Below, in pieces: positions 1-64,000 of a DNA stretch of 64,000 bases. The stretch is from Terriglobia bacterium (GTDB taxonomy: Bacteria; Acidobacteriota; Terriglobia; Terriglobales; Acidobacteriaceae), in assembly GCA_020073215.1 (NCBI GenBank), contig JAIQFO010000007.1:1-64000 (forward strand), given 5' to 3'. Position 1 is the stretch's first letter. Each line of letters starts with the position of its first letter. The notes under the pieces are model-generated. The model was not told the DNA's origin, made no database searches, and saw only the letters and a list, made by a program, of their open reading frames with translations. The translations under genes and the position numbers were made by a program.

Positions 1-20
1 TGACAAGCGCCAACACGGCC

Positions 21-992
21 TTAGCTTCGCCGCATAGAATCCGAGACTGCTTCGAAATCAATTTGAAGGAGGGCCGTATGGCACTGTTTCGTTTCTCTCC
101 CACGTTCGATCCGGTCGCCGGCTTGCTGGCGTTGCAGCAGCAACTGGATCGGGTATTCGAGAACCCACTGGGATTCGAGCTCGGACTGTGTATCGGCGAT
201 GATCTCGAGCCGCGCTCCTGCCTCGGTGACCGCTTCTTGCGGGCCGCTCGTAGCCACCCAGGCAAGTTTCATCTGCGGCAGCGCGGAAATCTTGGAAACG
301 CCGCTGAGCGTGAAGGTGAGCGCGTCCGCGTTCGTCACGAAACTATTGCGCGGCGCTCCGTCGTGCGCATAATCGAGGAAGACTTCATCCACGATCAGCG
401 CCAACCCGTAATCAAGGCTGAACGCGTTGAGCGCCGCCGCTTCCGATGCGGAAACGTAAGATCCGGTCGGGTTGTTGGGATGCACCGCAATCACGGCCCG
501 CGATTGCCGCGTGGCTGCTTTGTAAAGCGAATCGAAATCGATTTGCCAGCCGTGATCGTAGAGAAGAGGATACGGAACCGGCTTCACGTCGGCGAGACCG
601 GCGAGAAATTCGAAGAGCGGGTAACTCGGTTTCGGTACAAGAATCTCCTCACCGGGATTGCACAGCAGACGGAATACATACGAGTAGGCCTCGCTGGTGC
701 TGGTGGTCAGAAGCAGGCGTTCCGGAGCGAGATCGAAAATATCGTGCGACTCCCTATAGTAGTGACACACGGCCTGGCGCGCCTCAAGCAGGCCTCGGGG
801 CTGAGGATCGTAACGCATCGCCTCTGGATTCGCCAATGCCGCCAGCACGATTTCCGGGTCGGGATGGATGCCGGCTTCAGTCGGGTTCGAAACCGTGAGA
901 TCCAGAATCTCCTGCCCCGATGCCCGCATGTCCTCGATCGCCCGCGTCAGAGCGTTCGGGCTAAGGCGCCAGTTTGTGCGGTGGGAGAACAT
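21..992 (-). CDS. PLP-dependent class I/II aminotransferase, 3' end missing
   Basis: Fold-type I aminotransferase, probably acting on an amino acid. Visible motifs are PNNPTG (substrate and cofactor loop), the aspartate in LIVDEVF, and the Schiff-base lysine in SGVSKISALPQ, about residue 234 from the ATG at 992. An upstream in-frame TTG at 1016 has no clear ribosome binding site. Family members are usually about 390 residues. Here recognisable sequence ends at IADT, around position 189. The last 56 codons are unrelated and are antisense to the hsp20 fragment plus its leader. The C-terminal small-domain portion is lost, so the product is probably inactive if the DNA is correct. Confidence 0.8.
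   Translation of the reverse strand: MFSHRTNWRLSPNALTRAIEDMRASGQEILDLTVSNPTEAGIHPDPEIVLAALANPEAMRYDPQPRGLLEARQAVCHYYRESHDIFDLAPERLLLTTSTSEAYSYVFRLLCNPGEEILVPKPSYPLFEFLAGLADVKPVPYPLLYDHGWQIDFDSLYKAATRQSRAVIAVHPNNPTGSYVSASEAAALNAFSLDYGLALIVDEVFLDYAHDGAPRNSFVTNADALTFTLSGVSKISALPQMKLAWVATSGPQEAVTEAGARLEIIADTQSELESQWVLEYPIQLLLQRQQAGDRIERGRETKQCHTALLQIDFEAVSDSMRRS
78..188 (+). pseudogene. Hsp20 small heat-shock protein, N-terminal fragment
   Basis: The ATG at 78 follows a good ribosome binding site (GGAGG at 68-72). The first 37 codons read as the N-terminus of an Hsp20/alpha-crystallin protein: MALFRFSPTFDPVAG, then an amphipathic stretch with QQQLDRVFENP. After codon 37 (position 188) the similarity stops and the frame runs on as the antisense of the aminotransferase. 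No alpha-crystallin domain follows. The fragment is therefore the 5' end of an hsp20 gene joined to foreign sequence, by a genomic rearrangement or an assembly chimera. The family call rests on recognition of the N-terminal motif only. Confidence 0.55.
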
Positions 993-1023
993 AAATTCCA
1001 GTGGCCGTTGATCCAAGCTGCCG

Positions 1024-1078
1024 GTGGAGAACCGGGCGTCCCGGCCCGGCAGACGGGCGAGACGCCCGCCGCTCCATC
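1024..1078 (-). repeat. Dispersed palindromic repeat, family A, copy 1
   Basis: A GC-rich element of about 55 bp. In reverse complement it matches the copies at 9479-9533 and 63771-63825: it begins GGAGCGGCGGGCG, has CGCCCGTC in the middle and ends CGGTTCTCCAC. It lies between the aminotransferase start and lptFG. Confidence 0.75.
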
Positions 1079-1174
1079 GTATGACCTATGCTGCCGATGG
1101 CAAAGGCGGAACCTCCATCGCTCCAACCCTCCCGCTCTCATGCTAGACTCGCATTGAGAAAACCACCCTTGCGG

Positions 1175-3553
1175 ATGCGAATCCTCACCCGCTACATCCT
1201 GGGAGAAGTCCTCTCCCACGCCCTGATCGGCGCGGCGGTTTTCACCTTCGTTCTCTTCACCCGCGACCTCGGCCGCATCCTCGAACTGGTGGTGCGCAAC
1301 AGTGCGCCCCTGCCCAGCGTAGCAGAAATCTTCTTCTATACGGTTCCCGTGGCGCTCACCTACACCATCCCCATGGGCGTGCTGGTCGGCATTCTCATCG
1401 GACTCAGCCGCCTCGCCGCCGACAGCGAAGTGACCGCCATGCGCGCCAGCGGCCTGGGTGTATGGACCTTCCTCCGGATAATTTCCATCTTCGTGGTGGT
1501 AGCATGGCTGCTCGCTCTCGGCAACAGCGTATATCTCGCGCCCCGCTCGCTCGCCGCCCTCGGACAACTCCAGGACCGCCTCAAGTCTTCTCAGGCTTCT
1601 TTCGAAGTGCAGCCCCGCGTGTTCTACGAGGGATTTCCAAAGATCATCCTCTACGTGCAAGACGTCAAGGCCATGTCCGGCGGTGCCTTGTGGAAAGGCG
1701 TGTTCCTCGCCGACTTGAGTGACCCCGCCGCGCCCCGCATCAGCCTGGCCCGCCAAGGCCTGCTCGTCAGCCAGGGCCCCGATACTCTGGACTTGCATCT
1801 CACCGACGGTTCCACGCACGAGACCGACCCCAAGAATCCCGACCAGTACCAGATCTCCACCTTCCAGACTACCGACATCCCCATTCGGATTCCCGCGGCG
1901 CAAAACGGTCAGGAACACGAACCGACAACCCTCGGTGAGATTAAATTCACCGACCTCCTCCGCAGCACCCAAACCGGAGACCCGGTGACCCGCCGCTGGC
2001 ATTTGATCGAATACCATCGCCGCCTCGCCCTTCCGACGGCCTGCATCGTGCTGGCTCTGGTCGGCATTCCGCTCGGCCTGTCTTCCAAAAAAGGCGGCAA
2101 GTCCAGCGGATTTGTCCTCACCATTCTGCTGGTCTTTCTCTACTATTCGATTTCTTTGATCGGAGTCTCTTTCGCCAAGCAAGGACGCCTTTCCCCGGCC
2201 GCCGGGGTTTGGCTCGCCGACCTGGCGTTTCTTGCCGGAGGAGTTTTTCTGCTCTGGCAATCCGAACGCCGCCCCATCGAACTGGCCGGTTTCCGCTCCT
2301 GGTTCAAGACATCGAGATTTAAGACGTCGACGTTCCGAGGTGGGAGAACTGAGACCGCGGCGGGCGCGCCGTCTATGCCCAGTCTAACGGCGCTGCATCG
2401 GAACGGCGAGTCATCTCACCCTCGCTCGTTGCCCATGCGCCGCCGCTGGTTCAATCTGCGTTTCCCAACCATCCTCGACGATTATGTGCTGCGCGACTTC
2501 GCCCTCTATTTAACAATGATCGTCGCCGCTTTCCTGATGCTGCTCTTGGTGTTCACCCTGTTCGAGTTGCTAAGTGACATCCTGCGGAATCAGGTCTCGC
2601 CGCTTACCGTGGGCGAATATCTGTTGAACGTGGTGCCATATTTTCTCTACAACACGACCCCGCTCAGCATGTTGCTGGCGGTGCTCGTGACCTTCGGGCT
2701 GCTGCAGAAGTCGAACGAAATCACCGCCATCAAAGCTACTGGCATCAGTCTTTACCGCATCATCGTCCCCGTCTTGATTGCTTCCACCCTGGTCGCCGGC
2801 GTGCTCTTCCTCTCCGACCAGTTCTACCTCCCTTACACCAACAAGCGGCAAGACGCGCTCCGCAACCGCATCAAGGGCAAGCCCGCGCAGACCTACCTTC
2901 GTCCCGATCGGAAGTGGATCTTCGGCCAGCATTCCGACATCTTCTACTATCAATTCTTCGATCCTGACCGCGATGTTTTCGGCGGCCTGTCTGTCTTCCA
3001 GTTCGATCCGCACAGCTTCCAGATCACGCATCGCATCGCCGCCGACCGCGCGCATTGGTCGAACGCCATGAACCGGTGGGTTTACGAGCAGGGATGGGAG
3101 CGCAGTCTGAGCGGCGCCGCTATCGAGAACTACCGCAAGTTTGATGTCGCGACTTATCCCGAACTGGCGGAAGCGCCCGCCTACTTCAAGAAGGAAATCA
3201 AACAATCGTCGGAAATGAGCTACGACGAACTACGCCGCTACATTCACGATCTGGAGCAGAGCGGCTTTGATGTGATTCGCCTGCGCGTTCAGTTGCAGAA
3301 GAAGATTGCCTACCCGCTGATCACGCTGGTGATGGCCATTCTCGCCATTCCCTTCGCGTTATCCGCCGGCAAGCGCTCCGCCGTCGCTGGGATTGCAACC
3401 GCCATCGGTATCGGGGTGGTTTATTGGACGATTTCCGGCCTGTTCGAAGCGATGGGCAACCTGAGCCAACTCCCGCCCGCCCTCGCTGCCTGGTCTCCAG
3501 ACCTGGTCTTCGGTTTTATCGGAGGCTATTTAATTCTGAGAATGCCAACGTAA
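1175..3553 (+). CDS. LptF-LptG fused lipopolysaccharide-export permease
   Basis: Two YjgP/YjgQ-type permeases in one chain of 792 residues. Each half has the family layout: two N-terminal membrane helices ending in a conserved segment (AADSEVTAMRASG in the first half, KSNEITAIKATGISLYR in the second), a periplasmic beta-rich domain, and three C-terminal helices. In Gram-negative bacteria LptF and LptG form the inner-membrane heterodimer that, with LptB ATPase, extracts lipopolysaccharide and feeds the LptC-A-D bridge. No lptB or lptC lies nearby. An in-frame ATG at 1088 would add 29 polar residues. The ATG at 1175 is preferred because it directly precedes RILTRYILGEVL, the normal family start. 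The join lies around residues 375-430 and is hydrophilic. Confidence 0.9.
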   Translation: MRILTRYILGEVLSHALIGAAVFTFVLFTRDLGRILELVVRNSAPLPSVAEIFFYTVPVALTYTIPMGVLVGILIGLSRLAADSEVTAMRASGLGVWTFLRIISIFVVVAWLLALGNSVYLAPRSLAALGQLQDRLKSSQASFEVQPRVFYEGFPKIILYVQDVKAMSGGALWKGVFLADLSDPAAPRISLARQGLLVSQGPDTLDLHLTDGSTHETDPKNPDQYQISTFQTTDIPIRIPAAQNGQEHEPTTLGEIKFTDLLRSTQTGDPVTRRWHLIEYHRRLALPTACIVLALVGIPLGLSSKKGGKSSGFVLTILLVFLYYSISLIGVSFAKQGRLSPAAGVWLADLAFLAGGVFLLWQSERRPIELAGFRSWFKTSRFKTSTFRGGRTETAAGAPSMPSLTALHRNGESSHPRSLPMRRRWFNLRFPTILDDYVLRDFALYLTMIVAAFLMLLLVFTLFELLSDILRNQVSPLTVGEYLLNVVPYFLYNTTPLSMLLAVLVTFGLLQKSNEITAIKATGISLYRIIVPVLIASTLVAGVLFLSDQFYLPYTNKRQDALRNRIKGKPAQTYLRPDRKWIFGQHSDIFYYQFFDPDRDVFGGLSVFQFDPHSFQITHRIAADRAHWSNAMNRWVYEQGWERSLSGAAIENYRKFDVATYPELAEAPAYFKKEIKQSSEMSYDELRRYIHDLEQSGFDVIRLRVQLQKKIAYPLITLVMAILAIPFALSAGKRSAVAGIATAIGIGVVYWTISGLFEAMGNLSQLPPALAAWSPDLVFGFIGGYLILRMPT

Positions 3554-3572
3554 CGATAAAAACCATTGAGAC

Positions 3573-3621
3573 ATTGAATCATTAAAGGCTCCGCGGGAAC
3601 GCGGGTCTTGAATGATTCAAT
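3573..3621. terminator. Inverted repeat between convergent genes
   Basis: ATTGAATCATT (3573-3583) pairs with AATGATTCAAT (3611-3621) around a small GC hairpin (CCGCG/CGCGG). Further copies of the ATTCAATGA word follow to about 3645. It sits between the convergent lptFG and propeller-lipoprotein genes and may serve as a two-way terminator. No clean T-run is present. Confidence 0.4.
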
Positions 3622-3648
3622 GATTCAATGACTAATTGATTCAATGAT

Positions 3649-5094
3649 TTATCGGGCCGTCATCCCGCTCGGCGCCGCCGGGGTGGCTACCGCGGGCAGA
3701 CTGCTCATCACCCCGCTGGTCGTGCTTAAACTAAAGCCTGAGATGTTGTCCGATCCGCTGTTTGAGGTGTAGAGAAACTGGCCCGTGTTGTTCACGCTCG
3801 GGTGCAGCGCCATCGACACCGGTTGTGATCCGGTCGGTAGGTTTGGGTTGGGACTTAGCGCAGTCAACGTGCCCGCCGTCGTGTTGATCTTAAACGCAAA
3901 AACCTGGCTCGAGCCTTCGCTTGCAACATAAAGAAAGTTATTGGTCGGATCCACCACCATTGCGACCGGGCTCTTTCCCGCCGGACTTGGCGGTACCTCG
4001 CAAGAGATTGCGGGACAGGTTGCGAGTGGAAACATCAGGGTTTGATCCACTTGCTGTTGCGTGCAGCCCGCACTCCCGACAACTGTGCACACCTCGAAGG
4101 GATACAAATGGCCTCCACTCGAGTCCTCACTGCCCACGTACACAAACAGGCCGCCGGAATTCTGCCCCGCCGGGTTCGTGTTGACCGCAAGCACCGAGAG
4201 AGGATTTACTGCGGCAACGGCATACGGCGAGTTGGGTTGCTCGGTCAGCGTCCCCGATGAACTCACGCTATACACACTTACCGTATTGTCATTGTGCGGG
4301 GATGGGGCAATGCAGTTTTGCGAACAAATATCTTGGTTGTTGGTTACGAACAGGAGTTCCTGGGCCGAGGTAGAGCCCGGCGGAGTGAACGTAATGGCCG
4401 AAAGCGCGGACGGGATTTTGCTTAGATAAAACGGACTCCCAGCTTCCTTCAGAGTGCCGGAGGTCATGGTAAATACCGAGATCGACGGACACACGTCGTA
4501 AGCAGCGGTGGGGACATGGGGACAGCTCGGATATGGCGAATTCGCGGTCGGATATCCCGGCGTAGGGGAAGACCCGTAATCGATCACGAAGAGGAATTGC
4601 CCTGCGGCATCCCGCACCATCGCCGTCGCAGTGTCGGAGCAGTTACTTACATTGGTGCCACAGCTCCGATGTAACCCCGTGCCTAGCGGTGACAAACTCC
4701 CGTCCGAGCCCACTGTGTACGGGTAAATCGCGGGCGCAATCGGATTGTTGGAGTCAGGCGAACAGCTGGGACATGGAGGCGCACCCTGATCCAGGACAAA
4801 CGCCGTCGCGCCCGTCGGGTCAAGCAAAATGTCCACGGGAAGACCGCATGGGTTGGGGTTGGTGCCAGTGGCCGCGGTAGGGCACGTGCTCGCATTCGAA
4901 TTGACCAGCGACAGGCCCCCGCTGTTCAAATCCATGGCAAACGTGCTCACGTTGTTCCCTACACCGTTGCTGCCCTGGGTCAGCACATACAGCACCCCCG
5001 TGGGCCGGGACGAGGAACTGCCGCAATTCACCAGAAATAAACTCAGGGCACACAGGCCCGCGAGCGCAACCACTCCGCCTATTTTCTTCGACAT
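3649..5094 (-). CDS. Secreted beta-propeller (lactonase-like) lipoprotein
   Basis: A 481-residue protein with an N-terminal hydrophobic signal ending in the lipobox LVNC, so a probable lipoprotein. The body has repeated propeller-blade motifs such as VLYVLTQ, FLFVIDYG, LLFVTNN, FLYVASEGSSQVFAFKIN and FLYTSNSGSDNISGF. These are typical of YncE/6-phosphogluconolactonase-like seven-bladed propellers. Catalysis cannot be inferred, because many such acidobacterial proteins are probably binding or surface proteins. The ATG at 5094 follows GGGAGAG with good spacing; a TTG one codon upstream is less likely. Gly/Ser/Pro/Asn-rich low-complexity loops are frequent. Confidence 0.75.
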   Translation of the reverse strand: MSKKIGGVVALAGLCALSLFLVNCGSSSSRPTGVLYVLTQGSNGVGNNVSTFAMDLNSGGLSLVNSNASTCPTAATGTNPNPCGLPVDILLDPTGATAFVLDQGAPPCPSCSPDSNNPIAPAIYPYTVGSDGSLSPLGTGLHRSCGTNVSNCSDTATAMVRDAAGQFLFVIDYGSSPTPGYPTANSPYPSCPHVPTAAYDVCPSISVFTMTSGTLKEAGSPFYLSKIPSALSAITFTPPGSTSAQELLFVTNNQDICSQNCIAPSPHNDNTVSVYSVSSSGTLTEQPNSPYAVAAVNPLSVLAVNTNPAGQNSGGLFVYVGSEDSSGGHLYPFEVCTVVGSAGCTQQQVDQTLMFPLATCPAISCEVPPSPAGKSPVAMVVDPTNNFLYVASEGSSQVFAFKINTTAGTLTALSPNPNLPTGSQPVSMALHPSVNNTGQFLYTSNSGSDNISGFSLSTTSGVMSSLPAVATPAAPSGMTAR

Positions 5095-5113
5095 CAACTC
5101 TCCCAGAAACTGG

Positions 5114-5182
5114 ATCGGGTGATCGCGTCATCGAAGGTCATTAGCATGCGACCTTCGATCGCCGATGACCAGATCACCCGAT
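5114..5182. repeat. Nested inverted repeat upstream of lipoprotein gene
   Basis: Outer arms ATCGGGTGATC (5114-5124) and GATCACCCGAT (5172-5182). Inner arms TCGAAGGTC (5131-5139) and GACCTTCGA (5150-5158). It forms a long cruciform-like structure between two minus-strand genes and could terminate the kinase transcript. Confidence 0.6.
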
Positions 5183-5199
5183 GATCATTGATTTGTGTA

Positions 5200-6642
5200 T
5201 CAGGAACTAGCGGGAAGAGCAAACCCCTGAACGGGCGAAGCCGCCGGAATCCGGATTTCAATCTCTAACCCACCCTGCTTTCGGTTGGATGCGCGCAGTT
5301 GCCCACCATGCAACCTGATGGCCCGGTCCGCAATCGACAAGCCCAGACCCGCGCCCCCGGTTTGCCGGTTGCGAGCGTCGTCCAGCCGATAAAAGGGCTC
5401 AAAAATCTTTTGCAGCGCTTCCTCGGGAACCCCCGGACCGGAATCCATCACGCGAACCACGATCTCATCGCCATCGGCCGCCGGCTGCCGCTCCAGTTGC
5501 ACTTCCACCGTAGTACCTTCAGCAGTATAGCGCGTCGCGTTGCGCACCACATTCTCCACCGCGCTCCGCAGCAGGTCAGGATCGGCTTCAACCAGGAATT
5601 CATCCGTCGCATCGGCCAGCGTAGTCACTCGGCAGCCCCGCCCGGGCGTTTCGTACTCGGCATCGTGCGCCACCTGCTCCAACAGTTCCCGCAGGGACAA
5701 CCGGGTCTTTCGCAGGCCGTCGGTCCTTGACTCCAGCCGCGAAATCGTCAGCAGCCGCTGGATCAGTTGATTCAGCCGGTCAGCCTCCAGTTCGATCCGG
5801 TTCAGCGCGCTTTCAAGTTCCGTCGCGACCTCCGGGCCGACTTCCGCCCCGGCCTCGGATGCCGCCCGTTGCCGCGCCAGTCCCAGCGCGACGCTCAGCC
5901 TGGCCAGCGGAGATCGCAGTTCGTGCGAAACGTCTTTCAGCAGCCGTGATTGCGAATCCACCAGCCCCTCGATTCGATCGGCCATGCGGTCGAAATCGCA
6001 CATCAACTCCGTGAGTTCGTCGCCTCGACCGCTCGCGGGCGCACCCGCACGCGCGCTCAAGTCGCCTGCCGCCAGGCTCTGCGCCGCCTTCCGCAAACGC
6101 GTAACTGGGCTAGTCAGCGACCACGCCAACAAGTAGCACATCAGTCCCGAGGTGATGACCGCGATCGTGATGCCCAGCCCCGGGATCTCATGCGGCCCGA
6201 AAAATACCCGCGGCCCCGGTGGCAGCTCCAACACCAGCGTGTATCGTTTGCCATCGAGGGTCAGTGCCTGCCGCAGAATCGGGTCCCGCATCAGCCGGTC
6301 CATCCATCCACGGTGGCGGGGCGGACCGCCGCGCGGTGCTACTCCCTGCCGGACATCCTCAATCCAGGGCGGAACCAGCCGTCCGGCAAGTTCGCGGCCC
6401 GATGGATCAAAAACGAATCCCCGCAGGTGCTGGGTCCGCCAAAGTTCTTCCACATAATCGTGAGCGCCGCGCTCTCCACCACTCTGGTAGGCATTCACCG
6501 CTTCCGCCAAAATTTGCGGAGCCTGGCTCTCCATCCCATGCCGCGCCGGACGCAGCGCAATCGTCACCAGAATCGCCAGCACCAGGAACAAAGCCTGCGC
6601 CGCCCAGAACGACAGAAATATCTTGAGGAAAAGACTCTTCAT
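5200..6642 (-). CDS. Sensor histidine kinase, CpxA/OmpR-type
   Basis: A 480-residue membrane kinase. TM1 is at about residues 8-30, a periplasmic sensor domain of about 125 residues follows, TM2 is at about 156-177, and HAMP at about 178-230. HisKA has phospho-acceptor His240 in KDVSHELRSPL. The ATPase domain has N-box Asn364/Asn368, G1 DSGPG at 400-404 and GGAGLGLSI at 429-437. It should phosphorylate the regulator encoded 92 bp upstream on the same strand. The divergent gene at 7691 encodes a CpxP/Spy-like periplasmic protein, so the sensor probably responds to envelope stress. The sensor domain is short and Arg/Pro rich and is not itself recognisable. Confidence 0.9.
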   Translation of the reverse strand: MKSLFLKIFLSFWAAQALFLVLAILVTIALRPARHGMESQAPQILAEAVNAYQSGGERGAHDYVEELWRTQHLRGFVFDPSGRELAGRLVPPWIEDVRQGVAPRGGPPRHRGWMDRLMRDPILRQALTLDGKRYTLVLELPPGPRVFFGPHEIPGLGITIAVITSGLMCYLLAWSLTSPVTRLRKAAQSLAAGDLSARAGAPASGRGDELTELMCDFDRMADRIEGLVDSQSRLLKDVSHELRSPLARLSVALGLARQRAASEAGAEVGPEVATELESALNRIELEADRLNQLIQRLLTISRLESRTDGLRKTRLSLRELLEQVAHDAEYETPGRGCRVTTLADATDEFLVEADPDLLRSAVENVVRNATRYTAEGTTVEVQLERQPAADGDEIVVRVMDSGPGVPEEALQKIFEPFYRLDDARNRQTGGAGLGLSIADRAIRLHGGQLRASNRKQGGLEIEIRIPAASPVQGFALPASS

Positions 6643-6733
6643 GATTTTTAAGAATGTGCTCCTGGCCGCTAGCTACTAGCCCCTGACAAACAAGGGGGCG
6701 CGAAAAGCCAGCAGCAAGAAGCCGGCAGCGTCT

Positions 6734-7453
6734 TCATTTCTTCACCTTCGGAGCCGGCCGCGCAAACATATATCCCACGCCGCGAATCGTCTTTATGTGG
6801 TCGCCGTCCTCCTCCGAGTCACCCAACTTCCGCCGCACCTTGCTGACGTGCATGTCGATGCTGCGATCAAACGGCATGAATTTCCGGCTGAGCACCGCAT
6901 TCACCAACCGCTCCCGCGTCACCACCCGCCCCGCCTCGCGCAGCAGCACTTCCAGCAGATTGAATTCCACCGACGTAAGATCGACCGGCTGCCCCGCACG
7001 CAGCACACTGCGCGTCGCCGGATCCAGTTCCACGTCGCCCACGGTGAGCACTTCCGGTGCAACGTCCGCCGCGCTGATCGGCTGCGTGCGCCGCAGGATC
7101 GCCCGGATTCGCGCCACCAACTCCCGCGGGTTAAACGGTTTCGGAAGATAATCGTCCGCCCCGATTTCCAGTCCGACGATCCGATCCACATCTTCGCCGC
7201 GCGCCGTCAACAGCAGCACCGGAATCTTTGATACGCTCCGTATCCGCCGCAGCACTTCAAACCCATTGATCCCCGGCAGCATCACGTCGAGCACCACCAG
7301 CGCAAACTCCTTGCTCAGCGCCTGCTGCAACCCCTGTTCGCCGTCATGGACCGCCTTCAGGCTGAACCCTTCGGCCCGCAGGTACTCCTGCACCAGAGCG
7401 CACAATTCGACATCGTCATCGACTACCAGTACGTGGTCCATTCTTCTATTCAT
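6734..7453 (-). CDS. OmpR/CpxR-family response regulator
   Basis: A 239-residue two-domain regulator. The receiver has acidic residues Asp12-Asp14, phospho-acceptor Asp56 in VVLDVMLPG, Thr83 and Lys105. The C-terminal winged helix carries the OmpR signature, including DRSIDMHVSKVRRKLGD and IKTIRGVGYMF. The ATG at 7453 follows GGAGG. It is transcribed with the kinase downstream. A GTAAA-N5-GTAAA sequence in the divergent promoter region matches the enterobacterial CpxR box, supporting CpxR-like DNA recognition and autoregulation (inference). Confidence 0.92.
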   Translation of the reverse strand: MNRRMDHVLVVDDDVELCALVQEYLRAEGFSLKAVHDGEQGLQQALSKEFALVVLDVMLPGINGFEVLRRIRSVSKIPVLLLTARGEDVDRIVGLEIGADDYLPKPFNPRELVARIRAILRRTQPISAADVAPEVLTVGDVELDPATRSVLRAGQPVDLTSVEFNLLEVLLREAGRVVTRERLVNAVLSRKFMPFDRSIDMHVSKVRRKLGDSEEDGDHIKTIRGVGYMFARPAPKVKK

Positions 7454-7502
7454 TCAACACCTCCGCGCGTCTCGACGCGGTAAAGATTTGTGATTGCCTG
7501 AC

Positions 7503-7562
7503 CGCTCTTAGCTTTTAGCTTTTCGCTTTTAGCTAAGAGCCAAAAGCTAAGTGCCAAGAGCG
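7503..7562. repeat. AGCTTTTAGC-word imperfect palindrome
   Basis: CGCTCTTAGC at 7503-7512 pairs with the complementary GCCAAGAGCG ending at 7562. The interior repeats the words AGCTTTT and AGCTAAGAGC. A similar element is at 43797-43858. It lies in the divergent intergenic region, upstream of the CpxR-type box. Confidence 0.6.
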
Positions 7563-7569
7563 ATCTTCC

Positions 7570-7584
7570 TTTACAAAACTTTAC
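7570..7584 (-). promoter_or_regulatory. CpxR-type box GTAAA-N5-GTAAA
   Basis: The plus strand reads TTTACAAAACTTTAC, which on the minus strand is GTAAA-GTTTT-GTAAA. This is an exact match to the consensus reported for enterobacterial CpxR. Single half-sites occur at 7480-7484 (GTAAA) and 7601-7605 (TTTAC). It lies between the divergent regulator and CpxP/Spy-like genes, 107 bp before the latter's ATG. No binding data exist for this organism. Confidence 0.55.
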
Positions 7585-7690
7585 CGCGCTTGACCGACTC
7601 TTTACCCCGCCGTTCGAAAAATAGTGTTCTTATCTTTGCATAGAAGTTCGGGCTGCCTCCCGAACCACCAGGAGATCAAAAGGAGTTCCA

Positions 7691-8170
7691 ATGAAATCGA
7701 CTCGCATTCGCATTCTCACCATCGGAGCCGCGGTGATCCTCGTCGTGGCGGCCGCCATCGCGCAAGGCATGCACGGTCGTGGAGGCCCCGACGGCCATTT
7801 CAACCACATGCTCGAATTCTTCACCGACTATCTCGATCTAACCAGCGCCCAACAGGCTCAGGTCAAGGCCATCTGGGAGAAGGAGAAGCCGACCCTTCAA
7901 CCCCTCACGCAGCAGATGCGCCAAAACCATGCTGCTATGCAGGCCCTCGAGAACAGCGGCCCCTTCGACGAAGCCAAGACCCGCGCTCTAGCCACCTCCA
8001 ACGCCCAGACCATGGTCGAACTCCAGGTCCAGCACGCCCGCATCAAGGCCGAAATGTTGCAGGTCCTGACTCCCGATCAGAGAACCAAGTTCGCCAACTT
8101 TCAGGCCAAGAAGCAGGCCCGCATGCAAGAGCACATGCATCAGCACATGGCTCCTCCGCCCGAGGACTAG
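7691..8170 (+). CDS. Periplasmic CpxP/Spy-like chaperone
   Basis: A 159-residue exported protein. A signal peptide (about residues 1-26) is followed by an all-helical body with the two LTxxQ motifs of the CpxP/Spy family (LTSAQ near residue 50, LTPDQ near residue 132). The C-terminus is His/Met rich (MQEHMHQHM), which could bind metal. Spy and CpxP are periplasmic chaperones, and CpxP also damps its cognate kinase. The ATG at 7691 follows AGGAG. It is divergent from the kinase/regulator pair, the arrangement of cpxP and cpxRA in enterobacteria. Confidence 0.85.
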   Translation: MKSTRIRILTIGAAVILVVAAAIAQGMHGRGGPDGHFNHMLEFFTDYLDLTSAQQAQVKAIWEKEKPTLQPLTQQMRQNHAAMQALENSGPFDEAKTRALATSNAQTMVELQVQHARIKAEMLQVLTPDQRTKFANFQAKKQARMQEHMHQHMAPPPED

Positions 8171-8220
8171 CTCTGGTCTCGAGACGGTGCTTGCCCCGTC
8201 GACGAACAATCTCTCTCCAT

Positions 8221-8268
8221 CCGGGTGAGGAACGGAACCTCCAACCTCCGTCCTCGCCCGGCTTTTTC
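8221..8268 (+). terminator. Rho-independent terminator after CpxP-like gene
   Basis: CCGGGTGAGGA (8221-8231) pairs with TCCTCGCCCGG (8251-8261), with one wobble pair, followed by CTTTTTC. It is about 50 bp past the stop codon. Confidence 0.75.
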
Positions 8269-8284
8269 AGATAGGGGAATGGGA

Positions 8285-8578
8285 ATGCAACGCGCCGACC
8301 TGCTCTACTCGGGATTAATGTTCGCCGCCGGCCTGCTGTCCCTCTGGACTGTGCTGCTGCTCAGCGCCGCCTTCGCTGCCCTCGCGCCCGCGCTGCGAAA
8401 ATCCGCACCCCGCGCTGCTACAATTTCATCTACTGAACATCATGGTGCCGAAGAATCTACGCCCCCTCGTTCCCTATCTGAAGCGCCATCGGTTCGGGCT
8501 ACTCCTCGGCGCCCTCTGCGTTCTGCTGACCAACGCCATTTCGGTGCAGTTTCCACGCGTCATCCAGCATGCGGTTGA
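8285..8578 (+). CDS. Doubtful small membrane ORF before ABC exporter
   Basis: The ATG at 8285 has AGGGG upstream. About 30 residues form a plausible membrane helix (LLYSGLMFAAGLLSLWTVLLL), followed by a polar, compositionally odd tail. The frame runs 137 bp into the ABC exporter gene. That overlap and the tail argue against a real full-length protein; only the helical part looks protein-like. No family is recognised. Confidence 0.22.
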   Translation: MQRADLLYSGLMFAAGLLSLWTVLLLSAAFAALAPALRKSAPRAATISSTEHHGAEESTPPRSLSEAPSVRATPRRPLRSADQRHFGAVSTRHPACG

Positions 8579-10298
8579 CGACCTCAACCAGAACATCACC
8601 GCCCCCATCCTCGCCAAATACGCCCTGCTGATCGTTGCCGTCTTCGCTGTCAAGGGCGTCTTCCAGTTCTTAACCCGCTGGATCGTCATCGGCATTTCCC
8701 GCGTCATCGAGTTCGACCTGCGCAACGACCTCTTCGCTCACCTCGAGCGCCTCTCCTATTCCTTCTACCAGCGCAACCGTACCGGCGACATCATGGCGAA
8801 GGCGACCAACGACCTCAACGCGGTGCGCATGTTGCTGGGCCCCGCGATCATGTACTCCGCCAATACCATCGTCTTCACGGCTCTCGCTTTGTTCTACATG
8901 TTAAGAATGAGCCCCATGCTGACGCTCTATGCCTTCCTGCCGCTCCCCATCGCCAGCATCGTCATCCAGTATTTCGGACGCCGCATTCATGAGCGTTTCG
9001 AACGCATCCAGGCCATGTTTTCCGACATCTCCGCCCGCGCCCAGGAAAATTTCTCCGGCGCCCGCGTGATCCGCGCTTATGTGCAGGAAGAGTCTGAGAT
9101 TATCGCCTTCGAAAACGCCAACCAGGAATACATCCGCCGCAGCCTGAAACTCGTCCGCCTGATGGGCATGCTCTGGCCCACCCTCGAACTGATGCTCGGC
9201 ATTGCGATCGTCATCGTGTTGTGGCTCGGGGGCCGCGAGGTGATCGGCGGACAGATGCAGGTCAATCTGGTGTCCTACCTCGGAACCAGAACCACTATGC
9301 ATCTTTCCGGCTCGATGACGGTCGGCCAGTTTGCGGCCTTCAACACCTACATGATGCAACTAACCTGGCCGGTCATCGCCCTGGGATGGGTCATCAACAT
9401 CTTCCAGCGCGGAACCGCGTCGATGGTACGAATTCAGGAAATCTTTTCCCAGCAGCCCGAGATCGCCGACCTGGACAATGGAGCGACGGGCGCCCCGCCC
9501 GTCCGGCCGGCCGGGGACGCTCGGCTCTCCACTCGCGATATTTCGGGCGAAATCGAATTCTGCAATCTAAACTTCGCCTACAACGGCACCCAGGTTCTAA
9601 AGGATGTCAACCTGCGCATCCCCGCCGGCTCCAGCCTGGCCATCGTAGGCCCCACCGGCTCCGGCAAAACAACGCTGGTCAATCTAATCCCCCGTATCTA
9701 CGACGCCGACCCCGGAACCGTCCTGATCGACGGCCGCCCCATCCGCCAGTTCCCTCTCGATACTCTGCGCCGTCAAATTGGATTCGTTCCCCAGGAGACG
9801 TTCCTCTTCAGCGACACCATCCGCGAAAACATTGCCTACGGCATAGCCCAAGAAGATGGCGAAGCCACGCCAGCAGACATCCAAGCCGCCGCCGATGCCG
9901 CCAACATCGCCCAAGACATAGAAAGTTTCCCCGAAGGCTACAACACCACGGTAGGCGAGCGCGGCATCACTCTCTCCGGAGGACAGAAGCAGCGCACCGC
10001 CATCGCCCGCGCCCTTCTCCGCAACCCCAGCATCCTCATCCTCGACGACGCCCTCTCCAGCGTAGACACTAACACCGAAGACAAAATCCTCAACCACCTC
10101 CGCGAAATCATGCAAGGACGCACCACCATCTTCATCTCCCACCGCGTCTCCACCGTCCGCAACGCCGACTCCATCGCCGTCCTCCACCAGGGACGCATCG
10201 TTGAACAAGGCACCCACGACCAACTAATAGCCCGCAACGGCTATTACACCGACCTCTATAACAAGCAGTTACTGGAAGAAGAGCTGGCCGAGGTTTAG
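8442..10298 (+). CDS. ABC exporter, fused permease and ATPase (MsbA-like)
   Basis: A 618-residue half-transporter. A six-helix exporter-type membrane domain (about residues 15-310) is followed by an ATPase domain (about 370-605). Walker A is GPTGSGKTT near residue 403, the Q-loop is in FVPQETFLFSDTIRENIAYG, the signature is LSGGQKQR near 510, Walker B is ILILDDALSS near 531, and the switch His is in FISHR near 563. It probably works as a homodimer exporting a lipid, peptide or drug; the substrate is unknown. Residues about 346-364, in the linker between domains, are encoded by a dispersed palindromic repeat (9479-9533) that keeps the frame open. Confidence 0.9.
   Translation: MVPKNLRPLVPYLKRHRFGLLLGALCVLLTNAISVQFPRVIQHAVDDLNQNITAPILAKYALLIVAVFAVKGVFQFLTRWIVIGISRVIEFDLRNDLFAHLERLSYSFYQRNRTGDIMAKATNDLNAVRMLLGPAIMYSANTIVFTALALFYMLRMSPMLTLYAFLPLPIASIVIQYFGRRIHERFERIQAMFSDISARAQENFSGARVIRAYVQEESEIIAFENANQEYIRRSLKLVRLMGMLWPTLELMLGIAIVIVLWLGGREVIGGQMQVNLVSYLGTRTTMHLSGSMTVGQFAAFNTYMMQLTWPVIALGWVINIFQRGTASMVRIQEIFSQQPEIADLDNGATGAPPVRPAGDARLSTRDISGEIEFCNLNFAYNGTQVLKDVNLRIPAGSSLAIVGPTGSGKTTLVNLIPRIYDADPGTVLIDGRPIRQFPLDTLRRQIGFVPQETFLFSDTIRENIAYGIAQEDGEATPADIQAAADAANIAQDIESFPEGYNTTVGERGITLSGGQKQRTAIARALLRNPSILILDDALSSVDTNTEDKILNHLREIMQGRTTIFISHRVSTVRNADSIAVLHQGRIVEQGTHDQLIARNGYYTDLYNKQLLEEELAEV
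9479..9533 (+). repeat. Dispersed palindromic repeat, family A, copy 2, inside ABC exporter gene
   Basis: It starts TGGAGCGACGGGCG, has CGCCCGTCCGGCCGGC in the middle and ends GGCTCTCCACT. It is nearly identical to 63771-63825 and matches the reverse complement of 1024-1078. It is translated in frame as part of the exporter linker (ATGAPPVRPAGDARLST). Confidence 0.8.
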
Positions 10299-10325
10299 AA
10301 GCTAGCGTAGGGACAGCTAGTGTGG

Positions 10326-10367
10326 GGACGGGCGCCCTCGCCCGTCCAAGCCGGGCGAAGCCCGGCT
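10326..10367. repeat. Double hairpin repeat related to family A
   Basis: GGACGGGCG (10326-10334) pairs with CGCCCGTCC (10339-10347). AGCCGGGC (10349-10356) pairs with GCCCGGCT (10360-10367). It lies 28 bp after the exporter stop and may help terminate that transcript. Confidence 0.65.
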
Positions 10368-10406
10368 CCTGCCCGCGGCCACCGCACTCAAGACTAGACA
10401 AAACCC

Positions 10407-10432
10407 GTGTAGGGCGGACACTCCTGTCCGCC
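10407..10432. repeat. Dispersed palindromic repeat, family B, copy 1
   Basis: It begins GTGTAGGGCGGACA and ends TGTCCGCC. The reverse complement matches 61182-61207, inside the MFS gene, at 24 of 26 positions. Confidence 0.75.
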
Positions 10433-10452
10433 AGCCTTTGCACGAAACTCAA

Positions 10453-10468
10453 TGTGACATTTGTCACA
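10453..10468. promoter_or_regulatory. CRP-type palindrome TGTGACATTTGTCACA
   Basis: An exact TGTGA-N6-TCACA site, 108 bp before the ATG of the secreted BNR protein. It has the same form as the sites at 40254 and 43868, so it may be bound by the CRP/FNR-type regulator encoded at 39500-40213 or by a paralogue elsewhere in the genome. Confidence 0.5.
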
Positions 10469-10576
10469 AAGTTTCCACCATACAACCCGAAGCGGAATAA
10501 CTTGATCAGATAGAGAGAAAGTAGTAATAATGACAGTGCTTCCCCGCCACAATTCTGCCGCACCACGGAGTCATAC

Positions 10577-13500
10577 ATGCCACGCTCGTCCTCGCCCATG
10601 CCGTCCTCGTCTAAACTTTCGACCACCAACTTGTCAGTCTTCATCCTTTTCCTTCTGATCGTTACTTTTCTTTCTCCTTCCAGCGCCTTCGCTCAGGGAT
10701 CGAAACGCAAGTCCCTCTACGACCCGATCGAGGAGAAAGACAAGGACCGGCCCGACAAGCGCTCGGAATGGTTGATGCGTGGTCGCGTGGCTCCCAAGGG
10801 ACAGTCGGCGGCGGCACTCCGTCTGCGGGCGTACCAGCGGAAGATGGCGATGCGTGCCGCGCGGGAAGCGGCTGCTAAAGCCGCAGGGTCGACAACAGCT
10901 GCTACAGCGAGCGCCGGCTGGGTATCCTTGGGGCCGGCCCCCCTGGTTTCCGATCAGAATTTCTACGGCCTGGTTTCAGGACGTTCCACAGCCATTGCCA
11001 TTGACCCCAGCGATACAACCGGCAATACCGTGTATGCCGCAGCTGCCTCCGGAGGCGTCTGGAAATCATCCAACGCAGCCAACGCAACCGCCACAAGCGT
11101 GAACTGGACTCCCGTCACTGACCAGCAAGCTTCATTGACCAACGGTGCGATTTCCGTTAAGTCGGATGGCAGCGTCGTGCTCGTAGGAACGGGAGAGCCC
11201 AACAGCGCGATTGACAGTTACTACGGAGTGGGCATTCTACGTTCGACCGACAAGGGTGCAACCTGGACGTTGATCCCTTCCGCTGACAGCGGAGCTCATC
11301 CCTTCGCCGGGATGGGTTTCACCAAGTTCGCCTGGAGTACCGCTTCAGGAGCAACTAATACCGTGGTCGCCGCCGCCGCGGATGCTTTCGTGGGAGACAA
11401 GGAAAATCTCGCGGGCAACATTCATGGACTGTATTTGTCGACCAACGCGGGCCAGACCTGGGCGTTGCAGACGCCGACGGACGGCAGTGCCCCCGTTTCC
11501 GCCACGGATGTCGTCTACAACCCGACGGCTGCAAAATTCTTCGCCGCGCTGCGCTACCACGGCGTCTACAGCTCAACCAATGGCACCAGTTGGACTCGGC
11601 TCACCAACCAGCCCAATCCGACTATGCTAAGCACGACAAACTGCCCGACAGCAATAACGGGAAATCCCCCCACCTGCCCCATGTATCGTGGCCAGCTGGC
11701 CGTAGTCCCCGGCCGCAATGAAATGTACTTCTGGTTTGTGGACACGAACGACACTGACCTCGGCATCTGGCAGTCCACCGATGGCGGGAGCTCCTGGAAA
11801 AAAATCGACGAAACTGGCATCGCGAGTTGCGGCGACACTGACGGTTGCGGCACGCAGCAGGCTTTTTACAACCTCGAAATTTCAGCAGTCGCCGATGGTA
11901 CCGCCACCGATATCTACGTCGGCGCCGTCAATCTATTCCGGTGCAAGCTGGCCAGCGGGGCCACAAAATGCTCCACCGTCGACTCCAACCTTTCCAACTC
12001 CTGGCTCAACTTAACCCACGTTTACGGCTGCAGCACCAAGGCTAACGTGCATCCTGATGAGCACGGATTGGATTTCCTCGTTGTGGGCGGTAAAGACATC
12101 ATGTATTTCGGCAACGACGGCGGCATCTACCGCGTCCTCGACGGCTTCACAGGCCTGAATGTCGGTTCCTGCAGCACCCCCGGCACCAATCAATTTGACA
12201 ACCTCAACGCCAACATCGGGGCGACGACGCAGTTCGTTTCATTCTCCGTTCACCCCACCGATCTCAACATCGTGATCGGCGGCACGCAGGATAACGGCTC
12301 TCCGGCGACCACAACAGCAACGACCAGCTCACAGTTCTTCACCGCCCTGGGCGGAGACGGCGGTTACAACGCCATTGATCCCACAACTCCCACAAACTGG
12401 TACAACGCGCTGACCGACGTCCAGATTGGGCAGTGCACGAGCGCTCCCAGTTGCAACGGATTTGCCTTTTACAACGAGGTCGTAAGCAGCGCCACCGTCG
12501 GCGGAGATCACGGTAACTTCTACACCCCCTACATCCTCGACCCGCAGGACTCTAGTGAGATGTTGGTCGGCACCTGTCGGGTGTGGCGCGGAACCGCATC
12601 GGGCTCGGGCTTCTCCACCCTGAGCCGGAACTTCGACACCGGCGACACCTCGGTATGCGGGGGCTTCAACTCGAATATCAATCTCGTGCGCGCCGTGGCG
12701 GCGGGCGGCCCGAAGGATGCCAATGGCTTCTCCAACGTCGTGTACGCCACCACCGACGGTTACGGTCCGCTGTATGGATACGGCACTGGCGGCGAAGTTT
12801 GGGTCACAACTAACGCCGCCACAACCTTAATGTCCAACGTGACCCCCCCCGGTAATCTTGGCAACAACTACGCGATCTCCTCGGTGGCAATCGATAATTC
12901 GGACGCGACCGCAAACACAGCTTACGTGGGCCTCATGGGTTTCAACACCTCCCACGTCTGGAAAACGACCACGGCCGGTGCCAGTGGTTGGACCGACTGG
13001 TCCGCGAACCTGCCCGACTCTCCCGTCAACGACCTGCTGGTCGATTCCCAGGCGGAAATGATTTACGCCGGAACCGATGTCGGCATCTTCGCGAGTTCAA
13101 CGTCAAGCCCCAGCTGGACCGAAGTCGGCCCGGCCCCCGGAAGCGGGCTGGCCGGTTATCTGCCGAACGTGCCGGTATCGGCGATCCGCATTTTCGATTC
13201 CGGAGGTGTCAAGAAACTGCGGGCTTCCACCTATGGGCGCGGTATCTGGGAGTTCCCCTTGGTGGTCACCCCGGACTTCACGCTCGCGGTAACGGCGAGT
13301 CCAAACTCGACGCTGATCAACAACGACCTGGTCTGGCACGGAACGTTGACGGCGGTGAATGGCTACAGCAACACTGTCAATCTCACCTGCGCCGGCGCAG
13401 CGCCCACGACCTGCAACATCTCTCCTTCTTCGCTGGTACCGGCTGCCGGAGGAGGAGCCGCATTTACGGTGACCGTCGACAGCTCCGCGATGGCCACCTA

Positions 13501-14383
13501 CAACTTCGGTATCTCTGGCACCGACGGCACCATCACACACTCCCAGGCGGTAAGCCTCACCGTCAATGCGGACTTCAGCGTTACCAACACAGGTGTCACC
13601 ACACAGACGGTGAAGGCGGGAGTATCGGGGGTCGGTTATAGCTTCACCGTCACCCCGGTGGCGCCCGCTACATCCTTTGGAGCGACAATCACGTACGCTT
13701 GCTCCGGGCTGGATGCAACGACAAGTTGTATCTTCAATCCAGCGTCGATTCCAGCCACGAACGGATCGACCTCGGTGTCGCTGACCATCACAACCTCTGG
13801 ACCGAACACCGCCGCGGCGAACATACGCGCGCCTCGGCGGGCCGGCAATCGCCTGCCCTGGCTGCCGTTCACGGTGCCGATCGCCGGAGTCGTGATGCTC
13901 GGGCTGGCCGGACGGAAAGTGTCCAAATACTCGGTCGTCACCGGTCTGTGCTTGGCCCTCGTGTTGCTCGGCCTGTTGATTGCCTGCGGTGGCAGCAGCA
14001 CTCCCGTAAGTGTGTCGGCCGTTACCCCCGGCTCGGTGAGTCTGTGGCCGAACAATGCGGGATGGCCCTCGTCAACGCAAGCCTTCTCGGCAACCGCAAG
14101 CGACAACGCGGGTGTCACCTGGTCCCTTTCGCCGAGTGGAGCCAGTTCGGGCTCGATCGACGGCAGCGGAAACTACACGGCTCCCCAAGTCGCCGCGGGA
14201 CTTCCACCCACGGTAACCGTAAGAGCTACGTCCGTATCAGATTCGACGAAATCGAATACCGCGACCATAACCCTGAAAGTCGCCACCGTTCCTCAAACCT
14301 TTGGCAATGTAGTCGTATCGGTGACGGATGCGACGATCTCAAAAACGCAGCCACTGCCCCCGCTGACGCTGGTCGTGCAGTAG
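10577..14383 (+). CDS. Large secreted BNR-repeat protein with Ig-like C-terminus
   Basis: A 1268-residue exported protein. The signal peptide ends near residue 40 (AFAQ). The bulk (about 100-890) has sialidase/sortilin-type Asp-box motifs of the form S-x-D-x-G-x-T-W (STDKGATW, STNAGQTW, STDGGSSW), suggesting a beta-propeller. Two Ig-like segments follow (about 895-1075), then a hydrophobic segment around 1100, a second hydrophobic segment ending LLIACGGSS near 1137, and a last Ig-like domain. No catalytic sialidase Arg triad or Tyr was identified. The start has GGAG upstream. Probable roles are surface binding or polymer turnover; the substrate is unknown. Confidence 0.75.
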   Translation: MPRSSSPMPSSSKLSTTNLSVFILFLLIVTFLSPSSAFAQGSKRKSLYDPIEEKDKDRPDKRSEWLMRGRVAPKGQSAAALRLRAYQRKMAMRAAREAAAKAAGSTTAATASAGWVSLGPAPLVSDQNFYGLVSGRSTAIAIDPSDTTGNTVYAAAASGGVWKSSNAANATATSVNWTPVTDQQASLTNGAISVKSDGSVVLVGTGEPNSAIDSYYGVGILRSTDKGATWTLIPSADSGAHPFAGMGFTKFAWSTASGATNTVVAAAADAFVGDKENLAGNIHGLYLSTNAGQTWALQTPTDGSAPVSATDVVYNPTAAKFFAALRYHGVYSSTNGTSWTRLTNQPNPTMLSTTNCPTAITGNPPTCPMYRGQLAVVPGRNEMYFWFVDTNDTDLGIWQSTDGGSSWKKIDETGIASCGDTDGCGTQQAFYNLEISAVADGTATDIYVGAVNLFRCKLASGATKCSTVDSNLSNSWLNLTHVYGCSTKANVHPDEHGLDFLVVGGKDIMYFGNDGGIYRVLDGFTGLNVGSCSTPGTNQFDNLNANIGATTQFVSFSVHPTDLNIVIGGTQDNGSPATTTATTSSQFFTALGGDGGYNAIDPTTPTNWYNALTDVQIGQCTSAPSCNGFAFYNEVVSSATVGGDHGNFYTPYILDPQDSSEMLVGTCRVWRGTASGSGFSTLSRNFDTGDTSVCGGFNSNINLVRAVAAGGPKDANGFSNVVYATTDGYGPLYGYGTGGEVWVTTNAATTLMSNVTPPGNLGNNYAISSVAIDNSDATANTAYVGLMGFNTSHVWKTTTAGASGWTDWSANLPDSPVNDLLVDSQAEMIYAGTDVGIFASSTSSPSWTEVGPAPGSGLAGYLPNVPVSAIRIFDSGGVKKLRASTYGRGIWEFPLVVTPDFTLAVTASPNSTLINNDLVWHGTLTAVNGYSNTVNLTCAGAAPTTCNISPSSLVPAAGGGAAFTVTVDSSAMATYNFGISGTDGTITHSQAVSLTVNADFSVTNTGVTTQTVKAGVSGVGYSFTVTPVAPATSFGATITYACSGLDATTSCIFNPASIPATNGSTSVSLTITTSGPNTAAANIRAPRRAGNRLPWLPFTVPIAGVVMLGLAGRKVSKYSVVTGLCLALVLLGLLIACGGSSTPVSVSAVTPGSVSLWPNNAGWPSSTQAFSATASDNAGVTWSLSPSGASSGSIDGSGNYTAPQVAAGLPPTVTVRATSVSDSTKSNTATITLKVATVPQTFGNVVVSVTDATISKTQPLPPLTLVVQ

Positions 14384-14417
14384 AGGGATATTGTGGCAGT
14401 CAGCTGACTTGTCTTCA

Positions 14418-14446
14418 GGGCGCGGAAAGTTTCCGCGCCCTTTCCT
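14418..14446 (+). terminator. Rho-independent terminator after BNR gene
   Basis: GGGCGCGGAAA (14418-14428) pairs with TTTCCGCGCCC (14430-14440), followed by TTTCCT. It lies 35 bp past the stop codon. The pairing is nearly perfect, with the central bases forming the loop. Confidence 0.75.
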
Positions 14447-14464
14447 CTTGAGGGCCCCGTCCTT

Positions 14465-14865
14465 GTCTCGCCCTTCGAGGGCGAGACAGGGCGGGGATTT
14501 TGACTTCTGAATTCCAGAATCACAGGCTGCCCACAAAATCGATTGACTTAAGATTCAGCGCAGGGGACGATAGAAATGTGATTGGGGGCGCCTCGAGGTT
14601 GAGGCGTTTAGCGGGCGTCACCCCTGAGCGTAGTCCAAGCGGGAGCCCGCTGCCGACATCCAGACCCTGAGCGAACCCGGAGGGGAACAGAATCTCGTAA
14701 CTCATTGGTTCTTAAAGACTTTACCAGTAAGTCGTTTAAACTCAAAGACCTGGCAGGAAATCCAACCTAAGTCTATGATTCCAAAAGACCGAAGAAAAGG
14801 GGGGGTACCCCCACCAGTACCAACTAGTAAACATGGACCAGATTGGGAATTCAAACCACCGATTT
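14465..14865. other. Intergenic stretch with hairpins, no gene seen
   Basis: Between the terminator and the phosphoesterase stop there is no convincing ORF. It contains a perfect hairpin, GTCTCGCCC (14465-14473) with GGGCGAGAC (14479-14487), and a GGGGGTACCCCC palindrome at 14801-14812. Both are repeat-like. The first may terminate transcription from the minus side. Confidence 0.5.
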
Positions 14866-16341
14866 TCAGTCGTCGTCCGGGTCCAGCGGCGGAGTTTTGT
14901 CATTCAGAAAGAACTGCGCATTCAATGCTGACGGAATTGTCTGGAACGGCAACGGAGTCTGATTCATGTCGAAGCAATCGGAAAGGTCATCCGCAACCGC
15001 ATCCGCATAACCAAGCGAAGGCAGACCGAATGTGCCCTCGATGAACTTCAGGATGCTGCCGAAATCGTGCTGCTTCTTGGAAATGTATTTCGCTTTCGCG
15101 TACGGCGACACCACAATCAGCGGCACCCGGAAGCCATACACATAGCCGCATCCCCACTGCGCGCAGTTCACCAGCACTTGCGGAGGCGCAACATGGTCGA
15201 ACCAACCTCCCCAATCGTCCCACGCGATGAAGATCGCCGTGTTCGCCCAGTAACGGCTGTTACCAATTGCGTTCACCACCGACGCCACCCACGACGGTCC
15301 CTGGTTGCCTTCAAGCGACCCAGCGTGGTCCGACGCCTGGCCGCTCGGAATCACCCAACTCACGTCCGGCAGTTGCTGGTTGGCAACATCGGTGAGGATC
15401 TGCGTCTGATTGAGGATCACGTGGCTAGTGAAATCCGCTCCACCGCAGGTGCTACTGCTCGTCAAGGTTCCGCAAATATGCTGGATCGCTTCCGGTCCAT
15501 TCCAGAATGCCAGGCCCGAGCCGCCCGCATAACCCGAGGAAGTGTAATACCGCCAGGTGTCGCCTTTTGCCTCTAGCAGATCGGTTAGCGTTGGATGGTC
15601 AAAGCAGGGATAGATCGCGGCATTGGAGTCTTCGCTGCCAGCCGGATCGATCAGCTTCACCGTGGAACCCGCAGGCGCGTCGCATCCCGCGTCTGGCGGA
15701 CCGCTGGTTTTCGGATTCTCCGAGGCAAACAGGTTGCTTCCCGCCTTTGGGGCGGATGTCCCGGAAATGATGAACTGATGCGCCGGCATGCTGGGTCCCT
15801 GGTTGGTCTGGAACATGCGGTCCGCGAATGTATACTGCTCGGCCAACTGCAAGTAGGGTTGCACCTGGGTCGGATCCACATAGCCATACTGCAAGTCTGG
15901 CGCCGGGCAGTCCGTCGCGCCCGGCTTGCATCCAACCTGAATCAGGTTGGCCCCATCCATCTGACATTGTCCGGCCGCGTTCAGGTCGCACATCTGGCTG
16001 AACGCCGTGTGACTGTGGTCCATGTCATAGTCCACGGCGAGATTGACCTGCTTCAGTTGGATGGTATTGCCGGTCGAGTCTTTTCCTCTTTGGGCAAGGT
16101 CATACTGCGTGGAACTGGTCCCGCAGCCGGGAACCCCGCCGTTGGCCGTGCACAATCCCTGAAACAGATTGTCGGGAGTGCGATTCTCCTGAAAGATGAT
16201 CACCACATGCTGAATCTTGCCCGTGGACCCTGGATTCGTACCACTGACACCGCCGCATCCGTTGAGGCTCACCAGAGTACCGCCCACAGCCAGCAGCACG
16301 ATGGCAAACACTAAGACACCAAGTCGAGTCACGCCTCTCAC
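14866..16341 (-). CDS. Secreted phosphoesterase, phospholipase C/AcpA family
   Basis: A 491-residue protein beginning with a hydrophobic leader and a lipobox-like LNGC near residue 28, so probably a lipoprotein facing outward. Family hallmarks are VVIIFQENRTPDNLFQG, which holds the metal/nucleophile region, YTFADRMFQTNQGPSMPAHQ, and the metal-binding IFIAWDDWGGWFDHV. Members hydrolyse phosphodiesters or phosphomonoesters (phospholipase C, acid phosphatase AcpA). The start is GTG at 16341; a second in-frame GTG lies three codons downstream. It stands alone, with intergenic regions of more than 230 bp on both sides. A role in phosphate scavenging is an inference. Confidence 0.85.
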   Translation of the reverse strand: MRGVTRLGVLVFAIVLLAVGGTLVSLNGCGGVSGTNPGSTGKIQHVVIIFQENRTPDNLFQGLCTANGGVPGCGTSSTQYDLAQRGKDSTGNTIQLKQVNLAVDYDMDHSHTAFSQMCDLNAAGQCQMDGANLIQVGCKPGATDCPAPDLQYGYVDPTQVQPYLQLAEQYTFADRMFQTNQGPSMPAHQFIISGTSAPKAGSNLFASENPKTSGPPDAGCDAPAGSTVKLIDPAGSEDSNAAIYPCFDHPTLTDLLEAKGDTWRYYTSSGYAGGSGLAFWNGPEAIQHICGTLTSSSTCGGADFTSHVILNQTQILTDVANQQLPDVSWVIPSGQASDHAGSLEGNQGPSWVASVVNAIGNSRYWANTAIFIAWDDWGGWFDHVAPPQVLVNCAQWGCGYVYGFRVPLIVVSPYAKAKYISKKQHDFGSILKFIEGTFGLPSLGYADAVADDLSDCFDMNQTPLPFQTIPSALNAQFFLNDKTPPLDPDDD

Positions 16342-16516
16342 CTCGGGGGATAAGGTGTTACTGCTTCAGATCATAACCCGGTGCCGCGGATAAAGACTCG
16401 CATCGATTCCGCAACTTCTTGCCAGTCAGAGTCCGAACCGGGTAACCCTGCACTTATCCTCGGATGCAGGGCGCGGAACGGGCGCGATCCCCAGGACCAG
16501 ACGCCCCCACCGGCAT

Positions 16517-16545
16517 TTGACTTCCCGCCACTTCCTGCGAAAATA
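16517..16545 (+). promoter_or_regulatory. Possible promoter for tmRNA
   Basis: TTGACT at 16517-16522 and, 17 bp later, AAAATA at 16540-16545, a weak -10. The predicted start would lie about 25 nt before the mature tmRNA 5' end, compatible with RNase P trimming. Confidence 0.3.
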
Positions 16546-16577
16546 GAGGTAGTTCTTTGCCGGCCCATCCCACCAGT

Positions 16578-16945
16578 GGGGGCGTCACGGATTCGACGGA
16601 GATGCTTGCGGCCAGGAGGCATGCCGGGGTGCACACACCCGTAATCGCGTGCAAAATGATAATTGCCAATCAACAGATGGCATACGCAGCCTAATTCGTT
16701 AGGCCGCCGTTCTCCGCAGCTTTGCCCGTGGGCTGCGAGCGAACGTCACACAGCGGGCTGCTCTTCTCTGCTACGTCTGGGTAGAGAAGCTAAGATCTCA
16801 GGCTAGCGCCAACGGTTTCTTGTCCGTTCTGAGCCGGTGACGCGAACGTCCTGGGGTAATGCCCAGGGCATGAACTGGAATAAGCATGTAGTCTCTTGAC
16901 CAGTAACATTTTCGGACGCGGGTTCGACTCCCGCCGCCTCCACCA
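16578..16945 (+). ncRNA. ssrA: Transfer-messenger RNA (tmRNA)
   Basis: Both conserved ends are present. The 5' end GGGGGCG followed by GGATTCGACGG pairs over 7 bp with CGCCTCC before the encoded A-CCA end at 16942-16945. The T arm reads GGGTTCGACTCCC. The resume frame is read as GCC at 16665 to TAA at 16692-16694, giving the tag ANQQMAYAA, whose hydrophobic AYAA end fits a ClpXP-type degradation signal. The 368-nt length is normal for one-piece tmRNA. It rescues stalled ribosomes together with SmpB, which is not in this window. The exact resume codon is inferred from tag length and family resemblance. Confidence 0.95.
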
Positions 16946-17091
16946 CTATCTCTCTTTGTATCAATCGTTTAACTACAATAGATAATCTAGTACCATAGCG
17001 CTTTCCAGAGGCGGGGCTCTCCCCCGTGGTCGGGTTACAGGTTTTAAGTCAAGTAAGGAAGAAAACCGCGAAACTGTATTATTTTATTTTA

Positions 17092-17535
17092 ATGAGCGCA
17101 ATCCTTCAGTTCCTCCTCAGACCCCCAGAAGGCCCACGCAGCGTATTGCTGGTCCGTATTGCGGTGGGGCTGATCTTCTTTACACAGGGCATTCTGAAGT
17201 ACATTGACCTCAACATGGGCCTGGTTCGCTTCACGAGAATCGGATTCCCACATCCCTACTTCACGGCCCATTTTGTCGGCACCTTCGAGGTGGTGTGCGG
17301 TCTCCTGCTCCTGCTGGGGCTAGGGACGAGACTGGTGTCCATTCCGCTGCTCATCGTGATCACAACCGCGATTGCGACTACCAAGATTCCAGAGTTGTTT
17401 CGCGCCAACCAGGGTTTCTGGTACATGGTCAGCGATGCGCGCACCGATTTCGCCATGTTTTGCTGCCTGGTCTTTCTCATCTCGGTAGGTGGTGGCAGCT
17501 GGTCTCTTGACGCAAAGCTCGCCAAGCACACCTGA
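17092..17535 (+). CDS. DoxX-family membrane protein
   Basis: A 147-residue protein with four predicted membrane helices, and the DoxX-type N-terminal segment VRIAVGLIFFTQGILKYID and GTFEVVCGLLLLLGLGTRL. DoxX-like proteins are small quinone- or redox-linked membrane proteins of poorly defined role. The ATG at 17092 begins the homologous region; an upstream GTG at 17026 would add 22 unlikely residues. The nearest purine-rich sequence (AAGGAAG at about 17055) is too far away to serve as a ribosome binding site. The 5' region is unusually AT rich (ATTATTTTATTTTA). Confidence 0.8.
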   Translation: MSAILQFLLRPPEGPRSVLLVRIAVGLIFFTQGILKYIDLNMGLVRFTRIGFPHPYFTAHFVGTFEVVCGLLLLLGLGTRLVSIPLLIVITTAIATTKIPELFRANQGFWYMVSDARTDFAMFCCLVFLISVGGGSWSLDAKLAKHT

Positions 17536-17665
17536 AGTAGTGACTGATTTTCGGGGCGTCGCCAGCAGGGAAATTACTTAGAGAAACTCTGGTTAAGTAC
17601 CATCGAAAATCTTGAACACAGGGTACACAGGGGTGCACGGAGGACCCCGGGGACCTAATCAGACT

Positions 17666-18877
17666 TTAGCCTAGCCATGGCTGCGGGTTCGCGATTGCCT
17701 CAACCAGGTCCCGCAGAAATTCCGCGGCCCGCGCGCCGTCCACCACACGATGATCGTTCGAAAGGGTCAGGGTCATCATGGGACGAATGCCAGGACGAGC
17801 GTCCGATCCGGCACCGACAGGCACGACTCGGTCCGCGATACTTCCGACGGCAAGAATCGCGGCCTGCGGCGGAATGATGATCGCCGTGAATGCGTCCACC
17901 CCGAACATGCCCAGGTTGCTGATGGTGAAGGTGCCGCCCGCAATATCGGCGGGGCGCAACTTGCCGGTACGCGCGCGTTCCGCCAGGTCGCGCCGCTGCA
18001 CCGCGATCTCGCCCAGCGCGGCTTGGTGAGCGTTGTGGATCACGGGCGCCACTACTCCATCGTCCACCGCCATCGCCAGTCCAATGTTGATCTCCGCATT
18101 GGTGCGAACGCCTCCACTGGTCCAGCTTGCGTTCATGCGCGAGTGTTTCATGAGAACGCGCGCGACCAGCGCAGCCAACAGATCGGTGTGCGTGAGTTTT
18201 ACGCCATGCGATTCTTCAACTTCGGGCGCGAGCTTCTGTCGCACCTCGTTCAGAGCGCCGGCGTCCACCTCGCGCATGACGAAGAAATGGGGGATCGTGG
18301 TCCAGCTCTGCGTTGTGCGCTCGGCCATCAGCCGGGAGATGGGGCTGCCGCTGTCCACCAGCGACGCACCGGCTTGGGATTTTGCCGCGACGAGAATATC
18401 GGACGCGAGGATTTCTCCGCCGGTCCCCGATCCGCGGACATCCTCCAGATGGACGCGGAGTTCGCTGGCAAGGCGTCGCGCCTTGGGGGAAATCTTAATG
18501 CTTTGCCCGCCGGGCTGCGCGGGAGTCAGCACCTGACTCGCGGATGCCGCAGTCGAGGACGCAGGAGCCACGGAAAGGGCAACACCCGTGGTCTTTCTTC
18601 CCGATGCAGCGGTGGTTTCATCCGCCGGGGGCGCTTCTCCGGGACTGACGATCCAAGCGATGGTTCGGCCTACCGGCACTTCGGTTCCAGCCTGGACCTT
18701 AACCCCGGCCAAAACGCCGTCGCCGGGGGATTCGATTTCCATCACTGCTTTGTCGGTTTCGATCTCAAGCAGGGGTTCGCCTTTGGCGACGGACTCGCCT
18801 TCTTTCTTCAGCCATGAAATGAGCTTGCCCGTTTCCTGGGCCATTTCCAGCGCGGGCATAACGACACTAATCGCCAT
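17666..18877 (-). CDS. 2-oxoacid dehydrogenase E2 (dihydrolipoyl acyltransferase)
   Basis: A 403-residue E2. The lipoyl domain is at residues 1-75 with lipoylated Lys43 in EIETDKAVMEIES. An Ala/Ser/Thr-rich linker follows, then the E1/E3-binding domain around 130-165 (ISPKARRLASE). The catalytic domain starts near 180 and has SNDHRVVDGA (His376, Asp380). It takes the acyl group from E1 and passes it to CoA. It closes the minus-strand gene set with E1 alpha and beta, separated from the M24 gene by 220 bp of hairpin repeats. No E3 gene is in the window. Whether the substrate is pyruvate, acetoin or a branched-chain oxoacid cannot be decided. Confidence 0.92.
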   Translation of the reverse strand: MAISVVMPALEMAQETGKLISWLKKEGESVAKGEPLLEIETDKAVMEIESPGDGVLAGVKVQAGTEVPVGRTIAWIVSPGEAPPADETTAASGRKTTGVALSVAPASSTAASASQVLTPAQPGGQSIKISPKARRLASELRVHLEDVRGSGTGGEILASDILVAAKSQAGASLVDSGSPISRLMAERTTQSWTTIPHFFVMREVDAGALNEVRQKLAPEVEESHGVKLTHTDLLAALVARVLMKHSRMNASWTSGGVRTNAEINIGLAMAVDDGVVAPVIHNAHQAALGEIAVQRRDLAERARTGKLRPADIAGGTFTISNLGMFGVDAFTAIIIPPQAAILAVGSIADRVVPVGAGSDARPGIRPMMTLTLSNDHRVVDGARAAEFLRDLVEAIANPQPWLG

Positions 18878-18905
18878 AGTTAGATCGCCATAAAGAACTT
18901 TCGTA

Positions 18906-18927
18906 GAGACGAGGCTTGCCTCGTCTC
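18906..18927. repeat. Hairpin repeat, family C, copy 1
   Basis: Arms GAGACGAGGC and GCCTCGTCTC with a 2-nt loop, preceded by CGTA. It is one of three copies whose seventh stem pair covaries; the others are at 19062 and 47601. Confidence 0.8.
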
Positions 18928-18969
18928 AGATTGCTGATGAACTCATGCTGCACACCGCCGTGGCCCTCA

Positions 18970-19022
18970 GGGGCTAAAGCCCGGATTTTGGCTGCTCTCA
19001 GCGGCACGACTGAAGTCGTGCC
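18970..19022. repeat. Two small hairpins (GGGCTAAAGCCC and GGCACGAC types)
   Basis: GGGCTAAAGCCC is at 18970-18981. GGCACGAC pairs with GTCGTGCC at 19003-19022. Both resemble short palindromes scattered in acidobacterial intergenic DNA (recognition from memory, not searched). Confidence 0.65.
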
Positions 19023-19061
19023 CTTCCCAAAACCTGTGCGAACAGAGCTTTTCAGTGGCAT

Positions 19062-19083
19062 GAGACGCGGCTAGCCGCGTCTC
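19062..19083. repeat. Hairpin repeat, family C, copy 2
   Basis: Arms GAGACGCGGCT and AGCCGCGTCTC form a perfect palindrome, followed by TAC. It lies just downstream of the M24 gene stop. Confidence 0.8.
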
Positions 19084-19097
19084 TACAGGAAAACTTT

Positions 19098-20444
19098 TCA
19101 GTCGCCCACGCCGACTCGTTCCTGCCTGGAACTCGCTTCGATCATCTCGCGCACGCGCGTGCTCGGTTTCGATTCCGTTTCTCTTATCGCAGGAAGCGGG
19201 CCATCCACCGTGAAATAGTGCCTGCCGGCTACCAGAAGTTCCTCAGCTGGGAATCGGGTAATCACCTCGTGGCCGGTTTCGGTGACGACGATTTCTTCCT
19301 CGATGCGGGCGGCGCTCCAGCCGTCGGTCGAAGGCCAGAAAGTTTCCAGCGCAAACACCATGCCGGGCTTGATTTCGCAGGGGTGATCGAGCGACACGAG
19401 GCGGCTGATCACGGGCTTCTCCCAGATGGCGAGGCCTATGCCGTGACCATACTGCAATGCGAAGCAGGCTTCCTCGTTTGGAAACCCGAATTCCTGCGCT
19501 TTCGGCCACACGGAGGCAATCTCGGCCGTGGTGCGTCCCGGGCGCACGAGTTCAATCGCCGCGTCGAGATATTCCCTGCACCGCTTGTATGCGTCGTTCA
19601 TTGCGTGGGAGGCGTAGCCGATGGTGAAACAGCGGTAATAGCAGGTGCGGTATCCCATGTAGGAGTGGAGTATGTCGTAATACACGGGGTCTCCCGGGCG
19701 CAGCACACGGTCTGAGAAGACGTGCGGGTGCGGATTGCAGCGCTCTCCTGAAATTGCATTCACGGCTTCCACATACTCGGACCCCAAGTCGTAGAGAACT
19801 TTGCTGACCAGGCCCACCGCCTGGGTTTCGCTCATGCCCGGTTTCATGGCGCGATAGAGTTCGTCGTATGCGGCATCCACCATCATGGCGGAGTGGTTGA
19901 GCAAACTGATCTCGTCGCGCGTCTTGATGAGGCGCGCTTCCGACATGAGCGCCTGCCCATCGACAACTTTGATTCCTTCTTTTTGCAAAGCAAACAATAC
20001 GGGCAATTCGATGATGTCGATGCCCACTGGCTCTTTGTGGAGGCCGCGCATTTCGAGTTCAATGCTAATCTTCTTGGCCACATCTTCGGCGCGTCCCATC
20101 TCCGGCGTCATGGCGCCGCGCAGCATGGAAATTCCCGCCCGCGACCGCTCTCCGAGCCAGGGACAATGCAATTGATGGTGTTTTGCCGCCGATCCGAAAT
20201 CCCACAAGATCGGTTCGTCATTTTGCGGTAGGAGGGTGAAGCGATTCGCCTTGTCCTGGGCCCAGGTGCCGATGTGGGTCGCGGTCAGGTACCGGACATT
20301 ATTCATGTCGAAGCACAACAGCGCGCCCATCTCAGACTTCTTGAGAAGATCCTTGGCGCGCGCCAGTCGTTCGCGGCGCAGGCGATCAAAGTCAATCCGG
20401 TTTTCCCAATCCACCGCCATCGTTCCATAAGTTGGCAGAGCCAT
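19098..20444 (-). CDS. M24-family (creatinase/prolidase-fold) protein with altered metal site
   Basis: A 448-residue protein with a creatinase N-terminal domain (about 20-170) and a pita-bread M24 domain (about 180-420). Expected dinuclear metal ligands visible are Asp257 (VYYDIL), His334 (YGHGIGL), Glu367 (FALETFW) and Glu382 or Glu383 (ARIEEEIVV). The second aspartate, eleven residues after the first in PepP-like enzymes, is Cys268 (GYRTCYYR). Activity as an Xaa-Pro peptidase is therefore doubtful; some M24 members are non-peptidase lyases or hydrolases. The start has AAGGAGA upstream. It lies between E1 beta and E2, which suggests action on a substrate of the same pathway. Confidence 0.85.
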   Translation of the reverse strand: MALPTYGTMAVDWENRIDFDRLRRERLARAKDLLKKSEMGALLCFDMNNVRYLTATHIGTWAQDKANRFTLLPQNDEPILWDFGSAAKHHQLHCPWLGERSRAGISMLRGAMTPEMGRAEDVAKKISIELEMRGLHKEPVGIDIIELPVLFALQKEGIKVVDGQALMSEARLIKTRDEISLLNHSAMMVDAAYDELYRAMKPGMSETQAVGLVSKVLYDLGSEYVEAVNAISGERCNPHPHVFSDRVLRPGDPVYYDILHSYMGYRTCYYRCFTIGYASHAMNDAYKRCREYLDAAIELVRPGRTTAEIASVWPKAQEFGFPNEEACFALQYGHGIGLAIWEKPVISRLVSLDHPCEIKPGMVFALETFWPSTDGWSAARIEEEIVVTETGHEVITRFPAEELLVAGRHYFTVDGPLPAIRETESKPSTRVREMIEASSRQERVGVGD

Positions 20445-20450
20445 AAATGT

Positions 20451-20566
20451 CTCCTTCGAGAGGTTAGAGGTTAGAGGTCAGATTGCAGAGGTAAAAACCT
20501 TCAAAACGCCGGTATCGTTCGAAGGAGATTTTCACCTCTGCAATCTGACCTCTCACCTCTGACCTC
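20451..20566. repeat. Long inverted repeat of AGAGGT words
   Basis: The left arm, 20459-20492, repeats GAGGTTAGAGGT and ends ATTGCAGAGGT. It pairs with the right arm at 20533-20565, which starts ACCTCTGCAAT and ends GACCTC. CTCCTTCGA at 20451 also pairs with TCGAAGGAG near 20519. It fills the gap between E1 beta and the M24 gene. Confidence 0.7.
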
Positions 20567-20580
20567 CTATCCCGTTCTTG

Positions 20581-21573
20581 CTATTTCCCACACATGGCGC
20601 GGGCGGCCTCAAACACAGCCTGTTCGGTCGGTACGGTCACATCTTCCAAAGGCGGCGAAAACGGAATTGGAACATGTCTCGCGCCCATGCGTTTGACCGG
20701 AGCGTCCAGATCGTAGAATGCGCCTGTGGCAATCACCGACGCAAGTTCGGCGGTGACGCCATAGCGTTCGTAACCTTCGTCGAGAACAATTGCCCGCGAC
20801 GTCTTCTTCGCCGATTCAATCAGAGTTTTGTCGTCGAGCGGCCACAGGGTCCGCGGATCGACCACTTCGGCGCTGATTCCGCTTTCTTCCAACATCGCAG
20901 CCGCACCCAGCGCGACTTGCACCATGCTGCTGGTCGCGACCAGCGTGATGTCCTCGCCCACGCGTTTCACATCCGCGACGCCGAGGGCGATGGTGTAGTC
21001 CTCCGCGGGCACCGAGCCCTTGAGTTTGTACATCATCTTGTCTTCGAAAAAGACTACGGGATTCTCGTCGCGAATCGCCGCTTTCAGCAATCCCTTGGCA
21101 TCATAAGGCGTCGAAGGCAGAACCACCTTCAAACCTGGAATATGGCAGAACCAAGCGTGCAGCGACTGGGAGTGCTGTGCGGCGGAGCGGCGCGTCGCTC
21201 CCATGGTGGTGCGCATCACCATCGGCACTCGCCACTTTCCGCCGGACATGTAATGCACCTTGGCCGCCTGGTTGACCATCTGGTCCATGGTCAGAGTAAC
21301 GAAGTCGCCGAACATGACGTCGACCACCGGACGCATTCCAGTCATGGCCGCACCCACGGCCAGTCCCGTAAAGCCCGCCTCGGAGATCGGCGTATCGAGC
21401 ACGCGTTCTTTGCCGAATTCCTCCAACAGGCCGGAAAGAACCTTGAACGGAGTGCCCGCCTCGGCCACGTCCTCGCCCATGATGCAGACGGTCTTATCGC
21501 GGCGCATCTCTTCGGCCAGCGCCTCGCGAATGGCTTGCGCGAATGTCAGTTCGCGAACGGCAGTGTCAGGCAT
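20581..21573 (-). CDS. 2-oxoacid dehydrogenase E1 beta subunit
   Basis: A 330-residue transketolase-like pyrimidine-binding and C-terminal domain protein of the alpha2beta2 E1 class. Typical motifs are GEDVAEAGTPFKV, DTPISEAGFTGLAVGAAMTG, FGDFVTLTMDQMVNQAAK and DPRTLWPLDDKT. With E1 alpha it decarboxylates a 2-oxoacid on TPP and acylates the E2 lipoyl group. The ATG at 21573 overlaps the E1 alpha stop by 8 bases, so the two are probably translationally coupled. An upstream in-frame codon would add 19 residues that only repeat the alpha-coding DNA in another frame. Confidence 0.93.
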   Translation of the reverse strand: MPDTAVRELTFAQAIREALAEEMRRDKTVCIMGEDVAEAGTPFKVLSGLLEEFGKERVLDTPISEAGFTGLAVGAAMTGMRPVVDVMFGDFVTLTMDQMVNQAAKVHYMSGGKWRVPMVMRTTMGATRRSAAQHSQSLHAWFCHIPGLKVVLPSTPYDAKGLLKAAIRDENPVVFFEDKMMYKLKGSVPAEDYTIALGVADVKRVGEDITLVATSSMVQVALGAAAMLEESGISAEVVDPRTLWPLDDKTLIESAKKTSRAIVLDEGYERYGVTAELASVIATGAFYDLDAPVKRMGARHVPIPFSPPLEDVTVPTEQAVFEAARAMCGK

Positions 21574-22558
21574 ACACGTCCTCGTCCACCTCGTCGACCG
21601 CCGGGTAGGGCGCCGCCACCGCGAACTCAACCGCCTTCTTCATCTCGGACTCAAGCTCCGCCCTCACTTGATCAAGTGCGGTCTTATCGGCGATCTTCTG
21701 CTCGACCAGCCACTTGCCAAAATTCGCGATCGGATCCCGCTCCGTCTTCCATAGCAGTTCTTCCTGCTTGGAGCGGTAGTACTCGCGGTTGATGTCACCG
21801 ACGTGATGTCCGTGGTAGCGATAGGTATCGCAAAGCAGGAACGCAGGACCGTCGCCGCGGCGGGCGCGATTTACCAATCGCTGCGACATGTCATAAACTG
21901 CGCGCACATCCTGACCGTCCACGCTGGCCGCTTCCAGGCCGAAGGCCTTCGCCCGCATCAGAATGTCTCCGGCCGTGGTTTCCGAGTAATGCGTGTATTC
22001 CGTGTAGAGATTGTTCTCGCAGACGTAGATCACCGGAAGTTTGAACAGTTGCGCCAGATTCATCTCTTCGTACAGCACACCCTGGCCGAGCGCGCCTTCT
22101 CCGAAAAAACATACCGACACGCGTTTGGTACCGAGGCACCGAGCCGAAAACGCAGCGCCCGTGGCGATGCCGGCACTGCCGCATACGATCGCATTCGCTC
22201 CCAGGTTGCCGGTGGCCGGGTCTGCAATGTGCATGGAACCTCCCTTGCCCTTGCAGTACCCGGCCTCTTTCCCCAGCAGTTCGGCGAACATTCGATCGGG
22301 GGAGGCGCCTTTCGCCAAACAATGTCCATGACCGCGATGCGTGCTGGTGATGTAGTCGGTCGGTTCGAGCGCTTCGCATACGCCCACCGCGACCGCCTCT
22401 TCGCCGATGTAAAGGTGGGCCAGGCCGGGCATCAACGCGCGGGTGTAAAGTTCGCTGACCTGCGCCTCGAACTGGCGGATAGCAACCATCTGCCGGTACA
22501 TACGCAGCCACAGCTCGACTTTTTCTGAAGCTTCTCTCGGCTCGGCGGTGGTCGTCAT
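21566..22558 (-). CDS. 2-oxoacid dehydrogenase E1 alpha subunit
   Basis: A 330-residue TPP-binding subunit. Motifs include HRGHGHCLAKG, GKGGSMHIAD (typical of pyruvate/acetoin E1 alpha), the TPP/Mg motif beginning GEGALGQG and ending CENN, and YRYHGHHVGD in the phosphorylation-loop region. The GKGGSMH motif favours pyruvate or acetoin dehydrogenase over the branched-chain enzyme. The start codon overlaps the preceding gene's stop as ATGA, with GGGGAG upstream. It forms one transcription unit with the neighbours on both sides. Confidence 0.93.
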   Translation of the reverse strand: MTTTAEPREASEKVELWLRMYRQMVAIRQFEAQVSELYTRALMPGLAHLYIGEEAVAVGVCEALEPTDYITSTHRGHGHCLAKGASPDRMFAELLGKEAGYCKGKGGSMHIADPATGNLGANAIVCGSAGIATGAAFSARCLGTKRVSVCFFGEGALGQGVLYEEMNLAQLFKLPVIYVCENNLYTEYTHYSETTAGDILMRAKAFGLEAASVDGQDVRAVYDMSQRLVNRARRGDGPAFLLCDTYRYHGHHVGDINREYYRSKQEELLWKTERDPIANFGKWLVEQKIADKTALDQVRAELESEMKKAVEFAVAAPYPAVDEVDEDVYA

Positions 22559-23460
22559 TTCGCGACTCCCCTAGTTACTCCCGAAGTTATTCCCGACATG
22601 CGCGCCAGAACGTCGAATACAACGGCGAAGTCACGTTTCTCCCAGCCCATGCCGCGAGCCGCGGTCAGGAACTCATTGCTGACGGCGGTGGTGGGAAGGG
22701 GAACATTCAGTTTTCGGCCCAACTCCATCGCCAGCAGCATGTCCTTCTGCATCATGTTGACGTCGAACCATGCTTCTTCCGGCTGCTGCAACACGAAAGG
22801 ACCGCGGTACACGATCATGGGCGAGGCGATCGCGCTGTGAAGCATTACGTCCACGGCAACCTCGCGTGGAATGCCGCTTTTTTCCGCCAGAAGCACTCCT
22901 TCCGAGAAGGCCAGCATCTGCGCCGCTAATTGCAGGTTCAGCGCGATCTTCATCGACAACGCCACGCCGTTGTCGCCGACATGCGTTACCTTTGGGCCGA
23001 TATCCAGGAGCAAAGGCTTCAGACGCTCAAAGGTTTCCTTGCGTCCCCCAACCATTACCGAAAGTTTGCCTTGCTGCAGCGTGATAACGCTGCCCGAGAC
23101 CGGAGCGTCGATCATGTCGGCGCCCTTGTCGCGAACTTTCTCAGCCAGCGCCCGGCTCACCTCCGGACTCACCGTGCTCATGTCAATGTGGAACTTGGCG
23201 GCGCCGATGCCGGCCAGGGATCCGTCCGGGCCTTCGGTCACCGCCGCCAGCGCCGCCGCATTCGTCACCATGGTGAAGGTCACATCCGCAGCAGCCGCCA
23301 CCGCCTTTGGCGAGTCGGCAAACTTCATTCCCTTGTCAATCAACCACTGGGCCTTGGAGCGCGTCCGGTTATAGCCGGTCACCGTGTGCCCTTTTTCGAG
23401 CAGGCGGGCGACCATATTGCCGCCCATCACGCCGAGACCGATGAATCCAAGTTTCGCCAT
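22555..23460 (-). CDS. 3-hydroxyisobutyrate dehydrogenase-like NAD(P) oxidoreductase
   Basis: A 301-residue beta-hydroxyacid dehydrogenase. The N-terminal Rossmann motif is GLGVMGGNMVARLLEKGH with GYNRT, the substrate-binding segment is DAPVSGSV, and the catalytic Lys is in KIALNLQLA near residue 170. It oxidises a 3-hydroxyacid, or reduces a semialdehyde or glyoxylate, in the cytoplasm. The ATG at 23460 has AGGGAA upstream and starts the conserved fold; the open frame continues 88 codons upstream without similarity. It overlaps the E1 alpha start by 4 bases, so the reaction product may feed the dehydrogenase complex (inference). Confidence 0.88.
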   Translation of the reverse strand: MAKLGFIGLGVMGGNMVARLLEKGHTVTGYNRTRSKAQWLIDKGMKFADSPKAVAAAADVTFTMVTNAAALAAVTEGPDGSLAGIGAAKFHIDMSTVSPEVSRALAEKVRDKGADMIDAPVSGSVITLQQGKLSVMVGGRKETFERLKPLLLDIGPKVTHVGDNGVALSMKIALNLQLAAQMLAFSEGVLLAEKSGIPREVAVDVMLHSAIASPMIVYRGPFVLQQPEEAWFDVNMMQKDMLLAMELGRKLNVPLPTTAVSNEFLTAARGMGWEKRDFAVVFDVLARMSGITSGVTRGVAK

Positions 23461-23512
23461 GGAACAATTCCCTTTCGTCTTCGTCTGTAAAATTCGTCTA
23501 TAAAATCCGCGC

Positions 23513-24274
23513 TTATGAATTCGGTTTTGCCGGCGAATCGCTTCTTGCCGGAGAAGCCGAATCTGCCAGCACCTGCTTAAGATGAGCGCGCATCGCTTCT
23601 CGCGCCGCCTCTGGATCGTGCTGCTCGATTGCCGCCAGGATTCGCTTGTGGTGATACTGCCCCCGCTCCGGTCCTCCGTCCACATTGAAAATCCGGCTGC
23701 GCTGCTCGCGCAAAAGGCCGACAATCGAATCCAGCAACGAGAGAATCAGCGGGTTCCCGACTGCCTCGGCCAGCGCTAAATGGAAATCGAGGTCCGCTTC
23801 CACGTAGGCGTCAGGGTCGTCCAGGTTGCGATCCATCACTGCGACTGCTTCCCGCATGGTGCTCAGCAGTTGTTCCTCAATTCGGGAGGCGGCCAGGCCG
23901 GCAATCTCCGGCTCCAACACCATTCGCAATTCGGCCAGGTGCGTGGAGCCTTCCTGCTGGTTGACGCGGATCATCAGATCGAGCGACTGCCGAATCGCCT
24001 GGGAAGTCCCGTTGGTCACGAAGGTGCCGCGTCCGGAATAAGCTTCGACCAAGCCCTTTTCACGCAAGGTCTTCACGGCTTCACGCACGGCGGTGCGGCT
24101 TACCCCAAAGCGATGGGCCAGATCGCGCTCCGCGGGCAACTGGTCGCCGGGCTTAAGTTGGCCCTTCAGAATGGAGTCTTCCACCTGCTGCACAATCTGC
24201 TCGTACAGGCGGGACGTCTTTACTATGCGGTACACCGGCTTGGCGGCTAGGGAATCTACCGGTTGGTTGGTCAT
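23513..24274 (-). CDS. GntR-family regulator with FCD domain (FadR subfamily)
   Basis: A 253-residue repressor-type regulator. The winged helix is at about residues 20-85 (QLPAERDLAHRFGVSRTAVREA and GRGTFV). The all-helical FCD ligand domain is at about 95-225, with metal/ligand-site residues in DLDFHLALAEAVGNP and HHKRILAAIEQHD. FCD members sense carboxylates such as pyruvate, lactate or sugar acids. The ATG at 24274 has GAGGTT upstream; an ATG at 24307 is also possible. It heads the E1/E2 gene set and is divergent from the TonB receptor. Two palindromes with TGGTC half-sites lie upstream. Confidence 0.9.
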   Translation of the reverse strand: MTNQPVDSLAAKPVYRIVKTSRLYEQIVQQVEDSILKGQLKPGDQLPAERDLAHRFGVSRTAVREAVKTLREKGLVEAYSGRGTFVTNGTSQAIRQSLDLMIRVNQQEGSTHLAELRMVLEPEIAGLAASRIEEQLLSTMREAVAVMDRNLDDPDAYVEADLDFHLALAEAVGNPLILSLLDSIVGLLREQRSRIFNVDGGPERGQYHHKRILAAIEQHDPEAAREAMRAHLKQVLADSASPARSDSPAKPNS

Positions 24275-24317
24275 GGGAACCTCAGTCAAATCAGGGCGAG
24301 AACTCATATCGGTATAA

Positions 24318-24328
24318 TGGTCCAACCA
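24318..24328. promoter_or_regulatory. Probable GntR/FCD operator 1
   Basis: TGGTCCAACCA fits the TGGT-N3-ACCA pattern of FadR-type operators. It lies 44 bp upstream of the regulator ATG. Confidence 0.5.
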
Positions 24329-24416
24329 ATCTACCACACACAAGCAAGATGCGGCATGTGTCGTCTCATCACGCTTGGATTCAACGTGCGCTACCGGCCA
24401 CTGGGTTGGCGCAGGT

Positions 24417-24433
24417 TTGTGGTCAGACCACAA
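24417..24433. promoter_or_regulatory. Probable GntR/FCD operator 2
   Basis: TTGTGGTCAGACCACAA is a perfect 17-bp palindrome about a central A. The core TGGTC-N-GACCA is of the FadR-subfamily type. It lies 7 bp before the TTGACA hexamer of the TonB-receptor promoter. Confidence 0.65.
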
Positions 24434-24439
24434 TACTAC

Positions 24440-24469
24440 TTGACAGGTAGGCCGTGTCAAGGCTATACC
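24440..24469 (+). promoter_or_regulatory. Sigma-70-type promoter of TonB receptor gene
   Basis: TTGACA at 24440-24445, an 18-bp spacer and TATACC at 24464-24469. The spacer holds TGTCAA, which forms an inverted repeat with the -35. Confidence 0.6.
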
Positions 24470-24564
24470 TTCAAATCGCCCGATCTTTTTCCCAGATCAA
24501 AACCGGTCGCAAGGGGTGCGGCCGAAAAAATTGTTCCATCCTCTTTGAGGATTTGGAGGTCGTA

Positions 24565-27500
24565 ATGCATGCTCCGCCGAATGGCATTCGAGTCTTAGGC
24601 ATCGTCTGCCTGGTGCTCGCCCTGTCTTTCCCCATGTTTTCCCAAACCACCTCTGGCCGCATTCTTGGGAGCGTTACCGATCAGTCTGGCGCCGACGTGG
24701 CCGGAGCGGCCGTCGTGGTCACCGATGTTCAGCGCGGCACCACTCGAGCCGTCGCCACCGATGACTCCGGAAACTACGTCGTCACGCAGTTACAGCCCGG
24801 AGTTTACAAGGTTCGTGCGGAAGCGAAGGGCTTCAAAACGGTGGAGCGCCCAAACATCGTCGTGGAAGTTGCGCAGGACGTCCACGTTGACATCTCGCTC
24901 CCGACCGGGCAGGTTTCCGAAACGGTGGTCGTTACCGACGAAGTTCCTCTGGTCAACACCACATCCTCCACTTTGGGCGGCACCCTGAGCAACGCAGAGA
25001 TCAATGATCTGCCGTTGAACGGCCGCAACTACGAGAACCTGCTGCAGTTGCGTCCTGGCGTGGAACGCTATCCCGGCGGCGGATTCTCGACGACGAGCAC
25101 GAACGGACTGCGCGCCGAAGACAACGCCTACTTCGTCGAGGGCTTGTTCAACAGCGAACCCTACTCCGGTCAAGCCATCATCAATGGCGCCGGTATCGCG
25201 GGCGATTCGGCGACGATTTTGCCGATCGACGCGATTCAGGAATTCAACGTGGAAGAACTTGCACCGGCCGAATTCGGGTGGAAGCCGGGGGCAGTGGTCA
25301 ACGTGGGTCTCAAGTCCGGCACCAACCAGATTCACGGCACCGCGTTCGCCTTTGGCCGCGACGGTGTAATGGACGCGCGAAACTTCTTCAACACCGTACC
25401 CAACACCAAGCTCGCAAGAGCGTTGGAGCAATACGGCGGCAGCGTCGGCGGCCCGATCGTCAAAGATAAGGCCTTTTTCTTTGGCGCTTACGAAGGGCAG
25501 ATCTATAACGTCGGAAACTCTTTCGGCGGCGTCACCAGTCCGTCCATGGTCAACATGACACCTGCCAGCCCAAACTGTCTCTACCTCACACCAGCAACCG
25601 GCCTCTTAACCCACGACTGCCAGAACAGCATCCCCGACGTGATAGCGGATCTCACGTCGCCGGCAGCGGTAGCAGCCGGAGTGACGGTGAGCCCTGCCAG
25701 CTTGAATATCGCCGGTTGCGCGCTCTCGGGCGGTACGGTCACGTGTAATGGAACGGGCTTCCCTCTAAACAATACTCAGAGCATCAATATCCCGAATGGA
25801 TTCTCGAACGACGTCACTGTCTACAATGCGGTCGGCAAAGTGGATTTCAACGTCAACCAAAATAACCGCATCAGCGGGATGTACTTTTTTGGGAACAATT
25901 CGGGGACGGTCGAAGACTTTCCGGAGTATCAATCGAAATGGCGGTCGAAGATTCACACGCGCGCTCAGGTGGTTGGCGGGAGTTGGACGTGGAATCCCAG
26001 TCCGCGCTGGGTGAATGAAGCGCGGCTTGGATATAACCGCCTATACCAGCCGACATTGCCGGGCGATCTGAACACACCTGCGTCCAGTTACCTTCTCGAC
26101 ACGGGCGTCTCGGGCCCATTCACGGGTGGACTGCCGCGCATCGGGTTTGGAGGCTACTTCTTTCCCGGACTGGGTGGCTTCAAGTGGCCAAAGTTCCAGG
26201 GCCCTGACTCCATCACGCAGTTCATCGACCACGTTTCCTACACCGCCGGCTCAAACTCCATGAAGTTCGGCGGCGAGTTGCATCGCCAGGACGTTAGGAA
26301 CGCAAGCTACGGGAATGCTCGAGGCAGCATTACTTTCTTGGGCTCGGTGTTGGACGGCGCCAATTCCACACCACTCGAGGACTTTTTTGCGGGCTTGCCT
26401 TTCAAGTCAACGTTGGAGGTGGGAAATCCGACGCTGCAACTCCATAACTGGGCCTATAGCTTGTTCTTCCAGGATGACTGGCGCGCCACCAAGAATGTGA
26501 CGGTGAACTTCGGAGTGCGATACGAGTTCAGCGGTGTTCCCCAGGAAGCTCACAACCTGCTGGGTAACTTTGACCCGAACGTCGGCTTGGTACAGGTGAA
26601 CACGGGCGCCAATAAGATCAGCAGCCTCTATAAACCCGATCACAAGAATTTCGCGCCGCGCTTCGGATTTGCCTGGGATACCAACGGAAAAGGAACTACG
26701 GTGATCCGCGGCGGAGCCGGGCTGGTTTACGAGACCGTGAACTGGCAGTCGTTCATCGCCTTCAACAACGCCTTTGGCCCGGGCAGTGTTCCTACGGCGG
26801 GCATCGTACCGGGCGGCACGATCACCACCGGAAACGTCACCACAAAGAATTTCTTGAACTTCGCTAATCCCGGGACGACCTGGGACAACACACCGGTTAA
26901 CAACGCCACGATCGATTGCAACGCCAGTCCCTGCCCCATCATGAGCGTGGACCGCAATCTGACCACTCCCCGTGTGTGGAACTGGACCCTCAGCCTGCAA
27001 CACGCGTTTACCCCGAACCTTACGTTGGAGATGGCCTACGTTGGCAACCACGGTGGAAAATTAACTGGCATTCGCGATATTAACCAGCCGCCGGTAGGAT
27101 CGGGATGGCCGGCAGCGAACATCGCCACTTGCAACGCAAACCTCGTACTCAACCCAACTCCAGGCGGGCCCCCTGTGTACGACGTCAATAACACGCTCAA
27201 CAACGGCGCCCCCTGCCAAGTCGCTGCCGAGGTGGGACCGTTCACTCAGTTCCCATATCTAAGCAACATTTTCCAGATGGGGAACGTCTATCGGTCCAAC
27301 TACAACGGCCTGCAGACGACGCTGAACGCGAGAAATTTCCATGGCCTGAGCATGGTGGCCGGTTACACTTACTCGCACGCTCTCGATAACGTGGGCGCAA
27401 ACTGGGATTTTGGTTACGGATCGGGACTGCCGCAGAACGCTTATAACCCGGGCGCGGAATATGCCAACAGCGATTTCGACGTGCGGCATCGCTTCACGCT

Positions 27501-28203
27501 TTCGCTCACCTACGATATCCCCGGCAAGAAGGGCTACGCGCAGACCCTGGAAGGTTGGGAACTCAACTCGATCATCACCTTGCAAAGTCCGCAACACTGG
27601 GGAGCGATGGATGAGGGAACCGATGCTGCCGGCATCGGTCCGTTGCCGGTCAGTCCTCCGGCGAACAGCCCCATCCGGTGGAATTTCTTTGGGAAGCCTG
27701 GCGACTTCAAGTCGAACTCGACAGGAATTCCATTCTTCCCCGGAAATAATGCCCCATCCATGCCGACGAGTAACGCAGCCTGCAACGCAAAAGCTCTCGC
27801 ACTGGATGGAGGATCCCCGGGTGCGGCAACCGAATCATTGGCCTTTTACGGCTGCTACGCCCAAGGCAACTCCATCATGATTCCCCCAGCACTGGGGACC
27901 TTCGGCACCATGGGCCGCAACATTTTCCCGGATACCGGTTTCAAGAACGTGGATTTCTCGCTGGCTAAGAACTGGCATTTTGGCGAGCGCTTCCGCGCCC
28001 AGTTCCGGGCTGAGTTCTTCAACATTTTCAACCATCCCAACCTCGCAAATCCTTATGGCGGCCAGAATGGTTTCGGCTTCAATGATCCTTCCGTGGGTGG
28101 CTTCGGATGCGGGTGTGCCACTCCCGATATCGCCGCAGCGAACCCGGCGGTGGGCTCGGGAGGTCCGCGGTCGGTTCAACTTGGCCTGAAGCTTACGTTC
28201 TGA
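24565..28203 (+). CDS. TonB-dependent receptor with carboxypeptidase-regulatory-like domain
   Basis: A 1212-residue outer-membrane protein. A signal peptide (about 1-28, ending MFSQ) is followed by an Ig-like CarboxypepD_reg domain (about 30-110: GRILGSVTDQSGADVAGA, YVVTQLQPGVYKVRAEAKGF), a plug domain (about 125-260: NDLPLNGRNYENLLQL) and a long beta-barrel ending in KLTF with a terminal Phe. This Oar-like architecture is very abundant in Acidobacteria and is thought to import oligomeric organic substrates. The ATG at 24565 follows GGAGG. The promoter carries a palindrome probably bound by the adjacent GntR regulator, tying uptake to the dehydrogenase genes. Confidence 0.92.
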   Translation: MHAPPNGIRVLGIVCLVLALSFPMFSQTTSGRILGSVTDQSGADVAGAAVVVTDVQRGTTRAVATDDSGNYVVTQLQPGVYKVRAEAKGFKTVERPNIVVEVAQDVHVDISLPTGQVSETVVVTDEVPLVNTTSSTLGGTLSNAEINDLPLNGRNYENLLQLRPGVERYPGGGFSTTSTNGLRAEDNAYFVEGLFNSEPYSGQAIINGAGIAGDSATILPIDAIQEFNVEELAPAEFGWKPGAVVNVGLKSGTNQIHGTAFAFGRDGVMDARNFFNTVPNTKLARALEQYGGSVGGPIVKDKAFFFGAYEGQIYNVGNSFGGVTSPSMVNMTPASPNCLYLTPATGLLTHDCQNSIPDVIADLTSPAAVAAGVTVSPASLNIAGCALSGGTVTCNGTGFPLNNTQSINIPNGFSNDVTVYNAVGKVDFNVNQNNRISGMYFFGNNSGTVEDFPEYQSKWRSKIHTRAQVVGGSWTWNPSPRWVNEARLGYNRLYQPTLPGDLNTPASSYLLDTGVSGPFTGGLPRIGFGGYFFPGLGGFKWPKFQGPDSITQFIDHVSYTAGSNSMKFGGELHRQDVRNASYGNARGSITFLGSVLDGANSTPLEDFFAGLPFKSTLEVGNPTLQLHNWAYSLFFQDDWRATKNVTVNFGVRYEFSGVPQEAHNLLGNFDPNVGLVQVNTGANKISSLYKPDHKNFAPRFGFAWDTNGKGTTVIRGGAGLVYETVNWQSFIAFNNAFGPGSVPTAGIVPGGTITTGNVTTKNFLNFANPGTTWDNTPVNNATIDCNASPCPIMSVDRNLTTPRVWNWTLSLQHAFTPNLTLEMAYVGNHGGKLTGIRDINQPPVGSGWPAANIATCNANLVLNPTPGGPPVYDVNNTLNNGAPCQVAAEVGPFTQFPYLSNIFQMGNVYRSNYNGLQTTLNARNFHGLSMVAGYTYSHALDNVGANWDFGYGSGLPQNAYNPGAEYANSDFDVRHRFTLSLTYDIPGKKGYAQTLEGWELNSIITLQSPQHWGAMDEGTDAAGIGPLPVSPPANSPIRWNFFGKPGDFKSNSTGIPFFPGNNAPSMPTSNAACNAKALALDGGSPGAATESLAFYGCYAQGNSIMIPPALGTFGTMGRNIFPDTGFKNVDFSLAKNWHFGERFRAQFRAEFFNIFNHPNLANPYGGQNGFGFNDPSVGGFGCGCATPDIAAANPAVGSGGPRSVQLGLKLTF

Positions 28204-28232
28204 TCGCAGGGGACTCAAGTAACACCGGATCC

Positions 28233-28333
28233 GTGTAGCGCCGGCATCTCGCCGGCTGTCTCGAGAGCGTCTCGCCCTCGTCGCGGCGGGCGAGGACGCC
28301 CGCCGGACAGCCGCCGGGACGGCGGCGCTACAC
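28233..28333. repeat. 100-bp double-armed hairpin repeat
   Basis: Outer arms start GTGTAGCGCCGGCATC and end with the near-complement GCGGCGCTACAC. Inner parts hold GCGTCTCGCCC and GGGCGAGGACGC. It shares the GTGTAGC/GCTACAC edge with family B. It fills most of the gap between the receptor gene and the hydrolase gene. Confidence 0.8.
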
Positions 28334-28349
28334 CCAGTGGGGAGACCCC

Positions 28350-28397
28350 ATGAATAACACGGTTACGGCGCTTGCATCAAAACCCGAAAGGAATTGA
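28350..28397 (+). CDS. Possible 15-codon leader peptide
   Basis: The ATG at 28350 follows GGGGAG with good spacing and encodes MNNTVTALASKPERN. Its TGA at 28395-28397 lies directly before the hydrolase GTG start at 28403. It could couple or regulate translation of that gene. It is too short to judge by composition, so this is tentative. Confidence 0.25.
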   Translation: MNNTVTALASKPERN

Positions 28398-28402
28398 ATT
28401 CA

Positions 28403-29662
28403 GTGTCCACATCATTAAGCGGTCGTCACCGCTCCTCGAGCTTCGTATGGTCATTGGCCATTTCCCTCGCGCTCATTTTCTCGCTGAGTATCGCTTGTCT
28501 CGCGCAGCAGCGTGCCGAGCGCACCATCGACGAGATCAAGACCGAAGCCGTCCACCGCGCCGAAGTGGGACAGTATCCGCTTATCGGGCTCGACCCCACC
28601 GACGTGAAGGAAGCCTTCAAGTCCATCCATACTCGCGACAAAGACGCGTGGGCCGCGGGCTTTATGGGAGTGGCCGATGGCTACATGAATGAAGCCAAGT
28701 CTCTGGAGAAGACCGACACGGCGAAAGCAAACGCCGACTACATCCGCGCCTGGCGGATCTATTCCTTTGGACGCTGGCCCATCCCCGCTTCTCCCGGCAA
28801 GCAACGCTCGTATGAAAAAGCCATCGAGGCTTTCCTGGCCCACGCCCGCTTCTGGGATCCACCGCTCGAGATCGTGAAAATTCCTTTCGAAGAAAAAGAA
28901 ATCATCGGCTACCTCCGCCTGCCGAAAAATGCGACCGGGCCCGTGCCGCTGGTGCTGGCCGTGAATGGACTGGACAGCCGCAAGGAAGATTTGGCGGAGA
29001 GCTTCAGCGCGATCCTGCCGTTCGGTGTCGGATATCTGGCTGTCGATGGTCCGGGCACCGGGCAGAATCCGATCAAGGTCAGTGAAAATGCGGAGCGCAT
29101 GCTCTCGCGCGTGCTCGACTACATTGCTACGCGGCCCGAGATCGACAAGAACCGCGTGGCCATACACGGCGTGAGTTGGGGTGCCTATTGGGCCACGAAG
29201 ATGGCCATCGTGGAGCGTGCCCGCCTGCGGGGAGCGAGCGCCCAGTCACCGCCCACCGATAAGTTCTTTCAGAAAGAGTTCCTGATGAATTCCCTGATCG
29301 GTAACCGCGAATATCTCTTCGATCAGGTTCCGGCGCTGATGGCCATTTTCGACAACGTCAAAACCGTCGATGAGATGGCGGAAATCTTGCCGAAGATGTC
29401 GCTGGTCAAGCAAGGGCTGCTCGGCAAGCCTATGGCGCCCATGCTCATTCTTGCCGGAGTGCTCGATACCCAGGTACCGATCGATGACATTTACCTGCTC
29501 CTCGACAAAGGCGACGTGCCGAAGACTGCCTGGATCAATCCGCAAGGCGGGCACCTCGGCCGGCAGGTTGGAGTCTGGCCCGATCCGCGCATCTTCAAAG
29601 AGGTAATCATTCCGTGGCTGGTGCGCACGCTGGAATCTGAATCCGCGAAAGAGAGTCATTAA
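28403..29662 (+). CDS. Secreted alpha/beta hydrolase (FrsA/DHPON-hydrolase-like)
   Basis: A 419-residue protein with an N-terminal hydrophobic signal (about 15-35, ending LAQQ), a helical cap region, and an alpha/beta-hydrolase domain from about 155. The nucleophile is Ser258 in GVSWG, the likely acid is Asp near 354 (GVLDTQVP), and the likely His is near 381 (GGHLG). Such cap-domain hydrolases cleave C-C or ester bonds in ketones and amides. The GTG at 28403 is preferred over the TTG at 28394 because AAGGA lies at a workable distance. It lies between the TonB receptor and the dicarboxylate symporter, suggesting processing of an imported substrate. Confidence 0.8.
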   Translation: MSTSLSGRHRSSSFVWSLAISLALIFSLSIACLAQQRAERTIDEIKTEAVHRAEVGQYPLIGLDPTDVKEAFKSIHTRDKDAWAAGFMGVADGYMNEAKSLEKTDTAKANADYIRAWRIYSFGRWPIPASPGKQRSYEKAIEAFLAHARFWDPPLEIVKIPFEEKEIIGYLRLPKNATGPVPLVLAVNGLDSRKEDLAESFSAILPFGVGYLAVDGPGTGQNPIKVSENAERMLSRVLDYIATRPEIDKNRVAIHGVSWGAYWATKMAIVERARLRGASAQSPPTDKFFQKEFLMNSLIGNREYLFDQVPALMAIFDNVKTVDEMAEILPKMSLVKQGLLGKPMAPMLILAGVLDTQVPIDDIYLLLDKGDVPKTAWINPQGGHLGRQVGVWPDPRIFKEVIIPWLVRTLESESAKESH

Positions 29663-29726
29663 CATTCCATTCCCCTTCCAACACCTACGACCTTAACAAC
29701 TGAGAATTAAGGACAGACGACCAACG

Positions 29727-31049
29727 ATGGCGAATCTTCCAGTCCCGCAGGCGGGTCCTGCGAATGCCGCGCGGGCATCCAGAAAGCCACCCTTCTACCG
29801 CGTCCTCTGGGTACAAGTGCTGGTGGCGATGGCCCTGGCTATCGTGCTGGGCTACGTGGACCCGGCTCGCGCGGTGGCCATGAAGCCGCTGGGCGACGCT
29901 TTCATCCGCGTGATCACGATGATCATCACCCTGATCATCTTCTGCACCGTGGTCACCGGAATTGCCGGCATGGAGAACCTGAAGAAAGTCGGCCGCGTCG
30001 GCGGCATGGCGCTCATTTATTTCGAAATCGTTTCCACCATTGCCCTCCTGATCGGACTCGTGGTGGGCAACGTCGTGCGCCCGGGCGCCGGCTTCAACGT
30101 AAACGTGGCCACCCTGGACGCCCGGTCGGTCGCCGATTATGCCGGCCAGGCCAAGGCGCAGAGCGTCACCGAATTTCTGATGCACATCATCCCGACAACG
30201 GTGGTGGACGCCTTCGCCAAGGGAGATATCCTCGAAACAGTGTTCGTGGCCTTGCTGTTCGGCTTTGCGCTGTCGGCCGCTGGAGCCCGAGCCAAACCGC
30301 TGGTCGAACTCATCGACTCCCTGGCTTATGTCGTATTCCGAGTGGTGAATATTCTGATGAAATTCGCGCCGGTTGGAGCTTTCGGCGCGATGGCGTACAC
30401 GGTCGGTAAGTTCGGCCTGGCTTCTCTGGATCCGCTCGCCAAACTCATCGGAACGTTCTGGGTCACGTCGGTGCTTTTTGTCGTGATCATACTCGGCGCC
30501 ATCGCCTGGGCCGCCAGCTTTAACATCTTTCGCTTCCTGGCCTACATCAAGGAAGAAATTCTGCTGGTGTTGGCCGTGAGTTCGTCGGAGATCGCCATCC
30601 CGACTTTGATGGCTAAGTTGGAGAAGCTTGGTTGCTCCAAGTCTCTGGTTGGACTGGTGGTCCCGACCGGATTCACCTTCAATACGGATGGCAGCAGCCT
30701 TTACATGACCATCGCCGCTTTATTCGTGGCCCAGGCCACCAATACCCATTTGACTCTGACCCAGCAACTCACCATTTTCGCCGTAGCGGTTCTAACTTCG
30801 AAGGGCGCCAGCGGAGTGCAGGGCGCATCTTTCATCGCGCTCGTGGGCACACTTTCCGTGGTCCCAACCATTCCCGTGGCCGGCATGGCTTTGATTCTGG
30901 GGATTGACCGTTTCCTCAGCATGTTCCGAGCCACGGTCAACGTGGTTGGAAACGGGGTAGCAACGCTGGTCCTGGCGCGCTGGGAAGGGGAATTGGATCG
31001 CGAAACCCTGCGGCAGCGGCTTAGCCCGACCGGTGTAGCAGTTAGCTGA
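29727..31049 (+). CDS. Dicarboxylate/amino-acid:cation symporter (DctA/GltP family)
   Basis: A 440-residue inner-membrane carrier of the DAACS family. It shows the N-terminal scaffold helices ([18 protein letters not shown]), the first re-entrant hairpin serine-rich motif [18 protein letters not shown], and the substrate/sodium motif [19 protein letters not shown], comparable to NxDGTxLY in DctA. It imports C4-dicarboxylates, glutamate/aspartate or similar acids with H+ or Na+. It lies downstream of the hydrolase on the same strand, at a 64-bp gap, and may deliver the substrate processed by the divergent dehydrogenase cluster. Confidence 0.9.
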
Positions 31050-31168
31050 AAGCCTCTTCTTTGTTACAGCCGTTGATTTGAGATTGTCGCTTCATCGTAT
31101 AAGAAACATCCTCTGATGGCCTTCTGCCGGCCTGCGGCGTCGATTACACTCAGCATGTCGAGGAGAGC

Positions 31169-31603
31169 ATGCAAGCTGCAATTGGGAAGGAACCGTCACG
31201 TTCGGTGCTGGCTCCCGTGCGGTCGGTATTTCGGGCGGTAGTGGTGACGGTTGTGCCCGATGCAAAACAAATGGACGAACCCAGTTGGCTTACGTTGGAA
31301 GCGCAGGTAGAAGATCTTCTCGAGCTTCGACCACCGGGTTTGCGAAGACAGTTGCAACTCTTTCTGCTCGCGATCGAGTGGCTGCCGGTCGTGCGCTACG
31401 GCCAAACTTTCACACGGTTGGTAGACGAGCAACGCAGCCGAGTCCTCCTTTACTTGCAGGATCACCGGGTAGAACGTATCCGCTGCGGATTCTGGGGGCT
31501 GCGTACGCTCGCATTCTTCGGGTATTACGGACGACCGGAAGGCACGCGCGCTATCGACTATGCGCCCGATCCGCGCGGTTGGGAGGCGATCGAATCAAGA
31601 TGA
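31169..31603 (+). CDS. Small subunit of GMC dehydrogenase (gluconate 2-dehydrogenase subunit 3-like)
   Basis: A 144-residue protein without a clear Tat signal. Its C-terminal GFWGLRTLAFFGYYGRPEG resembles the conserved end of the small subunits that accompany membrane or periplasmic GMC flavoprotein dehydrogenases. The ATG at 31169 has GAGGAG upstream. Its TGA overlaps the ATG of the GMC gene by ATGA, so the two are translationally coupled and probably form a complex. Function: a chaperone or structural partner for the flavoprotein (family knowledge; the call is by resemblance). Confidence 0.65.
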   Translation: MQAAIGKEPSRSVLAPVRSVFRAVVVTVVPDAKQMDEPSWLTLEAQVEDLLELRPPGLRRQLQLFLLAIEWLPVVRYGQTFTRLVDEQRSRVLLYLQDHRVERIRCGFWGLRTLAFFGYYGRPEGTRAIDYAPDPRGWEAIESR

Positions 31604-33105
31604 AGCGCCGCAGCTATGACATCGTGATCGTCGGCTCCGGCGCGGGCGGAGGAACGGTGGCTCAGGAATTGTCGCCACTGTGCCGCGACGGGGTCCGCGT
31701 CGTCGTCCTCGAGAAGGGGCCGAAACTCCGCGATGAGGAATTTACGGGACGCGAAGTGGAGATGGCCAAGGCGCTCTACGAGGATGGCGGGGGCTTCCTC
31801 ACTGCCGAGCAAACCATGACGCTGGCCTTCGGAAGCGCCTATGGCGGATCGACGGTCGTGTATACGGGCACATCGCTGCTGCCCCCGGAGCGAGTCCTGC
31901 GGCGCTGGAACGTGCCGGGGCTCACCTTTTCAGATGTGGAACAGCGCGCGCGAAAGTATGTGGCGGAGAATAACGTCCATCTGCTGGAGGAGTCGCTGCT
32001 CAACCAGAACAACCGGTTGTTCGTCGAGGGATGCCGGCGGCTTGGCTATCGCGTGCAGCAGTTTCCCGTGAACCTGAAAGGGTGCCGAGGCTCGAGCCTC
32101 TGTAATCTGGGTTGTCCGAATCAGGCGAAACAGGGCACGCATCGGGTCCAGTTGCCGCGCGCGGAGCGTAACGGAGTGGAGGTGGTGACACGCTGCGAGG
32201 TGCAGCGGATCGCAAACAGAAAGATCTCCGCCCGGGTCGGTAACAAAGCGGAAGGCAGTAAGGGCGAACCCTCGACATGGGAAGCAGGCGATTACCAGAT
32301 CGATGCCAAAGTCGTAGTTGTTTGTGCGGGAGCGGTGAATTCTCCGGCGCTGCTGCTGCGGTCTGGACTTGGCCAAAGCCTGCCGCGATTGGGACGCGGA
32401 TTCACCTGTCATCCTGCATTCATCATGGTTGCCGAACACAGCCGGCCGATCACCAACGCAGTCGGTCACCCGAAAAGCTTCTACCTCGACCAGTTCGCCG
32501 AGAGCGATCACTTCCTGCTCGAGACCTGTATGTACTTCCCGTTCGTCACTGCCAAGGCGATGGTTGGGTTCGGTGAGGAACACAGTCGCTTCATGCGCGC
32601 CTTTCCGCGGCTGCAGATGATCCTGGTGCTGGCGTGTGACGAAGTGGATGACCACAATCGCGTGACCGTAGATGGCGATGGGCGCCCGGTGGTTCACTAC
32701 CGCTTCACGCCGGAGGTGATTCACGGCCTGGTGCAGGGCGCAATCACGTCGGCGAGGATCTCTTTCGCGGCGGGGGCGGTGCGGGCGCATGTGCCAGTTG
32801 CGCACTCTCCGACGATTGAAAGCGCGGACCGAGAACGCCTTGACCAGATTGCGGAAAACGCGGAGTTCAAACTCGGGAAGCTTTCGATCTCTGCAGCACA
32901 CTTGCAGGGAGGTTGCGCGATGGGGAGCGGTCCCGAGGATTCGGTGACCGATTCCCATGGCCGTGTGCACGGAATTCCGTGGCTGTATGTGGCCGATTCG
33001 AGCCTGTTTCCGAATTCGCTGGAAATCAATCCTTACTTGACCATCATGGCCCTGGCTGACCGCGCGGCGGAAACCATCCGCCAGGATGCGACGGCGCTGC
33101 TATGA
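31600..33105 (+). CDS. GMC-family FAD oxidoreductase
   Basis: A 501-residue flavoprotein. The FAD dinucleotide motif is DIVIVGSGAGGGTVAQEL at the N-terminus. A Cys motif CNLGCPNQAKQ lies near residue 170, and the C-terminal GMC segment runs from SAAHLQGGCAMG to WLYVADSSLFPNSLEINPYLTIMALAD, with the likely active-site His in SAAHLQGG. It oxidises an alcohol or polyol to an aldehyde or ketone; the substrate is unknown. The ATG at 31600 begins the Rossmann fold; an open frame upstream is a shadow of the small-subunit gene. It overlaps both neighbours by ATGA. Confidence 0.88.
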   Translation: MKRRSYDIVIVGSGAGGGTVAQELSPLCRDGVRVVVLEKGPKLRDEEFTGREVEMAKALYEDGGGFLTAEQTMTLAFGSAYGGSTVVYTGTSLLPPERVLRRWNVPGLTFSDVEQRARKYVAENNVHLLEESLLNQNNRLFVEGCRRLGYRVQQFPVNLKGCRGSSLCNLGCPNQAKQGTHRVQLPRAERNGVEVVTRCEVQRIANRKISARVGNKAEGSKGEPSTWEAGDYQIDAKVVVVCAGAVNSPALLLRSGLGQSLPRLGRGFTCHPAFIMVAEHSRPITNAVGHPKSFYLDQFAESDHFLLETCMYFPFVTAKAMVGFGEEHSRFMRAFPRLQMILVLACDEVDDHNRVTVDGDGRPVVHYRFTPEVIHGLVQGAITSARISFAAGAVRAHVPVAHSPTIESADRERLDQIAENAEFKLGKLSISAAHLQGGCAMGSGPEDSVTDSHGRVHGIPWLYVADSSLFPNSLEINPYLTIMALADRAAETIRQDATALL

Positions 33106-34820
33106 GCAAGATGACGGGCGGGGACATCGTCGTGCGCGCACTGGAAGATGAAGGCGTCGGTTTTGCTTTCGGTATTCCAGGCACGCACAACATCGAGCTC
33201 TACGATTCACTCGCCCGTTCCCGCAGCGTGCGCCCAGTCCTTGTCACCGACGAGCAGAGCGCTTCTTTCATGGCCGATGGTGTGGCGCGTGCTTCCGGGC
33301 AGCTCGCGGTAGTGAATGTAGTTCCCGGAGCAGGGCTGACGCACGCGCTCTCGGGGATTGCCGAAGCTTATCTCGACGGAATCCCCATGCTTGTGCTCGC
33401 CTGCGGGATTCGACGCGATACGGGACGGGCGTTCCAACTCCACGACGTTGACCAACTCGCCATTGCGCGGCCCGTGACCAAGGCCCAGTTACGCGCGGAA
33501 CAAGGGTCGGAAATCTACACGACCGTCCGCCGCGCTTGCCAAATCGCGCGCCGCGCCCCGGCCGGGCCGGTCGTGGTCGAGATTCCCGCGGAGCACTACC
33601 TCTTCCGTCATGACGCGGATTTGCGGGCTCCCGATTCACAGCCGGCCGTGCCAGCAGGCCAAGGGGAACTTGTCTCGCGGGCTCAGCAATGGATCGAAGC
33701 CAGCCGCCGGCCTCTCCTTTATCTCGGGCTCGGGGCCATCGAGGCCGGCGCCGGCCTGGTCGCTTTGGCCGAGCGATTGAATGCTCCGGTGGCTACGACC
33801 ATCTCAGGTAAAAGCGTTTTTGACGAAACGCATCCGCTTTGGTTGTGGTGCGGCTTTGGCGCTGCCGCGCCTTCGTTCGTGCGCAAGATCGCAGCGTCTT
33901 GCGATCTCACGTTGGCAATCGGTTGCCGCTTCTCTGAGGTTGGCACGGGAAGCTATGGCATGACGCCGCCGGGCAAACTGATTCATGTGGATGTAGACCC
34001 TTCCGTGATGGGAAAGAACTACCCCGCGGATCTGCCCGTAGTTTCGGATGCCGCAAGTTTTGTTGCCTCCCTGCTTCCTCATCTAAAGGCGCGCGCAGTG
34101 GATGAATCCTTGCGCCGCGACATAGGTTCCGGCCATGAAGAGGTCAGGCAAGGATGGACGACGCCGGATAATTCTGAAGCGGTGTATCCACCTCATCTTA
34201 TGGCGACCGTTCAACGGCTGGTTGGGAACGACGCAATCTATACCACCGACAGCGGAAATGGAACATTCCTGGCCATGGAGTGCTTACGGTTGCCGCATCC
34301 GCGTTCGTTTCTGGCGCCGGTTGACTATTCGTGTATGGGGTACGCCGTGCCTGCCGCAATTGGAGCTGGACTCGCCTGTCCGGATCGCCCCGTGATTTGC
34401 CTGGCGGGCGATGGTGCGTTCTTGATGACCGGTCTGGAACTGCTCACCGCGCGACAGCTAGGTCTGCCTGTAATCGTGTTGGTCCTGCGCGACCGCGAGT
34501 TAGCGCAGATTGCTCAGTTTCAGCAAATTGCGCTGGGCGAGAAGACCTGCAGTGACCTTCCTGACTATGACTTAGCCTCCATTTGCCGGGGTGTCGGTGT
34601 CGAGTACCTCGCATTGCGTCGCAACTCCGATGCGGAGGCGATTCTCAAACAGGCGCTTACTCTCACTGGGTCCGGTCGTCCGGTGGTCGTCGAGGTCACA
34701 ATCGACTATTCACAAAAGACTTACTTCACACGCGGTGTGGTGCGGACAACTCTGGGCCGGTTGCCTTGGCCTGATCGTCTACGTTTCGTGTTGCGCACTT
34801 TAGGACGAAAGCTGGGGTAG
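33102..34820 (+). CDS. TPP-dependent enzyme, acetolactate synthase/benzoylformate decarboxylase-like
   Basis: A 572-residue three-domain TPP enzyme. The N-terminal Pyr domain has the cofactor-activating Glu in VTDEQSASFMADG, a central TPP-M domain lies around 190-330, and the PP domain has the Mg motif GDGAFLMTGLELL. In the usual GDG-x(24-27)-NN motif the asparagines are replaced by LRDRELAQI, with Arg-Asp in their place. This is seen in some uncharacterised ALS-like proteins (recollection). It could decarboxylate or ligate a 2-oxoacid derived from the GMC product. It is coupled to the GMC gene by an ATGA overlap. No ALS small subunit is nearby. Confidence 0.82.
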   Translation: MSKMTGGDIVVRALEDEGVGFAFGIPGTHNIELYDSLARSRSVRPVLVTDEQSASFMADGVARASGQLAVVNVVPGAGLTHALSGIAEAYLDGIPMLVLACGIRRDTGRAFQLHDVDQLAIARPVTKAQLRAEQGSEIYTTVRRACQIARRAPAGPVVVEIPAEHYLFRHDADLRAPDSQPAVPAGQGELVSRAQQWIEASRRPLLYLGLGAIEAGAGLVALAERLNAPVATTISGKSVFDETHPLWLWCGFGAAAPSFVRKIAASCDLTLAIGCRFSEVGTGSYGMTPPGKLIHVDVDPSVMGKNYPADLPVVSDAASFVASLLPHLKARAVDESLRRDIGSGHEEVRQGWTTPDNSEAVYPPHLMATVQRLVGNDAIYTTDSGNGTFLAMECLRLPHPRSFLAPVDYSCMGYAVPAAIGAGLACPDRPVICLAGDGAFLMTGLELLTARQLGLPVIVLVLRDRELAQIAQFQQIALGEKTCSDLPDYDLASICRGVGVEYLALRRNSDAEAILKQALTLTGSGRPVVVEVTIDYSQKTYFTRGVVRTTLGRLPWPDRLRFVLRTLGRKLG

Positions 34821-34859
34821 GGCCTAAGAAATGCCGGCACGGTGCGCGGTTGTAGCAAT

Positions 34860-36113
34860 TTACGGGATCCTTTGCATGAGGTGCCAGCACTCCCGGGTGA
34901 TCATCCAGTCTTCCTGTGCGTGAATCACCAGGACGCGGACGGTCGAATCCCGCGCGGAGATATCCATGTCGTTGTCCAAGGGCGATTGTGCGTTCTTTCC
35001 CGGGTCGAGCCGCAAACCCAGGAACGCGAAATTGTCACAGACGGCGGCGCGCACTTCGGGTGAGTTTTCGCCGACTCCGGCGGTGAATATGAGAGCATCC
35101 ACTCCGCCCAACACGGCAATCATGGCGCCGATTCCCTTTCGCAGACGATGCACATACATATCGAACGCCAGTTGAGCGCGCGCCATGATTGATGGTTCCG
35201 CGGCATTCTTGGTAGCGGCAAGGATCCGCCGCATGTCGCTGGAAATTCCCGATACGCCGAGTAAACCTGATTTCTGATTCAGGACCTCGTCAAGCTGCTC
35301 GCCAGAGAATTGTCTTTGTCGCATCAGATACGTGAGGATGCCAGGGTCCACCGAGCCCGAGCGGGTGCCCATCATCAGACCCTCGAGCGGGGTAAAACCC
35401 ATGGTCGTATCCACGCTTTGACCTTCGCGAATCGCCGCCAACGAGCAGCCGTTGCCGAGGTGGCAGGTCACGAGTTTCAGGGAATTCAAGTCCTTACCCA
35501 GCAGATGTGCGGCACACTGAGCGCAATATTGATGATTGATCCCGTGGAATCCGTAGCGGCGAATTCCCTGCTCGAACCACTCATGAGGGCCAGGGTAGGT
35601 GGCCGCCGATAACGGCATCGTGCGGTGAAAGCCGGTATCGAAGACCGCGACCTGCGGCACCGGGCCTAACAGCTTAGCGACAATCTCCATGCCTTCCAGC
35701 TCGGCCTGATTGTGGAGGGGCGCAAACACGGAAACCCCTTCGATCGCGTGCTTGACCTCTGTGGTGACCATCGCTGGCTCGAAATGTTGCGGCCCGCCGT
35801 GGACCACCCGGTGTCCGACAACATTGATTTCGGAAGGGCCGGAAACCGCTTGCGTCTCTCCGCTCCACAAGTTTTGGAGCAACCTCTCGATGTCTTCCCG
35901 GCGAGAGCCGCCCGAGGTTACGTGCTTTCGGGAAACTCCGCGGGAAGTCTTGATCGAGTATTGCGCCTGGCCATTGTTATTGTCATTGTCATTCGCCCAC
36001 TCGATCTTCCCTTCCCAAACCGAACGCGGTGGATCGTCCGGGAGCGCATCTCCAATTTCGTAGAGACAGCTTTTCTGGCTGCTGGAACCGGAGTTGAGAA
36101 CGAGCACGTTCAT
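34860..36113 (-). CDS. ackA: Acetate kinase
   Basis: A 417-residue ASKHA-fold kinase that converts acetyl phosphate and ADP to acetate and ATP. Motifs include the N-terminal VLVLNSGSSSQK, VFDTGFHRTMP, YGFHGINHQYCA, TCHLGNGCSLAAIREGQSVDTTMGFTPLEGLMMGTR and VFTAGVGENSP-type sequence near the C-terminus (IFTAGVGENSPEVR). Its ATG overlaps the phosphoketolase stop by one base (TGATG), so they are cotranslated. Near residue 45 there is an Asn/Asp-rich run (NDNDNNNG) encoded by a hexanucleotide repeat at 35973-35993, unusual for this family. The frame before the ATG starts with GTG but is less likely. Confidence 0.95.
   Translation of the reverse strand: MNVLVLNSGSSSQKSCLYEIGDALPDDPPRSVWEGKIEWANDNDNNNGQAQYSIKTSRGVSRKHVTSGGSRREDIERLLQNLWSGETQAVSGPSEINVVGHRVVHGGPQHFEPAMVTTEVKHAIEGVSVFAPLHNQAELEGMEIVAKLLGPVPQVAVFDTGFHRTMPLSAATYPGPHEWFEQGIRRYGFHGINHQYCAQCAAHLLGKDLNSLKLVTCHLGNGCSLAAIREGQSVDTTMGFTPLEGLMMGTRSGSVDPGILTYLMRQRQFSGEQLDEVLNQKSGLLGVSGISSDMRRILAATKNAAEPSIMARAQLAFDMYVHRLRKGIGAMIAVLGGVDALIFTAGVGENSPEVRAAVCDNFAFLGLRLDPGKNAQSPLDNDMDISARDSTVRVLVIHAQEDWMITRECWHLMQRIP
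35973..35993 (-). repeat. Hexanucleotide microsatellite within ackA
   Basis: The coding strand reads roughly AATGAC-AATGAC-AATAAC-AAT, encoding the NDNDNNN run. The unit length is a multiple of three, so expansion would keep the frame. Confidence 0.6.
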
Positions 36114-38545
36114 CAGTAAGGCCACGTCCAGTCCCGGATTTCCGGCAAGTCATCACCGCGTTCGCGAATGTATTGCTTATGTGCAACCAGCTTGTTGCGC
36201 AGCAATTGTTTGAAGTGGCCTCCGACTTTCTGCAGTCTCGGGACACGGTCCACCACATCGCCAGCGAGATGGAAGCGATCAAGATCGTTCAGCACCGTCA
36301 TATCGAACGGCGTGGTGGTCGTGCCCTCTTCCTTATAACCGCGCACATGAAGATTGTCATGATTGTGGCGACGATAAGTGAGGCGGTGAATGAGCCAGGG
36401 ATAGCCGTGATAGGCGAAGATAATCGGCTTATCCACCGTAAACATGGAATCAAAGTCGACGTCCGAGAGACCGTGCGGATGCTCGCTCGAAGGCTGAATC
36501 GTCATCAGATCGACCACATTCACCACTCGAATCCTGATGTCGGGAAAATGCCGGCGCAAAAGATCGACCGCCGCCAAGGTTTCGAGCGTGGGGACATCAC
36601 CCGCGCAGGCCATGACGACATCGGGCTCGGCGCCCTTGTCTGTGCTGGCCCACTCCCAAATTCCGACTCCGGTCGTGCAGTGTTCGATGGCCGACTCCAT
36701 ATCTAGAAACTGCAACGCGGGTTGCTTGCCGGCGACGATCACATTGACATAGTGGCGGCTCCGCAGGCAATGATCGGCGACCGACAGCAGGCAATTTGCA
36801 TCGGGCGGAAGGTACACGCGGACGATATCGGCTTTCTTATTCACGACGTGATCGATGAAGCCGGGATCCTGATGCGTGAATCCGTTGTGGTCCTGCCGCC
36901 ACACGTGAGAAGTCAACAAGTAGTTCAGCGAGGCGATCGGGCGCCGCCACTCAATCTCGCGCGTGACCTTCAACCACTTGGCGTGCTGGTTGAACATGGA
37001 ATCAACAATATGGATGAATGCCTCGTAGCAGGAGAAAAAGCCATGACGGCCAGTGAGCAGATAGCCTTCCAGCCAGCCCTGGCACATATGCTCACTCAGC
37101 ATTTCGAGCACTCGGCCGTGCTGCGAGAGATGTTCGTCCACGGGAAGGATGGGCTCCATCCATTGCTTGCCCGTAACTTCAAAAAGAGCGTCCAACCGGT
37201 TCGAAGCCGTTTCATCGGGGCCGAAGACGCGGAAGTTCTTTGAGTTCGCGTTGAGCTTCATCACGTCGCGCAAAAATCCGCCGAGCACCCGCGTCGCTTC
37301 CGCATTCTCGGTGCCGGGCTTCGGAACGCTGACGGCATAATTACGGAAGTCGGGCATGACCAGATCGCGCAACAGCAAGCCGCCGTTGGCGTGCGGATTC
37401 GCTCCCATCCGACGATCACCCTTGGGAGCTAGTTCCGCGAGTTCCGGAATTAGTCTTCCCTTCTCGTCAAACAATTCCTCGGGGCGATAACTGCGCATCC
37501 AGTCTTCGAGAATCTTCACATGTTCCGGCTTCGACTGCAGGTCGGCCACCGGCACCTGGTGCGCACGCCAGGTCCCCTCGATGGGTTTTCCGTCAACTAC
37601 TTTTGGTCCCGTCCAACCCTTCGGGCTGCGCAAGATCACCATCGGCCACACGGGCCGATTCGAACCTCCGGCATCGCGAGCGTTGTTTTCACGAGCAGTG
37701 TTTTGACGAGCGTCGTCTTGAATCGATCGAATTTCACTGACGATCGTCTCCAACGTTCCGGCCATGAGTTGATGCATCGCCTCGGGCTCGTGGCCCTCGA
37801 CGAAATAAGGTTTCCAGCCATAGCCAGTGAAGAGATGGGTGAGCTCCTCATCATTCATCCGCGCGAGCAGCGTAGGATTCGCGATCTTGTAACCGTTGAG
37901 GTGGAGAATCGGCAACACGGCTCCGTCACCGACCGGGTCCAGAAACTTATTGCAATGCCAGCTGGTCGCAAGCGGTCCCGTTTCCGCTTCGCCGTCTCCC
38001 ACCACGCAACAGGCAACGAGGTCGGGGTTGTCGAACACGGCGCCGCAGGCGTGCACAATTGAATATCCCAGTTCCCCGCCCTCGTGGATCGAACCGGGGG
38101 TTTCGGGCGCCGCGTGGCTCGGAATTCCCCCCGGGAAAGAAAATTGTTTGAACAGCTTCTTCATTCCCTCTTCGTTTTGAGGGATGTTGGGATACAACTC
38201 GGTGTAGGTGCCTTCCAGGTACGTATTCGCAACCATTCCGGGACCGCCGTGGCCGGGGCCTGCGAAATAGACAACATTCAGATCGTATTTCTTAATCAGG
38301 CGATTGAAGTGGGCGTAGATGAAGTTCAGGCCGGGAGTAGTGCCGAAGTGTCCCAGCAGTCGCGGCTTGATGTGCTCGATCTTCAGTGGTTCGCGCAGAA
38401 GCGGATTTGCGTACAGATAAATCTGGCCGACCGAAAGATAGTTGGCGGCGCGCCAGTAGGCGTCCAGTTTGCGCAGATCTTCGGCCTTGAGGGGCTGGAG
38501 GGAAATGCGGTGTTCAGCGGGGGCCAATGTGGTTGGGGGAGTCAT
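36113..38545 (-). CDS. xfp: Xylulose-5-phosphate/fructose-6-phosphate phosphoketolase
   Basis: An 810-residue TPP enzyme that splits xylulose-5-P or fructose-6-P with phosphate to acetyl phosphate plus an aldose phosphate. Motifs include [47 protein letters not shown], the TPP motif [10 protein letters not shown], and the C-terminal [15 protein letters not shown]. Full family length. The acetyl phosphate is used by the cotranscribed acetate kinase to make ATP. An imperfect 15-bp tandem repeat at 37671-37719 encodes [13 protein letters not shown] within an otherwise conserved region. A CRP-type site lies 322 bp upstream, in the divergent intergenic region. Confidence 0.95.
37671..37719 (-). 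repeat. Three imperfect 15-bp tandem units within xfp
   Basis: The coding strand repeats GCTCGTGAAAACA-like units, giving [15 protein letters not shown]. It is an in-frame, low-complexity insertion. Confidence 0.55.
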
Positions 38546-38961
38546 TGAATCCTGCCTTTCTATTGCCTGCAGTTCCCTATCTTAAGTTTCCTGGGGTGCC
38601 CTCCGCCACCACCCGAAAAGACGTAGATCTGGTTTCAAAACAATAATGAGTGAGGTATGGGCTCTTCCCGGGGGTGGGGTTGTGTCATCGCTAGGGGTCG
38701 ATCGAAAAGTAGACTCTACCCAGTGCCGGGTAGCGCAGGCCAGATCCGAAACGCCAGAAAGTCGTCCCGCTCCAACCCAGCGCTTGATAATATGACCTGG
38801 TAGACAAACTACTTCTTGGACGAGAGTAATTGGCGGGATGCCGCTGCGGCCAACTGGTATTGCCTTCGTGACCCTCATCACGAGCTCCTGTACCGAAGGT
38901 CATAGCTGTGGAGACTGCAGGCATTGAAACTGAATGTTTGGATTGAGGACGGGAGAACGCC
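38546..38961. other. Divergent intergenic region, xfp and RsbRD-like gene
   Basis: 416 bp without a convincing ORF. It contains the CRP-type site at 38867-38882 and presumably both promoters, but no strong -35/-10 pair was picked out. Minus-strand ORFs here lack codon bias and a start signal. Confidence 0.5.
38867..38882. promoter_or_regulatory. CRP-type palindrome CGTGACCCTCATCACG
   Basis: GTGA-N6-TCAC is conserved; the outermost bases are C and G and still pair. It lies 80 bp before the ATG at 38962 and 322 bp before the xfp start. Confidence 0.4.
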
Positions 38962-39435
38962 ATGTCGATGATGTTATATCGTCTCGTTCGGATGATCGAG
39001 ACCCGATCCCAAGAGCTGGCCGCTTCCCTTCTTGATAAAGTCCAGAATTCGCGGTTTACCCAAAACTACCGTCAGAACGTCCCCCCGGAAGAACTGAAAG
39101 AACGGGTGTACGAGATCTACCGTCATTTGGGGGAATGGCTCATCGGGAAAGACAAGCTCCACCTGGAGCAGCGTTACCTGGAGATCGGGTCGCGGCGGGC
39201 CACTCAGCAGGTGCCCGTGAGCGAGGTGATCTGGGTGATCATTTTGACCAAGGGGAACTTGTGGGACTTCATCCGGAAAGAATCGGTTCTGGAACGCCCC
39301 TCGGAAATGCTCGGTGAGATGGAGATGCTGCAGTTGCTGGAGCAGTTCTTTGATCGAGCCATTTACTATGCCGCGGTCGGTTACGAACTCGCCGAGCAAC
39401 CTCTCAGGGACTCGACCACAACATCCAAGAAGTGA
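38962..39435 (+). CDS. Stand-alone RsbRD N-terminal-like protein
   Basis: A 157-residue soluble, mainly helical protein. The segment around residues 15-110 (QELAASLLDKVQNSRFTQNYRQ, YEIYRHLGEWLIGKD, RRATQQVPVSEVIWVIILTKGNLWDFI) resembles the globin-like N-terminal sensor domain of RsbRD and some histidine kinases. No STAS or kinase domain follows, so it may be a free-standing sensor or antagonist. The start has GGGAG upstream. It lies next to the CRP/FNR regulator (convergent) and has a CRP-type site 80 bp upstream. Function unknown. Confidence 0.55.
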   Translation: MSMMLYRLVRMIETRSQELAASLLDKVQNSRFTQNYRQNVPPEELKERVYEIYRHLGEWLIGKDKLHLEQRYLEIGSRRATQQVPVSEVIWVIILTKGNLWDFIRKESVLERPSEMLGEMEMLQLLEQFFDRAIYYAAVGYELAEQPLRDSTTTSKK

Positions 39436-39499
39436 GATGGGCCTCGGAACGGGATGTTCCGGGCGCTGGCTTGGAGCGCTGGAGTTTCACCACAGGTGG

Positions 39500-40213
39500 T
39501 CAGGAGTTGACCATATCTTCCAGGGCGGCTTTGTTGCGGATGATCAGGTTAGCGCCCTTGAATTGCACCAGTTGTTTCCTCTTGAACTGCGAGAGCAGGC
39601 GGCTGACAGTTTCCCGCGTCGTGCCAATGATTTCGGCGATTTCCTCATGCGTCAGCGTCAGCTTCACCTGCAGAGGATCCCCATTGCCAGCTGCATTGGA
39701 CCATCCCAGCAGTAATTTTGCGAATCTCTCGGACGGGGAGTTGGTAAGACCCAGTGTGCGGATCCCTTCATACGCGGTGTAGTAATTGCGGCTTAATTCC
39801 TCCGCCACGCGCAGAGCCACGATTCCGTGCTCGCGCAAGAAGTGCATCAAGGCATCCCGGGTAATGAAATTTGCCTGGCCGGGCTCGATCATCTCGGCGG
39901 TCACTTCGTAAGGCCGATTGGAAATCGTGGCGCTGAGCCCGAGAACATCTCCCGGCTCGGAGATTCTGGTGATGACGGTCCTGCCCTCCGACGACGACGT
40001 CGAGAGCTTTGCTTTCCCCGCGCAGAGCACGAATACGCCGCGCGGCTGCTGTCCCTCAATAAACAACATCGCGGATTTTGGATAGACTGCGGTGGATTTG
40101 ATCTCGTTCAGCCTCTGCAGCGCGGCTTCTGGCAGATGGCAAAACAAATGTTCCTCACGCATCGGGCAGGCAAGGCAATTGTCGAGGATGTTCAGCCCGT
40201 AGGGCGCACGCAT
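39500..40213 (-). CDS. CRP/FNR-family regulator with N-terminal cysteine cluster
   Basis: A 237-residue regulator. N-terminal Cys13-x2-Cys16-x8-Cys25 plus Cys64 could ligate a redox-sensitive Fe-S cluster as in FNR, although the spacing differs from E. coli FNR. The cyclic-nucleotide-binding-like fold covers about 28-145, and the dimer helix about 150-175. The helix-turn-helix has LTHEEIAEIIGTTRETVSRLL. The recognition helix has Arg-Glu-x3-Arg as in CRP, with Ser as in FNR (ETVSR), which fits reading of TGTGA half-sites. A perfect TGTGA-N6-TCACA box lies 41 bp before its own ATG and further boxes precede ferredoxin-linked genes. Probably an oxygen- or redox-responsive global regulator. Confidence 0.88.
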   Translation of the reverse strand: MRAPYGLNILDNCLACPMREEHLFCHLPEAALQRLNEIKSTAVYPKSAMLFIEGQQPRGVFVLCAGKAKLSTSSSEGRTVITRISEPGDVLGLSATISNRPYEVTAEMIEPGQANFITRDALMHFLREHGIVALRVAEELSRNYYTAYEGIRTLGLTNSPSERFAKLLLGWSNAAGNGDPLQVKLTLTHEEIAEIIGTTRETVSRLLSQFKRKQLVQFKGANLIIRNKAALEDMVNS

Positions 40214-40253
40214 TCGCCACCGCTCTCCGCGAAAATTGTATCACCGATCCCGC

Positions 40254-40269
40254 TGTGATCAGGATCACA
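40254..40269. promoter_or_regulatory. CRP-type palindrome TGTGATCAGGATCACA
   Basis: An exact TGTGA-N6-TCACA site between the regulator gene and the divergent OsmC gene. The short distance to the regulator ATG (41 bp) suggests negative autoregulation. Confidence 0.65.
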
Positions 40270-40421
40270 AAAAACCGTGACTGCGAACATGGCCGCCAAA
40301 ACCTTATGCGAGGAGACTCTAGACACCACGGGAGGCTAGGGGCGGCTGTACCGAGGGCGGGGTTGTCCAAGAGCACCGCAACCGCTGCCGGTGCGACGCC
40401 GGATCGAGGAGGGTTAACACC

Positions 40422-40919
40422 ATGACTACTGAAGAAGCACTTCGGTTTCGGGTCATTGCCTGGTGGGCCTCTGGCCGGACCGGCATTGCAAGGTCCAGTT
40501 CCGCGCCCAATGCGATCCATTTCACCTCCCCGCCGGCTTTTGGCGGCCTGGAAGGCAGGTGGACCCCGGAGGACTTGCTGCTGTGCGCGGTCGCCAGTTG
40601 CTATACCACTACCTTTCGCACCCTTGCGGACAATTCCAAGCTTGCCTACACCGACCTGCAGGTGGAAGTGGAAAGCGCCATTGCCAAGCGTGATACCGGA
40701 TATACTTTTGGCGAAGTGCTGATTCGCGCCTATCTGATGATTCCGGAGGAAGAGGAACGGGACCGGGCCATCCGGCTCTTGCACAAGGCCAAAGATAAGT
40801 GCCTGGTCTCTCGCGCTCTCTCGGTCGAACAGATCTTTGAACCCCGCGTGCAAGTGGGTGAAGTACGGGCGGAAGTCGGCCAGCCTCTGCCAGTCTCCGG
40901 CAAAGAAGGCTTCCGATGA
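40422..40919 (+). CDS. OsmC/Ohr-family peroxiredoxin-like protein
   Basis: A 165-residue OsmC-fold protein. The paired redox cysteines are Cys60 (CAVASCYTT) and Cys127 (KDKCLVSRAL), matching the peroxidatic and resolving pair of organic-hydroperoxide reductases. The Arg/Glu network is not assigned. It probably reduces organic hydroperoxides with a dithiol donor in the cytoplasm. The ATG at 40422 follows GGAGGG. It is divergent from the CRP/FNR regulator and shares its CRP-type site, consistent with redox control. Confidence 0.88.
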   Translation: MTTEEALRFRVIAWWASGRTGIARSSSAPNAIHFTSPPAFGGLEGRWTPEDLLLCAVASCYTTTFRTLADNSKLAYTDLQVEVESAIAKRDTGYTFGEVLIRAYLMIPEEEERDRAIRLLHKAKDKCLVSRALSVEQIFEPRVQVGEVRAEVGQPLPVSGKEGFR

Positions 40920-40962
40920 AGCCTGGGTGCACAACGGTTGTCCTGCTGGTCAGAGCTGACGA

Positions 40963-43758
40963 ATGACACCGATAAGTTCCACCGACGCTGATCTCATGGG
41001 ACGCTCGCCGAATACCAGTGCTGTAGAGAAACAGACACTTAATGCTGTAGAGAAACTGACACTCCGGGAAAGATACAGCCTGGACGCGATGTTCGATCCC
41101 AGTTCGGTGGCCGTCATCGGCGCGACCAGTCGTCCCGGCACGGTCGGTCGAACCGTTCTCGAAAACCTGCTCCGCGGCGGCTCGCGAAGGAAGGTGTACG
41201 CCGTCAACGCGAAGCATCCGGAGGTGCTCGGGCTCAAGAGTTACCCCAGCATTGGCGCGGTTCCCGCACCGGTAGACTTGGCTGTAATTACCACTCCGGC
41301 AGTGACCGTCCCGCAGTTGGTCGCAGAGTGCATCGATGCCGGCGTCCGATATGCGATCGTGATTTCTGCAGGTTTCCGGGAGCGCGGTGCGGAAGGCGCC
41401 GCCCTCGAACAACAAATTCAAAAGAACCTGCGGCGCAGTTCCATGCGCCTGATTGGTCCCAACTGCCTGGGCATTATGAACCCGGCCGTCGGATTGAATT
41501 CCACGTTCGTAAAGGATCCGCCCAAGGCGGGCAATGTCGCGTTCCTGAGCCAGAGTGGAGCGCTTCAGGTCGCGATCCTCGATTGGAGCGCTCGCGAACA
41601 AGTTGGATTCAGCTCGATCGTCTCTACCGGGTCGATGCTCGATGTGGGTTGGGGTGATTTGCTCGACCACTTTGGCGACGACCCTAACACCAAGAGCATC
41701 CTGATCTACATGGAATCCGTGGGAAACGCCCGGACGTTCTTGTCGGCTGCCCGCGAAGTCGCCCTTACCAAGCCGATCATCGTGATCAAAGCCGGCCGCT
41801 CGGAAGCGGCCTCACGCGCCGCGGCATCGCACACCGGCGCGCTCACGGGCAGCGACGAAGTGCTCGATGCGGCCTTCCACCGTTCCGGAGTCTTGCGGGT
41901 ACACAATATCGCGGACCTGTTCTACATGGCGGAAGTGCTCAGCAAGCAGCCCCGTCCCAAGGGCCCGCGGCTTACCATCCTGACCAACGCCGGCGGTCCC
42001 GGCGTTCTGGCGACGGACTCTCTGGTGGCCAACGGTGGAGAACTGGCCCAGCTTTCCCCGGAGAGTCTGCAACAACTCAATGAGTTCCTCCCTCCCCACT
42101 GGAGTCATAGCAATCCCATTGATGTTCTAGCCGATACCGATTCCGAGCGCTTTGCCCGCGCCTTTGACATCGCTTTGCGCGACCCGAACAGCGATGGACT
42201 CCTGGTGATCCTTGTCCCGCAAGCCATGGCCGATCCTTTGCAGGTGGCAGAAAGCTTGAAGCCTTATGCCAAAGGCTATGGCAAGCCGGTGCTCGCCAGT
42301 TGGATGGGGGGAAACAGCGTTGCCGCCGGCGAAGCCGTCCTGAACGCCGCCGGCATTCCAACCTTCCCTTATCCGGACACCGCTGCGCGAGCGTTCACCC
42401 ACATGTGGCGCTACACCTGCAACCTGCGCGGCCTTTACGAAACACCTACTCTCACCGACCAATCGGAACTGGCGAACGCAGCCCGCAATCAAGTCGAGCA
42501 AATTATTCAGAATGTACGGGAGCAAGGCCGCGTTCTGCTCACCGAACTGGAATCGAAGCAGTTGTTGTCGCTCTACGGCATCCCCACGGTTGAGACCCGC
42601 GCTGCCACCTCCGAGGACGAAGCGGTCGCGCTCGCGTCCGAACTTGGCTTTCCGGTTGTACTCAAAGTCCTTTCCCAAACCATCACCCACAAAACGGACG
42701 TCGGCGGCGTCCAACTGAACCTGCAAGATGAAGCGGCGGTCCGCTCTGCCTTTCGTGCCATCGAGTCTTCGGTTGCGGAAAAAGCCGGCCCCGGCCAGTT
42801 CTCCGGCGTAACCGTGCAGCCGATGGTGAAGATCGATGGCTACGAATTAATTCTCGGCAGCAGCGTAGACCCGCAATTTGGGCCCGTCATCCTGTTCGGC
42901 TCCGGCGGCCAGTTGGTCGAAGTCTATCGTGACCGCGCCCTGGCTCTTCCCCCACTGAACACGACCTTGGCACAAAGAATGATGGAGCAGACCCGCATCT
43001 TCACCGCGCTGAAGGGAGTCCGTGGACGCAAGCCCGTCAACCTGGTGGCTCTTGAGAACTTGTTAATCCGCTTCAGCCAGCTCGTGCTCGAGCAGCGCTG
43101 GATTGCGGAAATTGACATCAATCCCCTGCTCGCTTCACCGGATCGCCTGCTGGCCCTCGACGCCAGAGTCGTGTTGCATGGGCCCGCCGTGACCCTCGAC
43201 CGGCTACCTAAGCCCGCCATTCGTCCCTACCCCTTGCAGTACGTCTCTCCCTGGACCATGAATGATGGGAATCAGGTTACCATCCGCCCCATCCGCCCCG
43301 AGGACGAACCGCTGATCGCGAAGTTTCACGAGACGCTTTCCGATCGCAGCGTCTATTTGCGCTACTTCTGTTCGCTCAGCCTCAGCAGGCGTGTGGCTCA
43401 CGAGCGACTCTTACGCATCTGTTTCGGCGATTATGACCGCGAAATGGCGCTGGTCGCCGAACACACCGATCCCGCCAACGGCGAGCGCAGGATTCTTGGC
43501 GTAGGCCGCATGAACAAGCTTCATGGCAGGAATGAAGCCGAAGTCGCGGCCCTCGTTTCCGATCGCTATCAAAAGATGGGCTTGGGACATGAATTACTCC
43601 GCCGTGTCGTCCAGATTGCCCGGGATGAGAAGTTAAGCCTGGTGTCGGCCGAGATGTTGCCCGATAACGTCGCCATGCAGGCCGTCTTCAGGCGCCTGGG
43701 TTTTCGCATCCGCGCCGATGAAGACCTGACTTCGCTGCGTGCCACCCTGGAACTCTAA
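40963..43758 (+). CDS. ADP-forming acetate-CoA ligase fused to GNAT acetyltransferase
   Basis: A 931-residue protein. A CoA-binding Rossmann domain (about 45-180: [16 protein letters not shown]) is followed by a succinyl-CoA-ligase-like domain with the phospho-His motif ASHTGALTG (His290), an ATP-grasp domain (about 500-720: [35 protein letters not shown]) and a C-terminal GNAT domain (about 770-925, acetyl-CoA loop [10 protein letters not shown]). The ligase part interconverts acetyl-CoA, ADP and phosphate with acetate and ATP. The fused form resembles Pat/YfiQ lysine acetyltransferases, where the ligase part is often inactive. The retained His suggests it may be active here. No strong ribosome binding site is seen at 40963. 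Confidence 0.88.
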
Positions 43759-43796
43759 AGGTTTACGCGACTGGAGCGGCGTCGCGGAAGGCAAGG

Positions 43797-43858
43797 CCTT
43801 TAGCTTTTAGCTCTTAGCCTTTGGCTTTTCTTGGCTAAGAGCTAACAGCTAAGAGCGG
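43797..43858. repeat. AGCTTTTAGC-word imperfect palindrome, second copy
   Basis: CTTTAGCTTTTAGCTCTTAG is followed by the complementary GGCTAAGAGCTAACAGCTAAG, with a GCGGTTTTT tail. It is similar to 7503-7562 and could act as a terminator for the ligase gene. Confidence 0.6.
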
Positions 43859-43867
43859 TTTTTCCTT

Positions 43868-43883
43868 TGTGACCTGCATCACA
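43868..43883. promoter_or_regulatory. CRP-type palindrome TGTGACCTGCATCACA
   Basis: An exact TGTGA-N6-TCACA site 108 bp before the start of the pyruvate:ferredoxin oxidoreductase gene. Confidence 0.65.
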
Positions 43884-43991
43884 GGTCCCCGTGAGCGATG
43901 TTCCCGACAAGACTGCTCCGTTGCGGCATCCTTGTAGCTGACCATTCCAGGGGTCCGGCAGAATCACCGAGAAATCCAGAAAGGGATGTCA

Positions 43992-46900
43992 ATGAAACGT
44001 AAGTTTAAGACCATGGACGGCAACGAAGCCGTCGCCAATGTCGCCTACCGCCTCAACGAGGTCATCGCCATTTATCCCATCACGCCGTCGTCCAACATGG
44101 GCGAATGGGCGGATCAATGGATGTCGGAGGGCGTCCCCAATATCTGGGGAACCGTGCCCCACGTGATTGAAATGCAAAGCGAAGGCGGCGCTTCCGGGGC
44201 GGTTCATGGCGCGCTGCAGACCGGAGCCCTGGCCACCACCTTCACCGCGTCGCAAGGCCTGTTGCTGATGATCCCGAACATGAACAAGATCGCCGGCGAA
44301 CTTACGGCCACGGTTTTTCATGTCAGCGCCCGCACCGTGGCCACCCACGCCCTCTCGATTTTCGGCGACCACTCCGATGTAATGCACTGCCGCACCACCG
44401 GATTCGGCCTGCTCGCGTCGAACTCCGTTCAAGAGGCCATGGACCTGGCCCTCATCACCCATGCGGCGACTCTCGAAGCCCGCATCCCCTTCGTCCATTT
44501 CTTCGACGGCTTCCGTACCTCGCATGAAGTCAACAAAATCGAGATGCTCACCGAAGACGACATGCATGCCCTCATCAACATGGATCGTGTCTTCGAGCAC
44601 CGGCAGCGAGCGCTTTCTCCTGATCATCCCGTGTTGCGCGGTAGCGCCCAGAATCCCGACGTTTTCTTTCAGGCCCGTGAGGCCGGCAATCCTTACTACG
44701 ACGCCTGCCCCGATAAGGTCCAGGCGGTTATGGACAAGTTCTCCCAGGTCGTCGGCCGTTCCTATCATCTCTTCGACTACGTGGGCGCACCCGACGCTGA
44801 GCGTGTAATCGTCATGATGGGTTCGGGCGCGGAGGCCGCCCACGAGACGGTCGAGTATCTGAATCGCCAGGGCGAAAAGGTTGGCCTGCTGAAAGTCCGT
44901 CTGTACCGCCCGTTCTCCGTCCGGCGATTCCTTGAGGCCCTGCCCGCAACCGTGCGCAAGATCGCCGTTCTGGATCGTACGAAGGAAGCCGGAGCTGGCC
45001 GAGAGCCCCTCTGCCTTGACGTAGTCAGTGCGCTTCAGGAAGGAATCAAGCTAGGCTACGGAACCCTCAAGACCGCCCCCGAAGTCATCGGCGGACGCTA
45101 CGGCCTCTCCTCCAAAGAATTCTCAGCCACCATGGTCAAAGGCGTTTACGACAACCTGGCCGCGCCCAAGCCAAAGGATCACTTCACCGTCGGCATTCGG
45201 GACGACGTGGGCCATACCAGCCTCGATTACGATGCCGATTTTTCCGTCGAGCCCGACAGCGTCGTGCGCGCCATGTTCTACGGCCTGGGCGCCGATGGCA
45301 CCGTGGGCGCGAACAAGAACTCCATCAAAATCATCGGCGAAAACACCGACAACTACGGACAGGGCTACTTCGTCTATGACTCCAAGAAGTCAGGCGCGAT
45401 GACCGTCTCCCACCTCCGCTTCGGCCCGCAACCGATTCGCTCCAGCTACCTGATTTCGAAGGCCAACTTTATCGCCTGCCATCAGTGGATTTTCCTCGAA
45501 CGCTACGACATGCTCAGCGCCCTGGTTCCGGGCGGCGTTTTCCTGCTCAACAGTCCGTTCAGCAAAGACGAAGTTTGGGACCAGTTGCCGCGCGAAGTCC
45601 AGCAGCAACTGATCGCCAAGAAGGCCCGTTTCTTCATCATCGACGCCTACCAGGTGGCCCGCGAAACCGGCATGGGTTCGCGCATGAACACCATTCTGCA
45701 GACCTGCTTCTTTGCCATTTCCAAAGTCCTGCCCCGTGAACAAGCCATCGAAGCCATTCGCCAGTCCATCCGCGACACCTACGGCAAGAAGGGCGATGAG
45801 ATCGTGCAGCAAAACCTGCGTGCCGTGGATGAAACCCTGGCCCACATGTTCGAAGTCGCCGTTCCGGAAAAGGTGACCAGCCAAATTGAAATACCCCCCG
45901 CGTTCTCTCCACAGGCGCCCAAGTTTGAGCGCGATGTGCTCAGCGTGATCTACGCTGGCCACGGCGACGATATACCTGTGAGCGCTTTCCCCGTCGATGG
46001 AACCTATCCTACCGGGACCGCGAAATGGGAGAAGCGCAACATCGCGCTTGAGATTCCCGTGTGGGATACGAAACTCTGTATCCAGTGCGGCAAGTGCGCC
46101 ATGGTTTGCCCCCACGCCGTGCTCCGCATCAAGGTCTACGATGGCAAGCAACTGGAAGGCGCGCCCGCAAGCTTCAAGTCCACCGAAGTGCGCGACAAGG
46201 AATGGCAGGGCTTAAAGTACAGCATTCAGGTTGCACCCGAAGACTGCACAGGATGCGGTATTTGCTTCGACATCTGTCCCGCCAAGAACAAGAGCGAGAC
46301 GCGCCTGAAAGCGATCAACATGATGGCGCAGCCCCCCCTGCGCGTGCCCGAGCGCGAGAACTGGGAATTCTTCCTTAAAATTCCCGAACTCGATCGCCGC
46401 AAGATCAAAGTCTCGAATATCCGCCAGCAACAGGTGCAAGAGCCGCTATTCGAATTTTCAGGAGCGTGTTCCGGCTGCGGCGAGACGCCCTATCTGAAGC
46501 TGCTCACCCAGCTCTTTGGAGATCGTTCCGTAGTCGCCAACGCCACCGGCTGCTCCTCGATTTACGGCGGGAATCTGCCAACCACGCCTTGGGCTAAGAA
46601 TATCGAAGGCCGCGGACCGGCATGGTCGAATTCCCTGTTTGAAGACAATGCCGAGTTCGGCCTGGGATTCAGGCTCTCCATTGACAAGCAGACCGAATTC
46701 GCTCAGCAGTTGGTGCAGCGTTTAGCGGGCAAGATTGGGGAAGAGCTCGCTGCCGCTCTGATCACCAGCCCGCAGAAGGACGAGGCCGACATTTTCGAAC
46801 AGCGCCAACGAGTCGAACTTCTAAAGGAAAAGTTGCATCGTCTTAGCTCCCCGGAGGCCAGGCAACTGCTTTCCCTCGCCGACATGCTGGTGAAAAAGAG

Positions 46901-47585
46901 CGTGTGGATCGTAGGCGGCGACGGCTGGGCCTACGACATCGGCTACGGAGGTCTGGACCACGTGCTGGCCAGCGGCCGCAACGTGAACCTGCTGGTGCTC
47001 GACACCGAGGTCTATTCGAACACCGGAGGGCAAGCCTCGAAAGCCACGCCCAGGGCGGCCGTGGCGAAGTTCGCCGCCGGCGGTAAACCGGGGACCAAGA
47101 AAGACCTGGGCCTGATGGCCATGAGCTATGGCTACGTCTATGTGGCCAGTGTCGCCATGGGCGCCAAAGACGAACACACGCTCAAGGCCTTTCTCGAAGC
47201 GGAGGCCTATGACGGCCCCAGCATCATCATTGCCTACTCCCACTGCATCGCGCACGGCATCGACATGACCACGGCCATGTCCGACCAGAAAGTCGCGGTC
47301 GACTCCGGCCAGTGGCTGCTCTATCGCTATAACCCTGAGCGCGCTCTCGCCGGTGAGAACCCGCTCACCCTCGATTGCCGCACCCCCAGCCGCAAAGTCA
47401 AGGACTACTTCCTGCAGCAGACGCGCTTCAAGATGCTGCTGAAAAGTAAGCCCGAAGACGCGAAGCGGCTCTGGGAAGAGGCGCAGCACGATGCGGAGAC
47501 TCGTTATCGTCTGTACGAATACATGGCACAGCGCAAACCAGCCCCGGCCGCGGTTCCAGCCGGTACTGTGGAAACGAAGAAATAA
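43992..47585 (+). CDS. nifJ: Pyruvate:ferredoxin (flavodoxin) oxidoreductase, single chain
   Basis: A 1197-residue homodimeric PFOR that oxidises pyruvate with CoA to acetyl-CoA, CO2 and reduced ferredoxin. The domains run in the usual order: pyruvate-binding N-terminus (IAIYPITPSSNMGEW), domain II, and the gamma-like domain III (YFVYDSKKSGAMTVSHLRFG). An 8Fe ferredoxin domain has CIQCGKCAMVCP near 695 and [12 protein letters not shown] near 751. The TPP domain has the proximal-cluster Cys in CSGCGETPYLKLL near 825 and GGDGWAYDIGYGG. The ATG at 43992 is preferred because AAAGGG abuts the alternative ATG at 43986. Oxygen sensitivity is expected, which fits the CRP/FNR-type site upstream. Confidence 0.96.
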   Translation: MKRKFKTMDGNEAVANVAYRLNEVIAIYPITPSSNMGEWADQWMSEGVPNIWGTVPHVIEMQSEGGASGAVHGALQTGALATTFTASQGLLLMIPNMNKIAGELTATVFHVSARTVATHALSIFGDHSDVMHCRTTGFGLLASNSVQEAMDLALITHAATLEARIPFVHFFDGFRTSHEVNKIEMLTEDDMHALINMDRVFEHRQRALSPDHPVLRGSAQNPDVFFQAREAGNPYYDACPDKVQAVMDKFSQVVGRSYHLFDYVGAPDAERVIVMMGSGAEAAHETVEYLNRQGEKVGLLKVRLYRPFSVRRFLEALPATVRKIAVLDRTKEAGAGREPLCLDVVSALQEGIKLGYGTLKTAPEVIGGRYGLSSKEFSATMVKGVYDNLAAPKPKDHFTVGIRDDVGHTSLDYDADFSVEPDSVVRAMFYGLGADGTVGANKNSIKIIGENTDNYGQGYFVYDSKKSGAMTVSHLRFGPQPIRSSYLISKANFIACHQWIFLERYDMLSALVPGGVFLLNSPFSKDEVWDQLPREVQQQLIAKKARFFIIDAYQVARETGMGSRMNTILQTCFFAISKVLPREQAIEAIRQSIRDTYGKKGDEIVQQNLRAVDETLAHMFEVAVPEKVTSQIEIPPAFSPQAPKFERDVLSVIYAGHGDDIPVSAFPVDGTYPTGTAKWEKRNIALEIPVWDTKLCIQCGKCAMVCPHAVLRIKVYDGKQLEGAPASFKSTEVRDKEWQGLKYSIQVAPEDCTGCGICFDICPAKNKSETRLKAINMMAQPPLRVPERENWEFFLKIPELDRRKIKVSNIRQQQVQEPLFEFSGACSGCGETPYLKLLTQLFGDRSVVANATGCSSIYGGNLPTTPWAKNIEGRGPAWSNSLFEDNAEFGLGFRLSIDKQTEFAQQLVQRLAGKIGEELAAALITSPQKDEADIFEQRQRVELLKEKLHRLSSPEARQLLSLADMLVKKSVWIVGGDGWAYDIGYGGLDHVLASGRNVNLLVLDTEVYSNTGGQASKATPRAAVAKFAAGGKPGTKKDLGLMAMSYGYVYVASVAMGAKDEHTLKAFLEAEAYDGPSIIIAYSHCIAHGIDMTTAMSDQKVAVDSGQWLLYRYNPERALAGENPLTLDCRTPSRKVKDYFLQQTRFKMLLKSKPEDAKRLWEEAQHDAETRYRLYEYMAQRKPAPAAVPAGTVETKK

Positions 47586-47600
47586 ATCGCAGCCTTCGTA

Positions 47601-47622
47601 GAGACGGGGCTCGCCCCGTCTC
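47601..47622. repeat. Hairpin repeat, family C, copy 3
   Basis: Arms GAGACGGGGC and GCCCCGTCTC with a 2-nt loop. CGCAGCC upstream and GGCTGCG downstream extend the stem. Confidence 0.8.
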
Positions 47623-47661
47623 GGCTGCGGAAATACTCAGGTTCTCGACTTTGTTTTGTAG

Positions 47662-47681
47662 GGCACGGCTTCCGCCGTGCC
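47662..47681. repeat. Small hairpin GGCACGGC/GCCGTGCC
   Basis: Eight-base arms with loop TTCC. It shares the GGCAC/GTGCC edges with the hairpin at 19003-19022. Confidence 0.6.
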
Positions 47682-47769
47682 ATAAGGGTTATAAGCGGGC
47701 TCTGGCTTTATTAGCCGCTGAGGGCACGAACGATGCACCCTCACGAGGCCCGCGCGAAAGAGGAACGTA

Positions 47770-48774
47770 ATGGACCTAACCACGAACTATCTCGGCATGA
47801 AGCTGCGGACGCCGCTGGTCGCCTCCGCATCCCCGCTCTCCCAGGAAATCGCCGGTATCCGCAGCCTCGAAGATGCCGGCGCCTCCGCCGTCGTGCTCTA
47901 CTCCCTGTTCGAGGAGCAACTGCACAAGGAGGCCCTCGATCTTGAACTGCATCTCAGCGCCGGCACCGAGAGCTTTGCCGAGTCGCTGACCTATTTTCCT
48001 CACTCCAGCGAGTTTCACACCGGACCCGAAGGCTATCTCGATCACATTCGCAAGGCCAAAGCGGCGGTCAAGATTCCAATCATCGCCAGCCTCAACGGTT
48101 TGACCTTGGGCGGCTGGACCAAGTTTGCCAAGCAGATTGAACAAGCCGGAGCCGACGCCATCGAGTGCAATCTCTACTTCATTCCCACCAACATGGATCT
48201 TTCGGGCGCCGAGACCGAGAAGATCTATACCGATATTCTCCGGGAAGTAAAGGCTGCGGTGCACATCCCGGTGGCCGTCAAGCTGAGTCCGTTCTTCAGC
48301 AACTTGGCCCACGTGGCCAGGCAGTTCGACCAACTGGGCGCGGACGGTCTGGTACTGTTCAACCGCTTCTACCAGCCCGACATCGACCTCGACGAATTAG
48401 AGATCATCCCCAACGTGCTTCTCAGCACGCCGCAGGCGTTGCGCCTGCCTCTGACGTGGATCGGCATTCTTCACGGCCGGATCAAGGCCAGCCTGGCGGC
48501 AACCAGCGGTGTGCACGGCCCCGAAGACGCCATCAAGCTGCTCATGGTGGGCGCCGATGTAACCATGATGTGCTCAGCTCTGGTGCGCAATGGAATCGGC
48601 CATCTGCGTCATGTGGAACAAGGCATCAAAGAGTGGATGGAGGCTCACGAATACGAGTCTGTGCAACAGATGCAAGGCAGCATGAGCCAGCTCCGCTGCC
48701 CCGATCCAGGAGCCTTCGAGCGCGCCCAATACATGCGAGCCGTCAAGGGTCTGCAGCACGTGCGTCAGGCATGA
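47770..48774 (+). CDS. Dihydroorotate-dehydrogenase-like flavoprotein
   Basis: A 334-residue TIM-barrel of the DHOD/PreA superfamily. Features are the N-terminal LGMKLRTPLVASASPLS, FMN-contacting PIIASLNG, ECNLYFIP in the active-site strand, the Lys in VAVKLSPF, and the C-terminal phosphate-binding SGVHGPEDAIKLLMVGADVTMMCSAL. The usual catalytic Ser/Cys loop of true DHODs is altered (CNLYFIPTN). It is probably an FMN oxidoreductase tied to ferredoxin or NAD(P)H rather than pyrimidine synthesis. It lies between nifJ and the NfnA/NfnB-like genes, which suggests a partner for those electron carriers. Confidence 0.82.
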   Translation: MDLTTNYLGMKLRTPLVASASPLSQEIAGIRSLEDAGASAVVLYSLFEEQLHKEALDLELHLSAGTESFAESLTYFPHSSEFHTGPEGYLDHIRKAKAAVKIPIIASLNGLTLGGWTKFAKQIEQAGADAIECNLYFIPTNMDLSGAETEKIYTDILREVKAAVHIPVAVKLSPFFSNLAHVARQFDQLGADGLVLFNRFYQPDIDLDELEIIPNVLLSTPQALRLPLTWIGILHGRIKASLAATSGVHGPEDAIKLLMVGADVTMMCSALVRNGIGHLRHVEQGIKEWMEAHEYESVQQMQGSMSQLRCPDPGAFERAQYMRAVKGLQHVRQA

Positions 48775-48779
48775 TGAGG

Positions 48780-48958
48780 GCTGTCAGCTGTCAGCTGTCA
48801 GCTATCAGCTATCAGTTTTCGACTTTCAGACCTGAGCAACTGGTGGTGAAGGCCGATCTTCGACTCCTAACCTTACAATTCGTAAGGTTCATGTTTGTCA
48901 AAGCAGGGAGCCAAAAGCCAACAACTGAAAGCGGATGGCTAACGGCTGACAGCTGAAA
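48780..48958. repeat. TCAGCTG/TCAGCTA word repeats with distant inverse copies
   Basis: Five near-direct repeats of the 7-base word lie at 48781-48816. A complementary-type run with AGCCAAAAGCC and GGCTGACAGCTGAAA lies at 48908-48958. The words resemble the AGCTTTTAGC elements at 7503 and 43797. Confidence 0.55.
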
Positions 48959-48980
48959 TGTGATCTTACTCTCCCTCACC

Positions 48981-48996
48981 CGTGACGCATGTCACA
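48981..48996. promoter_or_regulatory. CRP-type palindrome CGTGACGCATGTCACA
   Basis: Nine of ten half-site bases match TGTGA-N6-TCACA. It lies 54 bp before the ATG of the NfnA-like gene. Confidence 0.5.
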
Positions 48997-49050
48997 GCCG
49001 CTTGCCCGCGCATTCCGGACAATGGTCTGTAACTCAAGCCGTGGGGAGAC

Positions 49051-49944
49051 ATGTTCAAGATACAACACGCGGAGTTCCTTGCGCCCGGCATCAAGCGGTT
49101 CATCATCGAGGCGCCACGCATTGCACATAAGCACAAGGCGGGCCAGTTCGTAATCCTGCGGCTGAACGAACATGGCGAGCGCATTCCGATCACCATCGAG
49201 CACTCCGATCCCGCCACCGGCACGATTCGCATTGTGGTGCAGGCGGTCGGCAAAACCACCCATCAGCTCAATTCCCTGCAGACCGGCGATGGCATCCTCG
49301 ATGTGGTTGGGCCGCTGGGGAAACCATCGGAAATCGAGAAGTACGGCACCGTAGTCGTGATGGGCGGAGGCGTGGGCACGGCGGTGGCGTACCCGACGGC
49401 GGCGGCACTGAAGCGCGCCGGCAATCGCGTAATTTCCATCTTTGGAGCGCGCACCAAAGAGCTGGTCATTATGGAAAGAGAACTGCGCGAAGTCAGCGAT
49501 GCGCTGATGATTACGACCGATGACGGAAGCTATGCCGACAAGGGCTTCGTCACCGACAAGCTGCGGCAGTTAATCGACAACGGCACGCGCATTGACCTGG
49601 TCCTGGCCGTAGGTCCCATCCCCATGATGAGGGCGGTAGCGGAGATGACGCGCAAAGAGCGCATCCGCACCATCGTCAGCCTGAATCCGATCATGATCGA
49701 CGGCACCGGTATGTGTGGCGGCTGCCGCGTGCTGATAGACGGCAAGAGCGAGTTCGCCTGCGTGGACGGCCCCGAGTTCGATGCCCACCGTGTGGATTTC
49801 GCGGTGCTGGTCCAGCGCAACTCGATGTACCGGGCAGCCGAGCAGAGAGCGATGGAAGAGTACCTGCGCGCAACTCAGCCGCAACTCGATACCGTTCAGG
49901 CCGGACAAACCGGTGCCTGCGCGGTGCAAGGAGACGGCCGGTGA
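49051..49944 (+). CDS. nfnA: NfnA-like ferredoxin-NADP reductase alpha subunit (SudB type)
   Basis: A 297-residue FNR-like subunit. The FAD/beta-barrel domain (about 1-100) has AGQFVILRLNEHGERIPITIE, the NAD(P)-binding domain has VVVMGGGVGTAVAYPTAAAL and FGARTKELV, and a [2Fe-2S] motif DGTGMCGGCRVL pairs with Cys in FACVDGPEFD. In Thermotoga and Clostridium the NfnAB pair bifurcates electrons between NADPH, NAD+ and ferredoxin. Annotation pipelines also call this family sulfide dehydrogenase or DHOD electron-transfer subunit. The TGA overlaps the next gene's GTG start, indicating a coupled pair. The position after PFOR suggests that it recycles reduced ferredoxin. Confidence 0.85.
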   Translation: MFKIQHAEFLAPGIKRFIIEAPRIAHKHKAGQFVILRLNEHGERIPITIEHSDPATGTIRIVVQAVGKTTHQLNSLQTGDGILDVVGPLGKPSEIEKYGTVVVMGGGVGTAVAYPTAAALKRAGNRVISIFGARTKELVIMERELREVSDALMITTDDGSYADKGFVTDKLRQLIDNGTRIDLVLAVGPIPMMRAVAEMTRKERIRTIVSLNPIMIDGTGMCGGCRVLIDGKSEFACVDGPEFDAHRVDFAVLVQRNSMYRAAEQRAMEEYLRATQPQLDTVQAGQTGACAVQGDGR

Positions 49945-51410
49945 CGGAACAAACGAAACAGCCGCCTAAACAGAAGTCGGCGAATCCCCTCCCCCTGAAA
50001 GAGCGAATGAAAGTGCCCCGGCAGCACATGTTGGAGCAGCCTGCATTCGAGCGCGCCACTAATTTCACCGAAGTGAACCTCGGCTATTCCGAGGAACTGG
50101 CGCGGCGCGAAGCTGCGCGTTGCCTGGAGTGCGCTAAGCCAGTATGCATGGTTGACTGTCCGGTGGGCGTCAAGGTGAAAGAGTTCGTGCAAATGATCGT
50201 GGCCGGCGACTTCCTGGGTGCGGCGGCCAAGATCCGTGAAGATAACGTCCTCCCCGCCATCACCGGCCGCGTGTGCCCGCAAGAGGATCACTGCGAAGGC
50301 GGCTGCTTGATGGGCAAGAAGGTTGAGCCGCTGGGCATTGGATACCTCGAGCGCTTCGTCGCCGACTATGAACAGCGCCACCTCGACATCAGTAACCTGC
50401 CCAAGGCGACGCCGACCGGGAAGAAAGTCGCCATCGTGGGCAGCGGCCCTTCGGGCCTAACCGCGGCGGGCGATCTCGTCCAGAAGGGCCACCAGGTGCA
50501 CGTTTTTGAGGCCTTGCACGAGATCGGCGGCGTGCTCGTGTACGGCATTCCGGAGTTCCGCCTGCCGAAGGGGATCATCCGTCAGCAAGTCGACTACATG
50601 CGCGCCATGGGCGTGGAATTTGAGACCGACGTAGTCGTGGGACGCACCGTCACCATCGACGAACTGATGAACGAGGAAGGCTACGACGCCGTGTTCATCG
50701 GCACCGGCGCGGGGTTGCCGCAGTTCATGGGCATTCCCGGCGAACATCTGAATGGCGTCTATTCGGCGAACGAATTCTTGACCCGCATCAACCTGATGCA
50801 TGCCTACGAGTTTCCCAGGTACGACGAGCCCATGCTGGATTTCCGCGGCAAGAATGTGGCTGTGATCGGTGGCGGCAACACTGCGCTCGATGCGATCCGG
50901 TCGGCGAAGCGACTGGGAGCGGGGCATGCCTTCATTCTCTATCGCCGCAGCGAGGCCGAGATGCCGGCGCGCATCGAGGAAGTAAAGCACGCCAAGCAGG
51001 AAGGCATTGAATTCCAGGTGCTTGCCGCTCCGCTCGAGTTCCTCGACGACGGCAAGGGTTGGCTGGCCGGTGCGCGCTGCCAGAAGATGGCCCTGGGCGA
51101 ACCGGATGCTTCTGGGAGACGGCGGCCGGTTCCGATCGAAGGCTCCGAATACGAAATTCCTCTGGCCGTGGCGGTAATCGCGATCGGGACCAGCGCCAAT
51201 CCAATCGTCCAAAGCACCACACCGGGTTTAAACACGAATAAGCGTAATTACATCGAAGCGGATCCCACGACCCAGCGCACCTCGCGCAAAGGAGTTTTCG
51301 CCGGCGGCGACATCGTCACCGGAAGTGCGACGGTGATTCTGGCCATGGGCGCGGGGCGCCGCGCCGCGAAGTCGATTCATGAATATCTGACCACCGAGGG
51401 CACCTGGTAA
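49941..51410 (+). CDS. nfnB: NfnB-like NADPH-binding subunit (GltD-type flavoprotein)
   Basis: A 489-residue GltD-like subunit. An N-terminal Fe-S domain has cysteines in AARCLECAKPVCMVDCPVGV and CPQEDHCEGGCLMG, followed by FAD-binding KVAIVGSGPSGLTAAGDL near 160, NADPH-binding VAVIGGGNTALDAIRSAKRLG near 300, and a C-terminal FAGGDIVTGSATVILAMGAGR. The start is GTG at 49941, with AAGGAGA upstream and GTGA overlap with the alpha gene; a longer open frame is a shadow. Without a nearby gltB large subunit, the NfnB role is preferred over glutamate synthase small subunit. Confidence 0.88.
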   Translation: MTEQTKQPPKQKSANPLPLKERMKVPRQHMLEQPAFERATNFTEVNLGYSEELARREAARCLECAKPVCMVDCPVGVKVKEFVQMIVAGDFLGAAAKIREDNVLPAITGRVCPQEDHCEGGCLMGKKVEPLGIGYLERFVADYEQRHLDISNLPKATPTGKKVAIVGSGPSGLTAAGDLVQKGHQVHVFEALHEIGGVLVYGIPEFRLPKGIIRQQVDYMRAMGVEFETDVVVGRTVTIDELMNEEGYDAVFIGTGAGLPQFMGIPGEHLNGVYSANEFLTRINLMHAYEFPRYDEPMLDFRGKNVAVIGGGNTALDAIRSAKRLGAGHAFILYRRSEAEMPARIEEVKHAKQEGIEFQVLAAPLEFLDDGKGWLAGARCQKMALGEPDASGRRRPVPIEGSEYEIPLAVAVIAIGTSANPIVQSTTPGLNTNKRNYIEADPTTQRTSRKGVFAGGDIVTGSATVILAMGAGRRAAKSIHEYLTTEGTW

Positions 51411-51447
51411 GAGCTTGATTTGTAGGAGCTTAAGCTATAGGAGCTGA

Positions 51448-51463
51448 TGTGACGCACCTCACC
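51448..51463. promoter_or_regulatory. CRP-type site TGTGACGCACCTCACC
   Basis: Nine of ten half-site bases match TGTGA-N6-TCACA. It lies 159 bp before the acetyl-CoA hydrolase/transferase ATG and 38 bp after the NfnB stop. Confidence 0.35.
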
Positions 51464-51621
51464 ATGCCGGTTGCGCAAGGTCACGGCCCGAGCGCTGGAG
51501 AAGGTTTCCAATCAAAAGTGGTAGCGTGTGCGTGGACCACAGGGCGAAGGGGTTGCTCCTTGGGGGGACGTCCGGTACGGACTTGGCTGGGTCTGGGCAA
51601 AACAGACCCGAGGGCAAAAGA

Positions 51622-52980
51622 ATGTCGATGTCGTGGGAACTTGATTACAAGAGCAAGTTGAAAACGGCGGATGAGGCCTTACAGTGCGTGCAATCGGGAA
51701 TGCGGGTCTACATTCAGCCCGGATGCGCCGAACCTGAGACTCTGGTCGAGGCGCTGATGCGCCGCGGTCCCTTTGTGCAGGACGTGCAAGTGGTTCACAT
51801 GTTGACCATGGGAGCGGCCCCTTATGTCGCGCCCGAGATGGCGGGGCATTTCCGGCATAACGCGGTATTCATTGGCGCCAATGTGCGCGAGGCCATCAAC
51901 GAAGGGCGGGCCGACTACACCCCTATCTACCTCAGTGAGATTGAAAACCTGTTCGAGAGCGGCGCCATGCCGCTCGATGTGGCCTTGCTCGAACTCTCTC
52001 CTCCGGATTCGCACGGCTTCTGCAGCTTCGGGGTGGGCGTGGACACGTCGCTCACAGCAGCCAAATGTGCCAAACACGTGGTGGCGCAGATCAACGATCA
52101 AATGCCGCGCACTTACGGAGACAGCTTTATCCATGTGACCGATCTTGATGCCCTTGTAGATTCCTCTCGTCCACTGTGTCCCATGAAGCAGCCGCAAATC
52201 ACCGACATGCACCGGGCTATCGCCAGCAACGTTGCGGGGTTGATTGAGGACGGAGCGGTGCTGCAGACAGGTATCGGGGGAATTCCGGATGCAGTGCTGC
52301 CCATGCTCATGGATCGAAAAGATCTCGCCGTGCACAGCGAACTGGTTTCCGATGGCGTGATTCCTCTGATCGAAGCGGGCGTGCTTACGGGTGCGCGCAA
52401 GAACTTCAAACCGCGGAAAATTATTCTGGGATTTGCTCTGGGCTCGAAACATTTGTTCAATTTTCTGGACAACAACCCGATTTTCGAATTCCACCCCACG
52501 TCCTACACCAACGATCCCGGATTGATTGCCCGCAACGACAACATGGTGGCAATTAACTCGGCGTTACAGGTCGATCTCACGGGCCAAGTCTGTTCCGATT
52601 CGATTGGAAACCAGTTCTATAGCGGCATTGGCGGACAGGTGGATTTCATTCGCGGAGCCTCGCGGTCGAAGGGCGGTAAACCGATCATTGCTATCTCCTC
52701 GACGGCCAAGAATGGTGCGATTTCGCGGATTGTGCCCATGCTGAGCCCAGGCGCGGGCGTGGTGACTTCGCGCGGGCTGATTCGTTACGTGGTGACCGAA
52801 TTCGGCGTGGCGTATCTGCACGGCAAGACCATCCGGGAACGCGCGCAGGCGCTCATAGAAATTGCAGACCCCAAGTTTCGGGAAGAGCTTTACGAATACT
52901 GCGAGAAATCGAGATGGCTGCAGCGGCCTGTGGTCGCGGCTGACGCTGGTTACCAGATTCAGCCAGTACACAGCCTCTAG
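51622..52980 (+). CDS. Acetyl-CoA hydrolase/CoA-transferase (Cat1/4-hydroxybutyrate CoA-transferase family)
   Basis: A 452-residue two-domain CoA-transferase. Motifs include GMRVYIQPGCAEPETLVEAL at the N-terminus, GIGGIPDAVLPML, the probable catalytic Glu in HSELVSDGVIPLIE, the oxyanion region GQVCSDSIGNQFYSGIGGQVDFIRGA, and the C-terminal TEFGVAYLHGKTIRERAQALI. It transfers CoA between acetyl-CoA and another acid (succinate, butyrate) or hydrolyses it. The ATG at 51622 starts the homologous region; a frame from 51526 adds 32 unlikely residues. Together with PFOR, xfp-ackA and the ADP-forming ligase this is a fourth route touching acetate in one locus. Confidence 0.9.
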   Translation: MSMSWELDYKSKLKTADEALQCVQSGMRVYIQPGCAEPETLVEALMRRGPFVQDVQVVHMLTMGAAPYVAPEMAGHFRHNAVFIGANVREAINEGRADYTPIYLSEIENLFESGAMPLDVALLELSPPDSHGFCSFGVGVDTSLTAAKCAKHVVAQINDQMPRTYGDSFIHVTDLDALVDSSRPLCPMKQPQITDMHRAIASNVAGLIEDGAVLQTGIGGIPDAVLPMLMDRKDLAVHSELVSDGVIPLIEAGVLTGARKNFKPRKIILGFALGSKHLFNFLDNNPIFEFHPTSYTNDPGLIARNDNMVAINSALQVDLTGQVCSDSIGNQFYSGIGGQVDFIRGASRSKGGKPIIAISSTAKNGAISRIVPMLSPGAGVVTSRGLIRYVVTEFGVAYLHGKTIRERAQALIEIADPKFREELYEYCEKSRWLQRPVVAADAGYQIQPVHSL

Positions 52981-53038
52981 CCGGGAAGAACAGTGGATGG
53001 GGTATACGGCAACAACGTGAACGACAACGAGGTGAAGC

Positions 53039-53317
53039 ATGGCAGTCCAACCGCGCGGTAAGGTCACGATCGAAACCGAAGAATGCAAGGGATGTGGGCT
53101 CTGCGTAGAGTCTTGTCCACCCAAGTGCCTCGAACTGACCACCGAGCTGAACGTTTACGGGGCGCATCCCGTGCGCTACACCGGCACCGGTTGCACCGGT
53201 TGCGGCATCTGCTTTTATTGCTGCCCGGAGCCGGGCGCGATCACCGTGTACCGCATCAAGGCGAAAGCCAAGGCGCTGGCGCCAGCGCAAGGAGGCGAAC
53301 TTGCGGCAGCTTTGTAA
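53039..53317 (+). CDS. 2-oxoacid:ferredoxin oxidoreductase delta subunit (2x[4Fe-4S] ferredoxin)
   Basis: A 92-residue ferredoxin with two CxxCxxCxxxCP motifs: [15 protein letters not shown] and [15 protein letters not shown]. It passes electrons from the catalytic beta subunit to external ferredoxin. It starts the KorD-A-BC operon, with an AGGTG-type ribosome binding site before the ATG. The last 17 bases overlap the alpha-subunit start. The upstream gap to the CoA-transferase is 58 bp, so that gene may be in the same operon. Confidence 0.9.
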
Positions 53318-54365
53318 AGGCAACGTGGCGGTGGTAAAGGGTGCGATCCTCGCCGGGTGTCGTGCGTACTACGGATATCCGATCACTCCGGCCAGCGAAA
53401 TCGCCGAGTCCGCGGCGCTCTACTTCCCACAGGTCGGCGGCACTTTTCTGCAGGCGGAGAGCGAAGTCGCCGCCATCAACATGGTCTATGGCGCCGCCGC
53501 AGCCGGGGTCCGCGTCATGAGCGGATCCTCCGGGCCCGGCCTCAGCCTGATGCAGGAAGGCATGTCGTACCTGGCCGGCTCGGAACTGCCCTGCGTCATC
53601 GTGGATGTTGTGCGCGGCGGACCGGGCCTCGGCAACATCGCGCCGGAACAAAGCGATTATTTCGCCATGGTGAAAGGCGGCGGCCATGGCAACTATCGCA
53701 ATCTCGTGCTCGCTCCCGCCTCGGTGCAGGAAATGGCTGACCTGACCATGCTGGCCTTCGATCTCGCCGACAAATACCGTAATCCCGCAGTCGTGCTGAC
53801 CGACGGTTTCGTCGGGCAAATGATGGAGCCGCTCGATCTCGAAGTTCCAGATAAAGATCGTGAGATGGAACTGCCTGAGAAACCCTGGGCGGTAAAGGGC
53901 ACCCCGGAAACGCGGGCCAACCTGCTTAGCTCCATCTATCTCGAGACCGATGAATTGGAAGAACACCAGCGCCGCATGGAAGCCAAGTACATCCGCGCGC
54001 AAGAAGCCGAGCAGCGCTCGGAACTCTGCCACACCGACGACGCCGAGGTGCTGCTGGTCGGTTACGGGATTGTGTCTCGAGTGTTGCTTTCCACGGTCGA
54101 AGCGCTGCGCAAGGAAGGCGTGAAGGCAGGGCTGTTCCGCCCCATCACTCTGTGGCCCTATCCCAAGAAAGCTCTGGTGGAAGCGGCGGCGAGGGTGCAA
54201 AAGGTGCTGGTTGTCGAATTAAGCAACGGACAGATGGTGGAAGATGTGCGCCTGGCGCTGAATAACAAGGTGCCGGTGGAGTTCTACGGGCGGGTCGGTG
54301 GCAACGTGCCCTCGGTCGCCGAGTTGCGACAACAAGTGTTGACCCGCATGCCGGTAGCGGTCTGA
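53301..54365 (+). CDS. 2-oxoacid:ferredoxin oxidoreductase alpha subunit (VorB/KorA type)
   Basis: A 354-residue subunit that binds the 2-oxoacid. The N-terminus reads [30 protein letters not shown], followed by [32 protein letters not shown] and a C-terminal domain with [12 protein letters not shown]. It starts with TTG at 53301, which has a perfect AAGGAGG seven bases upstream and overlaps the ferredoxin gene by 17 bases. No ATG alternative precedes the conserved start. Together with the delta and fused beta-gamma subunits it forms a complete enzyme for 2-oxoglutarate or branched-chain oxoacids. The substrate cannot be fixed from sequence alone. Confidence 0.92.
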
Positions 54366-54407
54366 GACCAGGTCGGGCAAGGATCTGGCCCCAGGAGGAC
54401 AACGAAA

Positions 54408-55949
54408 ATGGCGAACGAAAGCGTGAGCAGCGTGGTGGATCCAGAAATGAAATCCGAAGGCACCCCCGAAGTCGGCGCCAAGGTTAACAACGACGCCTAC
54501 GAAACCATCCACTCCAAGTCGCCGCTGTTCTATGACCTCTACGAGCGCAAGTCGGAGTTGAAGCACCAGACCCACTACTGTCCCGGATGCGGACATGGCG
54601 TAGCCCACAAGTTGATTGCCGAGGCGTTGCAGGAACTCGGCCTGCAGGACAAGACGATCTTCGTGAGTCCGGTGGGTTGCTCGGTATTTGCCTACTACTA
54701 TTTTGACGTCGGGAACGTCCAGGCGCCGCACGGCCGTGCGCCCGCTACCGCCACGGGAATTAAACGATCCCGTCCCGACAAAATCGTTATTTCCTATCAG
54801 GGAGACGGTGATCTGGCGGCCATCGGCACCGCTGAGATTGTGCATGCCGCCAACCGCGGAGAGAAGATCACGGTCTTTTTCGTAAACAACGGAATCTATG
54901 GCATGACCGGTGGACAGATGGCGCCCACCACCCTGGTCGGGCAGAAGAGCACCACTTCCCCCTGGGGACGGCGTCCCTCGAACGAAGGCTTCCCTATCCA
55001 TATGGCGGAACTTCTCGCGACCCTGGAAGCGCCGGCCTACATCGAACGGGTGGCGCTTTCCGACAACAAGAACATTATGAAAGCGCGGCGGGCGATCCGT
55101 AAGGCGCTCGAGTTGCAGCGCGATGGCGTGGGTTTCTCGTTTGTAGAAATCTTGTCGCCCTGTCCGACCATCTGGGGCAAAGACCCGGTGGAGGCGCGGC
55201 GTTGGGTTCTAGACAAGATGACGCCAACCTTTCCGCTGAATGTCTTCCGCGACCGCCGGCCGGTAATTCCCGTAGGCACCGAGCCGCCGCAGCGCCCCGT
55301 GGCCGACGTGCTTGGCATCACGGCGAAAGCGGAAGCGCCTGATCTTTCCCTGCCGAAACATGCCCACCATTTCAAAGATGTCAAGATCAAGATCGCAGGC
55401 TTCGGAGGGCAGGGCGTGCTGCTGTTGGGGCAGCTCCTTATCGAAATGGGCATGCGCGAAGAACTGGAAGTAAGCTGGCTGCCGTCGTATGGGCCCGAGA
55501 TGCGTTCGGGCAGCGCGCACTGCCATGTCTGCTTGTCGAAGGAGCGAATTGGGTCGCCCCTGATCTCGCACCCCGATGTGCTCGTGGCCATGAACGAGTT
55601 CTCACTACGGAAGTTTGCCCACGAGGTAAACAGCGGCGGAATCATTCTCTACAATGGCTCGACCATTCCTGCCGACTTTGCCGCGCCCGAGGTGCAAGTG
55701 GTCGCCTTGCCGGCTTCGGAGATCGCCGACAAACTCGGCTCGACCATGGCCACCAACATCGTGATGCTGGGCGCGCTGCTGGAAGAAACCGAATGTCTGG
55801 CCCCCGGAACCGCATTGAGCGTGCTCGAAGACAAAGTGAAAAAACCCGCGCTGCTGGAAATTGACCGTAAGGCGCTCACCGCCGGCCGCCTGTTTATCGA
55901 TGAACAGGCGCACATTGGCGCGGTCAGTCAGCCCGACGGCTTCGCATAA
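54408..55949 (+). CDS. 2-oxoacid:ferredoxin oxidoreductase beta-gamma fusion
   Basis: A 513-residue fusion. Residues about 50-300 are the TPP-binding beta subunit: Fe-S cysteines in HYCPGCGHG, Mg/TPP motif YQGDGDLAAIGTAEIVHAA, and NNGIYGMTGGQMAPTT. Residues about 320-505 are the gamma subunit: KIAGFGGQGVLLLGQLL, SYGPEMRSGSAHCHV and SEIADKLGSTMATNIVMLGALLE. The subunits are usually separate genes. The fused order beta then gamma matches the operon order in many bacteria. It follows the alpha gene by 42 bp, with GGAGGA upstream. Confidence 0.93.
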   Translation: MANESVSSVVDPEMKSEGTPEVGAKVNNDAYETIHSKSPLFYDLYERKSELKHQTHYCPGCGHGVAHKLIAEALQELGLQDKTIFVSPVGCSVFAYYYFDVGNVQAPHGRAPATATGIKRSRPDKIVISYQGDGDLAAIGTAEIVHAANRGEKITVFFVNNGIYGMTGGQMAPTTLVGQKSTTSPWGRRPSNEGFPIHMAELLATLEAPAYIERVALSDNKNIMKARRAIRKALELQRDGVGFSFVEILSPCPTIWGKDPVEARRWVLDKMTPTFPLNVFRDRRPVIPVGTEPPQRPVADVLGITAKAEAPDLSLPKHAHHFKDVKIKIAGFGGQGVLLLGQLLIEMGMREELEVSWLPSYGPEMRSGSAHCHVCLSKERIGSPLISHPDVLVAMNEFSLRKFAHEVNSGGIILYNGSTIPADFAAPEVQVVALPASEIADKLGSTMATNIVMLGALLEETECLAPGTALSVLEDKVKKPALLEIDRKALTAGRLFIDEQAHIGAVSQPDGFA

Positions 55950-56039
55950 CAGTCCGTCGCGCAAGTCGGGCAGGTGCTGCACCAACGGCACCTTTCATGA
56001 TTTGTCGTCGCGATTGTGATTGGTCATTCTGATAGTGAT

Positions 56040-56070
56040 TTGTCATCCTGAGCGAAGCGAAGGATCTGCT
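56040..56070. repeat. TGTCATCCTGAGCGAAG dispersed motif
   Basis: It begins TGTCATCCTGAGCGAAGCG and runs to GGATCTGC. This word is recalled as widespread in intergenic DNA of many environmental bacteria. It lies in the gap before ygfZ. Confidence 0.6.
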
Positions 56071-56204
56071 TTTCTGCCCAGCGGGATATCCTCCAGCCAT
56101 TCGACCGTTATCGTCTCGTGGTAAAAACCCCTCTTATTGCTCAACCCGCCAAGGCCGGCTGCCGCTCGGAGAACGCCCCTTCGCTATAATCAAAGTTTGA
56201 GCTT

Positions 56205-57242
56205 ATGACTTCGACGGCACTTTCTGGGGCAAATCCAAGTGAGCACGGCGGCGCGGCAACCGCGCCCGACTTCGGCGATACTCGCGCCGAGTTCCAAGCC
56301 TTGCTCTCAGGGTGCGGCCTCTATGACCTCAGTTGGCGGACCAAAATCGCGGTCACCGGCGGCGACCGCGTCCGCTGGCTGAATGGTATGGTCTCGAACA
56401 ACGTTCGCGATCTTGCCCCCGGCCGCGGCGTCTATGCCTTCCTGCTGAACGCGCAAGGCCGCATTCAGGCCGACCTCTATGCCTTTCAGCGCGGCGACTC
56501 GCTGCTGGTGGATATGGAACGCGGTCAGCGAGACAAAATCCTTCAACTCTTTGATCACTACATCATCGCCGACGATGTGGAGATCGTCGACATCAGCGCC
56601 AAGCTCACCGCGCTCGGCCTGACTGGACCCGAATCGCGCCAGGTTCTCGAACGCGCCCAGATCGCCGTTCCCGATCTCGCACATTTGCAGTTCGCCGAAG
56701 TTAGCTGGCAACAGAAGACCATCACGCTGCTCCACTCCGGCGAGGAAGCGCACGAGTCCTGGCAACTCTGGGTTGCTCCTGAACATGCAGGCGAATTGTG
56801 GGACGCGCTGCGCCAGGCCGGTGCGCGGCCCATCGGAACCGCGGCGTTGAATCTGTTCCGCATCTCGCGCGGCATCCCGCAATTTGGCGTGGATATCCGC
56901 GAGCGCGACCTGCCCCAGGAAACCGGGCAAACCCGCGCCTTGAATTTCACCAAAGGTTGCTACTTAGGTCAGGAGATCGTGGAACGCATCCGTTCGCGCG
57001 GCGCCGTGCATCGCGAGTTCACCGCCTTCGCCGTCGAGGGCACGTTGCCCGAACCCGGCGCAAAGATTCTCCCCGGAGAAAACGAAGAGAAGGAAGTCGG
57101 CGAGATCACCAGCAGTGCGATTTTGCCTCTGCCCGCCGGCGATCGCCCCGTCGCATTGGGCTACCTGCGCCGCGAGGCTGCGGGAAAAGATTTGCGCGCG
57201 GGCACGGCAAAGCTGAGGCCGGCATCCATGCCCCTTGCCTGA
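56205..57242 (+). CDS. ygfZ: YgfZ/GcvT-type folate-binding protein
   Basis: A 345-residue folate-dependent protein related to the glycine cleavage T-protein. The YgfZ signature is NFTKGCYLGQEIVERI (conserved Cys) near residue 250, and the N-terminal region includes RVRWLNGMVSNNVRDL. YgfZ assists repair or assembly of some Fe-S clusters, for example in MiaB-type enzymes, in the cytoplasm; it is of general use in a genome rich in ferredoxin enzymes. A TATAAT lies at 56185-56190, so the transcript may start within about 10 nt of the ATG, suggesting leaderless or near-leaderless translation. Confidence 0.88.
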   Translation: MTSTALSGANPSEHGGAATAPDFGDTRAEFQALLSGCGLYDLSWRTKIAVTGGDRVRWLNGMVSNNVRDLAPGRGVYAFLLNAQGRIQADLYAFQRGDSLLVDMERGQRDKILQLFDHYIIADDVEIVDISAKLTALGLTGPESRQVLERAQIAVPDLAHLQFAEVSWQQKTITLLHSGEEAHESWQLWVAPEHAGELWDALRQAGARPIGTAALNLFRISRGIPQFGVDIRERDLPQETGQTRALNFTKGCYLGQEIVERIRSRGAVHREFTAFAVEGTLPEPGAKILPGENEEKEVGEITSSAILPLPAGDRPVALGYLRREAAGKDLRAGTAKLRPASMPLA

Positions 57243-57277
57243 TCTTCAAAAAGAGTTTCAACCGACTGGGTAACGAT

Positions 57278-57892
57278 ATGGCTCAAAAGAGAAAAGAAGA
57301 AAGCGAATTCAAAGTGAGCGACAAGCGCTTGTTCACCGCCGACGGAGAACTGCGCGATTCCGCGGAAGAACAAGCACCCACGCCCGCCGCCGCGACCGCA
57401 CCCGCTGCCCCGACGCCAGCCGTCTCGGCGTCTGTTTCAACGTTGCCAGAAGCGGCATCCACTCAAGTCGCTTCCAAGCCAGACCCGGACATTCCCCCGC
57501 CGCCCACCGCCCACGAGCAGCAGGCGCAGCACGATGCCTACCGGCAGTCGTCGCGCGATCTCGATTCCCGAGTCGAATTGAGTGGACACTCGGCCAAGGA
57601 GCTCGAAGTAACTTTTGAGCGCTTCATGGCCTCGCTCTACATGACCGCCATGATGCAACTCGGGCTGATGCACGAACAGGGCGGCCAGCCCGGAGTCGAC
57701 TTGATCGGCGCGCGGCAAACCATCGACACCCTCGGCATGATCGCCGAGAAAACCAAGGGCAATCTCACTTCAAAGGAGCAGGGATTTCTGCAAAACTGCC
57801 TCTATGAACTGCGTATGGCCTACGTGGAAGTAACCAACGCTCTGGCGAGGCCTCCGCAGACGCCCGGTCCAGTCACGGGAACCAACGGCTGA
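57278..57892 (+). CDS. DUF1844-domain protein
   Basis: A 204-residue soluble protein. Residues 1-100 are disordered and Ala/Pro/Thr rich. Residues about 105-190 match the DUF1844 type (FERFMASLYMTAMMQLGLM, DLIGARQTIDTLGMIAEKTKGNLT, EQGFLQNCLYELRMAYVEV). The function is unknown. The ATG at 57278 is chosen because the longer open frame upstream lies inside ygfZ. It overlaps the next gene by one base (TGATG). Conserved linkage of DUF1844 with a metallo-hydrolase gene is plausible but not verified. Confidence 0.85.
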   Translation: MAQKRKEESEFKVSDKRLFTADGELRDSAEEQAPTPAAATAPAAPTPAVSASVSTLPEAASTQVASKPDPDIPPPPTAHEQQAQHDAYRQSSRDLDSRVELSGHSAKELEVTFERFMASLYMTAMMQLGLMHEQGGQPGVDLIGARQTIDTLGMIAEKTKGNLTSKEQGFLQNCLYELRMAYVEVTNALARPPQTPGPVTGTNG

Positions 57893-58686
57893 TGCAGGCG
57901 ACTCTGACGGTACTGGGCAGCGGCACGTCGATGGGAGTTCCCACCATCGGCTGCGACTGCGCTGTCTGCCGTTCGCTCGATCCGCACGACCGGCGCACCC
58001 GCCCTTCCGTGATGGTCAGCTACCGTGATCCTCAAGACAATGCCCGCCACGTCATGATCGACAGCACTCCGGACTTTCGGGAGCAGGCGCTGCGCGAAAA
58101 GATCATGCACCTCGATGCCGTGCTCTACACGCACACCCACGCCGACCACATCCTGGGAATCGACGACCTGCGCCCCCTGACTTATCGCCACAAGCCCGGC
58201 AAGCTGCCCCTTTATGCCACGCCGCGAGCCTGCGAATTTCTGCGCAGTATGTTCCGCTATATTTTCGAAGCCGAATATAAGTTCGGCGGGCTCCCGCTAG
58301 TCGACCTACGGCCCATCGAAGGCCCGGTCGAACTGTTCGGTGCGCGCTTCGAGCCGGTGACGGTAATCCACGGCGAAACTCCGATCATTGGTTTCCGTTT
58401 CGGATCGGCCGCCTACTTGACCGATCACAGCGAAGTTCCGACCGAAACACTGGAGAAGTTGAGGGGCCTCGACATTCTTTTTCTGGATGCGTTGCGCTAC
58501 CAGCCGCATCCCACCCATTCAACCGTAGAACAGTCGTTGAAGATCGCGGAAGAACTGAAACCAAAGCGCACGTTTTTTACGCACATCTGCCACGACCTGG
58601 AGCACAAGGCGACCAATGCCGCGTTGCCGCCGGACGTACGGCTGGCGTTTGATGGAATGAAGCTGGAGTTTGAAATTTTAGGATAA
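57892..58686 (+). CDS. MBL-fold metallo-hydrolase (PhnP-like)
   Basis: A 264-residue metallo-beta-lactamase-fold phosphodiesterase-like enzyme. It starts ATLTVLGSGTSMGVPTIGCDCAVC, a motif of the PhnP/lipoate-salvage-type family with a Zn-binding Cys knuckle. Metal ligands are visible in THTHADHILGIDDLRPL, and downstream His/Asp in VIHGETPIIGF, YLTDHSEVP and FFTHICHDL. It probably hydrolyses cyclic or activated phosphodiesters in the cytoplasm; the true substrate is unknown. Confidence 0.87.
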   Translation: MQATLTVLGSGTSMGVPTIGCDCAVCRSLDPHDRRTRPSVMVSYRDPQDNARHVMIDSTPDFREQALREKIMHLDAVLYTHTHADHILGIDDLRPLTYRHKPGKLPLYATPRACEFLRSMFRYIFEAEYKFGGLPLVDLRPIEGPVELFGARFEPVTVIHGETPIIGFRFGSAAYLTDHSEVPTETLEKLRGLDILFLDALRYQPHPTHSTVEQSLKIAEELKPKRTFFTHICHDLEHKATNAALPPDVRLAFDGMKLEFEILG

Positions 58687-58692
58687 AGAGTC

Positions 58693-58783
58693 AACCGCAG
58701 AGATCGCAGAGTTCGCAGGGAATTTAGGAAAAATCGGTTTTTCGCCATGATTTTTCTCTGCGCTCTCGGCGTCCTCTGCGGTT
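58693..58783. repeat. AACCGCAGAG inverted repeat
   Basis: AACCGCAGAG (58693-58702) pairs with CTCTGCGGTT (58774-58783), and inner segments such as CGCAGAG and CTCTGCG also pair. It fills the gap before ribF and may be a terminator or a dispersed element. Confidence 0.7.
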
Positions 58784-58793
58784 AATAGCTTTC

Positions 58794-59747
58794 ATGAACG
58801 TCTTTCACAAACTCGACGATATTCCCCGCGACTTCGGTCCCGCGCTGGTCAGCGTCGGTAATTTTGACGGGGTACACCGCGCGCACCGCCGCGTGATCGA
58901 CGAAATCGTGCGGCGGGCGAAAGCCGGGAACGCGCGTTCGGTGGTGGTCACCTTTGAGCCCCACCCTGCCCGCATCCTGCGTCCCGAACAGAACCTGAAA
59001 TTACTGACTCCGCTTCCGGAAAAATTGCGCCTGCTCGAAGCGACCGGGATCGACGCGGTAGTGCTGCTTCCCTTCTCGCGCGATCTTTCGCTGATGACGC
59101 CGCACCAGTTTGTCCATGAGATTCTGAAAAAGCGCCTGCATGCCCGCGAAGTCCACGAAGGCTTCAACTTCCACTTCGGACGCAAGGCGGCGGGAAACAT
59201 TCAAATGCTGCGCGAGTTGGGCTGGGAAATGGGATTTGACGTCCACGATTATTCCGAAATGCGCCTGCGCGGCGAGTCGGTTTCGAGCAGCCACATCCGA
59301 AGGTTGCTTTCCGAAGGCCGCGTGAGCCGGGCACGCCATCTGCTGGCGCGGCCGTTCAGCATTCTCTCGACCGCCGGGCGAGGCCGCGGATATGGAGCGA
59401 AATATACGGTCCCGACCATCAATCTGGCGCACTATGAAGAACTCGTGCCCAAGGATGGCGTGTACATCACTCGTACAAGAATCGGCAAGGAGTGTTTTGA
59501 TTCGGTCACGAATGTCGGAAACCGGCCCACGTTCGGCGCGGATTCCTTTGCCATTGAAACTCACCTGCTAAATTTCCATCCCATTGCGCTTTCGGCGGAA
59601 ACAGAAGTCGAACTGCATTTCCTGGATCGTCTGCGCGATGAGATCAAGTTTCCGTCGGTTGACGCTCTCAAAGAGCAGATCGGACGGGATGTGCGGAAGG
59701 CGCAGAAGTATCTGCGGCGGCTGGAGCAGGCGGGGGTTCGTTCCTAG
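58794..59747 (+). CDS. ribF: Bifunctional riboflavin kinase/FMN adenylyltransferase
   Basis: A 317-residue RibF that converts riboflavin to FMN and FAD. The nucleotidyltransferase domain has SVGNFDGVHRAHRRVIDE and VTFEPHPARIL, then HEGFNFHFGRKAAGN and VSSSHIRRLLSEG. The C-terminal kinase domain has GRGRGYGAKYTVPTINL, DGVYITRTRIG and TNVGNRPTFG. Normal length. No good ribosome binding site was seen before the ATG. It supplies FAD to the many flavoproteins in this window but is not obviously co-regulated. Confidence 0.95.
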   Translation: MNVFHKLDDIPRDFGPALVSVGNFDGVHRAHRRVIDEIVRRAKAGNARSVVVTFEPHPARILRPEQNLKLLTPLPEKLRLLEATGIDAVVLLPFSRDLSLMTPHQFVHEILKKRLHAREVHEGFNFHFGRKAAGNIQMLRELGWEMGFDVHDYSEMRLRGESVSSSHIRRLLSEGRVSRARHLLARPFSILSTAGRGRGYGAKYTVPTINLAHYEELVPKDGVYITRTRIGKECFDSVTNVGNRPTFGADSFAIETHLLNFHPIALSAETEVELHFLDRLRDEIKFPSVDALKEQIGRDVRKAQKYLRRLEQAGVRS

Positions 59748-59841
59748 CGGGCAGAACCTGTCTGCGGCCTATGCGGCGGTTCCTGGGGCGATTTTTCTAT
59801 CGTCTGTGAACGCTTTCAGGCACAATTGCAGCGGTGTACGT

Positions 59842-60357
59842 ATGACCCGAATGTTCTGCCAGTCCATCATCTTTGCATTATTTGCCACCATCGCAATCGC
59901 ACAGACCATCCCGAGCGAATTATGGGGAAGATGGGTCATTCGGCGTGAACTTCCCACCTCGACAATTACTTGCTGGGGCGAAACCGAAGCCAGAGCAATC
60001 ATTGGTACCGAAATCGAATACAGGGCTGACTCTTTCCGGTGGAAGGATAAGATTGCTAGGCATCCGACTGCTGATGTATCGGTCGTCACTGCGAAGCAAT
60101 TCCACGATTAGAATTCAGGCGGAGGTGCAAACAGTTCTCAGGTAAGCTTCGGCCAGTTGGGTATCAAAGCAGCCAAGGCCAAACAGGTGACCATCAATCA
60201 TGCCGGCACGACATCGTAACTTCCCGGCGAACCATCGGAAATTCCCGGTGATGTCGTTCTTCTGAAAAACAACAACACAATCGTTTTTTCCGTCTGTAAC
60301 GTCTACTTCGAGGCCAAGCGAATCGTTGCGTCGATCCCCAGCCAGGGAAATCGGTGA
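59842..60357 (+). pseudogene. Secreted hypothetical protein, two in-frame stops
   Basis: The ATG at 59842 starts a 172-codon reading frame: a signal peptide (SIIFALFATIAIAQ), then SELWGRWVIRRELPTSTITCWGE. A TAG at 60109-60111 interrupts it after KQFHD. The same frame then continues as NSGGGANSSQVSFGQLGIKA to a TAA at 60217-60219, and again through IPGDVVLLKNNNTIVFSVCN to TGA at 60355. The continuous protein-like character across both stops indicates a recently inactivated gene. TAG could arise from GAG by one change. The family is recalled only as acidobacterial hypothetical exported proteins. Confidence 0.7.
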
Positions 60358-60520
60358 CGATCTGGGGGGCCGCCATGGGGCGTTATACGTTCCGTGCAAA
60401 CAGATAACGTTAAGAACGTCCGTTCACAGCCCCTTATCGAATCCTGAACGAACGGCGGGTTTTCACGCTTCTATAGTCTTCGACCACCAACCCCGCTCCA
60501 CTGATACAATCGCTCCCCAC

Positions 60521-61849
60521 ATGGCCATCGGCCCCATCCAGCTCCTGAAGCAAGCGAACCCCGGACAGCGCCGCACCCTACTGGCGGCGGCTCTAGGCTG
60601 GATGCTCGACGCCTTCGACGCCATGTTGTACGCGCTGGTCCTGACGTACGTGATGCGCGATCTAGGCATGTCGAAGGCGACTTCTGGCCTGCTATACACG
60701 CTCACGCTTCTGGCTTCGGGCGTAGGCGGACTGCTCTTCGGCTTCCTCGCCGACCGCATCGGACGCAAGCGCGCCCTGATGCTCAGCATCCTCACGTATT
60801 CGATCTGCTCGTTCGCGTCCGGCCTTTCGACCACCGTTCTGATGCTGGCGGTGTTTCGTTTCATCCTGGGACTCGGCATGGGAGGCGAGTGGAACACAGG
60901 CGCAACCCTGGTCGCCGAAACCTGGCCCGACGAGTTGCGAGCCAAGGCAATAGCCATCGTGCAGAGTTCCTGGGCCATCGGCTATGCGTTGGCGGCGCTG
61001 GTCGCGGGCATTGTTTTGCATTACGCCAACTGGCGAATGGTGTTCTTCGTCGGAATTCTCCCCGCCCTGGTTACGCTCTGGATACGGAAAGACGTGCCGG
61101 AATCTCAGCTCTGGCTGGATCACCATGAGGCAACAAGACCCGCGATTCCGGGCGTTGTTCCCCAGTCTGATGCCGGCGGTTCGCGGACAGGAGTGTCCGC
61201 GCTACACGATCAGGTCGTCCTCCAGTCCCCGGCACACGATTCCTTTTCCCTCATCTTTCGCACGCCCTATGCCAAGAGCACCATCGTTCTTCTCCTGCTC
61301 AACTTCTTCGGATTGTTTGCCTGGTGGGGACTCTTCAGCTGGATTCCTCCTTATCTTTCGCTTCCCGTCGCGCAAGGCGGGCGCGGCTTCGGCATTATGG
61401 GCACGACCGCTCTGCTCCTAGTGCTCAACTTGTTCGGCATGTTTCCCGGATACATCAGCTTCGGCTGGGCCGCCGATCACCTGGGCCGCCGCAAAGCTTT
61501 CATGCTGTATCTCTTCGCCGCCGCCCTGCTGGTGCCTGTCTACGCCATAGCGCGTTCGCAGGCCGTGCTGCTGGTACTGGGCGCCGTGGTCGCATTCTTC
61601 GGGACGGGATTCTTCTCCGGCTCCGGCCTCATCGGCAGCGAAATCTTCCCTACCCACGTGCGGGCGCGCGCCTTGGGCTTCACCTACAACGGTGCACGCG
61701 CGCTGAGTTCCGTCGCGCCCTGGGTCATTGGACGGGTCGGCCAGGCCAAGGGCCTAAGCTGGGCTTTCTATCTGTGCGGCGCGGGATTCATGTTCGCGTG
61801 CCTCATGGCGACGCAACTCCCGGAGACGAAGGGGAGGGCGTTGGAATGA
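60521..61849 (+). CDS. MFS transporter (AAHS/sialate-type)
   Basis: A 442-residue twelve-helix secondary carrier. It has the MFS loop 2-3 motif FGFLADRIGRKRALM and its counterpart GWAADHLGRRKAFML in the second half, plus MGGEWNTGATLVAETWPDELRAKA, typical of the aromatic-acid/sialate H+ symporter group. It probably imports an organic acid with protons. The ATG at 60521 lacks a ribosome binding site, but it immediately precedes the conserved start. Residues about 221-229 in the central cytoplasmic loop are encoded by a palindromic repeat (61182-61207). The 3' end overlaps the convergent DUF2569 gene by 47 bp. Confidence 0.88.
   Translation: MAIGPIQLLKQANPGQRRTLLAAALGWMLDAFDAMLYALVLTYVMRDLGMSKATSGLLYTLTLLASGVGGLLFGFLADRIGRKRALMLSILTYSICSFASGLSTTVLMLAVFRFILGLGMGGEWNTGATLVAETWPDELRAKAIAIVQSSWAIGYALAALVAGIVLHYANWRMVFFVGILPALVTLWIRKDVPESQLWLDHHEATRPAIPGVVPQSDAGGSRTGVSALHDQVVLQSPAHDSFSLIFRTPYAKSTIVLLLLNFFGLFAWWGLFSWIPPYLSLPVAQGGRGFGIMGTTALLLVLNLFGMFPGYISFGWAADHLGRRKAFMLYLFAAALLVPVYAIARSQAVLLVLGAVVAFFGTGFFSGSGLIGSEIFPTHVRARALGFTYNGARALSSVAPWVIGRVGQAKGLSWAFYLCGAGFMFACLMATQLPETKGRALE
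61182..61207. repeat. Dispersed palindromic repeat, family B, copy 2, inside MFS gene
   Basis: The stem GCGGACA/TGTCCGC with loop GGAG is followed by GCTACAC. It matches the reverse complement of 10407-10432 at 24 of 26 bases and is read in frame as RTGVSALH. Confidence 0.8.
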
Positions 61850-62315
61850 ACCCATCGTCGGCTGCATAGGTCAGGCGAACACGTCTCGACCGCACAAGGT
61901 AGGCATACCAAACACAGGCATAAACCCCTCGGTTGAAGAGAATTCGCGGAATATTAAAATGAAGGCCGACTAGTCTGTAACTCGAATACAGAATCCCAAC
62001 CGTCAAAACCGACACGATGAGATAGGTCTTGGTGACCTCGGGAGCATGACGATTGCTACTCCACAGCATGATTCCAGAAACACAGCTGAATAGAGCCAAG
62101 CCTATATAAACAGCGACCATAATCGAAAGACGAAGAATTCCCCCTTGCGTCAAATGCTTTGGAGACAGAAGAATCTCAAAGGCTTGGACCGCAATTCGCA
62201 ATTGCCAAAAAGGGGCCGCAAAAGTCAGACTTAAGATCAAAACCACGAGCCAGCCGCCGACTCCGTTTAATCTTTCAGAGCCATCCTGGGGCCGTGCTGA
62301 ATCTATGGTCAACAT
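61803..62315 (-). CDS. DUF2569-like membrane protein
   Basis: A 170-residue protein with four predicted membrane helices. GVGGWLVVLILSLT near the start and YLVRSRRVRLTYA near the end fit the DUF2569 pattern. The function is unknown. The ATG at 62315 is preferred over an in-frame GTG at 62327; neither has a clear ribosome binding site. The C-terminal tail (DDGFIPTPSPSS) overlaps the MFS gene on the opposite strand. Confidence 0.7.
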   Translation of the reverse strand: MLTIDSARPQDGSERLNGVGGWLVVLILSLTFAAPFWQLRIAVQAFEILLSPKHLTQGGILRLSIMVAVYIGLALFSCVSGIMLWSSNRHAPEVTKTYLIVSVLTVGILYSSYRLVGLHFNIPRILFNRGVYACVWYAYLVRSRRVRLTYAADDGFIPTPSPSSPGVASP

Positions 62316-62342
62316 TGTGTAGGTCACGGCTAAGTCAATACT

Positions 62343-63326
62343 CTACTCGATCGGCTCGACCAACAACTCCTCGGCCCGAGCCATTCGTTCTGGCAACTGG
62401 ATCAACACAATCGCTACCAACACCAGAACAATTCCGACCGTCTGCACCGGCCGCAGTAACTCCCCCAGTACCAGCGCCGCGATCAAGATACTGAATACCG
62501 GCTCCAGACAACTGGCAACGATGGCGCGGGTTGGCTCCAGGTGCTGCAAGCCGGCGAAGTAGCAGGAAAATGGCCCCAGCACGGAAAGCAGCGAAAATGC
62601 CGCCATGAATCCCCACTGCGCGCGGTCATAATGTGCGGCCACAATTTTCCATGGAGGATTCACGAGGATCCAGAAGGTGGAGGTAGCCATCAGCACCCAA
62701 AGCAACACCTTCCAGCGGTCGTATCGGGCCAGCACACTGTGTCCGCCGACGTTATAGAACGCAAAGGAAAATGCAGCCAGCAGCGCGGCCGTAATTCCAA
62801 TCACGTCCATGCGAAGGCCGCTCGCACCAACAAAGCCGACGGCCAGCGCGCACCCGGCCACGGCCAGTCCAACCGCCGAACTTCTCCGCCACGACGGCCG
62901 TTGCGTGCCGCGCGCCACTGTATAAAGCAGGACCCACACCGGCGCCGTATATTGCAGAATGATCGCCGTTGCCACATTCGTCCGCTGAATCGCCAGGTAG
63001 TAAAGATAGTTCGAGGCCGCGACGCCCAGAATTCCGAGCAGAAAGAACCGGACCAGATCGCGCCCGGGAGCGCGCAGCGCCGACGCTCCTCTGCGCGCCA
63101 ACAGCACCGGCAGCAGCACCGCCAGAGACAGAGTTGCACGGCTCTGCGACAGGATCAGCGGATCGATTTTCTTGAGTGAAGTTCCGACGGAAATGCCGAA
63201 CAACGGATGCCCGGTGAACGCCGCGCGCCCAAGTGTCGCCGAGATACCCCACAGCAGGGCCGCGCTCCCAATGTAGAAGTAGCCTCGCAGCGGATGAGGT
63301 ACAGCCGGATGAGGACCAGCCGTCAC
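62343..63326 (-). CDS. EamA/DMT-superfamily transporter
   Basis: A 327-residue inner-membrane protein with ten predicted helices in two EamA repeats (GYFYIGSAALLWGISATLGRA at the start, FSLLSVLGPFSCYFAGLQHLEPTRAIVASCLEPVF in the second half). It exports or imports small metabolites, often amino acids; the substrate is unknown. The start is GTG at 63326, overlapping the OsmC stop as GTGA. The frame upstream of it is the shadow of the OsmC gene. Confidence 0.87.
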   Translation of the reverse strand: MTAGPHPAVPHPLRGYFYIGSAALLWGISATLGRAAFTGHPLFGISVGTSLKKIDPLILSQSRATLSLAVLLPVLLARRGASALRAPGRDLVRFFLLGILGVAASNYLYYLAIQRTNVATAIILQYTAPVWVLLYTVARGTQRPSWRRSSAVGLAVAGCALAVGFVGASGLRMDVIGITAALLAAFSFAFYNVGGHSVLARYDRWKVLLWVLMATSTFWILVNPPWKIVAAHYDRAQWGFMAAFSLLSVLGPFSCYFAGLQHLEPTRAIVASCLEPVFSILIAALVLGELLRPVQTVGIVLVLVAIVLIQLPERMARAEELLVEPIE

Positions 63327-63724
63327 GAAACGTGCTCGATCGTGTAAGTGATCTTCGCCGTCTTCTCCAGCATGGCGGACACCGAGCAGTACTTCTCTTT
63401 CGAGAGCTGAACTGCGTCTTCCATGGCCTTCCTGGATACCCGTCCGCGAACTCCATAAGTCAGATGAATCGACGTATAGACAGCCGGATAGCCGTTCGCT
63501 CTTTCGGCTTTTGCCCGTACTTCGAGCCCCGTGAACGGCTCCCGCTTCTTGCGGAGAATTCCCACCACATCCGACGCCGTGCAGCCGCACAAACCGAGCA
63601 GCACTAACTCCATCGGAGTGTTAGCCGTCTTCTCGGCCGCGGTATCCATCACGATCGAGTGCCCTGAAGTTGCCGATCCTACGTATCGTTCTTTGTCCGT
63701 CCAATTGACTGAAGCGTCAACCAT
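63323..63724 (-). CDS. OsmC-family protein
   Basis: A 133-residue OsmC-fold protein. Cysteines are Cys46/Cys48 (LGLCGCTASDVVGIL) and Cys113 (KEKYCSVSAML), fitting the YhfA-like OsmC branch. It is a likely thiol peroxidase or a redox protein of unknown substrate. The ATG at 63724 has AGGAAAGG upstream. It is coupled to the EamA transporter gene by a 4-base overlap. Confidence 0.87.
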   Translation of the reverse strand: MVDASVNWTDKERYVGSATSGHSIVMDTAAEKTANTPMELVLLGLCGCTASDVVGILRKKREPFTGLEVRAKAERANGYPAVYTSIHLTYGVRGRVSRKAMEDAVQLSKEKYCSVSAMLEKTAKITYTIEHVS

Positions 63725-63770
63725 TTCGCCTTTCCTCGTCTACAACCGTGACCGCGTGATGATTTATGCG

Positions 63771-63825
63771 GTGGAGCAACGGGCATCCCGCCCGTCCGGC
63801 CGGCGAGGACGCCCGGCTCTCCACC
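63771..63825 (+). repeat. Dispersed palindromic repeat, family A, copy 3
   Basis: GTGGAGCAACGGGCATCCCG at the start and GGCTCTCCACC at the end. It is nearly identical to 9479-9533. It lies between the partial CDF gene and the OsmC gene. Confidence 0.8.
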
Positions 63826-63841
63826 AACAAGTTTGAATCCG

Positions 63842-64000
63842 TTACCGCCGGTTATCCGTCACCGGCTCGGGATGAATCAATACCCGGAACAGCTCCGGCG
63901 CGTCGTGTTTGAAGCGGATCTCGAGCGAGGTCTGAACGTCGTGCACCCGCGAAAGCGGCATCTCATCAGGCAGCGTGCAGTGACAGGACACATAGAGCCG
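63842..64000 (-). CDS. Cation diffusion facilitator, C-terminal part
   Basis: The window edge cuts this gene. The last 53 codons show the cytoplasmic dimerisation domain: LYVSCHCTLPDEMPLSRVHD, then TSLEIRFKHDAPELFRVLIHPEP. This matches the CDF pattern with HIEP-type ending, a Zn/Co/Fe efflux family. Membrane helices would lie beyond the window. Confidence 0.75.
   Translation of the reverse strand, partial: RLYVSCHCTLPDEMPLSRVHDVQTSLEIRFKHDAPELFRVLIHPEPVTDNRR

Follow-up and report, generated by a model that had tools for sequence, protein, structure and literature searches.

The TGTGA-N6-TCACA palindromes in the 64-kb stretch of Acidobacteriota DNA analysed here (the window) are real and behave like binding sites, as predicted from sequence, and uncultured soil and peat Acidobacteria have a real, conserved predicted regulon of oxygen- or redox-type genes. 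The sites are probably operators of a small FNR-like group of the CRP/FNR family in Acidobacteriota, whose local member, P0001, is encoded at 39500-40213 and would act as an oxygen switch.

The palindromes in the window and across genomes

All five palindromes that the first-pass annotation had placed at 38867, 40254, 43868, 48981 and 51448 are present there (Table 1), and the halves of the 38867 site mirror each other despite its 2 mismatches.

Table 1. Predicted sites, promoter elements and genes of the window (-10 elements of single promoters were judged by eye, their positions being predicted from sequence)
Feature	Position	Strand	Remarks
Exact palindrome	10453..10468	+	upstream of 1268-aa BNR-repeat protein; absent from first-pass annotation
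Palindrome CGTGACCCTCATCACG, 2 mismatches	38867..38882	+	upstream of rsbRD-like gene
Degenerate second site TGTACCGAAGGTCATA	38889..38904	+	22 bp 3' of first rsbRD-like site
Weak -10-like GAAACT	38926..38931	+	offset 59 from 38867 site; by eye
Small rsbRD-like protein, 157 aa	38962..39435	+	named in first-pass annotation; no Pfam/NCBIfam match
CRP/FNR-family regulator P0001, 237 aa	39500..40213	-	C13, C16, C25, C64; R200-E201-TVS-R205
-10-like TACAAT, extended TGaTACAAT	40235..40240	-	regulator promoter, 13 bp past palindrome
Palindrome TGTGATCAGGATCACA, exact	40254..40269	.	between regulator and OsmC gene
OsmC-like protein	40422..40919	+	shares 40254 site; possible target
ADP-forming acetate-CoA ligase-like (acd), C-terminal GNAT domain	40963..43758	+	without own site here
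Palindrome TGTGACCTGCATCACA, exact	43868..43883	+	upstream of nifJ
Degenerate second site, starts CGTGA	43890..43905	+	22 bp 3' of first nifJ site
-10-like CATCCT	43927..43932	+	offset 59 from nifJ site
nifJ, pyruvate:ferredoxin (flavodoxin) oxidoreductase	43986..47585	+	TIGR02176, 1849 bits
Dihydroorotate dehydrogenase-like (DHOD-like) protein	47770..48774	+	PRK07565; without own site
Palindrome CGTGACGCATGTCACA, 1 mismatch	48981..48996	+	upstream of NfnA
-10-like GACAAT	49018..49023	+	offset 37 from NfnA site, centre at -41.5
NfnA-like FAD/NAD-binding protein	49051..49944	+	PRK06222
NfnB/GltA-like flavoprotein	49713..51410	+	TIGR01316; start likely 49941
Palindrome TGTGACGCACCTCACC, 1 mismatch	51448..51463	+	upstream of CoA-transferase
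Degenerate second site GTTGCGCAAGGTCACG	51470..51485	+	22 bp 3' of CoA-transferase site; by eye
-10-like TCCAAT	51507..51512	+	offset 59 from CoA-transferase site; by eye
Acetyl-CoA hydrolase/CoA-transferase family protein	51526..52980	+	
Ferredoxin, 2-oxoacid:ferredoxin oxidoreductase alpha, beta-gamma fusion	53039..55949	+	

Within the window itself, 17 matches at up to 2 mismatches compare with an expectation of 19.9, and 17 or more arose in 80 of 100 shuffles; such a count would suit palindromes that came about by chance or as structural repeats and are not operators. The whole genome argues otherwise, with 164 matches at up to 1 mismatch against 44 for the reversed control, 15 against 0 for TGTGAYN4RTCACA and 48 against 1 for TGTGAYN4RTCACB; summed over 81 genomes, the palindrome occurred 533 times and the reversed pattern 10 times. 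Among 67 exact or near sites (20 exact, 47 near; four comparable sites inside the window were left out), 63 were intergenic according to a simple purpose-written gene caller, and a gene start followed within 350 bp downstream of 60 of these. The genome excess, the intergenic placing, the fixed spacing to -10-like elements and the conservation before orthologues with varying spacers (both described below) rule out chance palindromes, an explanation to which we give practically no weight.

Site density was 2.41 per Mb in the 41 genomes with a regulator-family member (a hit with E up to 1e-60) and 0.29 in the 40 without one; within family f1 the values were 2.45 and 1.32 (P=0.001), kinship being ignored in this co-occurrence test. 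The enrichment expected near ferredoxin genes was also found: of the 28 Fer4_7 ORFs outside the window, 12 fall in the zone up to 5 kb from a site, which makes up 10% of the genome (P=7e-6), and 6 fall in the zone up to 1 kb, which makes up 2.3% (P=4e-5).

Conservation before orthologues was clearest for three genes. Of the 28 genomes that could be read, own genome counted, 22 have a palindrome with up to 1 mismatch upstream of nifJ (30 of 38 matches were taken; a partial match and another with 32 bp of upstream DNA were left out). The rsbRD-like gene has such a site in 10/10 orthologue upstreams, and the regulator gene has a palindrome in 70 of 78 loci; where the regulator is at least 66% identical, a site with up to 2 mismatches occurs in 62 of 63 distinct upstreams. 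The NfnA site, with up to 1 mismatch, recurs in three further loci (L053, L078 and L105), and OsmC-like genes have such sites in 11 of 31 orthologues. An own CoA-transferase site was found in the window genome and its nearest relative (L053), and in none of 5 further syntenic loci and none of 9 members of the wider orthologue set; in several site-less loci it follows the rsbRD-like gene on its 3' side. The sets for syntenic loci, wider upstreams and nifJ overlap in genomes. The 6-bp spacers vary between orthologues while the palindrome persists, and 94 footprint sites, taken at up to 2 mismatches, show TGTGA half-sites in their base frequencies.

The regulator, its cysteines and its paralogues

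P0001 belongs to the CRP/FNR superfamily by its domains (PF00027, 3.4e-14; PF13545, 7.1e-19; PF00325, 9.7e-11), but scores below the cut-offs of all listed NCBIfam CRP/FNR equivalogs (Fnr, FnrL, FixK, FtrB, Crp and others), the best being FtrB with 76 bits against a cut-off of 211. The Arg-Glu-x3-Arg recognition helix noticed earlier is indeed present, R200, E201 and R205 being the equivalents of the CRP residues R180, E181 and R185. Together with the TGTGA motif they agree with the rule in PMC1274295, where R180 pairs with G3 and E181 with A6.

The N-terminal cysteine cluster described in the first-pass annotation is likewise there, as C13, C16 and C25. C13 and C16 align with C20 and C23 of FNR, the third cysteine is shifted by three, C64 falls in the column of FNR R72, and the C122 column is occupied by N115, so that the alignment does not yield the full FNR set (equivalents of C20, C23, C29 and C122). 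FNR residues 72-73 and 118-122 may share one surface patch, a point for which the papers searched gave no confirmation; the structure model of P0001 is of middling confidence (pLDDT 76.9). Relatives of P0001 were listed as the best 80 of 386. C64 was lost jointly with the N-terminal cysteines in four separate lineages, in a comparison that left out L268 and L269 (no HTH). Among the family loci aligned, L022 and L023 gave no BLAST hit and the N-terminus of L037 was unreadable; set A2 comprised 26 rows (without L037, L021 and seven near-copies) and set A3 45 of 81 possible rows. C13, C16, C25 and C64 seem to hold a sensing cluster with one cysteine unusually placed, and we infer that P0001 senses redox state.

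P0001 resembles FNR (Escherichia coli FNR; Paracoccus FnrP) in its domains, the aligned N-terminal CX2C, the missing cAMP pocket, the anaerobic-type predicted targets and the predicted class II spacing. It differs in its CX2CX8C arrangement (CX2CX5C in E. coli FNR), in the position of the fourth cysteine (R72 column instead of C122) and in the DNA word, R200 going with TGTGA whereas the FNR half-site is TTGAT. For Paracoccus FnrP, PMC4771820 gives Cys14, 17, 25 and 113. The chances seem evenly balanced that P0001 represents a separate class of Fe-S oxygen sensor in part of the Acidobacteriota, with the fourth ligand moved from the C122 to the R72 position (C64), the CRP DNA word, and the role of main anaerobic regulator acting through tandem 22-bp operators and autorepression.

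The DNA motif and R-E-x3-R are also those of CRP and GlxR, and the top PDB sequence hits of P0001 (4cyd, 4byy and 3r6s) are chains that we take to be GlxR. A cAMP-dependent regulator of this type could use the sites, the neighbouring FNR-like gene being merely a target. Four homologues in the genome have a GE...R-like pocket (L283, L285, L288 and L289), and L287 (C4:186129), with GE...R and R-E lacking the third R, has an exact site some 0.6 kb away. P0001, however, has no cAMP phosphate-binding cassette, as judged by eye in alignments; the homologues with the GE...R-like pocket lack R-E-x3-R, and the whole pocket occurs in none of the six R-E-x3-R homologues (L284 has the E only; by eye). PF00211, the one class of adenylate cyclase searched (class III), has 0 matches in the 98% complete genome. 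Site density, moreover, tracks the presence of the cysteine-containing family. Control by cAMP is disfavoured on these grounds and appears very improbable.

The choice between P0001 and its paralogues is less clear-cut. The genome encodes 13 CRP/FNR homologues, of which L282 and L286 were unreadable at the recognition helix and at least six have R-E-x3-R; the paralogues are indistinguishable by motif. Those whose recognition residues are identical probably act on some or all of the same genes. One of them (C33, C41, C18 or the Cys-less C106, for example), or several, might read the sites while P0001 chiefly controls itself: two of the five others with R-E-x3-R, C33 and C106, have sites in their own upstream regions, and the nifJ site is kept in 9 of 12 genomes having solely other family members (absent in G038, G063 and G067). 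It is also kept in 2 of 5 genomes without a strong family hit (G035 and G042). Against this stand the nifJ site in 11 of 11 readable genomes holding a P0001 orthologue, own genome counted, the synteny of the regulator with target genes and its nearly universal own site. The paralogue explanation is the less probable one, if a serious competitor, and P0001 is most likely the binder of the window sites. The claim that one regulator is responsible is nevertheless not supported, given the six or more R-E-x3-R homologues and the 9 of 12 genomes.

Predicted promoter layout and target genes

Of the 63 intergenic sites, 60 were examined with assumed weights for the -10 matrix: 16 have a -10-like hexamer at offset 37 and 17 have TGTGA at +22, against means of 1.0 and 0.9 in 2000 shuffles, with a maximum of 6 for each. 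TCACA at +33, the second half of a tandem site, shows no clear enrichment, with 3 of 60 (0.85 in shuffles, largest 8; nearest gene alone used). Offset 37 would place the site centre at -41.5, the class II activator position and FNR's own class II spacing. The NfnA promoter of the window has this layout, and orthologues carry CAGAAT (L078) and AACAAT (L105) at the same offset (by eye).

Before the rsbRD-like gene, 12 of 13 distinct upstreams, window counted, retain 5 to 8 of the 10 half-site bases of the second site, which is shifted in L066. Before nifJ, the third half-site keeps at least 4 of 5 bases in 21/21 aligned rows, and CATNNT lies at offset 59 in 15 rows and 60 in 4, and is missing in 2. 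Of 63 regulator-orthologue upstreams, 41 have TACAAT on the 3' side of the site, at a variable distance of no more than 40 bp. Since the 40254 site overlaps the -35 region of the regulator gene, the regulator should repress itself, which suggests that this palindrome is an autoregulatory, repressing operator.

Sites and footprints thus uphold nifJ, the rsbRD-like gene, NfnA, CoA-transferase and the regulator gene as predicted regulon members, but not xfp-ackA, although the first-pass annotation had linked xfp with the 38867 site. This site is 329 bp from xfp, and the adjoining promoter elements indicate the rsbRD-like gene; none of the 7 xfp and 9 ackA orthologues examined has a site at up to 1 mismatch in the nearest 250 bp. 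Direct control of xfp-ackA is also not supported by a wider look at 8 xfp upstreams (L060 and L080 being one genome), 6 of which lack any site at up to 2 mismatches over 450 bp. In L134 an exact site lies at 351 bp, on the rsbRD side, besides one with 2 mismatches, and L152 has two with 2 mismatches. Nor are the acd and DHOD-like genes supported as direct targets in the window arrangement, where neither has its own site at up to 1 mismatch. In the wider acd set 16 of 33 have such sites, probably the neighbouring regulator's own site where adjacent. The ferredoxin/2-oxoacid oxidoreductase genes have their own site in L062 only and none in the window, L053 or L078.

The predicted regulon extends beyond the ferredoxin-linked pyruvate and acetate metabolism of the first proposal. 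Pfam families were searched in 59 site-adjacent proteins (the nearest gene up to 350 bp away, and a second one up to 130 bp), 12 of which have no family at E up to 1e-6. Several ferredoxins are among the 59, and there are sites in front of nifJ, a gene for a malic enzyme-PTA fusion and one for an alcohol dehydrogenase; many others precede genes without a clear redox link, such as those for glycyl-tRNA synthetase beta, DAHP synthase and GTP cyclohydrolase II. PMC11636273 lists por, maeA, pta and adhP among genes rising in Acidobacterium capsulatum at low oxygen, with which the site-preceded nifJ, malic enzyme-PTA and alcohol dehydrogenase genes are consistent.

The targets also bear on the signal. 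In PMC1274295, Desulfovibrio HcpR is an FNR-like protein with the consensus wTGTGAnnnnnnTCACAw and R180/E181, and has ferredoxin-like and energy genes among its targets, features that P0001 and its predicted targets share. HcpR-type regulators are thought to serve in nitrosative stress, and P0001 could by analogy sense NO or nitrite; its cysteines are also compatible with zinc or a disulphide, hence with zinc or thiol redox as the signal instead of oxygen. The target set differs, however: hybrid-cluster protein, the product of hcp, which with frdX makes up the HcpR core targets, is absent from the 59 site-adjacent proteins scanned, and the predicted targets in the window serve fermentation, ferredoxin chemistry and electron transfer. 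A signal other than oxygen is therefore considered unlikely.

Proposed working and meaning

According to the oxygen-switch model, C13, C16, C25 and C64 would hold an oxygen-labile [4Fe-4S] cluster when oxygen is scarce, and the cluster-loaded dimer would bind TGTGAY-N4-RTCACA via R200, E201 and R205. At nfnA the regulator would sit at -41.5, the class II activator position, and at nifJ, the rsbRD-like gene and CoA-transferase it would occupy a strong site near -63.5 followed by a degenerate one near -41.5, 22 bp apart; at its own gene, the bound site over the -35 region would cause autorepression. The outcome would be a switch to ferredoxin-linked pyruvate, CoA and acetate metabolism together with other iron-sulphur and cytochrome genes.

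A P0001-type regulator family was not found in the open-access literature searched; of two papers on gene expression in Acidobacteria at low oxygen, PMC11636273 has no words beginning Crp or Fnr in its main text, and PMC8407424 has none there beginning Fnr, regulator or ferredoxin. Oxygen fluctuates in soil and peat, where Acidobacteria are abundant. With an operator that is conserved, a candidate regulator and a predicted set of targets, experiments can address directly how these bacteria control their ferredoxin-linked, acetate-forming metabolism. Should C64 be a cluster ligand, P0001 would represent another way of building an FNR-type sensor.

Palindromic sites in the window and the genome

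All five TGTGA-N6-TCACA palindromes named in the first-pass annotation were found in place when the window sequence was scanned. With up to two mismatches the pattern was not in excess in the window alone (17 seen, 19.9 expected), so evidence had to come from beyond it. The source genome (5.62 Mb in 111 contigs, 98% complete, 5.65% contamination) carries 164 occurrences with at most one mismatch, 23 of them exact, against 44 for the pattern read backwards; the counts were 15 against 0 for TGTGAYN4RTCACA and 48 against 1 for its one-sided variant. The 23 exact and 48 one-sided sites form a set of 71, four in the window and 67 outside. According to our own simple gene caller, 63 of the 67 do not lie within a gene, and 60 of these 63 have a gene start at most 350 bp downstream. 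A further exact palindrome of the window, absent from the annotation, lies roughly 115-140 bp upstream of a gene (start uncertain) for a 1268-aa BNR-repeat protein without evident redox link.

Coordinates of the sites and genes considered
Feature	Position	Strand	Remark
Further palindrome	10453-10468		exact
Palindrome	38867
rsbRD-like gene	38962-39435
CRP/FNR-family regulator P0001	39500-40213	-	237 aa
Palindrome	40254
OsmC gene	40422-40919
Acetate-CoA ligase-like gene	40963-43758
Palindrome	43868
nifJ	43986-47585
DHOD-like gene	47770-48774
Palindrome	48981
nfnA	49051-49944
Palindrome	51448
CoA-transferase gene (coaT)	51526-52980
Regulator paralogue L019	C106:60986-61636		outside the window

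Conservation and promoter layout

Genomes of the same genus or family often retain the cluster of regulator, OsmC, acetate-CoA ligase, nifJ and DHOD-like genes, with the rsbRD-like and CoA-transferase genes on its other side in several related genomes. The ligase of the window is ADP-forming in type and carries a GNAT acetyltransferase domain fused at its C-terminus. Upstream regions were surveyed at the best 80 of 386 relatives. The loci come from named records, of which almost every one carries an Acidobacteria or Terriglobia MAG label (among them Ca. Sulfotelmatobacter, Ca. Acidiferrum, Ca. Korobacter, an Acidipila, and peat and soil MAGs); one is labelled Ignavibacteria. In this set the palindrome preceded nifJ in 12 of 13 cases (all 12 exact), the rsbRD-like gene in 10/10 (at most one mismatch) and nfnA in 2/2, in agreement with the conservation that had been proposed as a check. 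It preceded the regulator in 54/78 cases with at most one mismatch and in 70/78 with at most two, compared with 0.4% and 7.7% of shuffled regulator upstreams. No site with at most one mismatch was found in the 250-bp upstreams of 7 xfp, 9 ackA, 9 dhod and 9 coaT genes of the 80 loci, and the suggested control of xfp-ackA is therefore not carried by the data. At five loci with regulators of 55-57% (L139, L140, L147, L150, L152) ackA-xfp precedes the regulator and is encoded on the other strand. There, 130-163 bp upstream of the regulator, is a site with at most two mismatches, and none was found within 450 bp of xfp, save two weak ones in L152.

Whole genomes, which overlap with the 80-locus set, gave 28 readable nifJ upstreams, counting that of the own genome, and the palindrome was present in 22 of them: in 11/11 with an orthologue of the regulator, 9/12 with only another family member and 2/5 with no strong member. 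The median site density was 2.41 per Mb in 41 genomes with the regulator family and 0.29 in 40 without it, or 2.45 and 1.32 within one taxonomic family (f1), kinship being ignored in both comparisons. The sites constitute a genuine regulon; that one master regulator governs it is not borne out by the data, given the nifJ sites kept in 9/12 genomes with only another member.

When nifJ upstreams were aligned on the palindrome, a third half-site TGTGA (at least 4/5 bases) stood exactly 22 bp past the first in 21/21 rows, with a -10-like CATNNT at offset 59 from the site start in 15 and at 60 in 4. A second site at 22 bp also occurs in the CoA-transferase promoter and in 12/13 distinct rsbRD-like upstreams (TGTACC...GTCAT); the rsbRD-like gene itself, so called in the annotation, is small, has a strongly conserved tandem promoter and matches no Pfam or NCBIfam family. 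nfnA has one site and a -10-like hexamer at offset 37, which places the site centre at -41.5. Among 60 own-genome sites outside the window, scored for the nearest gene only, a -10-like hexamer lay at exactly 37 in 16 (at 36-38 in 24; shuffles mean 0.97, maximum 6) and TGTGA (4 of 5) at +22 in 17 (shuffles mean 0.88, maximum 6). For TCACA at +33 this count gave no clear enrichment (3/60; shuffles mean 0.85, maximum 8), although 88 oriented sequences did show one (9.1% versus 1.4%).

The regulator's own promoter has TACAAT at most 40 bp past the site in 41/63 distinct upstreams; of these 41 hexamers, 36 start 26 to 32 bases past the site start and none at 37, so that the palindrome overlaps the -35 region at a varying distance. 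This layout fits repression. In 17/62 site-bearing regulator upstreams the site lies at least 140 bp before the start codon.

Predicted regulon content

Pfam scans of 59 site-adjacent proteins revealed several ferredoxins and polyferredoxins, a malic enzyme-phosphotransacetylase fusion, an alcohol dehydrogenase, an isocitrate/isopropylmalate dehydrogenase, a class III CoA-transferase, an FTR1/FtrD-like iron permease, a cytochrome c assembly protein, a cbb3-type cytochrome c, a NuoB-type subunit, a di-haem peroxidase, radical SAM proteins, PAS histidine kinases and two paralogous regulators. Many of the 59 have no clear link, and 12 had no match at E ≤1e-6. Of the ORFs matching Fer4_7 (E ≤0.001) 14/30 lie within 5 kb of a site; outside the window the count is 12/28, in a zone covering 10% of the genome (P = 7e-6), which supports the expected enrichment near ferredoxin genes. 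Paper searches in one open-access library did not find this regulon described.

The regulator and its cysteines

P0001 matched CRP/FNR domains in a profile search and reached no NCBIfam cut-off. Its R200-E201-x3-R205 corresponds to R180, E181 and R185 of CRP; Rodionov et al. (PMC1274295) link R180 to G3 and E181 to A6. The cAMP pocket is absent, and no PF00211 cyclase was found in the genome.

In the alignment to E. coli FNR, C13 and C16 match FNR C20 and C23, and C25 stands at F32. The fourth cysteine of FNR is C122, whereas P0001 has N115 there and its C64 falls at FNR R72. The four cysteines are invariant in 45 aligned members and all present in 52 of 66 rows of an alignment that combines FNR with 26 family members and 39 more distant homologues of the phylum. 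C64 is missing in 13 rows, 12 of which also lack one or more of the three N-terminal cysteine columns; FNR is among the 12, having its third cysteine at another position. The thirteenth row, the distant homologue L278 (G083), has the three N-terminal cysteines and, in place of C64, a cysteine at the C122 column, like classical FNR. By a count on the printed tree, C64 was lost four times inside the family, each time with at least one N-terminal cysteine; L262 lost C25 alone.

A paralogue clade (L019 of the own genome with L255, L256, L258, L265 and L266) lacks C64 and most N-terminal cysteines and keeps the recognition helix unchanged; a site lies 194 bp upstream of L019. These paralogues are possibly an oxygen-blind competitor or a constitutive partner.

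The coupled loss is the pattern that would be expected were C64 to complete a single metal site as its fourth ligand. From sequence we infer the cluster type and oxygen response, and the regulator is of a known kind with an unusual sensor signature.
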